DNA of 64,000 nt from Plumapathes pennacea. Taxonomy: Eukaryota > Cnidaria > Anthozoa > Antipatharia > Myriopathidae. This document shows positions 1 to 64,000 of this stretch, piece after piece. The stretch covers positions 14,902,069-14,966,068 of the forward strand of contig OZ038463.1 in assembly GCA_964036295.1 (NCBI GenBank), given 5' to 3'. Below the pieces are notes generated by a model. The model made no database searches. It was not told the DNA's origin and worked only from the letters and a program-made list of their open reading frames with translations. Made by a program: the position numbers and the translations under genes. The stretch's first letter is position 1. Each line of letters opens with the position of its first letter.

Positions 1-293
1 GGTGCAGCGTGGAACCCCCTACTCAAAATTCAAGACATGACACGACAAGTTATTAAGAACCGTGCGACTGGTGTCAAAGGCTTTGTTTCTCTAAATGTAG
101 CGATAGTTCAGTCGAGTACACCCGCCATCTTTGCGTTTAGTGTATATCCATATCAATTCCCGCTGATACATTCTAGTACGTTGACTTATAAATCGTCACT
201 CCCTTCACTGCTGAAATAAGCGAATTTGATTTGATCCTGAATGCCACTGGAATACGTTGCTATGTTGATTCATGTTTTTTATTTTTATTTTTT

Positions 294-297
<4 letters not shown>

Positions 298-326
<29 letters not shown>
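298..326. repeat. (GT)n microsatellite
   Basis: A pure run of about 14 GT dinucleotides follows a T-rich stretch. It is simple sequence with no sign of function. Confidence 0.9.
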
Positions 327-1350
327 ATTGGAGTATGTCGCGAAAGTATTTTTAGTCCGTAAACTGGACGCATATTAAATTAAGTCTGCTTGTTATGCAT
401 GCGGGTGGCACAATCATATACAATATGCATATATGTCAACAACAATTCCCCTAGGCTGTGTTCTAAAACTATAGCACTCAGTTTAACTAAATCAAACTGA
501 GACGAGTCCATCAAGTCAAATTTATTGATTCAGTATGACAAAACTGAAAGAGTGGCGTTAGGGCAGAAACAGCTTGTGGCACCATTCCAATGTACGGATC
601 ACGATGACACAGCAGATTTGCGTTTCGTTTTGATGTTGAATGAAGACCAATAAAATGTTGGTCAGGACAGTAAAATAGTACAGGTACGCGTCAAGGATTG
701 ATCAGCTGTACATGCTCGGGCTGTTTTTAATTTTCCGTCGGTGCGTTGTGAAACGCGCCGAGAGGACGCGAAACGGGTCGAAGATTCGCGCTCTCCTTAC
801 TGTCCCCGTCGGATATATCTTCTCTATTTTCTTTGCATTTTCATCATGTTATAAGTACGTGCATGTCGTTAATCAGTAGCTTGGTTTTTCGATATTGTCA
901 CTTCAACGGCAAAGGCAACACAGTGCCGCCTTTGTTACTACCAAAGAAAAAAAATGTCACCCTGCATTGGTATCTTTTGTTCAAGATAAAAACGCTCCAC
1001 ATTTGCACTGACACTGCAACGCTAATCTATGTGGGATTGCTCTTATTTTGTGGAAGAGGAATTCAATGTTCAAACAGCTTTTTTAATCTATCAGTCAACA
1101 TAATGAATGTAAAGCCATCTGCTTGTGGAAAAAAAAGCCACCGGTTAATCTCGGGCAGTTCAATCGTTGCTCAGCAACGCGTTTCACGCTTTGTGATTGA
1201 GGCGCCAATTACAGAAAAAACTACTCGATCTGTGATCTGCCAAAAGACAGCCTTTATTTCCTCTGAGAGATAAAGTAGCTTTTTCCTTCTGGTGGTCGTG
1301 ATTTCGTGCTGATAACTTTCACAAGTCATAGCCAGTGCCATTACCGGTTA

Positions 1351-1523
1351 AGCCTGGTTCACACGAGTAAAGCAAGCGCAAGCGCAAACGCAAACGCAAA
1401 CGCAAGCGACCGGTTCACACGATAAGATTTGTAAAGCAAGCGTAGACGCAAGCGCAAGAGAATGGAAAAGTTTTCATTCTCTTGCGCTTGCGTTTCCGCT
1501 TGCTTTACCGTGTGAACCAGCCT
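1351..1523. mobile_element. Harbinger-like MITE, family A copy 1
   Basis: This is a 173-bp non-coding element with terminal inverted repeats (AGCCTGGTTCACACG and CGTGTGAACCAGCCT) flanked by TTA on both sides (1348-1350 and 1524-1526), a 3-bp target duplication as expected for the PIF/Harbinger superfamily. The interior is built from GCAAGCGCAAACGC-type hexamers and a second internal copy of the GGTTCACACG terminus, so the whole element can fold on itself. A second copy in opposite orientation lies at 49395-49561. Confidence 0.8.
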
Positions 1524-3786
1524 TTAGTGTTCGTTTGGTTGTGCAGACTGTGGCTGTTGTCGTTTTGCCAAACTGCCGATGCAAAAGCCACAGATTCGTT
1601 TACGTGCGTGATGACCTTGAAAGATTAAAACTGAAAGTGGGATTTGAAGTGGATGAATTTTTTATTTGATTTTGCGATTTTCCTTGATGGTTACAATACA
1701 TAACAAGGCAGCGCAAGCAGTACTGGATTGAGCTTGATGTGAAGCTCAACTGTAGGGGGTTATCGGGTTTTCCGAGGGGACTGCAGTGTGTAATGTGCAC
1801 GGACCGGCCCACTCGATGCATAGTTGCTTGACGACGTAAAATTCCCTGTTTAATAAATGTTTATCTTAAGTGATCGATGACCCCGTTGCAGCGCCGCTGA
1901 GACTGTCCTGCCAAGATTGATTAGAAAGATAATCGCTTTAAGGAGATGCTGTTTCTATGCGCGTCTGCGTCTTCTTTTTCTAACAGTGCGCCATCACCTT
2001 GTGGTTATAAAAAAGACTTTAAAACTACTTTGTTTTAGAGTTTAAAAGCCACTGACTCTGAAATCGGCTTAATATCTACAAACCATGCCTCGTGTTTGGA
2101 GTGCACTTTCAATTACTTTTATGCTAACGGAGAGGAACGCAGATTACCAGCAGCTTATAAACTGCCGGATGTGTAAATCAGTGTCCTTTAGATTAAACCG
2201 ATAATGGACATACTGCAGACAATTTCCATGTTGCATGATCCGAAAGTGATTACATTCAGTGACATGCCCTACAATTTATCCCGCAGGAAAATCTACGTCA
2301 AATTTACGTAAATACTCGCAATGTCGTCACAGTGTCACTAGCATGACTCCGCACACGGGAGCGATACAGATAATGCTTTTCAAAAAGAATTAACCACATC
2401 TAAACACAACCTCTTAAGAGTACCTTTCACATAAGCCAAAGAGATGTCACCTTTAACCGCGCGTGTTATAACTGTCGAAACGATTCCTTCTCGACCGCAA
2501 GAGTTGGAACTTTAAAGACACCCTCTGGGAATGGTTAACCCGGCATCAACGGGTCGAGTTATTTAAAGACCAGATGCAGGAGCTAGATTGTTCCGGAACA
2601 AGGAAGCTCTGAGGGAGATAGTAGAGCACAAACAACTGTTCAGTGTCAACTATTTAGAGCCTACACTCATGAATGATCTTACGCTGCCATGAACTCAATC
2701 ATAGCTCGTGGTTAGAAAAATCTTCATAACTAATGTGATACTCCAGGTCTTTTACTATACGCCGTATCAGCACGTATGCTGTTTCGGGAATTCCTGCAGC
2801 GACAAACTTTGCGGCGTGACTGGGTCGAGACTCAAAGGGAGTGGGGTCCACAGGCTCAGTGCTTCATCGAAATGAGGCCAGGGGACACACCCATATTTGT
2901 GGAGGGGTCTGGTGTTTTCCCGCGTTTTTCTTATCATGCGGTGTAATAGGTCAAAAATAGTCAAATCGCTTCAGGAAGTTATTGAGATAAAAGTTTTGGT
3001 GGAATAGCTTTGAGAAACTTTCGTTCTAACTTTTGGCGCATGTTCCAGTGGGACTTTGATCCACCCGTCTCCAAATACACTGTCCAAACTATCTCAACTC
3101 CATAAATCTATTACATCTGTTAAAATGATTTCAACGAAAGACACACGGCTTGCAAATCCGGCTTTTTTTTTCTGTCGTTTATCGGCTTTCACTGATCAGA
3201 CAAACAGGAGTAGCAAGGATACGAGGCTTAATAACAATAGGCCAAAACAAAATTAATGGATATATAATTAGAAAGATTCACACGATTTGCATTGATTTAA
3301 AAGGCGGCAGAAGAAGTCTTGTGCAAAATATCATTCATGGATTATATACCAAAAATGAGGAAGCCTAGACACCTCCCACGCATCTCCAACCAAATTCCTA
3401 ATTTGTTTTACCGCATACCTTTTCCTTTAGGTAAGGAAAATTATGATAGCTAGTTTCCACTTTCTCATTGCCGGAAGTTTATATTTTGTAGTTGTCACAA
3501 ACTATCCAACCACTTTCACCCGCCCAGCAACCAATCAGATGTCTTGGCAAGGCCGAGGTAAAAAAAAACAGCCCATTAGAGGGGTGTAGCCCTGAGACGA
3601 CCATTGGACCAAATTTGCGAGGTCGATAACTCCATTTGCGGCTGTCGGATTGCCTTACAAGTGCCTAGCACGGAGACACACACAAGTGCTGCTGTGTTCA
3701 GTTGCAGTTTAAGACGCTCGACACAACGGCGCAAGAAAGTGAAACGCGGATCAAAACCAACTGACGTAAGGGGAAAGAAACTGAAG

Positions 3787-4153
3787 ATGCCTACCACACA
3801 CTCCAAAACGAAGAAGCGAAAAGGCTTTTGCGAATGGTTCCGAGACACTATCAACAAAGGAATCGTCGAAGGACTGGTCTGGCTCGACGACGAGAAGACT
3901 ATAGTGCGAGTACCGTGGAAGCGGGTAGACAAGCCTGGTTTTATCCCGGATGACGCCAAACTGTTCAAGCTGTACGCCGAGCACACGGAGAAGTATCGAG
4001 CCGGCGATTTGGAAGATCCTTCCACATGGAAAACGCGATTTCGTTGCGCTCTCCGGAAGATGAATGAAATACAAGAGATCGACTGCGGACGCCATTTGGA
4101 AGGTGCCCTTCCGTACAGGACGTTCAAGTTTGTGGAGAAGAAATCCAATAAAG
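3787..4153 (+). CDS. IRF DNA-binding-domain exon
   Basis: The first coding exon ends in AAT AAA G before GTATGT (phase 1) and joins to 8350, where the acceptor CTTCCTCCAG is followed by AC to complete a GAC codon. The recognition-helix segment reads TWKTRFRCALRKM. The Arg and Cys that contact GAAA in family members are present, but the Asn-Ser pair that follows in IRF1 is Arg-Lys here. This exon alone identifies the family. Confidence 0.92.
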
Positions 4154-7100
4154 GTATGTGCAGAGTCATTAGAAAAAGTGGTATTTGGTGTGAAATGATT
4201 TCGAGCTACAGTTCTCGCGAAAACTTTTCAATGTTGAATAAGTGCAACACGATGATAATTTATCGAGACTCGTCCTTCGCTTTATCAATCGATATCCTTG
4301 TTTGGTGTAATGCTTTTAAGTTTTGGCTCTTTCGCTATCTAATCCTTTGTCGTAAATCCTGCAAATTAGTTGATACGAAATGCACTGAGTTGTTGTGCAC
4401 CACTTAATGTTTTGGTATAATGTTTGTGTAAGTATCATCTCATAAGCTTTTATTGGTTTTCTATTTGCTAAAGTCCTACCGCAAAAAAACATCTCGATCC
4501 TGTAGATCCCCTGAGAGATCGGACTATACACAAATGCAGAGACGATTTTAGAGGGAAATTTGAGAATTGACCAATGTTTCAAAAGGAGAACGCTTTTTAG
4601 GAATTTTTGAAGACAAGAGTTCTATCTCAGAGACAATCAGACAGTAACAATAAGATACAAAATCAGCCCGAATGGTGATACTAGAGTCAGAATAAAGGTC
4701 CCGAACGGCGTGCAATTCCTTATGTCATGGTGCTAAAAAATATCCCAGAGTTACACTCACGCGGGAAGACCCCAAGGACATCAGCAGGTATATAGCAAAT
4801 GGTTATTTCCTCTTGTAAAGGTAAGGTTAGTGAACACAAGTTCGCACATTGACAAAGGAAATCAAAACACAAAAGACCACCATGCAGCAGGCCTTTAAAT
4901 GTCGTTTATGTGTGTTAATCATTGTGCAGCATGACAGTTTCCATTCTTCAAAACGCAATCCTCTAGGAAACAAAGCAAATGCCAAAGAAAAAACTAGGCT
5001 ATTGGCCGAAGTGAAGTCTATCAGATAAACATCACCCAGAACGAAAACAAAAAGGACGCTATTAAATTCCATTTGTAACTAATATAAATGGCCTGAACTG
5101 ATTAATGTCGAAAGGAGGCCGGAAACCCTGATATGATCCTAATTGTTCTGAGAGAGTCTTGTCTGTAGTTAAAAAATTCCACCGATGCGGTCATGAACCA
5201 TGCGGTCTCAGGCTGAGTATCTTCCCATTCTTGGGAAATATGAATGGAAGCACATAAAGTAGCCAGGAATTTTTAGCTCCAGCGTTAGAAAGATCTGGAA
5301 AGAAAAGTTAAGATAAAGACAGGTTTCTAACTTTCACTTTTTGGTCACATATGGTAAAGATTACCGAACTTTCGAAATCATTTGTCGAGTATTTTAAGCT
5401 CGTAAATAAACGCTCGGGCCATCCCCTCGGATAATGTTACTGACTCAAAGAGGAAAAAGTCGTTTCATATCGGTTTCTTCGCATCATTTAGCTGTCTGCA
5501 CCTCTATAAGTAATTAAAAACTTATTTAGTATGCCTATCGCGTGCTGAGCACACTTTTCAAGGCAAATTATCAGCTTATTAAAGTTTGATATGATTCGGC
5601 TCAAGTGAAAACCCAAGCCACTTCAATAATGGTCAACTGATGGCAATACATATATACACGATACTAAAATAATAAAATAATGTGTCCTTTCTGAGAAAAA
5701 CTTAGCTTCACCCACATCTGCTATACACTACGTGCCGGCCAAATACCAAAAACACACGCGAGAATTAGAGTTCAACATTCTCAAGTTTCATGCCTGACTA
5801 GACGGTGGACTATACTAATTTTCTTATAACGCTAAATCCGTGTCGTTGTGAGAGAACGTGCAGCTCTTTTACAGGTTGCTCGCCTTTAGTCTTAATCGAC
5901 AGTCCAACATCAGTTTGCCTTTATGCCAACGGCATATGGGGTGCATTGTCCGTAACATCTGGCGCAGTGTCGTTGAAATTTAATAACGTCGTTTCGACAT
6001 AAAAAGATTAAATGGCCGATGCATTTATCTGGTAAATCAAAGCAAAACAAAACTATGCTTTTCTAAAGACTTGAATCTTTATAGTTATCTGTTACTGTTT
6101 TGTTACAGAGCCAAGTCTGACACGTTGAGTCAATGGGCAATTAGCGAATTTGAGGCCGAGCTATAAGTGTTTTGAAAAGAAGCGCAAGAAAAGTCGGTCT
6201 TATCTGATATGAGATTTTCGTTGGAAGACTGTGTTCAATTATCAGCACGCTAAAACGGGCGGTGACAATGTGAAGCTGGAAGTCGACGTGTATTGTCAAC
6301 GCCTCTTTGATAATTGTTTGGTACGAAACTTCCAGATTTGACAGGTTGATGGATCAGATTTGCCTGAAGTTGAGACACGCGTGGACATCCACAAGGAATT
6401 TGCGCAGTGTGGGATTCTCTGCGGATTCTCTTTTTTCTCCCCGATTCCTCCGTTCGCTCTTTATTTTCCTCTCTTACTTCGTTTTACAAATTTCAAAATA
6501 AATCGTTCGCGCACTCCTTTTTCCTCTTCCGGTCTTTGCGCTTCTTTTCCTGTGCTATTTCCTTTGGTCACGTGCTGGTCACCAGTCTTCTCGTTCCTTA
6601 ATGCTTGCTTTGTTTTTATCTCGTGTATGTTCCTTTTCTCTTTCCTACAAACTTTTCCTCATAAAAGTTTTGTTACTTTCCTTCATTATTGCTTTCCTGT
6701 ATAATTAGTGCCGCCCCGAATGAATTTTTTTCTTCTTTTACTTTAAAATCGTCATGCTTCCTGCATGGAACTTGGATCAGAAAAGTGTGGTCAATGAGGA
6801 AGTAACCATGCCATGCTTCCTTTACCGGTCGGGAACCATAACTATGCAAACAAGATCGCTTATAGGATATTACTTCTAACACTACATATAAAACTCGTTT
6901 CGTATTCTGTCCCTTTACATCACAAGCAGCGGCTCACACCTGTGTACCAGCGGGAGGCACTAACTATATTTTAACCAAAGTCAGTTCCTTTTGCGTAAAA
7001 CTGCTCCGTAACAAAATGATGGAAAAGTTGCTATTATTCTGTTTAGGTTGCTCCACGGTACCACTGTTCGTCGTGTAGGAATTAATCCATGCGATATTTC

Positions 7101-10100
7101 GATAAATATGTTACACGTGTATGATACAAGGAGATCATTTTCCTTCACTATAGAAACGGACTTCAATCTTATAAAAGTCTGTAAAATGTCTCAAATGCTG
7201 CATAACTGCAACAGTATTGGGCTTACTTGGAAATGGTATTGGATTAAAGTGTCTTAAACGTAAAAGAAAACCAGTCTTATTAACTTGCAAAAAAAGATAC
7301 ATTGTAAAAGTTTTATTGAATTGGCCCCAGATGTTTGGTGCTAGGGTCTATTTCTCTTTATCCTCACTCAGACAATGTCAAGAAGGTATCAAAGAACAAA
7401 TCACCGTCCTCCATCACCTCGTTCGTGGCTTCAGCACCGTGTAAGCTGTATCAGCCAGATTTCCAGAAACCGGGAAGGCAACAGTATCGTAAAACCCCGC
7501 GTGAGTGCTACTACGCATGTCAAGGCAAGACGTCCAGTGTGAACCGCTAACATGTTCTAAGAATTAACCGTGTTTCCTCGTATACGCGCCCGTTGAATGC
7601 GAAACTTGAAATAAAACGCCCTCCCTCCTCCTCTTACCCGCTTAGAAGACAAGGTTATTGCAGGTTGTCTTTGTTTAAAATTTCAGGTTGTTAATAGTTG
7701 AGGTTGACTTATTCTCTAATAAACGTTCATATGATTGTTATGTCCACGTGCTTACAAAGAGCTTGTTCGCACAACAGCTTCTGTCTAAATCTTGTGTAAA
7801 GCTTCTATCTTTACTTCGCCTTTAGTTTGTTTTTATTTTTAAACCGACATTTGGAATAAGCGCCTTCAGGCTAGTACTTAACAATAGCCTTCAGACTACT
7901 TATACCAGACAATGGGTAAAAATATACGGCATCAAAACGTTAAACATATTCTTTGTGTCCAATTTAGAATACTAAAATTGAAAAGAAATTATGAAAGGCA
8001 AGCTCAACACATGCAGTACTGTCCGTGAGCCGAACACAAAAAAAAAAAAAAAAAAAAAAAAATTGATTTCCAACAGTGTGAACGCAGTTCGTACCGAACT
8101 CAGCAACCGCCGAAATAGTTTTATCCAAATCGCTAAATGTGTCAAACCACCGTTATTGGGCGCAGTATTTTACGATTCTATAACATTTACGTTGACTTCA
8201 CAGTGTTTATATTTTGTTTCATTTTTAAAATATATTTTACAGGTAGTATATCCGACAGGATTTTTATATCCGACAGGATTTTTACATTGACTCAAAAAAT
8301 GTATATGTAGGAGTCTACAGTCAAATTAACATTCTTTATCTTCCTCCAGACAAAGAATTCGAAAAATGGGTACAGAACTCCACAGCTGACGAGGTAAGCG
8401 TGTTTTTTCTTGAGACGTCATTCCTACTGCACAAACCATGCATGCAAACGTATATAGGCGCAAAACTAAAGACTTGCTCGCTAGCTGAGATTTCTTTAAG
8501 CTTTTCACAAGTTCATTTTTCTGTGGTAGTTTATAGTCAACATAAAAGTATCGAATAAATTAATTAATTAGGCTTCTAATTAGGCTGCGTTCGCTTGAGC
8601 AATTACTGAATAAAAAATAGCCCGAGCAATTGTTGTAGGCATAGACCTTCACTCACTGGAACTGTTAAAAGTTGTCAATACGTAATAATGTGAAGTATCC
8701 CTAAATATGGAGCGCATGCAAGCGCAGAAAGCGCTACAAGCACAAATAACTTCGAAGATTCATTTAAAAATTGGCTATTTTTTTCTTTTTGCAATTGAGA
8801 ATTATTTTACTGTCAATAATTTTTCTTTTGGCGAGAATTTTTTTTCAGGTAGTAAATTTTTTTAGCAATCGAGATATTTCCGGTCGAGACGCTACCCAAC
8901 ATGCCTTGCTGCCATTTCCCGCCTAAAATGATCACGTGAGCATCGCAAAAAAAAAAAGCAACATGGTGGCCGGCAGAGGAACTAACTCCAAAATAACTAT
9001 TTCGCAAATTGCTGGTCAAGTAGGCAAACTATGCGATGCTTTAATGGCCCAGAATCCAATTACGTAATGGGTTCAAGGACGAAGCCAAGCAAGACGACAG
9101 AAGCGGAGATTAGGCGTTTGTTCGGCCCATCCTCTGACCCTGATTCCAATACCACTGCCCCTACTGCTTATTATGGCTTTGCTATAGCCGTACAAAACAA
9201 ATGTTCAGTGGATCAGCTTGTGGTTTTCTAACATTATATAGAGGCGCCGTTGAATATATAAACAAACTACTTTTGGCGAGGAAATATGCACGGATAATTG
9301 TCCGAGTATATTATCTGTTCCGAGAAGCGAAGCTCGAGGGCAACTGTGAGCTTCGAGGAACAGATAATGTCCAAGGACAATTATTTGTGCATATTTCCGA
9401 AGCCAAAAGTAGTTTATTGACTTTATTATCCTTCAAATATTTCCTCTCGCAGCGCAAATAACGGCGCGGAAACTGTGAAGCTTTTTAGTGCTTTCTGGAA
9501 CTGCTTTTTCGACCAATAAATTGAGGTCCTCCTCAGTAGTCGTCTTGTAATGATTTTTGTGATTAAATGTATAAAATTGTGTTCAGATATTGTCCATAAA
9601 CAGCGTTAGTTCGCCAGGCGGGGGTTATTCGCTGATAACGCTCATGAGCGGACGTTATTCGGTCACGTGTCACGATTCTACCAATCACGCGCGGGAGAAA
9701 ATATTTGATGGGTCATAATGCATGATATCTGCACCTTATGGCACCATTTACAGGATCGGTTCTTTGCAAAGCTTTCCGGATTTTCCAGCTCTAAATATAA
9801 ATGCCGCGTGCTCTCAAAGTTCAACTCAGGCCTTATTCGGGAAAAAAGAACATATATCGGACAAGATTCCGGAATATTTTAGAATAAACAAAGTCTCATT
9901 TCCTAAGCGAACGGTTATTCTGACGGACCTGTGGCCTTTGACACAACAGCCAACAAAAAAAGGCCTCCTGTCCTTAAACGCAATTAAAAGAAGAATATCA
10001 TCTCTGCCCCAAGAAAATCCTTTCTTTTCTCTAATTCGGCTGCAAACGCCATCATTGTTCTTTTAATAATAAACAAACACACAAACTAACTAACTAACGC

Positions 10101-12505
10101 GCCCCCCTTTTTTTTTTCATAAGTCATTTTCCGAGGAGAGTGGGTCCTACCCCTACTGGTCTTCCTGTCGATACGCAGCACCACGCATTCCCGACTTGGA
10201 TGGCATTGAGATGGGATCCCTACTCGGGAGCACCGACCAAACAGTGGGAGGTAAGTCAAAGAGAACCACAGAAGTGACATTTAAAAATGTTGATTTTCTT
10301 ACTACGGTTAGCACGGGATTGATATTTGATTACAGTAACTTCTACTTTTGTTTTGTTTTGGAGGAATCAAATCACATGATTTTTTTTAAATTGAAATGGT
10401 TTAATTGTAATTTAGAAAACGCCGAGTTTAACGATTTACAAGAGGCGTAGCTTCAATGTATTGACAGTGTGCAGTTCTCGCCAATTCTAAAATTTGTTTT
10501 GTTTGTTTAATGAACAGAAGTTGCAGAGTTTCTGCTAAGCGCAGACCACCTGAATAACGCATTTAACACGGTTAGTGGACCTTTCATGCATACAATTTAT
10601 AGTGTGATTAGAGGATACTAATTGGCAGCAACAACTGTGAAAGGCGCTACGGAAGTTGACACAATTTGAAATGATACACAGATTCGTCGCCAATGTATAC
10701 CCCATCCCAGACCAAAAAGACACTGATCTATACCCTATTTCAGACCCAAACGCTCAAAACGATACAGTTTGGGGCGATACATGGCTACATGTCTTATATA
10801 CTATAGGAAGATCCCCACCCTCTCCTTGAGAGAAAATCGTGGCAACATGGTGTGTGGCATGACGATAACATAATAATAACGATAATCATGTTGGTGGCAA
10901 TGACGATGCGGACAGTATGCACAGTTTGCGAGAGTAATATCATAACGTTAAATTCTGACAGTTTGCAGAATATTTACTCTAGCTCTCCCCTCGACAGAAT
11001 CAGCCACAATGGCCGGATTATCAGTACACTAGGGCCGAGTATACCTCATTTGGTAAGTAAAGGACTAGAATGTTCATATGCCACACCCGCAAAATTTGCT
11101 ATTTTCTCTGCCAATTCATAATATGCAAAGAATACAAGATCTTGTTACTAGTTAGAAAGTTATCAGCAAACAATTGTTCAAACTAGGTTAAAATTAGATG
11201 TTGCATCACCCTTGCAAACCTCAGCGATATGTGTTGGAAGGATAAAATCATCTAAAAAACGCAAAACGGACGCAAAGTTAGACGAAATGTTAACGTCATT
11301 CGAGTCTGGCCGAGCCTTCATTGATAAATAATACTCTGTTTGTAAAGAAGAGTTTGATACTGATAGGCAGTGGAAGACCAAAAAGTTGCGAAGAAAGCCT
11401 TAGTTTATAAGGTCTAATGTTTGCGGTACCTCAACTTAATTATTTGCGGCGTTTGGTACAAACAGTTTTTCAATTTTAGTTCATAAATCCATTGCTTTAC
11501 TCGCTGTAACAACATAGGCAAAAACTCGTTCTTACATCATGGATCTACCAATCAAGTGTGCACAACCAGTAATTACAGCGCCAATCACAAAGGCCGTTAG
11601 AAAATACACCAGCCAATCAGAAGCCAAAACAATTTGCATTTGGTTTACTTTGAAGAAGAGACCAAATTAGTAGTGCAGGAAAATGCCATCGCCGGGTTTT
11701 GCTTTCGTTCCTGATTGACCAAGAATGCTATCAAACTTGTTTGGACCAATCAAAAATCTTACCAAACGTAAAACCAAAGCAATCATATGATTACATACGG
11801 TAATCATCTGGGCCCGGTTTTTAGAAGGTCGATTAAGCTAATCCAAGATTAATGAATTTCATTCTCTCGATCTCTCTGCCAATAAACTGCTTGGTTTTGT
11901 TCGAAGATGGATTAGAAAGATTGTTCCAGCTTAAAACGCTATCAAGAAAGTCGTTGTGGACGAAACTTTCACGTTTTCGGGCTACAAAAATGACAAGTTT
12001 AGACCTAATCCAGGATTAGCCTAATCGTGCTTTGAAAAACGGGCCCTGAACGCTACTCTGTGCATCTAATTTGGTCTGCTTACCTCCTCTCCCCAGGTCT
12101 ACTCACACGTGAGGAGTACTACTATGGCCAGTGCCAATAAATCATTTGCTGTTTAGTTTGACGGCGATGGGCAACAACAAGAAAACTACAGTAGTGCTAA
12201 GAAATATATTTTTCTCTTAATCCGCTGGTGATGAAAGTTATCTTTAAAACGAAATCAGTGCTCGGACGTCGCCAGTTCTTCCCGTTGATTGTTGAGCATT
12301 GACAAAATCAGAGTGTTATGTGTCGCTTTTATACATCGGCCCGTGTTGATCAATGCTAATCTGCTATTAACCAAACTCATATCCCCAGCCACTTGATCCG
12401 GGTATCATATCCTCAGCGCCCCAAAACTCAGGAATAGAAAAGCCCAGTGATCTTTGCGCGCCTCGTAGCTTGATAAATCCAGACGTGTCGGCCATGTTGA
12501 GTTAG
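3787..12505 (+). CDS. IRF-like transcription factor, multi-exon
   Basis: Likely an interferon-regulatory-factor-like nuclear DNA-binding protein. Coding exons by phase-matched GT-AG joins: 3787-4153, 8350-8393, 10124-10250, 10518-10570, 10969-11052, optional 12-nt exon 12097-12108, and 12389-12505, giving about 267 aa. The ATG at 3787 is chosen because the IRF domain starts about 13 residues later after a basic stretch; an open frame continues upstream to 3604 but looks like leader. Exon 1 holds the whole winged-helix domain: F-x-E-W-F, GLVWLDDEK, VPWKR, LFKLYAEHTEKY, STWKTRFRCAL. Two of the five hallmark IRF tryptophans are replaced by aromatics (F in KPGFIP and Y in KLYAEHT). The rest is low-complexity and Ser/Pro-rich, with no IRF-association domain that I can see, as in short invertebrate IRFs. 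The start could lie further upstream, and the 3' end has an alternative. Confidence 0.85.
8038..8061. repeat. Poly(A) run
   Basis: About 24 consecutive A within the first IRF intron. It could be the tail of a degraded retroelement, but nothing recognisable precedes it. Confidence 0.8.
8963..9067 (+). other. Short ORF with good start context in IRF intron
   Basis: An ATG in the context AACATGG opens a 34-codon frame (MVAGRGTNSKITISQIAGQ and so on, ending QNPIT). A stop in ACGTAATGG follows immediately, which could also be read as a GTAATG donor. The next frame continues with KTTEAEIRRLFGPSSDP to about 9231. Together they look like a degraded or frameshifted protein-coding insertion directly beside a hairpin element, perhaps a transposon gene relic. 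I do not recognise the protein. Confidence 0.3.
9262..9419. mobile_element. Foldback (hairpin) element
   Basis: The two halves are near-perfect reverse complements: AAACTACTTTTGGC, GAAATATGCAC, AATTGTCC and ATTATCTGTTCC on the left all recur inverted on the right, meeting around 9340 in CGAAGCTCGAGG. This leaves almost no unique interior, typical of a MITE that has become a full-length hairpin. Confidence 0.8.
10688..10815 (-). repeat. Dispersed repeat with CCCTATTTCAGACC subunits
   Basis: Contains repeats of the type CCCTATTTCAGACCAAA and GGGGCGATACATGGCTACATG. It is the reverse-complement, shorter relative of the copies at 14618-14870 and 44455-44700, in the IRF intron between exons 10518-10570 and 10969-11052. 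Confidence 0.6.
11810..12046. mobile_element. GGGCCC-ended MITE
   Basis: Inverted ends GGGCCCGGTTTTTAGAAGG with CGATTAAGCTAATCC on the left match GGATTAGCCTAATCG and GCTTTGAAAAACGGGCCC on the right. It is 237 bp, non-coding, and sits directly before the 3' end of the IRF gene. A degraded relative with AATTCAGTATTAGCCCAGTC and TCGTGCTTTGAACAACCAG lies at about 12738-12966. Confidence 0.75.
12097..12156 (+). other. Alternative 3' exon region of IRF gene
   Basis: A strong acceptor (CTCCTCTCCCCAG) ends at 12096. If read through, phase 0 gives VYSHVRSTTMASANKSFAV and a TAG stop, with AATAAA at 12137-12142. If the donor GTGAGG after the first 12 bases is used, only V-Y-S-H is added and splicing continues to 12389. 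Both are in frame with the preceding exon, so this may be a composite terminal exon or a 12-nt microexon. Confidence 0.5.
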
Positions 12506-12609
12506 AACGGACTTCGCCATTTTTAGCATTAAGTCAACTCAAGCGCGGAAAGGACTTCAAGACTCAATTTAAGGAAACGATACATGAATACTAAAAACTG
12601 CGTCGATAT

Positions 12610-12613
<4 letters not shown>

Positions 12614-12651
<38 letters not shown>
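12614..12651. repeat. (CA)n microsatellite
   Basis: About 19 uninterrupted CA dinucleotides. Confidence 0.95.
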
Positions 12652-12653
<2 letters not shown>

Positions 12654-14106
12654 CGATTGGTATTTCACTTTTAATCAAGATACGAGTGAACGCGCAAAGG
12701 ACCAGAGGCTTTCTTATATCTTGGTTACCCACAAGTCAAATGGGTTCGGTTGTTCAAAGCCAATTAAGCAAATAATATCTCTCGACCTCTTGGCTAGCAA
12801 AATGCAGGGTTTCAATCAAAGTCTAATTGAAAAGCTTGTTCAAGCTAAAAAAAAAACGTATCAAGAAAATCGCAATACGAGCAAAACATTCTCATTTTCA
12901 AACCTACAAATGACACAAAAATTTGGACCTAATTCAGTATTAGCCCAGTCGTGCTTTGAACAACCAGACCTTGACCTGGTCAAGCCTAATTTAAAATTAA
13001 CCAAATTTATTTGTTCACCCTCTTGGTTCTTAGTGATTAATACTCTGCGAGGTCTCGGAGACAGATAGGGTTTTTGAAACCAAATTATACCTTCTCGTTT
13101 TAATGCTAAGATGCAAAGAAGTTTTAAAAACGTAATCCAAGATCAACTTGATCGTGACTATTAACAACAGGGCCCGGAGTATTTTTGTACGTTATATATT
13201 TGTTTCATAGATAATCAGAAAATTTAAAATAAACAACAAAGCCCCCTTAGTTTTATAGTCCGCACCGACGATCAGAGTGATCATAATAGACGTTTACAAG
13301 GAGCACATACAGTGCTAAAGTAACGGTCATATTGGCTCAGACAATAAAGTTACCCCAAAACAATGTTTTTTGTTTATTTAACGTATTTCCGTGCATGAGG
13401 AGTGTTTACCTAATCCATCGAGCCTGAGGTCCTCGTGCTTATATGCTCAACAGCACATACTTTGTTGGGAGGGTCAAATGTGAAAACCGGAGCTCCTACA
13501 TAAAAACTCTTCGAGCCAAATTATGGTCGATCAATAATTATTAATACCGCCACTCGGATTGCTGCGCATGGTCCCCGTGCGTGTAGAAAAAAATAAACCC
13601 GACTACAAATAAATCTGTCTGAGCACTCTAGGCATTATTACCAATTCTTTGCAAGACTGGGATTAACTGCGGACCACCATCCAGATTCACAATACTGATA
13701 ATTTTTTTGGAAAATAAAAGATAATTGACTGTGTCAAGGTCTACACATTTATCTTTGTAGGGCCGTCTGTATAAGCCTGGTTCAGGAATAGCAGCATTCT
13801 AATCGCTAAATTTAAGAGAGGTTGTACGGCCGGAAAATAAGGCTCGCTATCCATCAACGCTTTCCCCGTACATCTCGCATTTCTAAATTTTGTATATTAT
13901 CGGCTCTACAGACCTCTGAACTACTTATTTTTCCTCCTATTTCAATTTCGGTAATAAATACATTGGGTATATATTGTACAGAATTTGATTTCGTAATGTT
14001 CAATTCTGGAAAAAGTGCCGAAAATTGACCACACTAGTCACTTTTTTACACACACATACACACACTCACACAAAACAAAAACTAGTATACATGTCGTAAC
14101 GCCTAT

Positions 14107-14303
14107 TAGTATATACCACACAAGTGAATAGTGCCTTTTGCGCGCTCTAATTGGCTCCTCAATCTCGGAATATCAAGTACTATTCACCTCCCGGCGGCTT
14201 CCAGTAAAACAAAATGGCGCGCGAACTCAATTTTTGCTCATTTTTGTCGGAAATAAAATAGCTATTTGGGAGTTGGCTATTAAACTTGTGTGGTATATAC
14301 TAA
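14107..14303. mobile_element. MITE with 20-bp perfect TIRs
   Basis: TTAGTATATACCACACAAGT at 14107-14126 is exactly inverted at 14284-14303. The 197-bp interior is non-coding and includes CCAGTAAAACAAAATGGCGC. Immediately downstream (14309-14373) lies a second inverted pair, ATTATTCGCCGAA and TTCGGCGAATAAT, around CTATTCACCTCC, a motif also present inside the element, so the two may be one composite family. Confidence 0.8.
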
Positions 14304-14617
14304 AATAATTATTCGCCGAAACGGCTCGGTAAATATCCACCGCTATTCACCTCCACTTCGGCGAATAATTGTTAACTACAAGCAGTACGTGTAGTGTGGG
14401 CTATTTTTCGTAAATGAGGTTTTGCGTGTGGTATTCATATGAGCGCGCAGAACACACGCACAAAGGTGTATGGCTGAGAATAATCAACTTCGATTTTCTC
14501 TTTCGGTCTCCTACCTGAGTTGTATTTATACACAGTGTGGAGAATTTGGCGTCTGATATCTTGTTCGGTCAAGAATTGAGCAAGCAGTTAATTCTCACCA
14601 CCTCATTTGGTAAATTC

Positions 14618-14870
14618 TCCTCTGGGGGGGTACTCCCAGATATGAGCCATATGTGCCGCCCCAAAGGGTATCATTTTCAGCATTTAAGTCTGAAATAGGG
14701 TATCGATTTTGAGCCTTTGGTCTGGAATAGGGTCGGAGATTTTGATATTTGGTCTGAAATAGGGTCGAAAATTGTACATTTTGGTCTGAAATAGGGTTTT
14801 CAGTTCCGGGTGGCACACTCCCACCCAAAATTTTGAGGAGTATTCTCCTAAATTGAATGCTTGGAAAAAT
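14618..14870 (+). repeat. TCTGAAATAGGGT subrepeat family, copy 1
   Basis: Internal near-repeats of TTTGGTCTGAAATAGGGTC occur four times in a row, flanked by GCCGCCCCAAAGGGTATC at one end and GGGTGGCACACTCCCACCC plus AAAATTTTGAGGAGTA at the other. The same order is found at 44399-44700. Confidence 0.75.
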
Positions 14871-14914
14871 GTGCATTATGAGTCTAGGAATGAAAAGGTT
14901 CGCCGTTGCAGGTT

Positions 14915-17900
14915 TTACTCTCTCTCTATAAACTTAAGTAGGACATCTTGGTCGGGAACCAAAAGTCCGCGCTGTACCGGATGAACTTCATTCACAGGCT
15001 CAAGCCAATACCGCAAGGAAATCTAGAATCAAAGTAGATAAGAAAAAGAAAGGAAAGATGGAAAGTAATCTTTCGCATAATGAAACAACAATCTAGTTTA
15101 AAGATTTTGATGAGAGCCGTCAAGGGCTGGAAATTCAAGAAGCAGCAACATCAATCTACTCTGTAGCCACTCAGGCGGCCATAGGCTCACAGAATGATAA
15201 AGGTTGATATGAAGGTTCGGCATATGGCATTTCCAATAAACCAAAAGAGGCAAGAGTAATGCAAAGGGGAGAAGACAGACAGACACTCAGACAGACAAAG
15301 AGTAACAGAAACAGAAACAGATAACCCTGGTTCTCTTGATTGTGCATGACACTCACCCCTTCTCTAGCTTTCATTGACAAAAACAAAAACAAAAACAAAA
15401 CAAAAATCGAAAACTGCTGTTTCGCTGGTGGCCTGTTAGAGCCAAATAAACTCCGTCAATGATGACATCAAAACGCAGACCTAAACTTGACAAAAAAAGA
15501 AAACACGCAGCATTTCTTTCCACGTGTCACACTCTCCCATTCATGTTACGTGTTTCTTATAAATAGATTACTGGCCGATCATCTGATTATTTGATGGGTT
15601 TTCACGAGATTGACACATTTATTTATCACTCTGAGAAGATCGATTCCCTCCATGTGAAGCGGGTCCTTTTTATTATGGCTGTACGGAGACCTTCACGGCA
15701 TTCACAGCTGCCCAAACTGAGACCACTACTGGCGAGCACAAAATGAAAGAACAACAAAATGGACTTACTTGAGAAAGAAGGAGGTACATCTCCAACTCAG
15801 CCACACGACGACCTAAAATGAAACGGACACCGAGATCATGATCTGTTTTATAAACTTCGGAACATTCTTGTCACGCTGGGCAAAGAGACTGCCAGCAGTC
15901 TCTCCTTTTCTCTCCACAAATATCCTACTGCGGGAGCCCCCATTTTCCGGGCGCCATATACTCTTCTGCGCTAGCGACTGGAATCCCGCAATACGATCTT
16001 GAAGGGAAAAGGAAAGACTGCTCGTAGTCCATGGGCAAGTTGTACAGACACTGGCCCCGGACCAGGCATTTATAGTAACAAGATTGACTTCCAGGTGTTG
16101 AATTGGCAAGAATTCATAATTCCGACAGGCGAGACCGCTCACAATTCACTCCTCACAGAAGAACTAACAAAACAATTGCAAGAATCGCAATATAGTTTAC
16201 ATAAAATGCTGTCTATAGATCACACAGTCGTTAGGTACAAGACGCGACTGAGCTCGACTCTTACCAAGGCACATTCGGGTCCCAAAGCCAAAAGGAAGGA
16301 ATGCAAACGCGTTGTAAGCTGGTCGCGAGTCCTCCGTTCTGAGCCAGCGATCAGGTTTGAACTCGAGGTGGTCGTCGAACAGCGCCGGGTTCCGGCCAAT
16401 GGAGTACGTGGGTATTCTGACGAAGCTCTGGTAAGACGGAAGAAAAATGCTTAAGATGTACACATACGGCACCCAAAGGAAGATACTTATCCCAAAGAGC
16501 AAGATGGCAGACAAAAAAGAAAGTTGTTTAAAAAACTGAAGAAAAAAGACATTGAGAAAAAAAGAAATTTTACTTAACGCGAAATTTCGTTGATCTTCAC
16601 AGTTGCTTTCCGTAAAAGAGAAACGAGAGGTTGCTTTACGGCACCTAATCAAAGACTAAAGGATCTCAACACAGGAATTTTACATTGGTTTGTCATGCAA
16701 CTGACGCGATTCACTTACGTTAGCTGGTACATGGTATCCTGCCAGCACGACATCTTTTGGAACAAAGCGAGCGTTCTCCGTAGCCACGGGGTATAATCTG
16801 TGAAGCAGAAAAAAAAAAAAAAAAAAAAAAAAAAAAGGAACTGATGGAAGTACTGTCTCGCGCACCCAAACTTCATCTATAGTACCGGCCAAGTGTACCG
16901 GTCGTCTCTCTGGAGTTGAGACTCTCGTCTCGAGAGACGAGACTTTAGTTTAGTTAGTTTAATGAATTCGCCACCTTTTACAAATTACAAGTAGAATAAC
17001 GTATAAAGGCACACAATTTACAAGCACGTGGAACAAAGAAATTAAGGGTGTGACTGGGGAAAAGAACAGAACTTGCGTCCCAATTGCAACTTAACCCCTT
17101 TATACTAAAATAGAATAAGGAAAACTATAATGGTATTATACACTAATAATTAAGTAGAAAGGAGCAGAATTACACTAGCCTGAAGGACTGTAAGCTACTC
17201 GTTTTGAGGCATATATATTAAGAAGGCTAGATTTGAATATAGGCAGTGAGTTGCAAGACTTAGTAATAGACGGCAGAGTGTTCCACAGTTCGGCAGACCT
17301 AATAAAATATGATTTCCTGTAATAGTCTTGTTTATGTTTACCCCATCTCGCGAGACTCGTTCAACCGACAAATTGTAAATAATTCATATAAATTAACTGG
17401 TTTGAGATAATTATACCTGAGTGTTTCCTTGATACACGCCTTCATATATGGCATCTTTTCCAGGGCTGCAGGCGTGGTCATTTCACCCCGTGTTACCAAG
17501 GAGATCACTTCTTTGTGCAGCTTCTCTTGGATAGCTGGGTTTCTAGCGAGGGAATACATTGCCCAGAGAGTTGTCGCAGATGTCTGCAAAAGGAAGGAAT
17601 GTAATGGGCAAACTACGTTAGCGCCAATTTGTGCACGAGATTTACGTATGTAATATACCAACTACAGTACTGTCTTTGTCGCGATTGTTTGGGTATATTT
17701 TGGAATTCCGGAACAGACCCCTTCACGGTATTGAAAGCATGATGGTTAATCAGGGCAAATAAACTGCATATACATTCGTTTTTCTCATCTGTGGAACTTC
17801 GAAACACTCCAAATTGTCATTTGAAAGCTTTCAGTGGTTCTGATTGTAAGCGATTTTACTATTAAACCGAGACTTGTCGCACGCGTCGCCGCCATGTTTC

Positions 17901-20467
17901 TTTGTTCTTGCCCTGATTACCCATCATGCATTCAATACCGTGAAGGGGTCTACAGAAATGGCCGAGGGCCATGAATCAAGTTGTATTGTGATTAATGGAG
18001 TCAGGCATGAAAAAAAAAAAAACCGTTTCGTGTATGTAATGTGAAAAGTTTGCGGCAACAAACAAAAGAAAGATGTTGGTGGGACATTTTACCGTTTCCA
18101 CAGATGCCATGAGTATTTCCACCAAGTTGGCAGTGATTTCTTTAGGGGTGATGTCCTTGCTCGCGACTAGAAACGTCAGGAACTCTGCCCTGTCCTCTCC
18201 AAAATCCTGTCCTGCGTCCAGCCGTTCAGCGACTTCCTTCAGCTTCTTGTCGACGAATTTATCGCCAAAGTTGTACAAGGCGTCCATGCAGTCATAAAAC
18301 TGCTGCACTGTCTTCGTTCTGTAAATCTTGTCAAGCCACAGCGGGTAAAAAGCGACACTCAAAACAATCTTGAACAAAAGCGAGGTCGCATCAATGAATT
18401 CCTGGGCCTCTTTGGAGGGATTTTCAGCAAAGCATCCAAACCGAGTCTCAAACAATACTGTTCCGACAGCTGGAGAGAAAATGAAAATGGCGACTTTTAT
18501 TAAATTTATGTCCGGATACTATGACACCATCGTATAACGTACAGTTCACCCTAAAGTTGATGTAGACGAGCGAGCTAAAGGGCTCGTACTTATACGAACT
18601 GTAATTTACCTATTTTTAAATGAACAAAGGTTAAATTTACAGAACGCATTTTGCGGATTTTGCGTCCGTTCTCTTTCGTCTTATTGTCCACCCCAGTTGA
18701 GTGTACGCTACGTTATACATTAAGACCCCACCGTGGGGCCACGTTGGTAGCAGAAGTTCATCCAATATGGCTGCCATGACGTCACATGCAAACCAAGAAT
18801 GTATCAACTTTGTAGGATGCATAACTTCTAACATAGCTATCTTTATGATGTCATATGCAGGTGGCCCAATAATCTCTTGCGTGAACGCTCAGTTGCATTG
18901 CCAACTGCATTATTCAAATCAGGTGTCTAACTCTCTTGACCAATCAGATTTAGTGATGCTTTCCACATTAATTTGGACATGTCGTGTAACTGGTATCTGT
19001 GGTGGAATGTACAACTTGGTTGATAGTGAAAATGCTGAATAATTAACCACAAGTGACATATTTAACCCCTTCACTCCCAAGCTCATAATGCAGATTCTTT
19101 AAGCTGAAGAACCTCATATACACTCACTGGTGGAAAACTGTATCACAACAAGCACTGTTTCTATTCTCATTACGCTTTTGCATATACTGTAAAGTCCTCC
19201 TTCTTACCAACCGTAAACATGCAGCATACATAAATTCTGTGCTATTAACATCTGCATTTAAGTGTACTATGTGCAAATAGTATCACCCTTTCATTTGTAA
19301 GAGTGATCAACTTCAATTTTAACTTTTGAGTCTTGAGAGATACAGTACAGTGTACATAGAACTTGTATTTTGATAACTTGCTATTTATGTAAAAGCTGAT
19401 TAAGACATTAATTCTCATTTCACCACTCACATTTTCTTGTTTTATGGTTGGGAGAATTTGTATTCTGAGCTTGGGATTAAAAGTATTATATTAGTTTGAA
19501 CAGTGTGCAATCTGCACTTTCTTTTTTCTTTTTTTTTTTTCTGGCAGGTGGTATCCACATAATTATAAAGTTTAAAAGTCAATCAAGTATTCAGTTTGTT
19601 TGGACTGATATGTAAGTTGGCAGTGCTATGAGATTTGGACAAGCCAGCTGCATTGAAGCACCTCACAAGTACCCTTAATAAGATGTTACACACTATAAAC
19701 ACACCCAAGAAGATATTACCACAAACTTACACTCTAGAGACCACTTGAAGAGTTCATTCCGAATACCAGGTACAGTGTGGTCATCAGCATGGACTTCATT
19801 CAGTCTCAGCAGCAAGTCCTTCACTACTTCATTAATATCTTCAGCATACATACTGACCACCCTGGGACGCAGCATCTGCTGACTTAGGAGACGACGGACT
19901 TTGTACCACTCCTTGTCTTGCCTGGAAGGGAAGTGCAAGTGAATCCACTTAGATACAACAAACAAACTAACAATAAGGAAACATGTACTCTATCAGGAAA
20001 CATGTACTCTAAAATGGTCCAAGCTGTACCCACAAGGTAAAGATCCCATGCTCCTGTTGTCGATCTGCCTTGTACTTGTTCCAAAAAGGCACTGATGGCT
20101 CTCGCATCGGGTACTTGCCTTCGTTTCGAAACACGTGTTCTATATCGTCTGGGTCGCTAACAAACACACACTTGTAATTCATGATGTCTTCGCGAAAAAT
20201 CGGACCGTACTTTTGGATTCTCTCCGTTATAATCTCGTGCATTCTACTCGCGCCGTCGTTCCTCACGTAATCAAACACTGTTCCAACCAGAGGGAGGCCC
20301 TTCGGTCCTGGTATTGCATTGAAGGGCTTCGCACTGACACTGTCTTGGCCATTGCTCATTAATATTACCTGTGTGGTGTGTAGTTTTCTGTAAGGGCGAA
20401 AAACAAGCCGCCCACATTGGGTTCTCTTGAATGCAAACCTGAACGCCATGTTGCGATGGCTTTTCAA
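14915..20467 (-). CDS. Mitochondrial-clan cytochrome P450, eight exons
   Basis: Complete haem-thiolate monooxygenase of the CYP mitochondrial clan (CYP11/24/27-like), probably oxidising a sterol-like substrate with electrons from adrenodoxin; the substrate cannot be told. Exons on -: 20467-20034, 19921-19731, 18469-18093, 17583-17417, 16797-16719, 16427-16265, 15812-15769, 15022-14915. All phases match and give 1563 nt, 520 aa, a normal length. The N terminus is basic and amphipathic (RFAFKRTQCGRLVFRPYRK), fitting a mitochondrial presequence, then the Pro-rich hinge AIPGPKGLPLVGT. Further marks are the I-helix MASVETTSATTLW, K-helix KETLR, FKPDRW, and the haem loop FLPFGFGTRMCLG with its Cys ligand, followed by RRVAELEMYLLL. 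The gene ends in LLKFIERE. Met at 20467 or 20449 could start. Introns carry a LINE tail and MITEs. Confidence 0.93.
16810..16836. repeat. Poly(A) run beside P450 splice acceptor
   Basis: About 27 A on +. On the gene strand it is a long T tract just upstream of CTGCTTCACAG, the acceptor for the 79-nt exon, and so serves as its polypyrimidine tract. Confidence 0.8.
16940..17350 (-). pseudogene. 3' end of a CR1/L2-type LINE
   Basis: On - the sequence reads DYYRKSYFIRSAELWNTLPS then ITKSCNSLPIFKSSLLN and a stop at 17175-17177. This is the well-known C-terminal signature of the reverse-transcriptase protein of jockey/CR1/L2-like non-LTR elements (A-x-L-W-N-x-L-P...F-K). About 235 bp of AT-rich 3' untranslated sequence follow. 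It is a 5'-truncated relic within a P450 intron, in the same orientation as the gene. Confidence 0.75.
17716..17950. mobile_element. MITE with 43-bp TIRs in P450 intron
   Basis: The 43-bp arms 17716-17758 and 17908-17950 are inverted copies with about two mismatches (GACCCCTTCACGGTATTG against CAATACCGTGAAGGGGTC). The interior contains CGCCGCCATGTTTCTTTG and no reading frame of note. Confidence 0.85.
19061..19484. mobile_element. CACTCCCAAG-family element, long copy
   Basis: Begins TTTAACCCCTTCACTCCCAA and ends near GCTTGGGATTAAAAG, inverted with respect to each other. Internal sequence AGAGTGATCAACTTCAATTTT is shared with the element at 44098-44305. It lies in a P450 intron. Confidence 0.6.
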
Positions 20468-20669
20468 CTACTTAATGTAAGTTCAAATATACTACGCTCT
20501 CTTGGGCCCAGTCCATCGCAGAGGAGACGGCAGATGCATCACACAGCCTTTTTTAAAAAAAAAAACAAAACAAAAAGAAAAACAAAACAAAAAACAAAAA
20601 AACCAAAGGTTCACCTCAGGACCGTGTGCCATTAGAAGTATATGAATTTAAAAGTAAATAATTATACCC

Positions 20670-20821
20670 AACAGTGGAACCCCGTTAATACGGCCACCAT
20701 CGGGACACAAATCTGACCGCATTAACAGGGTTTTCAGATAAGAAAATGACTGGACGTTTGTTCCGCGGGACAAAATAAAGTGTAACAACGAAAGGTGGCC
20801 GTAAGGCTGGGTTCCACTGTT
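20670..20821. mobile_element. CAGTGGAACC-ended MITE
   Basis: 152 bp with ends AACAGTGGAACCC and GGGTTCCACTGTT. The interior repeats ATACGGCCACC and GGTGGCCGTA in inverted order. CAGTGGAACC termini are those I associate with pogo/Tigger-type elements. It has no coding capacity. Confidence 0.75.
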
Positions 20822-22199
20822 ACGCCGTTTGGAAGCGCTCGACGTGCGTTGATAAATTGGTCTGCTGGAGCAGCTACTGAATAACTTTTGAGTGCAATAT
20901 AAAGTGCGAGCCACTATTTCCTGTTCAACAGCTGATTATAAACTGTCAGTGACGAACCGCGACGCTTAGTCTGACGCCAATATAGGTTCAGCACTCTAAT
21001 TACTTAAGCCCATACATAACGACAATTACAAACCGGCGTACCATATTGAAATCTCATCTCGAAACGAACTGTTGGCTGATGCGTTCGTGCATGATAGCTC
21101 AGCTGTAACAGCAGATTCAGTATCATTCCTCATGAGGAGTCCCTTGGACGATATCCCAGATGTTTGATTACAACCCAAGTGACCGATTGAACTCAAGAAG
21201 GTATGACTATTTTATTCTTTGTCATGGAATAATAGATTGTTGGCGCCAGCCATGCCAAACGGGCCAATGGCAATTAATTTATTGCCGCCCTGAACGGTGG
21301 CAGTTGTCCAGTGTTGAGTTTTAGTCTCAGAATGTGTCCGAGTGGTGGTGTGTAAAACAAAGTACTCTCTTGGTTGTCAGTCATCGAAAGTATAGTTTGT
21401 CAGTGATTATCCACTGTAATACGGCAAGGCAAAGGTTCTCTAACTCCATTTTATGCTGATTTAAGACAACTCCTGATACTCACTAAGGCATCTGTCGTAC
21501 TCCTACCATGATAAACTGGTCAGCAACGTTTGGAGCAATAGAAACTCTGCCCAGCAAGACACGAATTGTAGTTCCCGCGCCACGCGAATCGCGCGTGAAT
21601 TGCGCATGAATTATGATGATCGATACGTACTGCCCGACTCGACACTTCATATATTAAATACCGTAAGACAGTGAATTCAAGATGACTGAAGCACGAGGTT
21701 TGTATAAGTTCTGAGTGACCCCCCATAGCTGAATCAACTTTGTTCCGGATTCTTGGGCAACTGGCTAACGACGATGAATAAACAGCTGAGTCAGCTTCGG
21801 TGGTGACACATTGCCGACGGTACTGCGCGCCGCAAAGCAATAAATTATTTCCTTTTTATAATACTCGTCATTCCGGGGAGGTGTCCTGCCAATACTGGCC
21901 ATTTACTATGCGCAAATGCGGGTATGCTTCAGAAGCTTTACCCGTAGCTACCAGTGCGGCTATAGTGTTTACAGCCGGACACAGCAAATGAACTGGTATA
22001 TCAGGTTCTGGAGCGTTCTGGAACTTACTGCGACATTCATCAGTATTTTAGAGCCCGCAAACGTGTTAGCACTCACATAATGTGTAAATAAAGTCGGACA
22101 AAGCCAATATCAATGTCTACATGCCATATTGCATATTCCGAACTCCACACAAGTTTTTTTCCTCCGATTCCCATTTTCTGAACTGTCAAATAAAACCCA

Positions 22200-22365
22200 A
22201 AAGGCTCTCACCGAGTACACCCTGACAGAAGCTCCTGAACTGTCAGTGACCACTCAAAATAATGAAGCTTGAGTGCATCGTGACAGAAACTTCTGAACTG
22301 TCATAATGAAAGCTTGAGTGCATCGTGACAGAAACTTCTGAACTGTCGTCCACTCAAATGAAAGC
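22200..22365. repeat. Tandem repeat, about 55-bp unit
   Basis: Two nearly identical units carrying GCTTGAGTGCATCGTGACAG plus AAACTTCTGAACTGTC and a more diverged third (CCTGACAGAAGCTCCTGAAC) stand head to tail. Each unit contains the inverted pair TGACAG/CTGTCA. Confidence 0.75.
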
Positions 22366-22829
22366 TCTCTATAAGTACCTTCTGGTAGATTGAAGTGCTC
22401 ATGTTGTTCTTGATTTGAACGTACGTAAAACGCTTTTTCCTTCAGTCATATCTTGGATAGAGATCCATGACAGTAGAAGGGTTATTAAAGTAACAATTGA
22501 TTTAGCTGGAAGTATATTCGTAGAACTCCCGAAAAAAAAAAACGACACATGTACAAGAACAATTGGCTTTTGTACATAAAATGGGCGTTAACCTCGTTTT
22601 ATTTCTGTGATATTACCTGCAAGTGAGTACTTGAACTATAAAACAGCCATCACAAACGATAACCTGCAGCTATTACAGTACATCACTGCATGACCCTGTT
22701 TAAGTTTATCAAAAATAAATTCCACTTAGGGCCATGAAAAGATTAAAAATATTTTAGACTTTTATCTCATGCTGTCACACCGCTGTTTAGATACAAACGG
22801 GCAAGTACGTTTTTCGGCCAAGCGGTCAC

Positions 22830-23110
22830 CATATTTTCGAGTCAGCGGTCATTGCACAAAACTCAAAACCGTGGATTCACGTGCAGATTTGAGCTCAGTG
22901 AAATGCCCGTAAAAACGTCAAGACTTAGCCATGAAACTCAATATCAAGACTTGGTATTCAAAAGTGAGCTGTTCAATGCATTTTCTATAACATACGTTGT
23001 GCACAAGAAAAACCGGACTTGTACACGAGGTGAAATGTTACGGTTCGAGTTAGACCGAGGAACGCTGACCAACAGAAGTGAAGTCAAGAACGTATTTTAC
23101 AAGATTGAGC
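22830..23110 (-). repeat. Dispersed repeat R1, copy 1
   Basis: In reverse complement it contains GTTCTTGACTTCAC, TTTCACCTCGTG, CTTGTGCACAACG plus TATGTTATAGAAAATGC, and ends TGCAATGACCGCTGACTCG. The same order of motifs recurs at 26225-26490 and 33590-34030. Confidence 0.65.
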
Positions 23111-24796
23111 TTTGCCTACATAAACCCACTCACGATATTATATGATACAATTCCTTTTATGAATACTATATAAAAATTTTCAAACCCAGCTTTGATTTAT
23201 GTCCAAATATTCACCTCGTATAACCACTTTCAAGTTTTGACACCTTTTTCGAGAGTTTAAAAAAATTAAAACTGTTAAAAGTAGTTAAGTCATGCTTAGC
23301 ACGCACTACGTGTTGAAAACACCAACAAACGAAATTAAACAGAAGAAAAAATAAATTACAAACTTGCTAAACTTGAAAGAAATCAAATAAATGAAATTCG
23401 CTTACATTGCTACTCCCTTGACTACGAACTGGGGAGAGCTCACAATAAAAAAATACAAATGTTTCGAAAAAGTGTAGAAATAGAACTCGTAACTAGGAAA
23501 ATTAGTAAACCCACCGCTACCATTTTTTCCGAAAACTGCGTGTTATCGCGCGCGTTCGTGTAAGTTTTTAGTGAGTATGTGCGTCCTCTCAGCACCTTTA
23601 AAATTCCTTGACATCAAGTAGGTCCCTTCATTTTCCAGTGTAAAGTAATGCATTCTACAAAGAGTTCAACGTCTTAGCTCAACAGCGTCCTGCGCTGCAC
23701 TCAACTGCATTTGCGGATTACGGATATTAACTTCACACTCCGGTGGAGAGGATATCAGGCTCGGAGTGGAAATTCTTCGTGGAATCCGCAAGACGACTCA
23801 AAGCTGGACTGTCAATCGGCATTGGCGAGCTAATGAGCAACCTGGGGAGAACAGGAGCGTCAGTAAACCATTTCCCCCAATAATTAGCAGCTGATTGCGT
23901 GCATTGTGGGCAGTTGATCTAACTATGAATGATCTTGATGTTACACATATTCACGGCTCGCTCGCTCATCCCACTCACTTAACTCCCATGGCCTAAAGCT
24001 TCAAGAAAGGCGACACGCTTTCCATGGTCAAAAGTAGAATACTGATGGTAACCAAGATAAAATTATAAATATTAAAATACTGTGCGCACGTATTTGTGAA
24101 ACTCTAAGATGGTCTTTTGTTCCACCTCGTGCCGTATTGTTCCAACGAAATATCAAGGAAAACAACCGACACTGTCCATTTCGTGTGAAATTCCGTTCTA
24201 ACTCAACATGGCCGACACACGGAGAAAGGGCGTATGAGTAAGCTGCTGATTGGCTAACAAATAATATCATGTAATATCGAGTCGTCTTATCTGAATAACA
24301 ACGTCACGCCGTGTCTATGTCTGCAGCTTATCTTGCCATTCCTGGCTTGGAGTATAAAATTGATTATTACTCTGCTAAGCCGCAGGGGAAAAAGAGCTTA
24401 AAAACATAATACGAAGGCCTTGGATACAAGCTTGGCGCTGGCTAATGTGGTGCGAGCGCGTCAATAATGGCTATAAGAAAAATGGGTGGGATAAATTTGA
24501 CTGAAAATAAAGCTCATGTTCAAACTGTTACAGTCTCAGTGTTTCAAGCAGAGGTGTTTAAATTATTAATATTATTCTATTATTATTATCATTGTTGTTA
24601 TTATTATAATGTTATCATATTTATTATAATATTTTGTCAAAGCATGAAATTAGCAATTTTTAAGACAGAACACTGTCCTTACGTCATAGCGTGATGGATA
24701 TGAAAATGACGATTTGCTTGTCTTGTCTGTATTTTGCCAGGCAAAAGTATTTCGGAGTCATCGGAGAATCAAAACCACGCTTGTATTTCTGAATAT

Positions 24797-24812
24797 ATGC
24801 ATGCGCATGCGC
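24797..24812. promoter_or_regulatory. NRF-1-like site (GCATGCGCATGCGC)
   Basis: The palindromic ATGCATGCGCATGCGCC contains a perfect match to the NRF-1 core TGCGCATGCGC as known from animal promoters. It lies about 90 bp before an ATG whose short frame runs into a consensus donor, so it may mark a transcription start on +. Confidence 0.4.
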
Positions 24813-24899
24813 CTAAGTTCGGTTGAGCCCAGTCTAGTATGTTCTGCAGCCTTCTTGGGTCAGCTGCAACGAAAAGAAAGCGCATACAGAAAAACAGAA

Positions 24900-24946
24900 A
24901 TGTCTGCAAATGCGAGTCACCGTGGGCCACTGAATCCACCGAAAAC
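24900..24946 (+). CDS. Possible first coding exon (unknown gene)
   Basis: ATG in the context AGAAATGTCTG opens MSANASHRGPLNPPK, followed by a perfect donor AAAAC|GTAAGTCC at 24947 (phase 2). The NRF-1-like site upstream supports a promoter. I could not find a downstream exon that joins in phase with confidence; candidates are an acceptor at 25231 and one at 28128. The product is unknown. Confidence 0.3.
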
Positions 24947-26224
24947 GTAAGTCCTTCCAATTTGTTTGTTTGCTTTTGAACACGAACCTACGAAAATTTA
25001 CAATTACATATTCTTTAGTACCCGTGATGTAAATATAAACTAGTCACGTCGGCAATAAAACTGAATTAAAACCACAGGATCGAAGACAAACAGCCTGCTC
25101 TTCTTCATTTGATGTGCTCATTTCAGGACGAGATAACATATCAAACGCCAGTCCGTTTCATGAATGTACGTCCAGACTTATTTGAGAACACCACGCAAAC
25201 CGTGTGGAATTTTTCACCTTCAATTTTCAGGAGTCTTTGTAGACCGGTTGACAGCAATTACAGAAAGCAGAGATAGACATGGCACGTTCACCAAGAGCGA
25301 AATGTGTTATAAAGGTCGGGCACACGATGCAACGTTGTGCATAATAATGCCAGCAATTGGGTGAACACAAGGTGCAATAATGCGCACATCAATTTTAAAA
25401 GTGGATATTCGGTGTAATTCGGTCACTTACACGCAGTGATGTACCGTTTGGCCCGACTTTTATCTGCTTACTATCATGTATCTCTGAATATTTATTAATT
25501 ATTCTCAACAACGACATGAACACTGTTGTTAGAATGTACATTGTACTGGTTGAGAACTTTCCTTCGACACCAAAGAATTTTTGGCTTAGTCACATTCGTC
25601 TTTGAAAGCAGACTGGGTTAATTTTAAATGCCAAACTCAAAGTCGTTGGCTGGAGGATTTCATTTTTACAATAACACATCAACTTCTTGCTTTGTGATTG
25701 GATAATTTTCCTCATTAATGAGAGGACAGACAAAAATAAACTTACGTAAGTCGAGCGCTGACGATAGTGACATTCACTTTCGATTTTTACCGAAATTCTT
25801 GCAAATGTAACATTTCCAATCGAAGTAGAGAACCAAAGTGTTTATACATCTTGAGTTTGGTCTTGAAATTGTCGAGAAGGCCGCAGCAGAAAAAAATTCT
25901 TTCCGACGTTTTGACATAATTTCCTTTTCAACTCTTCAAATGCTCACTTCAAGCTATCAATTCTCAGCCAATGAAATGTCTTGAAATTACCATCAACCAA
26001 TTAATTAAAAAACGAGAAAAGTTGTCGACAATACATCGGTCATATCGAACAAAACCCAGTTTTCTCGCTTCGTTTGTTATTGTAAAAACAAGTTGACGTC
26101 AGATTTTTAAGTCTGTCTCTTATGGATGATGAAACGCGTCATAACATTTTCAAAAAGATGTGGTCCATAACAAACTGACGTCAATTTATTTCAAACTGAT
26201 TCGGAGCGCAAGAATTGCCAGCCG

Positions 26225-26490
26225 AAACCGCGGAAATATATTCTTGACGTCCCTTCCGTTGACCAGCGTCTGTCGCCATTACTATATGTACTCGGTCTAG
26301 CTCGAGGTGAAATTTCACATCATGTGCAAGCCTCGCTTTTCTGGTGCACAACTTATGTTATAGAAAATGCATTGAACTCACTTATTGTTTTGATCATTGA
26401 GCCTTAAAATTGAGTTTTCTTGGTCTCGAGGTTTTACGTGCATTTTAATACACTGAGTGCAATAACTGCTGACTCAAAAATGAAGTGAGC
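26225..26490 (+). repeat. Dispersed repeat R1, copy 2
   Basis: Motif order as in copy 1: ATTCTTGACGTCCCTTCCG, CGTCTGTCGCCATTACT, GGTGCACAACTTATGTTATA, GAAAATGCATTGAACTCAC, and an ending AACTGCTGACTCAAAAATG. No coding capacity. Confidence 0.65.
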
Positions 26491-27507
26491 GCACGGCTGA
26501 ACGTGTTTCCGCAGAATACAGTCCTAAATCAATCTAAAAAACAAACAAACAAACAACAAACAACAAACAAAAAGAAAAAAGAAAAAAAGACAACTGAACA
26601 AGGGGGACGCGAAGTAAGAAGTAGTAGTTGGAAGTTGAGTAATATGTCTTGAGACTGACCAGATGGTCGTTTTCTTTGCCAGATTGAATAATATTTTGTA
26701 TGAATCAACGGTACTAAATTGTACCAAACTACACGGTTCGAGTGAAAGTAAGTTGGGAGGTTTTGAAGTGAATTACAGTAATAAGCACAGGCTGAACATG
26801 ATTTTAAACTCATGACCCACCCTCCCCATCCCCATTCAGGGGAAATGCAAACAAAGATGAACCACGTCAACACATTCTACCTGCATCCATAACAGAAAGG
26901 GAAGGAACAATAAAACAACAACAATAACTAAAACAGTAACAACAACATCAACATCAAAAAGAACAACAGAGGTGGCAAAAACAAAATGCACGAGTCACAC
27001 TCACAACAAGGCGACAGCAACCATCTTCACCTAAGCAACAGCTTTTATTAAATAAATAAATAAATAAATAAATAAATGTGAAGTGTGACACAAAGAGCAA
27101 CACGTAACACAGTAACAATAAAGCACAAAATACGTGACATTTCTAATGCTAAAACTTTGGTACGAATCCCAAATAGAGGCTTGAGGTTCGCGGTTCTCAC
27201 GAAGGCAATGAAAAAATTATCACAAAACCAAAACATGAACAAGCTCAGACTATAATTAAACCTTTATAGGAATCTTTGTTAGGATTAGGACTTTGCAGTT
27301 GGGACAAAGTTTAGGCTTGGTTTGTACACGCTCTGAGGTGGAAACCTGGCTGGATATTATTGATGTTGCCTGTCCGATTCTCTCCACCCAGCCTCGCTTG
27401 TGTGCGACAATTTTCCTATCGGAGATCCATCATCCTCGGCCCCAGGCTCTTTTATCGCTCAGGGGAAAAGGCTGAGAACAAGGATGGAGATCCTTGAATT
27501 TTGAGAC

Positions 27508-27653
27508 GCCTGTTGCCTGTCTCAAACGAGACCTAGTGCGAAACCTTCTTTATGAAAATTAGTTTTACTCGCATGTTCATTTTCAAAGTAATCAAACTCA
27601 TTCTTAAAAGGTTTCGCACACGGTCTCGTTTTTACAAAACAGAGGCAACAGGC
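27508..27653. mobile_element. MITE with about 45-bp TIRs
   Basis: GCCTGTTGCCT, AAACGAGACC and GTGCGAAACCTT on the left appear inverted on the right as AAGGTTTCGCAC, GGTCTCGTTTTT and AGGCAACAGGC. The element is 146 bp, and the central 60 bp are AT-rich. Confidence 0.8.
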
Positions 27654-28127
27654 ATCTATGGTATGTATTTACGAAAAAGTACGTTCAAAATGTTACAAGC
27701 CTTACATAAAGTCCGCGAATTCATTTTCCATTAAAAGTAGCAAACTTGAATTGTTCAAAGCCAGAAGCATGTGTATGCAGTGGACTATTTGTATACAGTA
27801 ATTAGACAATTGTATAAACCTTTAGTCATGCTAAAGTTATAATTGCATATTTAGGCAGCATAACATGCTTTCCATGTCTTTTGTACTTTCTTAAACACAC
27901 AGCATGTTAAAAATCAAGAACCTCGTGTAACCATCGTTATTTATAAAACAGTTTATTAACTAATCAGAGCGTGCGTAGTGCCGTAGTTATTTATAAAGGA
28001 GTGTTTTAAACTTTGATTCTTTGCATTATTTAAGTTTTAAATTACTCTTACTATTGAACAATTTCTTTAGCCTATATATTAAAGTTGGCACGACAGTGTC
28101 TTTATATGTGGTTTATAATGTGTTCAG

Positions 28128-28264
28128 GTATGCCGCACGGCCGTCTTGCCGATATCTATCAAGACTTGTGCCCGAGATGCGCCGAAAACTGCCCCGCACT
28201 ACGGTGGCGTGGAAGTTCTCGTGGTCTAAAGAGTGATGGTGAAGAGGGGACCTTTTGGGAGGTC
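28128..28264. other. Candidate exon, strand uncertain
   Basis: This GC-richer block has a + acceptor (GTGTTCAG at 28120-28127) with frames open to stops at about 28230, 28236 and 28264. On - it has a better acceptor (CACCATCACTCTTTAG) giving a 67-nt terminal exon 28225-28159 that reads PRELPRHRSAGQFSAHLG and then a stop, in phase with the - exon at 30154-30060. The - reading would make it the last exon of the long SOWAH form. Both readings have no homologue that I recognise. Confidence 0.35.
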
Positions 28265-28379
28265 TAATAAAAAGGCGCAAAACAGGTTAGTGCTGTTAGT
28301 TAAAATGTGAAACCAAAACTAGAGTAAATGAAGTGACAGAGCCATCGCGGTACTTAGAAGACGATCGGGGGAAAAGCAT

Positions 28380-28960
28380 TAGATGGATGATAGCTGAACG
28401 AGCTAGACACGAACTGAAGATGAGAAGACAACAAGAACGAAAGGGACGAGGAAGACAAAGTGGAGCACGAGGACGGAAGTAAGAAAAGAAGGGCAAAGAG
28501 GAAACGCAACAGAAGATGGAAAGACAATTAAAAAAGAGAAGGTTGTGGCGGACAAAGGAGAGAGGGAGGAGGGGAAGGCTAACGCAGGAGGGACAGACTC
28601 ACGAGGAAGACGAAGTGGAGGAGGAGGACAGAAGTAAGGAAGAAGGGAGAAGAGGGAACGCCACAAAAGATGGAAAGAGAAGAAAAAGAGAAGGTTGTGG
28701 CGGACAAAGGAGAGAGGGAGGAGGGGAGGAGGTGAAAGTGAACAGAGGAGGGGCAGACTCAGAAGGAAAAAAGTGAAAAAAGAAAGAGCAGGGAGCAGGG
28801 GAAAAGCAAGAGGGAGAGAGAAAGAGCGAGGGAGGGAGGACGAGAAGTGAAAGGGGGAAAGTGTAATATGGGAGAGGGAAGATAGAGTAGGACAAGAAAG
28901 GATCACAAGAGACAGCCAAAGTGGTAAAGCTGAAGAAACCAGAGACAAGTGGAAAGGACC
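28380..28960. repeat. Purine-only (GA-rich) tract with about 152-bp tandem units
   Basis: Nearly 600 bp are almost entirely A and G on +. Inside it, a unit carrying GGTTGTGGCGGACAAAGGAG at 28541 repeats at 28693 (152 bp apart), and an older unit precedes it (GACGAGGAAGACAAAGTGGA). The long frames seen on either strand (Glu/Arg-rich or Leu/Ser/Pro-rich) follow from the composition and are not genes. Confidence 0.85.
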
Positions 28961-30059
28961 AGTAACAAAAAAAGGAATTTGTAAGTAACAATTTAAAAAC
29001 TAAAATTATTAGCGTCGTTAGGCTATTATATGGATTACATGTTAACCTCGCTGCCTCCAGTATGACGACATGTTACGACAACAGTATGACGACACGTTAA
29101 TCGGATTGCTCCGCAGCGGAATAGAGGGCTTCTGTGTCAAGACTGTTTTTAAGTACCTTATTACTTTGATTTTATTGTTTTTATTTTAATATAGGCGGAT
29201 TCTTTAGTACTCATAATTTAGCAGTTATGTATAAATCACAACCAACATCCGAACATTTTAAAATTATGTATTAAAATACAAGAAGGCCCTTGTACTATTG
29301 GGTGCACGCCCACAAGCTGACCAGCGGTCATCCAATGGCACGTAGGGTAGCCACTTCATCCGCCGTGCGCACACTTCACAAAAAAACGTTGAACATTTGC
29401 GGTTCCTAAATTTGATTCCCCTGGCAGTAGGTCAGACGAGTCTATCAACCGGCGTTTGTTTTACCTGTTGGCCTGAACACCTAATAATGAAAAAAAATCT
29501 TCTGCCAGAAATGTTCTCTTCTCGATTTTTCCTTTGTTATTCTCCTGGCACATAAGCACTGAGGTAACAGAACTAGGCACAGAAAACGAATGTCGGGATT
29601 TTGAGCTTCACGCAAATTATTAACCAATCTAATGTTTTTATTTACATTTGAAAAAGTGTGAAAAGGTGTGAAGAATGATAAGTAAACATAAAAATGTAAT
29701 AAATCGATGGCGGAAGAGGTAAACAGACTAATCTTCGCAAACGAGTCGGGTTTTTTCCAAATGTTTCGGCTTTGGAACCCCTCAAAATGGAGGATCGAAG
29801 AAATCGGCGTGCAGAGGATTGTGGTAGAGGGGGCCCGTTCAGCCTATTTATAAAATATCAGTCATTTAATAGCTATCATGTCAATGCCATTGTATCTGTT
29901 AGTGTTAAAAGAGAGAAACTCTTTTTCAACGGGCTTTACCTAAACGTGTTTCAAATGCCTGCTGTTAGCAGCGTCCCAGAAACCTCTTGAAACTTGAAAA
30001 GGTACACGCGATAAAATAGGCTATTGCGTCAAGTTCAGAGAGAGAGCCTGTTGACTTAC

Positions 30060-30154
30060 CCCGCGGCACTTGGTCCTTGATAGGTGTGTTGCAGGGACGG
30101 TCTGGGCTCTCTGTTCTTGTGCTTTTTCCGACTCAGGAGTTTTCCCAATGATTT
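30060..30154 (-). CDS. Candidate basic exon, distal SOWAH form
   Basis: Acceptor TTTATGCGACAG and donor GTAAGT bound a 95-nt exon reading KSLGKLLSRKKHKNREPR then PSLQHTYQGPSAAG (phase 0 in, phase 2 out). It joins in phase after 35365-35229, giving RDRS-KSLGKLLSRKK. The basic, Ser-rich composition fits the C-terminal tail of a cytosolic or nuclear scaffold. Assignment to the SOWAH gene rests only on strand, order and phase. Confidence 0.5.
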
Positions 30155-30663
30155 CTGTCGCATAAAGGTAAATCAACAATTAGTTCAAGATTTAGGTCAC
30201 TCATAATTCACTTCCAGGTGACTGGGACAAGCTATCAACTGGCAGTAAAATTTGTATCAAGAATTTATCATTGGTGTGATGCCCAATGCTTCTCTAATAA
30301 TATTGCGCATGCAGCCAAAGCTATGCCGAACATAGCGCTGTCTTCGGATGACTGTCCAATACAATTGTTAGCTTTTGCGTTTGCCACGCTTTTAAACTTG
30401 TTCAAATATTACGTTTGGCAGCATTCTAAGCCTGCCAGGAATAAAATCAAAACGTGATTGCGATATTCTCAAGCAAGCAAGGAAGTGGCAATGGCGTTTT
30501 CTCGCACCGCTGATTGGTTTCTTCTTCACAGTAAAGCCACACGTAAAATTACTTTGGCTTCTAATTGGTTGGAATGTATTTCTTACAGCCTCTGTGATTG
30601 GCGGTGTACTTACTTTGGGTCAACCAAAAACCGCTCTGAGAGTATTTGTATGAGAAATTTAAT

Positions 30664-30844
30664 AAATTTCCACTGGTTTGCCGTGGTGTGGACTCTTATT
30701 TACCACGATTTACGTCATCACATGATCAAAATTTGTCGTGGACTCACGAGGCGCTTCGCCTCGTAAGTCCGCAACATTTTGACCATGTGATGACGTAAAT
30801 CGTGGTAAATAAGAGTCCACACCACGGCAAACCAGTGGAAATTT
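30664..30844. mobile_element. 181-bp near-perfect palindrome
   Basis: The arms, about 85 bp each, run from AAATTTCCACTGGTTTGCC through GATTTACGTCATCACATG to a centre CGAGGCGCTTCGCCTCG and back, with only a few mismatches (for example TGATCAAAATTT against ACATTTTGACCA). A fragment of one arm (TGGACTCTTATTTACTACGG) recurs at 30943-30962. It is probably a foldback transposon. Confidence 0.85.
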
Positions 30845-32160
30845 GTTTTTTACCACAATATTTTAGAAATATACAAGAAATTTTCGTTGTATTTCGTTGC
30901 AAAGCGTGACACGCTGGCGTCAGCTAGGGTCACATCGTTGCCTGGACTCTTATTTACTACGGTTAATCGACTAATCAGAGAGCGAGAAACTAGTGTGTTG
31001 TGGTAAAAATTAAAATATGTGCTGAAACGCAGTAAGAGTTCAGTTACCCGATTAATGCCTGCGATTTGTAGCATTGGGGCATAAAATAACCGGAAGCATT
31101 CCCGGTCCAAATTGAACCAAAAGACGCACGAACACCTATACTTTCGCATACAAAGTAACTCTCTGAGATTTTTGCGGCATAAACTAGACATTCCACAGTC
31201 CTAATTCATGTCTTTCCTATTCATAAAATTTCTGGGATACAGCACAACGATAATCTTCATCATTAGTCAAAACATTTGCTTATCACTAAACGACAAAGCA
31301 GGAATATAATTTTAGCCTGTAAATACAGCCGCCTCGGTTGGAGATTGCAAGCGGTTTTTTTTCAATGCATAGACTGTTGGTTCAATAAACAACACCTGTT
31401 TTCTTTTCAATTGCACATTCTCGATCAAATTAAAACGTGGCCTTCGCTTTTGAAAACGTAAACAGTATAGTTATTAATTTTTTGAATGTTTGGGAAGCTA
31501 AAAGCAGGAGCTTGAGAATAAAAACAGTCTTGTTGGACTTTGTTGTCGTAAGATAAATCAAGGCGCATACGCAGGTAAACACTTGAAGTGTGCTATTATT
31601 GTCTTGAGTTTCTCCTTCAACGGTTTTGACAGTTATGCCTACGTTGTTTCTAAAACAAAATAGTCTACCTCACAAAGTGAACAGACAAGTCCTTGAGCGA
31701 GAAACTCTGATTTTTCGATTTCGTTTGGACGCTGCAAGTTCGCGCCAGTTAAATCACGAAGATGTTTCCAATGTTGGCTGCTCAGCCAAAAACGGAAAAA
31801 TTGTTTAGAAGTGAACAAAGAGGAGCTTCAAGGACACAGTAACCACGAGACATATGCAAACGACTAGTAAACCGCAGACATTCACTAAACTCACAAAACG
31901 GGATGTTCGGCTTGGCTATTCTAAAAAAAAAAAATAAGACTTCCATTAAATATGCGCTCAAAATGACAATAAAACATGAAGTATTTATAGCAAGGAATGT
32001 TCTTGATGGGCTTGTGTTTGCCGCACGTGATTTTGTTATATACATGCGCCCGTCTGGATAAAAGCCAATTATTTTCTGAGCAAACTACTTCCGTCATTAG
32101 CACAAGGAAAAAATCATCCAAACAAACAGTTCAACATTCTGACCAAGAAAACACTTGTGA

Positions 32161-32259
32161 CATGCAGCGCGATCACCGGACTGTAAACACGGTGGACAAG
32201 AAGATACCGTCTCTCTTGTGGTGGGACATTATCTACACGATACACGCTCGAGCACATCA
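32161..32259 (+). other. Possible + strand exon within SOWAH intron
   Basis: An open frame ending in DKKIPSLLWWDIIYTIHAR-AHH stops exactly at a consensus donor CATCAT|GTAAGTGAAA. The upstream acceptor is not certain (ATTAG at 32099 is possible). No family is recognised, and it cannot be joined in phase to the next + candidate at 33110. Confidence 0.25.
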
Positions 32260-33109
32260 TGTAAGTGAAAACCGATGAAAACCAATGCCGAGTGTCAGCT
32301 TTTAAAAACATATCATGCCGCAAGGGCATGCATTAGTTCACGAACGGCTGTTGGATTCTTGACGGGGGTAAGTACAGTTTAGCAACTGACGCGGAAACTT
32401 CCTATCCTTTCGCCTCGCATCTGACACATGATAATACACATTTTAGATGTATTTCGTTTCATTCTTGTTGTTTCGCTCGGTATATATCCGCGAGGTTAAG
32501 AATTCGTGTAATGCCCGAGAAAACAGCAGCCAACTACCGTAAACTAACCATTATTAACATGTCATGTGGATGCTAGTGTCGCCTGCCTGCTATGCCAGTC
32601 GTCTTCTAGCTCGACTGATAATTCAGGCTAACTGCATCATTTCCGTGTTATAACCTTTCTCCCGGAAAGAAAGCTGTCTTGACGCAGCTCAGCAACAGCA
32701 CTGATTATCATAACCAAACTTCTGGCGGTATTTTACACAAAAGGTGCTGGTGCAAGTGCCAATACTACACTGCTAAGTGCTGCACTGCTAATGTGAAGCT
32801 ATACTAATACTGCTACAGCTACTGCTAAACCTGCTAAACCTGCTTTGCTGACGCTGCAGACTACTGCTTACTGTTATTACCGCTGCTTCTATTGTAGTAG
32901 TACAACTTAGCCTTTCAAATATTTATGCAAAGTGCTACTACAATCAAAATTTAACAGTTTGTACGGAGAAAAATGCAACCCCCTGAAGCAGTTTATATCT
33001 GTATTTACCCAAATAGGTCTACCACTGAAACGAAGCAGGCTTTCTATTGGAAAATAGCTTCACTAATTTACATGTGATCTCTTTTTTTTCCTGGGTCTAC
33101 TGGGTCGAT

Positions 33110-33180
33110 TAGCAACAATTACAGTGACGTTGAGCGCCAAATCGACCGAGAAGCTTTGAACAAGAAACACATCAGTCAGG
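33110..33180 (+). other. Possible + strand exon within SOWAH intron
   Basis: Bounded by an AG acceptor (CTGGGTCGATTAG) and donor CAG|GTAAGC. Only one frame is open: NNYSDVERQIDREALNKKHI-SQ. The composition is protein-like, but I recognise no domain. Confidence 0.3.
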
Positions 33181-33589
33181 TAAGCGAACATTAGTCCAAC
33201 TCAGCGCATGTTCGGGTCATATACACGAGAAGGACAAGCCATAAAATCAGCAGGGCGCTTCTGAGTTCTCTAATTATCGCCGCGTTCAGAATCATCTCGA
33301 TATATTCTTAGTAAAGCACGATTTTTCGTAAATTGTAAAATGAAGCCACAATGACTCTTCGAATTCTGTTTTCAAGATAACTTCCTCCTCTCAGCGAACT
33401 GAAATTTGACGTGATGGAAAGTACGTCCAGTTAACCATTTACTAAAATATTTCAAAAACTCTCGGTTGGGATGTAAATGAAAACAATGTTTTGGTTACAC
33501 CAACTGGAAACCTCCCAAAACGAAACGGATTGTTTAAAGAGACAGTTTCTTCTGCAGTCGGGCACCGACAGGTGTTATGTCTGTCTCTG

Positions 33590-34030
33590 TCTAACTGCGG
33601 AAATACATTTTTAACGTCACCTCCGTTAGTCAGCCGTTCGTCGCCATTACTTCTAACTCGAAATCGAGGTAAAAGTGCAAGCCCCGTTCTTCTTGTGCAT
33701 AATTTATATTATAGAAAATGTATTGATCTAACTTAGGCCTGGTTCAGACGCCGCTCCTCACATGCGCCGAACCTAATGCAGATTCCCTCAAACAATAGTT
33801 TTTACTCATTTGTATTGGGTTCGGTGCATTGGGGAGCGGCGTCTGAATCGGGCCTAAGTTAGTACAGTACGTTTCTATAACTTGCGCACAAGAAAAACGG
33901 CCTTACACTTTAATCACGAGTCTTAATTTTGTATTTCTTGACTAGGGCTTTACAAGCGTTACGCTAAATAGGAATTGTACTTGTTGTCGTTTCCAAAGTT
34001 TTGTACAATGACCGCTGACTCGAAATAACA
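33590..34030 (+). repeat. Dispersed repeat R1, copy 3, interrupted by a foldback
   Basis: Shares TTTTAACGTCACCTCCGTTA, TCGTCGCCATTACT, TTATAGAAAATGTATTGA and TGACCGCTGACTCGAAA with copies 1 and 2. It is interrupted by the inverted element at 33728-33862, and part of the host repeat itself (CTTGTGC...TATAGAAA) is present again in inverted orientation on the far side (33867-33895). Confidence 0.6.
33728..33862. mobile_element. Foldback MITE inside repeat R1
   Basis: Arms begin CTAACTTAGGCCTGGTTCAG plus ACGCCGCTCC and end GGAGCGGCGTCTGAATCGGG plus CCTAAGTTAG. The AGGCCTGGTTC terminus resembles that of the family at 1351-1523. 135 bp, non-coding. Confidence 0.8.
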
Positions 34031-34276
34031 TAATCGCATGGTCGTAAAGTGCATTTGCGCGGAGTCAAACGCATGTCGCTGAACTAAGCAAACCAAGTGC
34101 ACCACCACCGTGCAGTGCTATCATTCTAAAAATTAGACTTTTACAAGCCGTAAAAGTTTCCTTACTAAGCTCAAACTTGGTTGCACTTTTCAAGTTTCTT
34201 GAACAAGGTTACGTTCTTGCGTTTGTCAACCTCTAACAGAATCATAAACAGCAGGAATAACTGAGTCTTGATGCAG

Positions 34277-34439
34277 GTCGATTGATGCACAGAGCGGTCA
34301 GAACGAAACTTCTCCTTATGAGAACATCACGGGTGATCTCGTACTTGGATTCAAGCAGAAGCTGCTCACACTATCAATTATCTTGACACTAATAACATAT
34401 CTTTCTACAGTAAGGCATGATGGAAGATTTAGGCTCTAG
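34277..34439 (+). other. Possible terminal exon, + strand
   Basis: After the acceptor TCTTGATGCAG a frame stays open for 53 codons: SIDAQSGQNETSPYENITG, DLVLGFKQKLLTLSIILTL and so on to TAG at 34437. It combines a hydrophilic start with a hydrophobic, possibly membrane-spanning end. No family is recognised. It may belong with other + candidates in this interval. Confidence 0.3.
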
Positions 34440-34789
34440 ACATTCACAGCCATACACCAGCGTTCTCCTACTACACATTTCTAGTGCTTTGTAAAGTATT
34501 TGTATGCACAGAAAAGACGTTAAATTTTGTTTTCTTTACCAAAGGACCAAGTTCATCGCCAGCAGACTGGAATAACTAGCTTGGTCATACATACAGTGGG
34601 AATTATTACTATATACTGCACAACATAATGTCCTAAGAACACGTGACAACTGACAGGGTTAAAATTACACAATGACTTTAAATTATACCAACAAACGACT
34701 TTACACAGAGGAAGCCAGAAGAGATCAGGCAAGTTAGAACACCGCGACGCAACACAACACATCTAAGCACTAACAGCGGAGAATACGAA

Positions 34790-35140
34790 TGACGCCGCGG
34801 CACAGCACGGCATGCACACAGCACAACACAATACAGTGCAGCACAGCAAAGCACAACACCGCACAGCACAGCAAAATACTGCATAGCACAGCACAGCGCA
34901 GCACAGCACAGCAAACGTAGTGCAGCACAGTACATCGTAGCACAGCACAGAACTGCAAGGCACATAAAAGCACTGCACAGCACAGCACAACGTAGCACAG
35001 CAAAGCACTGCAGCACACAGCACAGCGTAGCACAGCGTAGCACAGCACATAACAGCACATCGCAGCACAGCACAGAGCTGCACATCATTGCACTGCACAG
35101 AACATAGTAGCACAGCACAGCACGCATCTAGCACACTGCA
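34790..35140. repeat. Degenerate GCACA satellite
   Basis: About 350 bp built of irregular GCACA, GCACAGCACA and TAGCACAGC units. The Cys/Leu/Val-rich frames on - are produced by the repeat. A looser, related tract (CAGAGCAGAGAACAAAACAG, CAGCATAGTACAGCATAGTA) continues at about 35460-35800. Confidence 0.85.
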
Positions 35141-35228
35141 CTGTACAGAACAGAACAGGTACACGCAAAAACAAAGACGCCTTATGTCTGCACTGCCGGT
35201 CACATCCACGCATTATAAAGCGACTCAC

Positions 35229-35365
35229 CGATCTATCCCGCCCTTTTTCCGGTGGATCTTCGTTGTGACGATGGGATTTGTCGCTGGAACTGTACGAGCT
35301 TGCTAACATAGCACTTGGTGAGATGCTGGTCCACGAACCACCGTAACCAGACTCTGAGGAGGCAG
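35229..35365 (-). CDS. Candidate Ser-rich exon, distal SOWAH form
   Basis: Acceptor TTCTCTCTACAG and donor GTGAGT bound a 137-nt exon (phase 1 in, phase 0 out) reading ASSESGYGGSWTSISPSAML, ASSYSSSDKSHRHNEDPPEK and GRDRS. It can be joined in phase to SOWAH exon 39529-39500 directly, or to an internal donor of the exon at 38187. Codon use and composition are protein-like. Membership of the SOWAH gene is inferred from strand and phase. Confidence 0.55.
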
Positions 35366-35869
35366 CTGTAGAGAGAATAAAATTAATGTCAATTAAAATA
35401 GCAAAACGACACCATCAAAACTCAAACATTTACCGTCAGATGTAATGCACGACGAAAGAAGTAAATCAGAGGAACAAAGAGCAGAACAGAGAGGAACAAT
35501 TCAACAGAGCAGAGAACAAAACAAAACAGAGAAGAGAATAGAGCAGTGAAGAACTGAGCTAAACGCAGCGCAGAACAGCACATCACACCGCAATAAAGTA
35601 TTCATCACAGCATAACACTTAGATATACAGCATAGTACAGCATAGTACAACATAATAAAGCTCAATACAGCAGAGCAGTGCGAAGCACGGCGTACCACAA
35701 AACAATGCATACAGTACACCACAATTTACAGTACGCCAAGGCGCAGTAAAATACAGTGAGGTGGTTCTGAGCACTCCATAGCAGAGTACAACACAACTGC
35801 ACCAAATATTAAGAACACCATAGCAAAAACCAAAAGAGAAAAATGGGCGCGAGTTTATAATTATAATGA

Positions 35870-35930
35870 ATGTTTTATATAGCGCACATATCAAATCGTC
35901 TCATGGCGCTTTACAGTTGCAAGTGTGTTG
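35870..35930 (-). repeat. SINE/LINE 3'-tail motif (GCGCTATATAAA)
   Basis: In reverse complement it reads TGTAAAGCGCCATGAGACG and then GTGCGCTATATAAA. The same tail, GTAAAGCGC and then TTGCGCTATATAAAT, is on + at about 59254-59305. Such tails are common at the 3' ends of invertebrate retroposons. A (GATGA)n run adjoins at about 35933-35953. Confidence 0.5.
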
Positions 35931-37828
35931 ATGAGATGAGATGAGATGAGATCGGACATCAGCTGGTTTATCTGTAATGGACGACGAGCTACACAAAAGC
36001 AGATGACATGTACAGGTAAGTTGCGACTGCCAGCTGACTGGATGTACATTTATTTAACAAAAAAACAAAAAAACAAAAAAAACAAAAACAAAAAAAAAAA
36101 ACATCAGAACACAGCGAGATAAGCGAGATATTTCATTTATTTAAATTTACATTTAAATTATAGTGAAGATTACAAACAGCATTATAAACGTATTTCAGTG
36201 TATCCGGATGAGCTCAATACGTTGGCACATCGAACGTTCATCAGGTAAGTAACAGTGCAATAATATAGCAAACACGAACTAATGGAGAAGCACAGGACCC
36301 ATAGAAGACTCTTGGAGGACTCCCCAGGTTGTGATCAAAGCGCACGCAAATGCTAAAGTGGAACTGTAGAAGTACACCAAACACCATGTCGCCAAGTAGA
36401 GATGATATAAATTCTAATAGTTGTACACAGACCCTATGGACATTTTAACTCGTAAATTTGTTACTTTAGTGTTTCTGGTGAAAAAGAAGTCTGCTCTTTT
36501 GAAACTGTGGACAGAAAAAAACTAGACTAAACACAAATGCTAGGTGACGGGAATTTCTAAACAGCTCTGCTAAAAAAAATCCTCTTCTACCAAACACACA
36601 CCTTGCAAAGATTTGACACCGTGTCGACTCAAGACCGACATTGCAGGGACAAAAAAATCAGCAACTTGAAAGGTTGGGAAGATAAGCTGCATTGGGCCTA
36701 GTAGTATTAGATAAACTTGGCACAGTCGGCCGAAGGGTTAAAAAAGTTCAAGAAAATTGGTCGATACTTTTTCTTTTTTTTTTTTTTCCTGACAGTGCTG
36801 CGCCAGATGACGTAATTAAAACCTGTGCTCGGATTTTCGGGTCGAATCCATTCGGTGCGTAGTTGGACCCACTTTTCAACCGGACAGACAACCCCGATGA
36901 CATTTCTCCATAATCTTATGAGTTCAAGGGAAATAAATCGCTGAACTCCCACAAACGAAGCCACAGGTTGACCAACAGAAGATATTTACAGGTGTCTTAA
37001 TTCGAATCTCCTTAGTTCTGCTTCTTTGTTTCTATAAGAGCTGTTTGAAGAGACGGTACTTTGCCGCCTAAAACCTCTAGAACATAAATGTTTCTCTCTC
37101 CAAACTTCTAAGACAGGACTTCTAGGCAACACGGCTCGACAGCCCTTAACTTTCAAACGTAGACTATCAAAGCGTGTGTTTTATTCTCTAGTTGTTGCGG
37201 TAAGGAGAAACTCTAGGGATGTGAAGCTCGCTACCACACAATATCTCGCTTCTACCTTCATGAGTATTTGATCTCTGAAAACATTATCACTTTCAAGAAA
37301 AAGTGACAAAATAAAGCAATGGAAACTGAACTTTCATCAAAGCGGTTTACTTCCTCAAAATGTTCGAGTATGGCAGTAAGTTCTGAATAACTATGGTTGT
37401 TTTCTCCCCATTTCTTTTACTTACTATACTGAATAGTGATCGTTTGTCTTGCTTTTTCTACGGTTTTCTATGCCTTCTGTGTATTCGCCACCTTTTTTGC
37501 CACATGGGAACAAATTACTTGAACTGCATGAACCAAACGACAAATTTGGTTTTGATCAAATTCATGACTGATGCAAGAAACATTGTAACATTCCAGCGAA
37601 GCATGAGTCCTTGACATAAATTAACAACCTGCATACTTACAGCTTTTTTTTAGCAAATAATACAAACAATTCACTTAACATAAACTTGTACTTCTACTTT
37701 TACAGTTTTAAAGTCCTGCATTAGCGTCGCGACTATCTTAAAACTTTCTGCAATGTTCCGGAGAATAGAAGACGAACAGCTCTCAAGATGCTGGTGCTCT
37801 ATATGTTGCCCCACATTTGAACTTTCAG

Positions 37829-38187
37829 TCAATTTGCGTTGCCCTTTTGGCTTTCATCTTCGTCTTCTTTAACTGTTGCCTTGTTCAATCTCTCTTCTAG
37901 TTCTTCCTTGCTGGACTTCTCACTTGCTTGTTTCACCAAGTCCACCTCGTCGACTCCGCTTTTCTTTTGGCCTCGTGCTTCTTGCATTTCCTTTGCATCT
38001 TCCTCGTTTCTTTGAATTGGATCTTTCTTGGGCAATCCGAAGTATTCGTCCTTGGAATATTTCCTCTTGTCTTTCGACTTTTGCTTCTCTTTCTCGGCCT
38101 TTTTGCTGCGAAAGCTTAGGCGCAACACCCCGTGTTTCAAAAATCCAGCGATTCCGCTCCCCTCGTTTTCCCAGTGCTCGTTCAATT
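37829..38187 (-). CDS. Charged C-terminal exon of SOWAH gene
   Basis: The acceptor GCGCCATCAG is followed by AA, completing GAA from the previous phase-1 exon. It reads ELNEHWENEGSGIAGFLKHG, VLRLSFRSKKAEKEKQKSKD and onwards, ending in a stop at 37829. An internal donor (GCAA|GTGAGA, exon end 37924, phase 1) would allow continuation to 35365, so the exon could be terminal or internal. The long Lys/Glu stretch is probably a solvent-exposed helix. Confidence 0.65.
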
Positions 38188-41100
38188 CTGATGGCGCACA
38201 TGCACAATGATTATAACAAACATTTCAACATTAACCTTTTTACCCGTTTACCTCCAACGTTTCTGTATCCAATAGAAACTTCAAAATGCACAAATAATGA
38301 ATTCGACTTAATATATCAAAGTGAGCGTTCGCGACTTCCTCTCGGATAAAGGTAATTCATATTAGTACTATTTACTGTCGTATAAAAAGGTTCTCGACTG
38401 CAAAATGTAGATATGATGTTATATCTTTCCAATGCACTTTAAAAGTATACTGCGATTTAGGTTAACTTTAAATTGAGCGTTTCTGAAACGAGAATCAGAA
38501 CAAAAATCCTGGTCCTCACTAGCGCATAAGCATATACACAAAATAGCGACAGTTGCGACATATGTATAAGTATAGGGATCAAACACGTTGAAACAGATAA
38601 CAGCAGAGATTAGACGAAATGGAAAAAAGGAAATTATTGCTGCACGAACAGACAAAACGCAAAGCGGCAGATTACAAGCAACACCGAACAAATAGCGGCT
38701 GGAAAACTAAAACATTAAGGTGATGTTACACGAGACGATTTTTAACGACGATTTTTAGCGACGATTTTTAATGCATGTTACACAAGACAACTTTTAGCGC
38801 AACATTGTTGCGGCAAAGGCATGTTACACGAGACGATTTTTAGCGCAACATCCAGCCAGCGCCCAGGCTCCTACTCCAAAAACATGACAGCCTTCACCAA
38901 AAGCAGAACTTTGTGCGAATGTTGTAATTAATCGATAGTTTTGAAGATTACCAGACGCAAACACGAGATAGAATTGTTTTGACGAGGGAATGGATGAAGA
39001 GGAGAGAAGAAAGAGGGTTTATCACCAGTTAATCAGAGAATTAAACGTAAAAGATGAACCGGCCTTCGCTCGATATTTCCTGATGGCAAAAAACAAGTTC
39101 GACGAGCTGGTCGGCCGAGTCGCCACACAAATACAGACTGGTTTTAACACAATAATGAGGGCGTCAATAAGTCCTGTGACGTCAGTGTTGCGCGAAAAAT
39201 CGACCGCGAGGGTGTTACACGAAGCAACTTCAACAAAATTCGGGCAACATTGTTGCATGCGTTTGAAGGCCATTCAAAAACTTTTAACTTGTTGCCGCAA
39301 CGAAGATTGCGTTAAAAATCGTCCGGCGCGCCATGTTACACTATGACGATTTTTCGCGCAACATTGTTGCGCTAAAAATCGTCGTTAAAAATCGTCTCGT
39401 GTAACATCACCTTTAGACCAACACGGACAACAAACAAGGAGAAAGTAGAATATGGAAAAAGGAATGGAATAAAATGGAACTCATCATCACAAAGCTTACC
39501 CGAGTAAGAAGAAAGTTGCTCCAATTTTTCTGTCGAAAGAAAATCATTCGTTACCAACGAACCTAAAGCAGATTTAACAACCCGCTATGAAACAAAGCCC
39601 TGCACAAAATAGCGCAAAAGCGTCTTTGATTCTAATAAGAACATCAATTGCGCATCTGCAGTGGTATAGTCAGATGCTTTGCAGTCTCACGCAGTCTTGT
39701 ATTGAAAGTGCGAGCTGAATGGGCCGTAAAGTCTCCGTGTGCCGTCAAGGCCGTGAACTAGGTCTCACCCGAGAGACCACATAAATGGCAAAAATATCCA
39801 CGTCTTTATGTAAAGGGAAATTAAACTATTAGTGAACAACTCCATAAAATGATAACGGTAGGAGGATCTCGTGTACAATAAAAACCACGATGCTGCACTC
39901 AGGTGATCAACTTCTAGTTTCTCTTTTAGTCTCTTACCAGAGATATATAATAAAGTAAGGAGAACTTGACGTTTGAAAGTTGACTAAAATGACAGCTGAT
40001 TGAACTATCAGTTCTCGCTACAACAACTAAACAGTTTCTTCTTTAACAGTAGGGAGAATTTGAATGTAGAACTTGACTTACGCTGCGCCTCGATAGTAAG
40101 CGTCTCTTTGGCCACTTGTCTCGCCTTCCGTCCGCTGTAGTCTCTGATGTTGATGTCAGCGTCTGAAAAAAAAATGTAAAATTTATCACTGGAGTTAGAG
40201 ATTTTCTAAATCGTGAGGAATTGCGTGCATGTGTGTAGAACGAAGGTGACTGTTAGTTTGAACGTGTTACTAGACTTTATTGTAAATTATTCAGACCAAT
40301 AGAAGTGCCCAGTCTGAATGAGCCCAAAAAAAAAAAACAAAAAACAAAAAACAAAAAACAAAAAACCCAGGAGAGAGGAAAGTCGGGTGCGGGAAGCCTT
40401 GAAATTGTACCACACCCCCCCCCCCTCCCCCACGCCCAGTATTGTCTTGTATTCCAGTATTGTGTACACCCCTTTCTTCAGTTCACTTTTCTCTCTGCAG
40501 ACGTGCACCGAAAAGATAATACACAAACAAGACCGACCGAAGGACAAGGAAAGGCATCTTACCATAGTCATCCACCAGAATTTTGATTACATCATCATGT
40601 CCATACATACAAGCGAGATGAAGTGCAGTGTAGCCCTGAAATGAAAGCGGGAAATTAAAAAACAAAACACCAGAAGGTCGGACGTAAACACTGGACAACG
40701 TAAAGTACACAAGAGTTTAAAGTATGATAAAGCAAATAAAAGCTGATGTTTCGAGCGTTGACTTTTAGTTCATTTATCTCTACGCCGACGAAGTCTAAAA
40801 GTAGATCTCATGCACAAGTACTAGTAAGGGGGACAAACAGATGAATCGGGTGACGGAGGGAGAAAACACTGCCAAAACGGACGAGGCAAATGGCGTGTAA
40901 CGACAAGATCATGGGTGCGACTGACTGACAGACAGACAGACAGACAGACAGGCGGGCAAGAACAAGATGGGAGGGAGCACTACAAGTACAGACAAAACAA
41001 AAAAAGAAAAAAAAGACAAACATGGTTAATCACTTACCCCCTACATACATCAAGGATAGCGGTCAGAACCACATGAAGAGAGATAACACATATTGCATCA

Positions 41101-44100
41101 GTATTGCGTATTACATACACGTCCAAAATATGGAAGTCAGATTTGACGAAATTAATCTCAGTCAGTCTTGACAGTGAGTGTGCTCAGTTTAGCCACCAAT
41201 CCACATGTATTCAGTAACAAACGGGAGAAAATATAACATAGAGCAGAGTATCACCATCACTTCTCTGGAGACCGACTACACAGCGCGATATCAGGATACG
41301 TCTGTCCGGGCACGCGGCCTGTTTTATGCTGAACACCACGTTACGCTTATGACATGTGTTTTGGCCAACGAACGTCAAAAAGTTAAAACAAGTTTGTACG
41401 CAACCTGTCGTAAGAATTCATGTGGCAGACGTAAGCAAACAACGTTCATGTACTGTGTGAGACGACCCCACGGCTGCTCTCAAGGACAACTCATGTGAAC
41501 AAACAAATAAGCAAACAAACAATACTTACATGCTGTAACAATCCAGGCATCCAGTTGCAATAAGAAAAGAAAGCAAGTGTTAGTCTTCGCGAAAAGAATA
41601 TGGCTATTCTCTTGTCTTCGCTGAGTTTTAAAAGTTGGACTAACAATACAGAAAGTATGCACCTTTTGATAACAGATAGCAACGAGAACGCGGAAAACAA
41701 GAGCCTCAGCTTCTGTGAACTCGTTTTTGTTCCTACAATGCTTACATACCGTTTTTACATTCACGTCAATTCCTGTTTTCGCCAAAAGTTTCACAATGTC
41801 TTCTCTGCCACGTTTCGCTGCCCAGTGTAATCCGGTCTGACAAAAAAAAAATTAAAAAAAATACATAACAATAATAAAAATCTCTAAACAGAAATATAAG
41901 CCAGACAGACAAACAGACCCGCAGGTGCTACACTGAAAATTTCTCATGACAGAAACTCTTGTTGTGACAGATGTCTTCTCTGCAACTTGAATCGCAACAT
42001 ATTTGTTACGCAAAGCGTTTTATGAATGAGAACTCAGTCCTACAGTACTATTTTTGTAACGATTGCAACACCTTTCGGTTGCCGTCAAAAGTTCGCGAGC
42101 TCAAGTTGCACAGTGTACAGTAACTGCAAAATTCAGCTGAAAAAGCAGAACGCTAAAACAATACTTACATACTGTAAATGGGGGAGAACAAAACATCCCA
42201 TTGCCAGGAAAATATATGCAAGGAAACAGAAATGTCAGTACCGTTGACAGTTGACAAGGTAACAAAATACAGTCAGCGTCAGTCAGAACTTTCTGTTACT
42301 TTCTACTTCACTATCCATTATCCAAGCCTCGGTGTGATTAAAATGTTGATACACAAAACTATCTTTTCAGAGTGCAACGTTGGCTTACGCAGAAAAAGCT
42401 CGAGGAAACAATGATCTGCAAAACAGTTAAGAAAACTACACGCAGCGACGCGCGGCTTTTCGTTAATAGGCTTTGGCGTGTGGTACGCGCGCTAACCACG
42501 CGTGGGCACGTGTTAAACTCCTTAAAAGCACTACTACTATGTATACTGCATTGCACGTATAGTGAGTGTACACCTTACTTCGCGCGGCTTTTCGTTAATA
42601 GGCTTTGGCGTGTAGTGCGCGCGCTAACCACGCGTGGGCACGTGTTAAACTCTTTAAAAGCACTACTACTATGTATACTGCATTGCACGTATAGTGAGTG
42701 TACACCTTACTTCGCGCGGCTTTTCGTTAATAGGCTTTGGCGTGTAGTACGCGCGCTAACCACGCGTGGGCACGTGTTAAACTCTTTAAAAGCACTACTA
42801 CTATGTATACTGCATTGCACGTGTAGTGAGTGTACACCTTACTTCGCGCGACTTTTTGCTAATAAGCTTAGGCGTGTAGAAACTCTTAAACACACTACGT
42901 GTACTCATCAGACTGGAGGGTCACTTACCCCCTGAAGGAACATTCAAACGCAGTGGAGCAAAATGCAACGGAGAGAAAAGGCAGTATTAGAGCTTTGAAT
43001 TGGTCAGGAGTAAGAAAAGACGGCTACTACATCATTCATAATGATTACTGTATGCAGTGCCTGTGTCTGTGAGTGCAATACATACAACCAGCTATTACTA
43101 TGCAACTAATGTCAGCAAAGGCAACAAAGTATACACTATCATGCAAAGTACATGTTAATATATTGCTACAATAAGTGGTTCACATAAACTACAGACTGAG
43201 TGACACATACATGTACAGTATAGTAACTTACCAGCACGAAATCCTGGTATCAGTGAAGGAGAGAGAGAGAAAGTAAGAACAAGAGATTAACTTATGTTGG
43301 CACAAACCAGATATGTACCTTAAAAAAGCAGGCAGCAATAGAACAAATAAAACAATGTGGCTTCTATATCAATAGGATTCACACAAAACTTGGGAGCAAA
43401 TTAAATATGTATTTTCATGGTATCTCAATGACTTATGTGATGCTTTACACAATGATTCCTATACGTTTCCAAACATTGGCTTATTTAGTAATTTGTGAAA
43501 AACCCTGAAATTCCATAATTTTCCACGACCTAATTTGATTAAATTTTCTTGATAAAATCTGTGAGTGTAAAGCAATTTTTACTTTCCATGAGACAGAGGT
43601 TGTTCAACAGGATTCAAACTCTCCTTCAAAAGATGACATGCTTTACTGATGTAGGATTGTGATATTTAGGGTAATTAATATTTGCACCTTCTTTCCTGCC
43701 AAATTGGGGTCTTGTTCCAACAGGCACATGATTTGGGCTCGGTTACCTCTTGCCAATGTCAACAACCATTCTTTTTCAAGTGGCTCAAGCTGCAGGAGGA
43801 ATGTAAAAAAGTACATAAGATGAAACCAGGAAATATGTCAGTCTTTGCAGCCCTTCTTTAATCCCCAGAAGCTCCGAAACAAATTGTCAAAATTCCTTTT
43901 CACATAGAAAATGCTGTAGTTTCAAACTTAAACAAAAACACAAAGCATGTTCATTCAAAAGAAAATAAAAGTGTCCATGAGTGCATTCTAAGTTTTTATA
44001 TTCCTATATATGTACCTCAAACATCTTTTGTGCACTGTTCAACAACAAAACAAAACATTACTTTTATCTTGGTATCTTTCTCATCATAAAACAAAATTTA

Positions 44101-47100
44101 CCCTTTCACTCCCAAGAGTGATCAACTTCAATTTTCTCCTTCAGTTTCTCACCAGAGATATATCATACAGTAGGGAGAACTTGGCTTTTGATATCTTGCT
44201 CTGATGACAGCTGATTAAACTATCATCTCTCACTACATCACTCATACATTTTAATCTCAAAAGGTTTAGAGAATCTGCATTTTGAGCTTGGGAGTGAAAG
44301 GGTTAAAATAAAGTTATAAATTGTGCACTACTCACACTTGTCACAGGACCTGTCCATTCATCTCCTGTCAATTAACAAAAGTGTTTTGAGACCACTGAAA
44401 CCCTGGGGGAGGGGGAGGAGGAGGGGGGGGGGGGGGGGGGGAAGGGGAGGGGGTGCACCCATATATAAGCCTATAATAGGTATAATGTGCCACCTCAAAG
44501 GGTATCATTTTCAGCATTTTAGTCTGAAATAGGGTATCGATTTTGAGCCTTTTGATTTTGATATTTGGTCTGAAATAGGTCGAAAATCCCACATGTTGGT
44601 CTGAAATAGGGTCAAAAATCGCAAATTTTGGTCTGGGTTTGGGTTTCCAGCCCCGGGCGGCACACTTTCACCCAAAATTTGAGGAGTACCCCCCAGGGAC
44701 TGAAAGTACAGTTTTCACAAAAGGAGGTCACTAGAACAAGATATGGAGGGAGAGCCTGCAATAAAATGCACCCAAATTTGTTCCTTCTGCCCCCAAATAG
44801 TGAATTTCTATAGCTATCAAAATCACATGATGAGAACAAAGAAAATGTGTTTTATGTTGCTAAATAAATGTTATTTCCTTGTTATGAATTGTAAACATTT
44901 ATACATGCATGATTGTATTAAAAATACCTGTATTATGTACTGACTGAGATATACAGCAATGGAAGTCTGTTGTCAGTGATAATTACTGCAAAATATCTCA
45001 GCAAAATAACGGTATAATAATGTGTACAGTACACTGTGCTGTAACAGTTGCAACTGGCTTTTCGGATCAGTGTGAGCACACATACATGTGAATAATCCCA
45101 TCACATTACTGTATGTATACCGTAGTAACATTGCCAAATGTTACGACAAAAAAGTCAAGATGAAAAGGAAACATGTAAATTACTTACTGCTGCCAATTTT
45201 CCTAAGTTTTCTTGCCATAAATGGAGGAGATATTACAGCCATATACTGCCAAAATCTTCATGATCAATTTGTAATTCAACCCGTGATAGACCACATGTTG
45301 TGCTGTGGGTTCTCGTTTGTCTGCTTTTCATTCAATCAGTTCCACCTGGTGTGTTTTTCATAGGCTCACTGATGTCATTGTTATATCTAATAAAAAAATG
45401 TCTGCCTACAATGAAAACTTGGCACTTCTACTAAACGTACACGTGTCAGAATTAATAAAACTGAAATCCTACTTTTTAGTGAGCCAATTATTTCATAATT
45501 TACAGGTCCACACATCATACTATGCCTGCATAAACTTTATATATCTTCTAAAGATTTTTTGTGAATGCAAATTACTTTATGGCATATTTTGTAGAAACAG
45601 AATATTAAAGTGTTGCACTGTGCAAGAAATAAAAATATATACACTCAGGTACAGGCAATATTGTAAGTTGTTTGGTAGAATAAAATCATATACATATATA
45701 TATGCACTGAAGTGCCAATTTTATGTGAAAAATAAAAATATCAAGTGATTCATTATGCATCTATGTATGACACCTTCAGTCGTACAGTGGCTCCACAGGA
45801 CGGCATAATTATGTATTTATTTTCTTAAAGATTAAACAAAAAGCTTTATGAATAAACAAAAATACTAGTCAACCACTGTCTTACAGTACAATCATGTAAT
45901 AAATACATGTTTTGCTGGTGAACATGTTTGTCAATCATAATGCTCATGTGCAGTACAAAATAATTTGCAAGTTAGAATAATTTGCATAAATGTTTTATAT
46001 TGCTTGTTGTAAAATTTAAATTAAAATATTTTTGTCAAATCTCCAGATTATAAAATGAGTATAACAATACTCACAGTGTGACATTTATTGTGGTGCAAAC
46101 TTGTGTGTATGATCACAGATCATTCACGACTGCTGCTTTTACAATACATTTTACACATTAAATGCTGGTAGATGTGCTTTCAATATTGGTAATAAAATAA
46201 TGTGTACAGACTGAACCTTTTTATTGTTTAGCTCAGTATTTAAATATTACAACAACTGTGAGTACGTTTTCAAAGCTGGCTTAACATAATGGACAGCTAC
46301 AGTATGTTCCAAATATCATTTTGAGCTCCCTAGAACTACAACCATTATATAATTAATTTAACAGTATTTATTATATAGACACGAGTGTTTTACTGGAAAA
46401 TATACCGTGCGTAAAATCCATACGAAACTACATCCGGGACCCGAGTGGCATATTTTCCATATCTTCACTAGTGAGGATACCGTTGGCATCATTTCCCGCT
46501 TTTGCATGGTTGTTTGTGCAATTTCTCGTAAAACACTCGTGTCTATTAATATAATAAAAAGAAAATTACACGGCGGCTTGAAAATATGGATTTCATTTTT
46601 TCTTGGTAAAAACAATATTTTACTCATTCACAAAGCACTCATTCGTAAAATATTGTTTTTACCACTTGAAAATAAAATTCACATCGAACGCGTTTGCATT
46701 CGCGTTCGGACGCGTTTCTGACTGCATTCGCGTTCACCACATTCAGCCATTGTTATTCATTTTGTCACCTTTGGCTTGTTGCCATTGTATGGGCAACAAA
46801 AGCCAGCGATGTGACGGCGTTAATCCGCATACACCCCTGCACAGCCACATTTAAAAATCAGTTGGATGACAAGTCCATACGTAAATTTAGAGGATGAGAT
46901 CAAGACTTAGTTACAATATTAATTATGTATCACACCAAACTTACCTTCCTCCTCATCCAATTTTTCCTTGAAGAAAAGAAAACAAAATTTTAATTATGGT
47001 GGTTTTGTTTTGTTTTGATTCATACAATAACTAATTAATGTAAATAATATTATGTACTAACGCCTGCTTATGATGCGGCCCCACAACTTCAATGTCATAG

Positions 47101-50100
47101 CAGAACTCTGACAAAACAGTCAGTAGAGCTGACGTCCACTTTGTAAACTAGCACGAGGTAATGCTAATGAATTAATGTACAGCAATTTGATCTGCTATAT
47201 TGGCTGTGATTCTAAATCAGCACAAACTCGGAAGAGTGTTTTGAATATGGCAAGCAGGGACAATCAGATCGATCAGTCGTAACATGGGCACCTCAGGAAA
47301 GTTGAGCTTCTGTTGTAAAATATAAACATGGGCGTGCAAAGCATCTATGTTGACAAGGTCTCTTTAACAGGGAACACAATTTATTATTAAAAGTTTTCCA
47401 ATGGCTGCCGTGGCTCGACCCAAATAATATATTTTTATACAACTATAATATTGTGTTCCCAGTAGGAATTGTTGAATGTACAGTTTGTAACTTGGAGCCG
47501 GCAACTGCTGTTATGACTGTTCAACACATTGCCAATACTGTACATACAATACCTGGTCTTCTCCTCCAGATAGTTGAGAAAGTTGGTCAGGGTCTTTTGC
47601 ACCAGGATGAAGAAACTTGCTTTGCAATCTTGGTGTGCCAGATCGAGAACCACTACCAGTGGAGATATTCTACAGAAACAAAACAGAAATATGTGTACCT
47701 GGTTGATGTACAATATACTTTTGTCTACACTTACACTGCACTAAAGTGTGGAGAAAATGGAGATATTTTGTAGATCAAGTGCACTACAGTTTGTGTGCTT
47801 AAAATAGTCAGAAAATTAATGTACAGTGTAAACTAAACATTGCATACAATCATGTATGCACTCATCGAGGTGTAGTCAGTATGTCATGTACAGTTAGTAT
47901 TCCATTGTGTCCACTATGCAGTAGGTGCCAACAGGGTCAACAGGCAGGAGATTCAGGCAAGAGCTAAAGGCCCCACTCAGCCAAGAGGTAACCCACCTCT
48001 GTAAGGAGGGAGGGAGGGGGCGGGGGAGGGAGTTTAATGGTAAAGCTGATAATTATTTGTTATACAGTATGTCACTTACATCCCCCTCCACAAGCAATCC
48101 ATTCTCCACTGATTCTTTACGCTGTGGAACATCAAGCCGGCCATCTTTTTCTGCAGGTCTGTTCTCTTTTTCTGAGCTGCCCCCAGAATCACCAACTGAC
48201 ACACCTCGTGCCGATGCAAATTCTTCCATCTTAGCATACCTGAACACAGGCGGTCCTGAAGTGGGCCGATCTTTCCTCGTAGGTCTAGGAGGTTTCCTCA
48301 TAACTGCTGGACCCTCCTTTGGACGTTTCAGCACAAAATATTTTTCCCCCTGCATATGACCAGAAAATAAAGATGTATTTAATTATTAATGGAATGATAC
48401 AGTGGGCTGTTATCATGTAGAGTAGATCTCTAAGCAGTTCAAAGAAATCTTGTACACAGGGAGGCTCCTGCTTTTTGCTCCCTACTCTCTAATGTACACT
48501 TCTGAGGTAGAAATAAGGACCCATAGTGGACAATTCTCTCTGTCATGTGCCTTGAAAAAGTACAACATGCACAGTGTACTTAGTCCACTTCTGACAGACA
48601 AATTAATTCCCCTTAATCGGAATTAACAAGCTAGAACTGGTAATAATTATTATTAATAATAATTATTACATTATTAATAATAATAATAACTTTATTCAAG
48701 TGGACGTGTTAATGTATTTAGCTTATTGGTTAATGTAGTTAGCTTATATACACTATAAAATAATTTGTTGGTGAAAGTAATTGGGAACTCCATTATTAGA
48801 TAGTAATGTGTACAGCAATGCATTAGATATAAATTCTACCTGAACTAAACTGGTTGGATATAAAATAGTCCGATTATGGATAAAATATGCTTTCAGACTT
48901 GCACTTCTAGCATGTATGTGCTACAAAGTGCACAGCAACTACAGTTGTTGGCTATGAGACAAGAGAGATCTCTCTTGCATATGTTTTTCTTAAAACAATG
49001 TAAGTAGCTACAGTAGATATATTTATGTCCTTTAACTGCTAAGTTTGGAACAGAACTCTTGCTCTCTAGATTTTTTACACACTTCACTGATGTGTTTGTT
49101 GAAGTTTAGATGTTCATCGATATGCACACCAAGTAGCTTATGATCTGGGGCATAAACTAGTACTGCACCTCCAGTATGGAGTTGAAAGGTCCATTTTATC
49201 AGCGTCTATATTTACAAAAATCATCCTGGAAGGTGGAATATGAATATGTAGTACTGAACGATATTGTGATTCAATAGCCTGGCGCATATGAATGGACATG
49301 ATCTAAGTTGGCTCTTGTAACCATTATACTGTAATGCAAGGTTTACAAGATACAAACTACAGTGTAGTATTTGCTTTTGTTATTTAATTTCTATAGGCTG
49401 GTTTACACGGTAAATCAAGCGCAATAGAATGAAAACTTTTCCATTCTCTTGCGCTTGCGTTTGGGCTCGCTTTACAAATGTTATCGTGTGAACCGGTCGC
49501 TTGCGTTTGCGTTTGCGTTTGTGCTTGCGCTTGCGCTTGCTTTACTCGTGTGAACCAGCCTTATGAGATCAACAGAGTTATTAGGGAACAAAATTAATGA
49601 GCTTCGGGTGGTCAGACTAAAGCCCGGAATCAAATACAAAGTATTACGAAAAACAAACAAACATACGCACACTCAATGTTCAACTCAATGTCAGGGTCAC
49701 GTTTATACAATTTATCAAGTCTACAAAGATGCGTGATCAATGAAAAAGAAAACATTTCAACTCCTGGATTAAAACAGGAACTTGCCAGTCATTACATTTC
49801 CATATAAACACAGGTTGATATTGCAAAATACCGGCCTTTGATTAATTGTTCTGCTTTGAAAGACTGAGATAAATAAATATAAAACACATAAAACGATCGT
49901 GCAGAAGTGAGCAGTGATTTACAAGAAGACATCGAAAACTTGCATGTTAACTACTGTAGACTAAACCCAATGAAGGTGCATTCCAATATATAAACCGCAT
50001 TTAACTATAAACTTCGAAGAAGTTGTGAGCTTACCGCTGGTGTAGATTGGACTGTCGCGATGGTGTGCACAATTTCCATGAATTCTGCTCTTACTTTGCC

Positions 50101-50311
50101 TTTTAGATAACCAAATCAAAGCATCGGTGATACACGAAAACGCAAACAATAACCAGATTGCGAGAACGACAAAACAATACTCACTCTTGTTAACAGGGTC
50201 GTTGAGTTGTTGTCGGAAATGTGTGACCAGGTCGACATTTCGCACTTTTCCGTCGTTTTTCACCATAAATTCTTTTACGGACGCTTCCGTCAAAGGCTCG
50301 TTTGCTGACAT
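37829..50311 (-). CDS. Sosondowah (SOWAH) family ankyrin-repeat protein
   Basis: Intron-rich SOWAH homologue, probably a cytosolic or nuclear ankyrin adaptor; its partner is unknown. Exons on -: 50311-50185, 50099-50035, 48349-48080, 47669-47553, 46966-46945, 45201-45188, 43789-43688, 43243-43232, 42931-42929, 42171-42169, 41836-41750, 41532-41530, 41040-41038, 40635-40563, 40162-40082, 39529-39500, 38187-37829. The phases all match; total 1371 nt, 456 aa. The N-terminal domain is typical of the family (SVKEFMVKNDGKVRNVDLVT, then VHTIATVQ and GEKYFVLKRP). A Ser/Pro linker follows, then LEPLEKEWLLTLARGN, two ankyrin repeats (GYTGLHWAAKRG, HGGYTALHLACMYGH) and DADINIRDYSGRKARQVA. The tail is Lys/Glu-rich. 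The mammalian genes are, to my knowledge, intronless or nearly so. The exon at 45201-45188 is the least certain join. A longer form using 35365, 30154 and 28225 is possible. Confidence 0.85.
38718..39412. mobile_element. Internally deleted Harbinger element
   Basis: 695 bp flanked by TTA (38715-38717 and 39413-39415). Ends AGGTGATGTTACACGAGACG and CGTCTCGTGTAACATCACCT. Subterminal regions repeat GACGATTTTTAGCGCAACAT many times in both orientations. An open frame at 38990-39346 on + starts MDEEERRKRVYHQLIREL and includes ARYFLMAKNKFDELVGRVA, resembling the N-terminal part of Harbinger (HARBI1-like) transposase; the catalytic part is missing. It lies in the SOWAH intron between exons 39529-39500 and 38187. 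Confidence 0.8.
39898..40076. mobile_element. Degraded CACTCCCAAG-family element
   Basis: Shares GTGATCAACTT, TCTCTTACCAGAGATATAT, GGAGAACTTGAC and GACAGCTGATTGAACTATCA with the element at 44098-44305 but has lost clear ends. It abuts the splice donor of SOWAH exon 40162-40082. Confidence 0.6.
40927..40953. repeat. (GACA)n microsatellite
   Basis: Six to seven GACA units within a SOWAH intron. Confidence 0.85.
41038..41040 (-). CDS. 3-nt microexon GGG (Gly), SOWAH
   Basis: On - the sequence is TATGTAG|GGG|GTAAGTGATT. It follows CAT (His) and precedes GGC TAC, so it supplies the first Gly of H-G-G-Y-T-A-L-H, the conserved start of the second SOWAH ankyrin repeat. Phase 0 on both sides. Confidence 0.75.
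41530..41532 (-). CDS. 3-nt microexon CAT (His), SOWAH
   Basis: On -: GATTGTTACAG|CAT|GTAAGTATTG. It lies between exon 41836-41750 (ending NVKT, donor GTATGT) and the GGG microexon. Phase 0 on both sides, adding one His. Confidence 0.75.
41750..41836 (-). CDS. First ankyrin repeat exon, SOWAH
   Basis: The acceptor TTTTTTTGTCAG is followed by ACC GGA TTA CAC TGG. It encodes 29 residues, TGLHWAAKRGREDIVKLLAK then TGIDVNVKT. The family motif requires G-[FY] directly before T-x-L-H-W, which is missing from this exon and is supplied by the two preceding 3-nt exons. Confidence 0.85.
42169..42171 (-). CDS. 3-nt microexon TAT (Tyr), SOWAH
   Basis: On -: CCATTTACAG|TAT|GTAAGTATTG, ideal acceptor and donor three bases apart. 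It supplies the Tyr of G-Y-T-G-L-H-W. Phase 0 on both sides. Its flanks closely resemble those of the CAT microexon. Confidence 0.78.
42451..42890. repeat. 132-bp tandem repeat, three full units plus a degenerate one
   Basis: Units begin CGCGGCTTTTCGTTAATAGG at 42451, 42583 and 42715, with a diverged fourth at 42847; they are 97-99 per cent alike by eye. Each has GCGCGCTAACCACGCGTGGG and a CTACTACTATGTATACTGCA segment. Since 132 is 44 codons, one frame stays open through all copies (42372-42935). The array sits in the intron between the TAT and the upstream GGG microexons. Confidence 0.9.
42929..42931 (-). CDS. 3-nt microexon GGG (Gly), SOWAH
   Basis: On -: ATGTTCCTTCAG|GGG|GTAAGTGACC. It joins DFVL (12-nt exon) to Tyr (TAT exon) and supplies the conserved Gly of the D-F-x-x-G-Y-T motif. 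Phase 0 on both sides. Confidence 0.78.
43232..43243 (-). CDS. 12-nt microexon (DFVL), SOWAH
   Basis: On -: CTTCACTGATACCAG|GATTTCGTGCTG|GTAAGTTAC. It encodes D-F-V-L, matching the invariant Asp-Phe that follows the Lys-Lys/Lys-Arg end of the preceding family segment (here LAGKK at 43688). Confidence 0.82.
43688..43789 (-). CDS. SOWAH pre-ankyrin exon
   Basis: 34 codons beginning LEPLEKEWLLTLARGNRAQI and ending LEQDPNLAGKK, the family-typical helix pair (x-P-L-E-x-E-W-x-L...L-L-x-x-D-P-x-L). The acceptor CCTCCTGCAG is strong; the donor AAG|GTGCAA is weak. Confidence 0.85.
44098..44305. mobile_element. CACTCCCAAG-family MITE, best copy
   Basis: Ends TTACCCTTTCACTCCCAAG and CTTGGGAGTGAAAGGGTTAA are inverted repeats. 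Interior TTCTCACCAGAGATATATCA, GGGAGAACTTGGCTTTTGAT and GACAGCTGATTAAACTATCA are shared with related pieces at 19061-19484, 39898-40076, about 14480-14590 and about 57415-57577. Confidence 0.8.
44399..44700 (+). repeat. TCTGAAATAGGGT subrepeat family, copy 2, with poly-G
   Basis: Shares CTCAAAGGGTATCATTTTCA, AGTCTGAAATAGGGTATCG and GGCGGCACACTTTCACCC with 14618-14870, in the same orientation. A G-only run (about 44416-44441 within a longer purine tract) precedes it and can form a G-quadruplex in principle. Confidence 0.75.
45188..45201 (-). CDS. Probable 14-nt microexon, SOWAH linker
   Basis: AACTTAG|GAAAATTGGCAGCA|GTAAGTAATT on -. It is needed to reconcile the phase-1 end of exon 46966-46945 with the phase-0 start at 43789, and reads (G)-K-L-A-A. 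The acceptor has a poor pyrimidine tract. A 2-nt alternative (CAG|CA|GTAAGT) would also restore phase. Confidence 0.45.
46375..46546. mobile_element. MITE with 19-bp perfect TIRs
   Basis: ATAGACACGAGTGTTTTAC at 46375-46393 is exactly inverted at 46528-46546. A second, smaller hairpin (GGTAAAAACAATATTTTAC at 46605-46623, inverted at 46645-46663) follows at once and may be part of a larger composite. Confidence 0.8.
46945..46966 (-). CDS. 22-nt microexon, SOWAH linker
   Basis: TTTTCTTCAAG|GAAAAATTGGATGAGGAGG..|GTAAGTTTGG on -. It encodes E-K-L-D-E-E-E and ends in phase 1. The flanking sites are near consensus. Confidence 0.6.
48900..49290 (-). pseudogene. LINE reverse-transcriptase fragment
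   Basis: On - the frame GGAVLVYAPDHKLLGVHIDE followed by HLNFNKHISEVCKKSREQE is the post-polymerase (thumb) signature K-x-L-G-V-x-I-D...L-x-F-x-x-H-I-x-x-x-C-K-K of CR1/jockey-like elements. It is flanked by no other element part that I can recognise and lies in the SOWAH intron between exons 2 and 3. Confidence 0.75.
49395..49561. mobile_element. Harbinger-like MITE, family A copy 2
   Basis: AGGCTGGTTTACACGGTAAA to CGTGTGAACCAGCCT, flanked by TAT on both sides (49392-49394 and 49562-49564). The interior is the reverse of the copy at 1351-1523, including the GCGTTTGCGTTTGCGTTTG array and GTTATCGTGTGAACCGGTCG. Confidence 0.8.
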
Positions 50312-51936
50312 TCTCGAATTTCTCTTTCCAGTATAGCAACTGACACTGTACTATGAATTCGAGATGATTTTCAAAGACGATAAAGGAAGGAATGTTCCGC
50401 CATTGAAAACAAGTCACGTCACGCGAAGGCGAGGCTTCCGAAACCTCTAGAACCCAGGTCATCACAACGACAGACAGACAGACAGCGCATCGAAATTGGG
50501 CCTGCGCCTGCGCCTTGGCAATCTGTTCTCGACCCGCAACATTTTCGATGGCTTCCAAGTTTTTTTGCGTGGCAGTAATTTGTCGAAACCAAGAATATCT
50601 GCCTTTTCCGTTGTGGAAATGATCGAACTAAAAGCCCACAGAGAAGAACGTTGCAGCCAAACTCAACCTCGAGCACTGTGCAACAAATCTTTAAAATGAT
50701 CACAACGACGACATCAATAGAGTGACGCTATTAATTTTTTGAGTTTCGCGCAAATTTATTGTTACACAGTCCTATGGGACTCTAGTTCACCAATAAGCCC
50801 GCTGTATAACGCTGACAATAGCCAAAAAATCAATGGCATGAAAATAACCAAAGGATAAACATTTCATTAGTTAACTTAATTGCCCATTATTACTCGCTGT
50901 TCCTAAAGGATTTTCATACCATTTAACACAAATCATTAAAGCGAGTTATTAGTCTTACCTACTCCAAGCTTGTTCCTATTTAATTTACGTATGTTTGCGT
51001 CTCATTTTAAACGCGGGGGCTATAAAATACTTATGTGAAATCACTCTGTTCGATAATTACGTTCTTTGCTGTCCCAAACGGCGACGCCGTTCATACCACA
51101 CCTGCATGGCCTTTTGTCAAAATCTTAAACTGAAAGATTTGGTGTCCAGTCTCAGATAGGGTCACAAATTATAGCACTTTCTTTTATATGGCACTGTTCT
51201 CTTAAACAAAGTCAGTAAAGTTGCAAGTAGGGTCGCAGGGTCAGAGTGCACTGAGCGGGGTGGGGGGGGGAGGGGGGGGGGGGGAGGAAAGCGGAATATA
51301 CTAATCATAACAAAGCAGGAAACTTAGCAAAATAAAATATTGACCTAAGGTAGCTACGCACTACGATCTTTGTTACTTTACTCAGCGGGTGTGTCGCGTG
51401 ATTCATATTTTTACCACTTATCCTGCATAGCTTAGTTAGATTGAGGGTGATAGCTGACTTCAGCATGGTGCAGCCGCTCGCGCAAGAAAACTGAGAGGGC
51501 CTGGAAAAGATGAACTCATCCATCGAGACGCACACTTATGACGCAAACTTTTAATGGCTTTACCGTAAGACACTGTTACTACCTCGCAGCTACGTTATAT
51601 TGCCCAACATTACTTGTCCAAGCAGAAAACAATTAAGTGGCAATAAAAAGTATCGTACAAGGCCGATAACACGCTTCACCGGCAAAGGAGTGCAACTGTG
51701 CGAGTTCAGTCAACTGACAAGTTCCCAAAATAACTGGAGTATCACAGCACAACAGCAGCCAGCAGCAATATTTTATATAAGCTACTATTAAACAAAAATG
51801 AAGGTAAATGCACACTACAGCTTGTTATAGATCACCCGTGACAATCTGCCCCGACCCGCAGCAATTAGAATACCCGCGACGCGCGACGCGAGACCCGCGA
51901 ACATTAATTTAGAGTACAGATCAAACTTGTGATATA
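50312..51936. other. Upstream region of SOWAH gene
   Basis: Holds the putative SOWAH promoter just above 50311, where GTCACGTCACGCG (near 50413-50425) and GGCCTGCGCCTGCGCC (about 50500-50515) look like CRE- and NRF-1-type sites. Beyond that I see only AT-rich sequence, a relic of the TCTGAAATAGGGT repeat at about 51120-51240 and a poly-G run at 51257-51290. Confidence 0.45.
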
Positions 51937-53997
51937 CATGATACGATACGATACGATAATCTTTATTTAAACACGATAAGAGTTTAAGCATCAGCTTGTG
52001 GGGTCGTGTATAAAAACAAATGGAGTTCGAATTACACCAAGTATACAGCTCGTCGAGCGAATTGTTGAGTAGTTCAGTAACTTCGTCCACAGAGTCGCCA
52101 ATACAATAGAGTGTTGTGTCGTCCGCATACATAAAGACTGTCCCAGAGGTGACCGCCAGCGGCAAGTCGTTTGTATACAATGTGAACAAGGACGGGCCGA
52201 GGACGGAGCCCTGCGGTACACCGCAGGTCACTACAGCATAATCTGACCTTTGTCCGTTTATGGTGGTGTACTGCTGTCTTTGCCCTAGGTAGTCTTTCAG
52301 CCACGATAGTAGACATCCGGTGATTCCAAAACAGTGTTCAAGTTTGCTCATAAGTCTGAGATGTGATACACTATCGAACGCTTTCTGGAAATCGATGAAG
52401 ACTACGCCGACAATTTTTTTGGAATCAAGGGCTTTTCTCCAGATCTCAGTTCAATTGACCAGTAATAGGTCTGTGGAGTGTCCCTTCCTGTATGCCCATT
52501 GATGTCCTGTGACCAGTTGGTTGTCTGTGAAGACGTGTTGAACAATACTGTCTGTTATGCATGATTCAATGATTTTACTAGGTACACTTAAAATTGACAA
52601 CGGTCGGTAGTTTCCACACTCTGTTTCATCCTCTTTCTTGAACACCGGGTTTACCCTCGCTGTTTTCCATGCACTGTAGACGGTTCCACTGTTTATGCTG
52701 TGCGAGTACAGATCTGTGAGTGGTGGTGCGATTGCCGGCCCAGCTAGTTTCAATAGCTTGGGCGATATTCCATCCGGGCCCGTTGACTTATTGGTCTTCA
52801 GTGATGCAACATCGCCAGAAATTCCGGACATTTTGCGTCCACGATTGCTTCCGGTCTTTCCCAGCGGCGTGCGGTATGAGCATGCGCCATTCACACATTC
52901 AACATTGATACGTACTTTGCCTCAGTGGGGTGGGGGAGGGATGGGTTTCTCCGGTTCAAAAAGAGACTGCTACGTTTAGGAGACGTGCCGCTGAACGACC
53001 TAGTTGAAACTAGCTTTCGTTTGGTGCAATTTTCATGCGATTTGGAGCTTCCCAGCCCAAAATATCAACATCCGAAGTCAGCGTATTTCACGGGAGGTAT
53101 TCGCCATGGCTGGCTGTGAACTGCAAATTCAAACACAAAAAGTACACATCGAATTTGCTCCAGGGGACTGACTGAGGCTTCACAGGAGATGTTCAATCCT
53201 TCGACAATCAGGTACGGGGTAGACATTTTGCGTTTTACCCAAGGTTCTTGTATTAAATGCAGCTTCAAAAGTGACAGTAGCCGGTTTTGAGCGTATTCTG
53301 CTATCAATCCCTTCTTACGTCGGCCGAAATTTTAAATTCAAAAAAGTACACATCGAATTTTACCGGAGATAAATATTTTTTGTACTGTTGTGTTTAGGAA
53401 GCTTCCCTCTTCCGAATGCTGCCCAGACATTTTTACGAACGTGCTTCAGTTAAGCGAAAAGCGCAATTTATTATCAGATCCCATACATTTCTTTGTTATT
53501 TCTTGAGCGGCTGTCAGCGTGAAACCTGATGCCTCTTCCGAGATGGCGCAACCGGATGTCTGAAATTTCTGGCGATGAGTTTCTTTTCAATGTTACTATT
53601 CTGTAAGCTTATTTCAGATGTCTTCTGGACTTGGTCTTTCTTTTGTTTGTCAGACAGTGGCAGTGACGGGCAATTCATAGTCAGGGTTTTTCCAATAGTA
53701 GCAAAGAATGTATTCATCAAGTTTGCTTTTTCTTTGTCGTCTACAGCAAGGCTTTTGTCATCGCGTTTCAGTGGACCAATGCTTTCCTTAACCTTGGGAT
53801 TAGTCGCCTTTTTTAACAGTTTCCAATATGCGGTTGATGACTTGACTTCGGCCAGTTTATCATGGAAGTATGAGGCTTTAGCCCTCCTGATTTCTGAAGT
53901 TATTTCATTTCTGAGTCGTTTGTAATCAGCCCATATCTGATTGGTCTTTGTGTCGACAGTTTTCACTGAAAGCCATCTAAACTCCACCATCGCCGAT
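51937..53997 (-). pseudogene. CR1/L2-type LINE, 3' part, decayed
   Basis: On -: linker (FRWLSVKTVDTKTNQIWADY...), then the reverse transcriptase: NKSTGPDGISPKLLKLAGP, PVFKKEDETECGNYRPLSIL, FIDFQKAFDSVSH, GVPQGSVLGP and YADDTT. At least one frameshift and stop lies near 52450 and others near 52900-53500. After W-C-N-S-N-S-I the protein jumps to 3' untranslated sequence with AATAAAG and a (ATCGT)n tail at 51937-51960, so the thumb region is deleted. It is not functional. Confidence 0.85.
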
Positions 53998-54044
53998 AAT
54001 GAGCGTAACTGTGGTGTCGCGTAATGTTGTATATAAAAGTAATG
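53998..54044. repeat. Duplicate of nearby intron sequence, unit 1
   Basis: GTAACTGTGGTGTCGCGTAA followed by TGTTGTATATAAAAGTAATG is repeated at 55139-55182 with one mismatch. This copy lies exactly at the junction between the - and + LINE fragments. Confidence 0.85.
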
Positions 54045-54620
54045 TATTTATATGTATATTACACATAAACGGCCTTAAATTCTCCCGCCTTGATCGGTCA
54101 AAGCGCAAAGGTGGTGGTTGTGTACTATATTATGCGGAACACCTCAAAGTCACATATCGAAGGGATTTAACCAGAAGCGAACTAGAAGCTATTTGGATAC
54201 AGGTCAACTTCCCAACGAATACTACCCTGTTCTCAGTGATATACAGATCGGAACTGGAATCACATAACTTCTTCGAACACTTTAATGAGGTCCTCGAAAA
54301 GGCATGGCTGAAATCTAGTCATATATTCCTACTTGGTGGTCTCAACTGCAATATGATCAACGCAAACTCGTCCAACATCCAACTAAAGACCAAAACTTTA
54401 CTAAACATACTTGATCTATATAATATGCAGAATGTCATCAAGGATCCCACTCGAGTGACACCTGAATCTGAATCCTTAATAGATCTAATTGTAACAACAA
54501 AGGCGAATTTAGTGCGTAAAACCGGTGTCCTATCTCTGGGAATATCGGACCACAGCCTGGTCTATGCTACAATCAAACTTACAAACAAAGTTAATAAAGT
54601 TACAAGTTACACATAACAAA
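54045..54620 (+). pseudogene. Inverted LINE endonuclease fragment
   Basis: In + orientation: SRLDRSKRKGGGCVLYYAEH, ELEAIWIQV, SSHIFLLGGLNCNM, DPTRVTPESESLIDLIVTT and GISDHSLVYATIKL. This is the second half of an apurinic-type endonuclease domain, with the S-D-H-x-x-V end motif intact, while the G-D-x-N site is changed to GGLNCN. It is the 5' part of a LINE but opposite in orientation to the adjoining RT part. Confidence 0.8.
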
Positions 54621-54651
54621 CAAAGTTACACATAACGTGTAAATGTTTCTC

Positions 54652-54813
54652 TTATAATTGTCCGTAAGCGTGCTTCCTTTTGTATCTTCTGGCCGTTATC
54701 ACCACCACAACTGCAAGGAATACGCTTCCCAGAACTGCGCCGGCCACGACACCTGCACTTACTGATGACCCGCTTGATGCTCCATGTGACATTTTGCCGG
54801 AGGATTCTTGTGT
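54652..54813 (-). CDS. Transmembrane and tail exon of EGF-Hint gene
   Basis: The acceptor TTTTCCTGTAG joins in phase 0 to the Hint exon ending LKKK. It encodes 53 residues and a TAA stop: TQESSGKMSHGASSGSSVSA, a hydrophobic helix and a basic tail. There is no AATAAA immediately below the stop, because LINE sequence (the inverted fragment) lies there. Confidence 0.85.
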   Translation of the reverse strand, partial: TQESSGKMSHGASSGSSVSAGVVAGAVLGSVFLAVVVVITARRYKRKHAYGQL

Positions 54814-57800
54814 CTACAGGAAAAAGTGCAGTAAATGTAAAATGTAAAATGTAGAATATAAATGAAAAAGTACACTATTTAGACTGCCCACATAATGAGT
54901 TGTGGAATAGAAAATGTGAAATTTAATGTATGTGATTATTATGCGGTGTTTGGTATGACGTGATGGCAAACTAAATATCGTGATAAAGAACCTCTTTTAG
55001 ACTCAGTTTTTGGTGAAGCTTGTTAGACCTCCAGCTGCACAGCGAATGTATCGAGTGAAAGAAAGGAATTAAGAGTTTTAGGTGTTTATCCACACAAAAC
55101 AGTTGCGCGAGGAGATTATGTGGTATGATGAGGTGTCATGAGTGTAACTGTGGTGTCGCGTAATGTTGTATATAAAAGTAATGTGATAGTGTGGTATTGG
55201 TGAGGTGTAGCGCAGTGTGGTGACTGGTGTCGGTATTATGATGATGTGGCGTGACATGTGGCATCAAGGGTGTGTCATATATTTTCTTCATTCCTAGCCA
55301 GTAATAACGAGTGCAAACATTACCGACCACGTGGTGTCCGTTTCGCTCACCTTTTTCTTCAGTGTCTGCTCCTTGAAGTCCCTCGCAAACAACGGGTGGG
55401 CGCTCTCTCCCCACACCTGTTTATCTCTATTCAACAAGTCACCGGTATTGTTGCACGAAGCAGCCAACAGCCCGTCCTCTCCAACTGCGTACCGATCATA
55501 CTCATCAACGGACAGGTCATAAACCGGTACAACCTGTTGAGCGTCACCGCTGTTCATCATCAGTTGCGTTGCAAAGAGTTTTCCACGGAGCGCCACAGAT
55601 TTCCCACTGATCGCCTGCAGTGAACTCTGTGTCGTCACAGTTCTCGCGGTCACCCAGCTTCGCGTGCTCTCGTCGTAGAACGGGTGGTTGTCCGTGACCC
55701 AAATGTTTTGGCTGGGGGTCTGGATCACGACAAGATTACGAGGAGACACGAAGCGTTTCCGAACTTGGTCGACGCGACGGAGATACGTCACGCCCGCGTC
55801 ATCGCCTTCGTGACGCGTCAACACCATGTCTCCGACTTTGATATCTTTGATCGGGACCAGTCCCTTGGACGTTTGCACCAGCGTGTCCCCACGGAAACAC
55901 GACTTGACCAGACAACAGCTATCCGCATGATGCCACGTCGGACGGCACGCGATGGCGCTTGGATTAGAGCAGTCGCAGACTTCCGGTGGGCAACATACGG
56001 GACACTTGATGACGTCACACTGAGTCCCAGTATATGGTGCGGTGCAAACGCATTTATATGGATCACTGGGGCACGAGCCGTGCACGCATGGGACGACACA
56101 CTTCCAGATGGCATTGCACGGCCCAGCGCCGGTTTCGAAGCCTGGTACGGCGCCCTGCTGATTAAGCCAGCCATAGTCACAGGTGCAGTGCTTCAAATTA
56201 CCGTGAAGTGCGCATGAGCCGTGTTGACAGCCGCTGCAGCTTTGGATTTCACACGTGGGGCCCGTGTAGCCCGGCTTGCACTTGCACGTGTCGGGGCCGG
56301 CGGAGCACGTGCCGCCCACTGAAGAACAGTTGTTGCACGGACCCACGTATTCGGTGCAGTTGGGGGGCAGCCAGTTTGTCTCACACTCGCATTTGTCCGG
56401 CTGAGTGTCACACCGGCCGTGGACACAAGGCACGCTACAGCCGGCTATATTCTCGCAGTGTTCCCCTGTAAAACGATAGATCATACACAGTGACTTCGTT
56501 TTATATCTATTGTTTTGTATATCTTTCCTTTTTTCCTTCTACCTACTCGTCCATCATCCGGCTATCACCGTACATGTCTATCCACCAGGTCCATCGGCGC
56601 TATCTCAGCTGTACTTATCTTTCGCATGCAGTATTTTAGAAATCTATTCTTTTTGTTAGTTTCTATACATTTTCTCCATAGAGCGGGTAGCTAAACTGAC
56701 AGAGTACACGTTATCAACACCCGTTCGCAAGTCTATCATTTGACAGAAACCAAATACGACATTGGCCGGGACACGCGAAGCGACTGATTTCAGTCATCGC
56801 CGTAAAACCAAAAAACTACAGAGCTAATGAGCTGCACCCCACACATGATTAGTTAATAACGGTGCTAAAAGTGGGATCAATTCAAGCTTTGCACTTAGCT
56901 TGGTAGCGACATCGTGTATGGTGGGTGTTCACCCTATCGAAAACTCAGATCAATATAGGATTTATCCAAAAATTGACGGCTCAGTGCTGATCAAATGCAG
57001 CAATACTTTCCACTGACACCCACCAGTGTAAAATGCTTGGATTGACACAATAACCTCCATTGAGACACTGCCAACCATCAGCACAGTAAGCTCTGAGAAA
57101 AACAAAAAAAAAAAACATATCAAGACATCTTGACAGCACTACATATACACACTAAAAGTTTGCAAAGGAAAGCTAATACTTGAGAAAACTAGTTTTGGAC
57201 TGCATTGGCGTGGACAAAAGCGTTTTTTCCTCCGCGGCCAGCGGACTTCACCCTCTACATAGACCAATGTTAATCTATAATTCTCTACTTGCTCCAAAGA
57301 AGGGCTAACGCTTGAAACTTGAGCCTCCTAGTCGATTCATCATAACTAAATGTTTTCTCCGACTTGCAACTATCCTATTATTTCCTTCAAAGTTGAATAT
57401 TTCCAACGGGGACGCAACTGTAACTTTGTGCCGGCCGATTCTTTCGTCAGAGAGATATCATACTAATACAGTATGGAAAACTACACATTTGATACCCGGC
57501 TGCTCTAAATCAAACGACAATTCTCACTATTTTTTCTCGAAGGTTTGGGAGAATTTATGTTATAAGATCAGGGTGAAAAGTAAAAAAAAATAAATAAATA
57601 AAAAACCGTCACATTTGCACCATACCTGTCACAGCCAGTTTGTGGACTCTGAAATCCCTCGTAACATTCGCACGTGTTGGGATCATGCGGACACGCGCCA
57701 AAGACACAATTTACGGCGCACAGCGATCGATCACAATGATCTCCCACCCAACCCGGCTCACAGTCGCACAGGAACCTCGACTTCACGCACTTGCCCCTCT

Positions 57801-58125
57801 TACAGTTGAACCAAGGGAAACATGACGTCGCGTTATCACAGTTGGCCCCAGCCCACCCGTTTTGGCAGCGCTCGCAGGTCGCACCATCAGGGCCACAGAA
57901 GCCGTGTTTGCACGTTGCGTTCGCACTGTTGCAGTTGATGCTTTCACAGCATTCGCCAGTGTACGGTCCGTACGGACTGCTCCAAGTTGTCGTGAAGCAT
58001 TTGCATGTTTGTGTCGCGGTGTCGAAATCACCGTGGCCGAAGCATCGAGTCTCGGGTGAGCACGTGCTGGTCACGTGGTGGACACACGATATGGCGACTA
58101 AGAATAGTACGATCATCATAGCCAT
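54652..58125 (-). CDS. EGF-Hint-transmembrane protein
   Basis: Exons on -: 58125-57626, 57092-57024, (unresolved join), 56465-55351, 54813-54652. Signal peptide MAMMIVLFLVAISCVHHVTS, then EGF-like Cys-rich modules (for example CDCEPGWVGDHCDR, CADGWQCLNGGYC, GEHCENIAGC, CKCKPGYTGPTCE). Next comes a Hint module starting CFRGDTLVQTSKGLVPIKDI, with VTDNHPFYDESTRSW and the end VYDLSVDEYDRYAVGEDGLL-AASCNN. The last exon encodes a Ser/Gly stalk, a transmembrane helix (AGVVAGAVLGSVFLAVVVVI) and a short basic tail TARRYKRKHAYGQL. Hint modules catalyse N-S acyl shift and self-cleavage at the first Cys. Here cleavage would separate the EGF ectodomain from its anchor. The architecture recalls Hog-type genes of cnidarians and choanoflagellates rather than true hedgehog. 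About 610 aa. Confidence 0.85.
55139..55182. repeat. Duplicate of intron sequence, unit 2
   Basis: Second copy of the 44-bp sequence found at 53998-54044, in the same orientation, within the last intron of the EGF-Hint gene. Confidence 0.85.
55351..56465 (-). CDS. EGF and Hint exon
   Basis: A 1115-nt exon (phase 1 in, phase 0 out). It contains about six Cys-rich EGF/tenascin-like units (PCVHGRCDTQPDKCEC, CSAGPDTCKCKPGYTG, CQHGSCALHGNLKHC and others), then VKS-CFRGDT, the Hint start. Block B is T-D-N-H. The C-terminal block ends A-S-C-N-N, where inteins have H-N-C. The likely catalytic Cys is followed by F-R-G-D-T. Confidence 0.88.
57626..58125 (-). CDS. Signal peptide and first EGF exon
   Basis: The acceptor TTTTACTTTCAG at about 58145 precedes the ATG, so an upstream non-coding exon is likely. 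ATG at 58125 is chosen because a typical signal sequence follows, cleaved before CSPETRC. The exon ends TGT GAC AG|GTATGG (phase 2). It contains four Cys-rich units including CKHGFCGPDGATCERC and CVFGACPHDPNTCEC. Confidence 0.85.
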
Positions 58126-60731
58126 GATTTGCTGCTCCGTTGATCTGAAAGTAAAACCAGGATTTAAAAACAGAAACAAAGAAAACTAAAATATGATGGA
58201 ATACGCTATATAAGATAAGAGCATATGAAAAGAGTATGTGTACACTAAGGCAACATGCCGATACGAGAGCGGTCGGAAGGAGAGCAGAAGATTATGCCGA
58301 CAGACTCTGGCAAAGGATTTCCCAGGACATGAACGATTATTCACATAGTATTGAGTGACCAAGCTAGACTAAACCTCTTGTTGTAATCTCATCTTTTTCA
58401 CATAAGCCCCTCTGAGGACGTACCCCCACCCCACTCTACACGGTCAATTTTTAAATAATATACTAATCTTAGCATTTACGGTAAAATTGAAGTATCTCAT
58501 GACACATGTTTACAGTTGGAACCTACAAACAAATACCGATACATGAGCCTTATCACTGTAGACTCTCCTCGTTCTGTGAGTTTGGCACGCGGTACCACGA
58601 AACAAATACCCATACTACAAATCTTATGCCATAAAGCCACCCGGAGAAAATGTATTTCAGCCGCCATGATGATTACAATGTCAGACCGCAGATAGTGTGA
58701 TTGCACAGGCCAGCTGCCTTTTCTAGTAACTGATCATGAAACGTCGCGTCAGGCGCTATATTGGTGGATTTATTAATTATGAAAAATAAACTGAGGAGCA
58801 GACAAAATTAACCTCATGTATCTTGCATGGCCAAAATGTTCACAGAAGTGAGCTTGCAAAACGCCGAATTGCTCGCCATTTACAAATATCATGCGGTAGA
58901 CCAATACGTTGAAATCAGGGCGAACCAGAGTGCGTGTTCAGAACTGGGGGACGTTAAGCCATTGACATAGTCTCTCAACCTTCTCTACCCAATTAACCCA
59001 CCTTCCTCAAATTCTATACATTCCACTGACGCTCGGGTAATTTTTTTCAAAAGCGCATGAGTTGTAGTATCTACCCTGGAAATCTCAGTCCTGTTCAGTG
59101 CATTTTCATTATGTTATGCCCTTTTAAAAAAATGTTCAAAAGTCACCCAAAATGACCAAATCAGCCTCCAGGAATACCTTAAAGAACTCACACACATCTC
59201 AAAAAGAGCAGGGGAATTTCTTCGGTGCTGTGAACTGTCAGTCCATGAGATCATTGTAAAGCGCATTTGAATATATACACAATATAGAATTTGCGCTATA
59301 TAAATGCATCATCACCATCGCCATAAAGAGCCGCTTCATGCCAGCGGAAGCTATAACGAGTAAAAATTTTCTCGTGTATTAGACTGCGAGCAGTCCCTCC
59401 TTTTCCCTCCAAGATCATATATACCTTCGCGACTGGGCCGCACCAATACGGCTTAGTGGAAAAAGAACTGCTAGCCGTCGTTGTTTTGCGCCGCTGAAGA
59501 AATATAAGAAGCAGACTAAAACATTTTCTCTCACGCTCGTTGCCTGGCCGGAAACAGAATATAATCACGCAGCCGTGTAACTATAAAAATCACTGTAGAC
59601 ATGTTAAACTGTGCAATCATGCAATTATAGTTCCTTAAAACCTTTTGTGTGGCTTCGAGGAAGTAGAGCTTACCATCGTGCTTGCACGCGCGTGCTAGTT
59701 TTCGGAAATGAGAACGATTTGGGCCACAATTTGCTAACCGGAAAGATCGTGTGTATTACCAGAGTATAATCGAGTGTATCATGGCACATACAGACAATCT
59801 GAATGTCGACTCTTACCTGCACTTGATGTTTCCACAAAAACTGAGTTTATTAGCGAAAACTCTTGTTCCGAACCTTCGAATGCTGCTCCCTTTTTATGAT
59901 ACTGACCCTGCTCGTGTGAATCTTGTGACTGCTTTTCGAACCAATCAGCACAGCCTAGTGTGACATGACATCACTGGGCGCTGCCGAACCTTTTTTTCCG
60001 GGATAATCCCTGTGGCTTTGGCAAAGTCCGAGTTCTGAGAACTCGTTCCGTTTTGTCTTAACCACTGAAATGATAAGAAGCAAGTATTGTTGACAGCATG
60101 ATATATAGCTGTGCTCAGCTTTTCTAAAATACTATGTACACGTTAGTTGTTTTAGGAAACAGTCGTCGATTATGCAGAGAGTGATGATCCTGCATTTATT
60201 CAAGGGACTTCCCCCATGACGGAATGAATGAGTTCGTGACGGAGTTTAAAATAATTATGCTAACGTGTCATTTTCAGTTGCTGTTTCGGTTTCAGTAAGG
60301 CGACAAGTCTAGACGAGTACAAGGACCATTGTTTTCTCGGGATTGATGCCATTAGTCTAAAAGTTCTTGATCGACTTTTTATGTTTTACTGTTATTAAGT
60401 AAACAAAGCATATGAATGAAGTGATCATGGATTCGATATGTCAATAGTGACGGACCGCCGGACGTATTCTCTTGACTCTGCCTTGGGTTTCTTGGTATTA
60501 TCTGACCTTCTCGCCACAGGAAAAACACAAAACTGAATCCCAGGACAAACGATTTTGGGCAGCGCCTCCTGATGACACATTTGGCTCCAAACTGCGGTTT
60601 ACTGCGAACCGGCCAAATGGGCAGGTGATATCCGGATGCGTCTTCAATTAGAGTTCGATCCCGTCACAGACTCAAAACGATTTCAATTCGGTGAAAAAAA
60701 AAAAAAAAAAAAAAAAAGGAAAAAAAGAAAG

Positions 60732-60765
<34 letters not shown>

Positions 60766-61295
60766 CGAATTTCGTTTCTGGATTTCGAATTTCGTTCTGG
60801 GTCGTTTTTAAGACGGGGTTTTTGTTTTTGCGAAATCTGCATGACGTTTACGTAATAAATAGAAATCGGTCAAGCTAGTCATCAGTGACTGTTCGGGTTT
60901 TTCGACATTTCATATTTATCGAGTATGAATGTGCTCTAGGGCATTCTGATGGTGTCTGCATCAAAGAGCGCTCGTCCTATATCAAGGTTTACGCTTTCAC
61001 AGCCATACACAGTGAAAACAGGCAGCCATTAGGTCAGACAGCCTAAAATTTAATAACAAATAAATGAAAAAAAGGGAAAGAAGGCGAGGCCTTGAGTTCT
61101 TCCCAGAATTCTATAAAGATAAGTTTCCAAAACTATGGAAATGACGTGCAATTCATTAAACTGAAAGCATTACCACAAGAAAATATAACGGGAAAATTAG
61201 TGACCTAGAAAGCATATATCGTCAACAGCTTGAATCTGACTGCACAATATCACCATTACCAGCACCTCATATTGGTGTACTTGATCCGCGTATAA
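58126..61295. other. Intergenic region between EGF-Hint gene and GPCR
   Basis: I see no supported gene. It holds a retroposon tail of the GTAAAGCGC...GCGCTATATAAAT type at about 59254-59305 and an A-run plus (CA)n at 60692-60764. The rest is unique-looking AT-rich DNA. The GPCR promoter must lie near the end, without a clear TATA box. Confidence 0.5.
60692..60764. repeat. Poly(A), GAAA and (CA)n compound microsatellite
   Basis: About 25 A, then a GGAAAAAAAGAAAGAAA stretch, then about 15 CA units. Confidence 0.9.
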
Positions 61296-62237
61296 ATGAA
61301 CTCTCCAGGCAACGCGACGAACTTGACGGAAGACAGCTGCCCTCAGCCTCTTCCAGTCGGCCACGCAGTCGCTCTTGTTGGAATTAACTCTCTGTTAAGC
61401 ATCAGTGGAACTGTAGGAAACATCCTGGTGTGTTTGGCTGTGATTGCGAACTCTCGTCGTCGACGGAACGCGAGTAGTTACCTTCTAGCGAGTCTGTCTA
61501 TCGCTGATCTTGTGGTCACTGTGTTCGCTCAGCCCATGGTCGTCGCTATGATCATCAAGAGAGTCTTCTTCCACCAGTGTGCCCAACTTCTTGAGAAGCT
61601 GTACAGTGCGTCGAGTTATATTTCCTGCTCTTCGTCCGTATTTCACTTGGCCATGATAAGTATCGACCGCGCTGGAGCTGTGTTGAGACCTGTACAGCAT
61701 ATCGCATTCATGAAGGCCTCAGGATGGAAAATTTTCATTGGTATAAGCTGGGGAATGGCCACAGCTTTTTGTTTGACCGGCCAGATATTCAAAGGAACTA
61801 AAGTAACCCGCTACCTGATATATATTCTCTTCTTCACCTCTTACACCGTGATTATCGTTTGCTACAGCCTTATTCTGATACGATTGAGATTAGAGGGTAG
61901 GAAATGGAGAAGGCGAAGCAAGAGAAAGCATTCATCAACAACTGATGCCCAAGTCGAAAAGCGCGTGGCAAAGACCATCGCTATTGTCATCGCCACTTTC
62001 ACGGTTTGCTGGCTACCCATGATCATTACGTTCTTTGCCAAAAAGGAGCCACTAGTCCAAGTGAATGGTCCAGCTTTTATGTGGATCAGAACTCTGTTTC
62101 TGTGCAACTCTTCCATGAACTTTATCATCTACACCTGGAGACTGCGTGAATTTCGCCAAGCCTACTGGAAAATTATTCGCTGCAAGACTCTGAAACAGGA
62201 AGGTCGTGGCCGTGAAATGGAAACTATAACTCAATAA
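61296..62237 (+). CDS. Intronless class A G-protein-coupled receptor
   Basis: Complete 313-aa rhodopsin-family receptor in the plasma membrane; ligand unknown. The short N terminus has two N-glycosylation sites (NAT, NLT). Seven hydrophobic segments are visible: TM1 GTVGNILVCLAVI, TM2 SLSIADLVVTV, TM3 ending SIDRAGAVLRP (DRA instead of DRY), TM4 with W in GISWGMA, TM5, a basic third loop (RKWRRRSKRKH), TM6 FTVCWLPM and TM7 NSSMNFIIYTWR (N-F-I-I-Y instead of N-P-x-x-Y). The second extracellular loop is very short and lacks Cys, a trait shared with melanocortin/EDG/cannabinoid/adenosine-type receptors. Single-exon receptors of this kind are abundant in corals and sea anemones. The ATG at 61296 follows an AT-rich leader. 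Possible polyadenylation signals are at 62792 and 62898. Confidence 0.92.
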   Translation: MNSPGNATNLTEDSCPQPLPVGHAVALVGINSLLSISGTVGNILVCLAVIANSRRRRNASSYLLASLSIADLVVTVFAQPMVVAMIIKRVFFHQCAQLLEKLYSASSYISCSSSVFHLAMISIDRAGAVLRPVQHIAFMKASGWKIFIGISWGMATAFCLTGQIFKGTKVTRYLIYILFFTSYTVIIVCYSLILIRLRLEGRKWRRRSKRKHSSTTDAQVEKRVAKTIAIVIATFTVCWLPMIITFFAKKEPLVQVNGPAFMWIRTLFLCNSSMNFIIYTWRLREFRQAYWKIIRCKTLKQEGRGREMETITQ

Positions 62238-64000
62238 TTTTTTTTGTCAGTCATACTACATATGCATAGCGCAACTCGTTTTTATAGCTTTGGGCTTAGA
62301 AAAACTTGCATACAAAGCTGTAAGGCCTTATAATGGATCACCTAGTTATTATAAAGCGGTGTTTTGATGACTTTCGCAGAATCAAAACGAACTGATTAGA
62401 ATAACAAATCACAAAAGGCTATAAGAAAAGACTTTCAACCAACAAGACAAATGAATGTGAGAAAAGGTCATCATCACGCGTGGCTGCTTTGCTTGAGTGA
62501 CAAAGCAGTTCGTGTACGTTTTCGGTTTGTTATCAAAAAGCATGGGAAACGCAAAAATCCCAAGCAATAACACGATTTATACGTGCGATAGCCATCCGAA
62601 AAGCTCCATTATAGAGGCGCTCTCCTTATGTCCAATAGCCGCTTCATAAAAGTTCCTGCTCCGACTTCACAGTCAACAAATAGTTGTAAAAAAAAAAAAC
62701 AAATAAGCATTAGTATACAAACAAATTATTATACTGTTACTGACTACTTTTAGGCAGATCGGCGCAAATTGCTGTCTTGCTATAATTCAAGTATTAAAGG
62801 CTCACATATTACATATTATGCACAGTGCACCATATAAGCATACACTAAGAGACAGCCAGGTCTGAGACTTATACGCAAATTTTGACTTTCGATAGCAAAT
62901 AAAACAGAAAGTTAGGTCATCAAGTTCTTCCCAGCATTCTAAAACCCACTTTCCGGCGGGTGGCCAGTCGCGTACGTGCAATTCTTGCATCTGACCACAA
63001 GGAAATAACTGACAAAGTAGGTCAACAAGGAAGTATATTTTCAAAACAAAAGAAAGCGAAATTAAAAGAACTGAACCTTAGCAGCATCGCCATTTATATC
63101 GGCGCACCTGCACAATGACGCACAGAAGTAAACTCAAAACAACAGGACGGAAGAAACTAACATTGATGCCCTGCTCTAAAACACAAATATAGTCCCGGCC
63201 TGGTAACAATTAAGTGTAAATTTGACGTTCTTTAAGGGACCGGTCGCACTAGGAAGTTTAGTCGATAATAACTCAGCATCGAGAACAATATGACGGCTTC
63301 TTTAATGTTTGGTAGCAACTTGTTAACATATATTTCTGGTGACAAGCGCTTATTGCGCTTCAAATGATACAAATGTCGATATTAATGCCGTTAAAGTTAC
63401 GAGTGCGAGAGGAGCTTTAAACTGCAAATATAATCACATGATCGTGGTAATTCGTTGAAAGTAAAAGTGAAATGTCGTGATCCGCTCGTGCAAGAATGAT
63501 CATGAAGTAGATTGACAAGGTTATTTGTGTTCCTCAATTAGGCCTGCTCACATTTTATTAGATCTGACAGTTAAACCGATCTGAATCCAGGCGTCAATTG
63601 CGAGCCGGCTAAGTGTGAACAATTGATCGAGGACGCTGTTTTCTTATGACAGATTTAACTGATATTTCGACGCAGTGTGAACAAGCACCAATATACAACC
63701 CCAGTACAGATCACCGATCGATCTTACTCATGTTTTACTTAGATATCTCCGTGTGAACGGGCCCCAAATATCAGTGAATTTCCCGGTTCCAAACACCGAC
63801 CGTTTGATAGATTATTTCTATTAGTCATTATTACGACAGGTCTAGTGTAAGATAGAATGACGCCGTACTTAGCTGAGCAGCCGGAAATTTGAATTGGAAC
63901 GCCTTCCAAACTGTAACACAAGTATATTTTCCGCATACAAACTGACACCCAGTACATGTCATTCTCTAACGCATATTATTTTTTCTGCTGACCGTCTCAG
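62238..64000. other. Downstream flank of GPCR
   Basis: No gene is supported. AT-rich sequence contains a short poly(A) run (62688-62699) and the possible polyadenylation signals ATTAAA (62792-62797) and AATAAA (62898-62903). An element-like segment may lie around 63226-63760 (GGGACCGGTCGCACTAGG to GTGTGAACGGGCCCC), but I could not define its ends. Confidence 0.4.

Follow-up and report, generated by a model that had tools for sequence, protein, structure and literature searches.

Introduction

In Drosophila, zero-nucleotide recursive splice sites consist of an acceptor that adjoins a strong donor; they are used stepwise and leave no coding residue. Single 3-nt exons are also known in animals, in Drosophila homothorax (micro-Ex8), troponin T and rodent NCAM (PMC7392893, PMC8042270), and human RPS24 contains microexons of 3, 18 and 22 bp (PMC11162997). 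In plants, 1-nt and adjacent 5- and 12-nt microexons have been described for APC11, VPS55 and peptidase M1 (PMC8831610, PMC4674806, PMC11096116), and schistosomes have micro-exon genes (PMC4350168); a further report bears on microexon detection only (PMC7821500), and another names Cnidaria nowhere but in its list of references (PMC8797185). A gene with two or more 3-nt exons was not found in the available text of the literature searched.

Here, we analyzed a 64-kb stretch of DNA from Plumapathes pennacea, a relative of the stony corals (64,000 nucleotides; the window), in which four AG-NNN-GTAAGT sites had been predicted to be single-codon exons of one ankyrin-repeat gene. The best explanation, to which we assign a probability of about 0.93, is a SOWAH ankyrin-repeat gene that is cut by phase-0 introns at the starts of two repeats, giving a 12-nt exon and four single-codon exons.

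Gene model

The four sites lie within one SOWAH (sosondowah) gene, which we modelled with 19 exons, all on the minus strand (50311-23733), encoding 455 aa. Exon 1 (50185..50311) carries the start codon and the SOWAH N-terminal region (MSANEPLTEASVKEF...), and matches six of the seven aligned anthozoan relatives with 64-75% identity over 44 residues; the seventh, P0001, gave one alignment that was longer and gapped. Exons 2 (50035..50099) and 3 (48080..48349) were placed by protein-to-DNA matches together with the frame and splice model. Exon 4 (47553..47669), for which tblastn returned no match, and the 22-nt exon 5 (46945..46966) were placed by frame and splice sites only. The 29-nt exon 6 (44336..44364), encoding (G)DEWTGPVTS, aligns by eye to coral GDDLMGGPSAH; with these coral-like residues it replaced a 2-nt exon, CA (45189-45188), that had been a frame-mending placeholder between exons 5 and 7.

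In the central region, tblastn matches as well as the model define exon 7 (43688..43789; LEPLEKEW...NLAGKK), the 87-nt exon 11 with the first ankyrin repeat (41750..41836; TGLHWAAKRG...VNVKT), exon 14 with the second ankyrin repeat (40563..40635; GYTALHLACMYGHDDVIKILVDDY) and exon 15 (40082..40162; ADINIRDYSGRKARQVAKETLTIEAQ). The microexon cluster is headed by the 12-nt exon 8 (43232..43243; GATTTCGTGCTG), which has the donor GTAAGT and encodes DFVL, the counterpart of DFML, DFMQ, DFIL or DFTS in anthozoan relatives. This exon was missing from the microexons of the original prediction. The 30-nt exon 16 (39500..39529) follows from frame and splice sites. With a microexon defined as an internal exon of up to about 30 nt that is flanked by GT-AG introns, the exons of 3, 3, 3, 3, 12, 22, 29 and 30 nt all belong to this class.

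The C-terminal exons have weak tblastn matches (E 0.03 to 4), yet they join in phase and give a coral-like end: exon 17 (35229..35365; AASSESGYGGSW...DRS; best E 0.03) resembles coral SSESSGYGSL...RSRS, and it is followed by exon 18 (30060..30154; KSLGKLLSRKKHKNREPRP...SAAG; E 1.7 and 4) and the last exon, 19 (23733..23841; LLISSPMPID...SEPDILSTGV and stop; E 0.65). A possible alternative last exon (28113..28263; ...TVVRGSFRRISGTSLDR...; E 0.06) is like part of Exaiptasia P0007 and the tail of Actinia P0008. An earlier last exon (38187-37829) was dropped because tblastn pointed to 35365-35229, 30154-30060 and 23841-23733. The searches for relatives and domains, the alignment of relatives and the N-terminal comparison used the early model with this wrong last exon, and the tree was built from residues 1-260 of that model; the ankyrin block does not differ between the models.

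The named best hits are SOWAH proteins, as are most named hits above E 1e-24, a few anthozoan ones being hypothetical or uncharacterized. The SOWAHA-C winged helix-turn-helix domain PF25877 gave no hit at E 0.01 with the early model, which has the same N-terminus; 10/10 hits share 66-78% identity with residues 1-110 over 97-100%, and all of them are annotated with PF25877. The best 60 of 439 matches to solved structures are other ankyrin-repeat proteins and designs. The window also contains a GPCR, for which no named relative was close.

Splice sites and their chance rate

The four predicted sites were all recovered exactly and at the predicted positions: AG-GGG-GTAAGT (exon 9, Gly, 42931-42929), AG-TAT-GTAAGT (exon 10, Tyr, 42171-42169), AG-CAT-GTAAGT (exon 12, His, 41532-41530) and AG-GGG-GTAAGT (exon 13, Gly, 41040-41038). 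They are four of the five AG-N3-GTAAGT sites on both strands of the window, the fifth being at 19733. Exon 13 is preceded by an acceptor whose pyrimidine tract is poor (gctatccttgatgtatgtag). Each exon of the block (12, 3, 3, 87, 3 and 3 nt) begins in phase 0, in agreement with the prediction that the codons stand in order and in phase.

The genome (2 x 290 Mb) contains 4438 sites of the form YAG-N3-GTAAGT, or ~1 in every 131 kb of strand; the predicted chance rate of about one site in 65,000 positions has the right order of magnitude. Calculated by hand, the chance that a given 1.9-kb stretch of a single strand contains at least four sites is ~2e-9, or ~6e-4 genome-wide, an estimate that ignores the repeat arrays existing in the genome. 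In dinucleotide shuffles of the two intron blocks, A and B, at least two sites appeared in 35/20,000 and 2/20,000 cases, respectively, and the correct residues in order appeared in 0/20,000 cases for either block, which supports the claim that the sites are not chance.

A genome-wide excess of 3-nt candidates was not found, either for the tract-free pattern (4438 versus 5870 for the reversed pattern) or with a strong pyrimidine tract (64 versus 84 reversed); the strong-tract counts were 48 versus 65 for 2 nt and 85 versus 82 for 4 nt. The mixed 1-12 nt pattern gave 1272 versus 808, at least partly inflated by the repeated TTTCCAGTGTAAGT, which was recognised among the first 100 places listed. 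A scan of viral contigs gave 4 pattern matches, none of them confirmed.

Residues supplied by the four codons

With the four codons, the exon junctions (marked by hyphens) read KK-DFVL-G-Y-TGLHW...NVKT-H-G-GYTALHL, and the two ankyrin repeats with DFxxG[FY]TxLHW and xGGYTxLHL are complete only when all four are present. The search for relatives gave 85 hits, 35 of which have at least one of the motifs. Pair 1 is G[YF] in 34/34 SOWAH relatives showing motif 1, and pair 2 is [HNSA]G in 34/34 showing motif 2; here the first residue (H, N, S or A) carries the information, as the G formed part of the search pattern and is not independent. The codons thus restore G-Y and H-G as SOWAH relatives have them, as the original prediction had proposed. 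The family HMM scored 165.6 bits with all four codons, 152.0 bits without H-G, 151.3 bits without G-Y and 137.7 bits without any, so that dropping all four costs 28 bits and any one codon 9 to 11 bits.

The counterparts are also present in five coral proteins (P0001-P0005, 469-480 aa) that place among stony corals in the tree and are encoded whole by transcript-sized contigs, the longest of 1.8-3.9 kb. In the matching columns of the alignment, these proteins have DF[MI][LQ]-GY and N-G; the other species were compared as proteins, in which two 3-nt exons and one 6-nt exon are indistinguishable. We infer that the 3-nt exons are used in Plumapathes pennacea mRNA, and all four are probably included constitutively, because the amino acids they encode are part of the conserved motif at the core of the repeats.

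It is rather unlikely that the exons are real microexons of an alternative kind, some transcripts skipping one or more codons and altering the ankyrin repeats as a regulated switch, an explanation that overlaps the preferred one and differs from it solely on constitutive inclusion. All four exons are in frame, so skipping would preserve the frame, and the published 3-nt exons are alternative in the available parts of the reports (PMC7392893, PMC8042270, PMC4674806). However, the residues are invariant or nearly so across the family, 5/5 of the coral transcript-sized proteins include them, and the skipping in P0008 and P0009 comes from genome-derived models, not RNA.

Uniqueness of the exon solution

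The original prediction had itself raised the rival of a different, larger exon that had escaped notice. In a wider form of this rival, the exon supplying the residues may also be non-canonical, and the AG-NNN-GTAAGT sites are due to chance; we consider this very unlikely. In its favor, all of the residues are found in the Exaiptasia models (P0006/P0007) and the second pair in the Actinia model (P0008), so in these anemones an ordinary arrangement of exons exists or could exist, and some of the codons may lie in larger exons or be correctly annotated. In P. pennacea, we enumerated every chain of one, two or three exons that adds up to 6 nt, requiring only AG and GT at the exon borders; no single 6-nt exon gives the residues (0/11 in block A and 0/2 in block B). 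Chains that fit number 13/1078 in block A (G[YF]) and 3/78 in block B ([HNSA]G), and every one of them includes the GGG exon of its block (42931 or 41040). In each block, the proposed pair alone combines fitting residues with good donors at every exon: the other 12 fitting chains of block A need a third exon with poor donors, leaving GGG + TAT as the sole two-exon fit, and the other 2 of block B have poor donors. Neither neighbouring exon could be extended, by eye, into the needed residues.

Matching breaks in other anthozoan gene models

In 8/9 named species of corals and anemones, the gene models break off or omit residues at this spot, a repeated annotation error that single-codon exons would explain. 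The Pocillopora damicornis model P0013 is identical to P0004 at 261/264 positions through DFMQ and then continues with VCKY, versus GYSAIHW in P0004. Likewise, the Acropora muricata model P0014 and P0005 are identical at 257/260 positions through KR, after which the former has VKWLF and the latter DFILGYSALH. Inspected by eye, the tail of 5/5 scleractinian models opens with Val (GTN) immediately behind KK/KR or DFM[LQ], which is what read-through into a GT donor would give; in the Nematostella model, the first tail residue is not Val. The broken models Oculina X2 and Acropora X1 are labelled as one isoform among others, and intact isoforms may exist alongside them.

It is scarcely credible that the ankyrin block is in decay and that the gene yields a shortened SOWAH protein lacking ankyrin repeats. 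Several annotated anthozoan proteins do suggest this: in five scleractinian models and the one from Nematostella, PF25877 is the only domain and ankyrin repeats are absent. Against it, the downstream exons remain open and in phase, with exons 14 and 15 clearly conserved, the coral transcript-sized contigs encode the entire protein, and the scleractinian Val tails look like donor read-through.

Discussion

The introns beside the 3-nt exons of the SOWAH gene are 217-757 nt long, which is short enough for intron definition. Since a 3-nt exon leaves no room for simultaneous occupancy of its two splice sites, stepwise intron definition is most likely. The introns would be removed one after another in a manner resembling recursive splicing, each step adding one codon to the growing exon, and GTAAGT, perfectly complementary to U1 and three bases on, would serve as the next donor. 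The same combined intron-definition and recursive model is proposed for a 1-nt exon in the available text of that report (PMC4674806), which also cites the zero-nucleotide sites of Drosophila.

An 18-base motif common to exons 10 and 12 (17/18 identical) has no other exact match in the 290-Mb genome, which suggests that the two may have arisen from one local copy. Their 22-nt splice-site neighbourhoods (42156..42177 and 41517..41538) are 21/22 identical, and the exon 11 donor (41735..41752) is 16/18 identical to the exon-10 motif and 15/18 to the exon-12 motif. Comparison of intron with intron revealed no shared stretch of >20 nt within the block. We see an even chance for a broader account, in which the single-codon exon array is constitutive, of sufficient age to be common to stony corals and perhaps all Hexacorallia, and spliced codon by codon, with at least two splice units (exons 10 and 12) derived from one local copy and the ankyrin repeats stripped or damaged in all six named stony-coral models seen.

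The locus offers an extreme test of minimal exon size and of how many such exons one gene tolerates, since four codons, each flanked by introns of 217-757 nt, must be found without an exon to define them. Similar blocks may conceal domains in other genes, and the locus makes it possible to test directly if exons of one codon can be both old and constitutive.

Compared with known systems, the locus resembles homothorax, troponin T and NCAM in having a single in-frame codon between introns; as far as the available accounts go, those exons are alternative and one per gene, whereas here there are four in one gene, probably constitutive. RPS24 likewise has consecutive microexons, one of 3 bp, but these are described as alternative, near the 3' end of the gene and with only one 3-bp exon. 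The plant microexons, in the text available, are similarly conserved and missed by annotation, with stepwise intron-definition splicing proposed and APC11 constitutive, but at most two tiny exons are adjacent and they are not single codons. Schistosome micro-exon genes likewise pack numerous tiny, symmetrical exons into a single animal gene; as described in part of that report, their alternative splicing yields a pool of slightly different proteins rather than single codons in a conserved fold. Finally, the zero-nucleotide recursive sites of Drosophila leave no residue, whereas each step here would leave one codon.

The SOWAH gene model and its proposed single-codon exons

The genome assembly that contains the window comprises 290 Mb in 24 contigs, and the gene under study is a SOWAH (sosondowah) gene. 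Our final model has 19 exons on the minus strand (50311-23733) and a coding sequence of 1368 nt including the stop codon, encoding 455 amino acids, and all of its introns are GT-AG. Over residues 1-110, the protein shares 66-78% identity with 10 anthozoan proteins. In the ankyrin block, exon 7 (102 nt, ...NLAGKK) is followed by exon 8 (12 nt, DFVL), exon 9 (3 nt, GGG, 42931-42929) and exon 10 (3 nt, TAT, 42171-42169), and exon 11 (87 nt, TGLHW...VNVKT) is followed by exon 12 (3 nt, CAT, 41532-41530), exon 13 (3 nt, GGG, 41040-41038) and exon 14 (73 nt, GYTALHL...). All four 3-nt exons match AG-NNN-GTAAGT exactly on the minus strand, at the positions where the original prediction had placed them. 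The prediction also had the four codons in phase, and introns 7 to 13 (444, 300, 757, 332, 217, 489 and 402 nt, in order) are indeed all phase 0 in the model.

Exons 4, 5 and 16 were placed by frame and splice sites and nothing else, and exons 17-19 by weak matches (E 0.03 to 4), phase and a coral-like end (...DILSTGV); the ankyrin block is unaffected by these exons. On the same strand, an open frame of ~118 codons with an acceptor (ELNEHWENEGSG...) at 38187-37829 can be spliced in phase to exon 16; none of the 7 relatives compared has a match to it, and it is possibly an alternative last exon or a chance frame. Another possible alternative last exon, judged by its resemblance to part of the Exaiptasia protein P0007 and to the tail of the Actinia protein P0008, lies at 28263-28113 (-). 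A long low-complexity tract resembling TGTGCTGTGC (34763-35212), located where intron 17 starts, gives rise to Cys-rich spurious ORFs. Introns 6 and 15 have 173 nt in common at 75% similarity (E 1e-29), which may represent a dispersed repeat.

Elsewhere in the window, a GPCR is encoded by one open frame of 313 amino acids at 61296-62237 (+), with an unnamed ENA protein as the best match (64%) and an Actinia galanin-receptor-like protein as the best named match (38%). ORFs judged by eye include pieces of a cytochrome P450-like gene with several exons at ~16200-20470 (-) and, upstream of the SOWAH gene, reverse-transcriptase-like ORFs at ~51800-54600 that perhaps represent a broken retroelement.

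The four codons supply conserved SOWAH residues

The residues G-Y (exons 9 and 10) and H-G (exons 12 and 13) had been proposed to restore the SOWAH motif. We searched 85 homologues for two motifs by pattern, and 35 show at least one; the remaining 50 consist largely of other ankyrin proteins and truncated anthozoan models. The two free residues of motif 1 are G followed by Y or F in 34/34 homologues, and the G of motif 2, itself part of the search pattern, is preceded by H, N, S or A in 34/34. The proposed residues agree with the family. We also scored the block against an HMM of 16 relatives (17 were chosen, of which one lacks the region), with the window left out; the score was 165.6 bits with all four codons, 154.8 to 156.5 bits with one codon of a pair absent, 151.3 bits without G-Y, 152.0 bits without H-G and 137.7 bits without any of the four. 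In full-length alignments to four relatives, the four-codon version gains 17 to 20 bits.

Chance sites and larger exons

Counting both strands, the 64-kb window contains five AG-NNN-GTAAGT sites, and four of these form the cluster. The stricter YAG-NNN-GTAAGT has 4438 occurrences across the two strands of the 290-Mb genome (~1 per 131 kb), from which four sites within 1.9 kb on one strand have P ~2e-9, or ~6e-4 genome-wide (calculated by hand, repeats left aside). In dinucleotide shuffles of the introns around G-Y (block A, 1395 nt) and around H-G (block B, 1114 nt), 20,000 each, at least two sites with any codon appeared in 35 and 2 shuffles, respectively, while the correct residues in order appeared in none of either set, in line with the earlier view that the cluster is not chance.

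An overlooked larger exon was named in the original prediction as a refuting case. For each block we enumerated every chain of up to three exons with a summed length of 6 nt, the sole requirements being AG and GT sites and a minimum intron length of 40 nt. In block A, G[YF] came from 13 of 1078 chains. The GGG at 42931 is part of all 13, among them the proposed pair; each of the remaining 12 calls for two additional exons (2 + 1 nt) whose donors are poor. For block B, [HNSA]G came from 3 of 78 chains, all with the GGG at 41040, and the two besides the proposed pair have poor donors. No single 6-nt exon gave the needed residues (11 tested in block A, 2 in block B).

The splice-site surroundings of exons 10 and 12 agree at 21 of 22 positions (TTACAG-[T/C]AT-GTAAGTATTGTTT), eight of the shared positions being already fixed by the splice sites. 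Exact genome matches of ACAGYATGTAAGTATTGT are two, both at these exons; six one-mismatch matches all lie elsewhere, and two-mismatch matches are many, including the donor of exon 11 (63 matches in all vs 45 for a reversed-pattern control). Either local copying of a splice unit or a shared constraint may account for this likeness. The AGGGGGTAAGTGA common to exons 9 and 13 is too short to carry weight. Three repeat copies at 132-nt intervals (42449-42879), 95-98% similar to the reference, fill much of intron 9, between the GGG and TAT exons.

Tiny exons are not a genome-wide habit. There was no genome-wide excess of 3-nt candidates with a strong pyrimidine tract (64 vs 84 for the reversed pattern) or without the tract requirement (4438 vs 5870), and counts of 2-nt and 4-nt candidates with a strong tract were similar to the 3-nt case. 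None of the four sites of the gene passes the tract filter, so this filter would miss weak-tract microexons.

Most named anthozoan models break or skip at the same block

Models from nine named anthozoan species were among the matches; those of eight break or skip at the block. It breaks in Orbicella (KKDFML then VSTF), Porites (KKDFML then VGTL), Pocillopora (KKDFMQ then VCKY), Oculina (KK then VSCT), Acropora (KR then VKWL) and Nematostella (KDFTS then CEYA). The Desmophyllum model runs from KK to GYTPLHL without the equivalent of exons 8-13, and that of Actinia from KKK to TALHW, lacking DFTSGY (the counterpart of exons 8-10); both Exaiptasia records are intact. The eight affected models are the public SOWAH records P0008-P0015 of corals and anemones, which are cut short or internally deleted at the microexon block. 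The tail after the break starts with Val in 5/5 scleractinian models, as expected of translation into a phase-0 GT donor, but not in Nematostella. Since the Oculina record is X2 and that of Acropora X1, unlisted intact isoforms may exist in both, and because Actinia keeps its second pair, the counterpart of H-G, this pair may be ordinary in anemones.

Five further proteins (P0001-P0005, 469-480 amino acids) are encoded on short contigs (1.8 to 3.9 kb for the longest of each) with the source label 'lgn', which we take to mean assembled public reads. Contigs of this length would have to derive from spliced cDNA, provided that introns interrupt the gene in those species; the broken genome models point to such introns. 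The search for the pair residues in cnidarian SOWAH proteins bore fruit: P0001-P0005 have them in place, GY and then N-G where the window has H-G, and Exaiptasia is intact. Up to the break, P0004 is identical to the Pocillopora damicornis model (P0013) at 261/264 positions and P0005 to the Acropora muricata model (P0014) at 257/260; past it, SOWAH sequence goes on only in the short-contig proteins. The comparison indicates shared putative intron positions after KK, after DFxx, before the T of exon 11 and before the GYT of exon 14; these flank the pairs, and in those species G and Y, like N and G, may be separate exons or may lie together in one. In a tree of 18 proteins, P0001-P0005 group among the stony corals, which the window protein adjoins with modest support (89/84), and three anemones lie outside this group.

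Splicing and comparison with known small exons

Simultaneous occupation of both ends of a 3-nt exon would hardly be possible. Given short introns and four donors that each match U1 perfectly, we infer that the introns most likely leave stepwise, in a recursive-like manner by intron definition, each splicing step adding one codon. Inclusion of the four codons is probably constitutive, given the conservation of these residues throughout the family.

No gene with at least two 3-nt exons was found in the open-access literature searched, nor any open-access paper containing both 'SOWAHC' and 'cnidarian'. Single 3-nt exons are established (PMC8042270, PMC7392893), and these reports bear out the statement that they are known in animals. 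In 2015, the smallest exons known were reported as 6 nt for constitutive and 3 nt for alternative ones until the description of a constitutive 1-nt exon in Arabidopsis, for which the same stepwise model was proposed (PMC4674806). Human RPS24 is described with consecutive exons of 3, 18 and 22 bp (PMC11162997), plants with 1-nt and adjacent 5/12-nt exons overlooked by annotation (PMC8831610, PMC11096116), and the micro-exon genes of schistosomes with many small symmetrical exons (PMC4350168).
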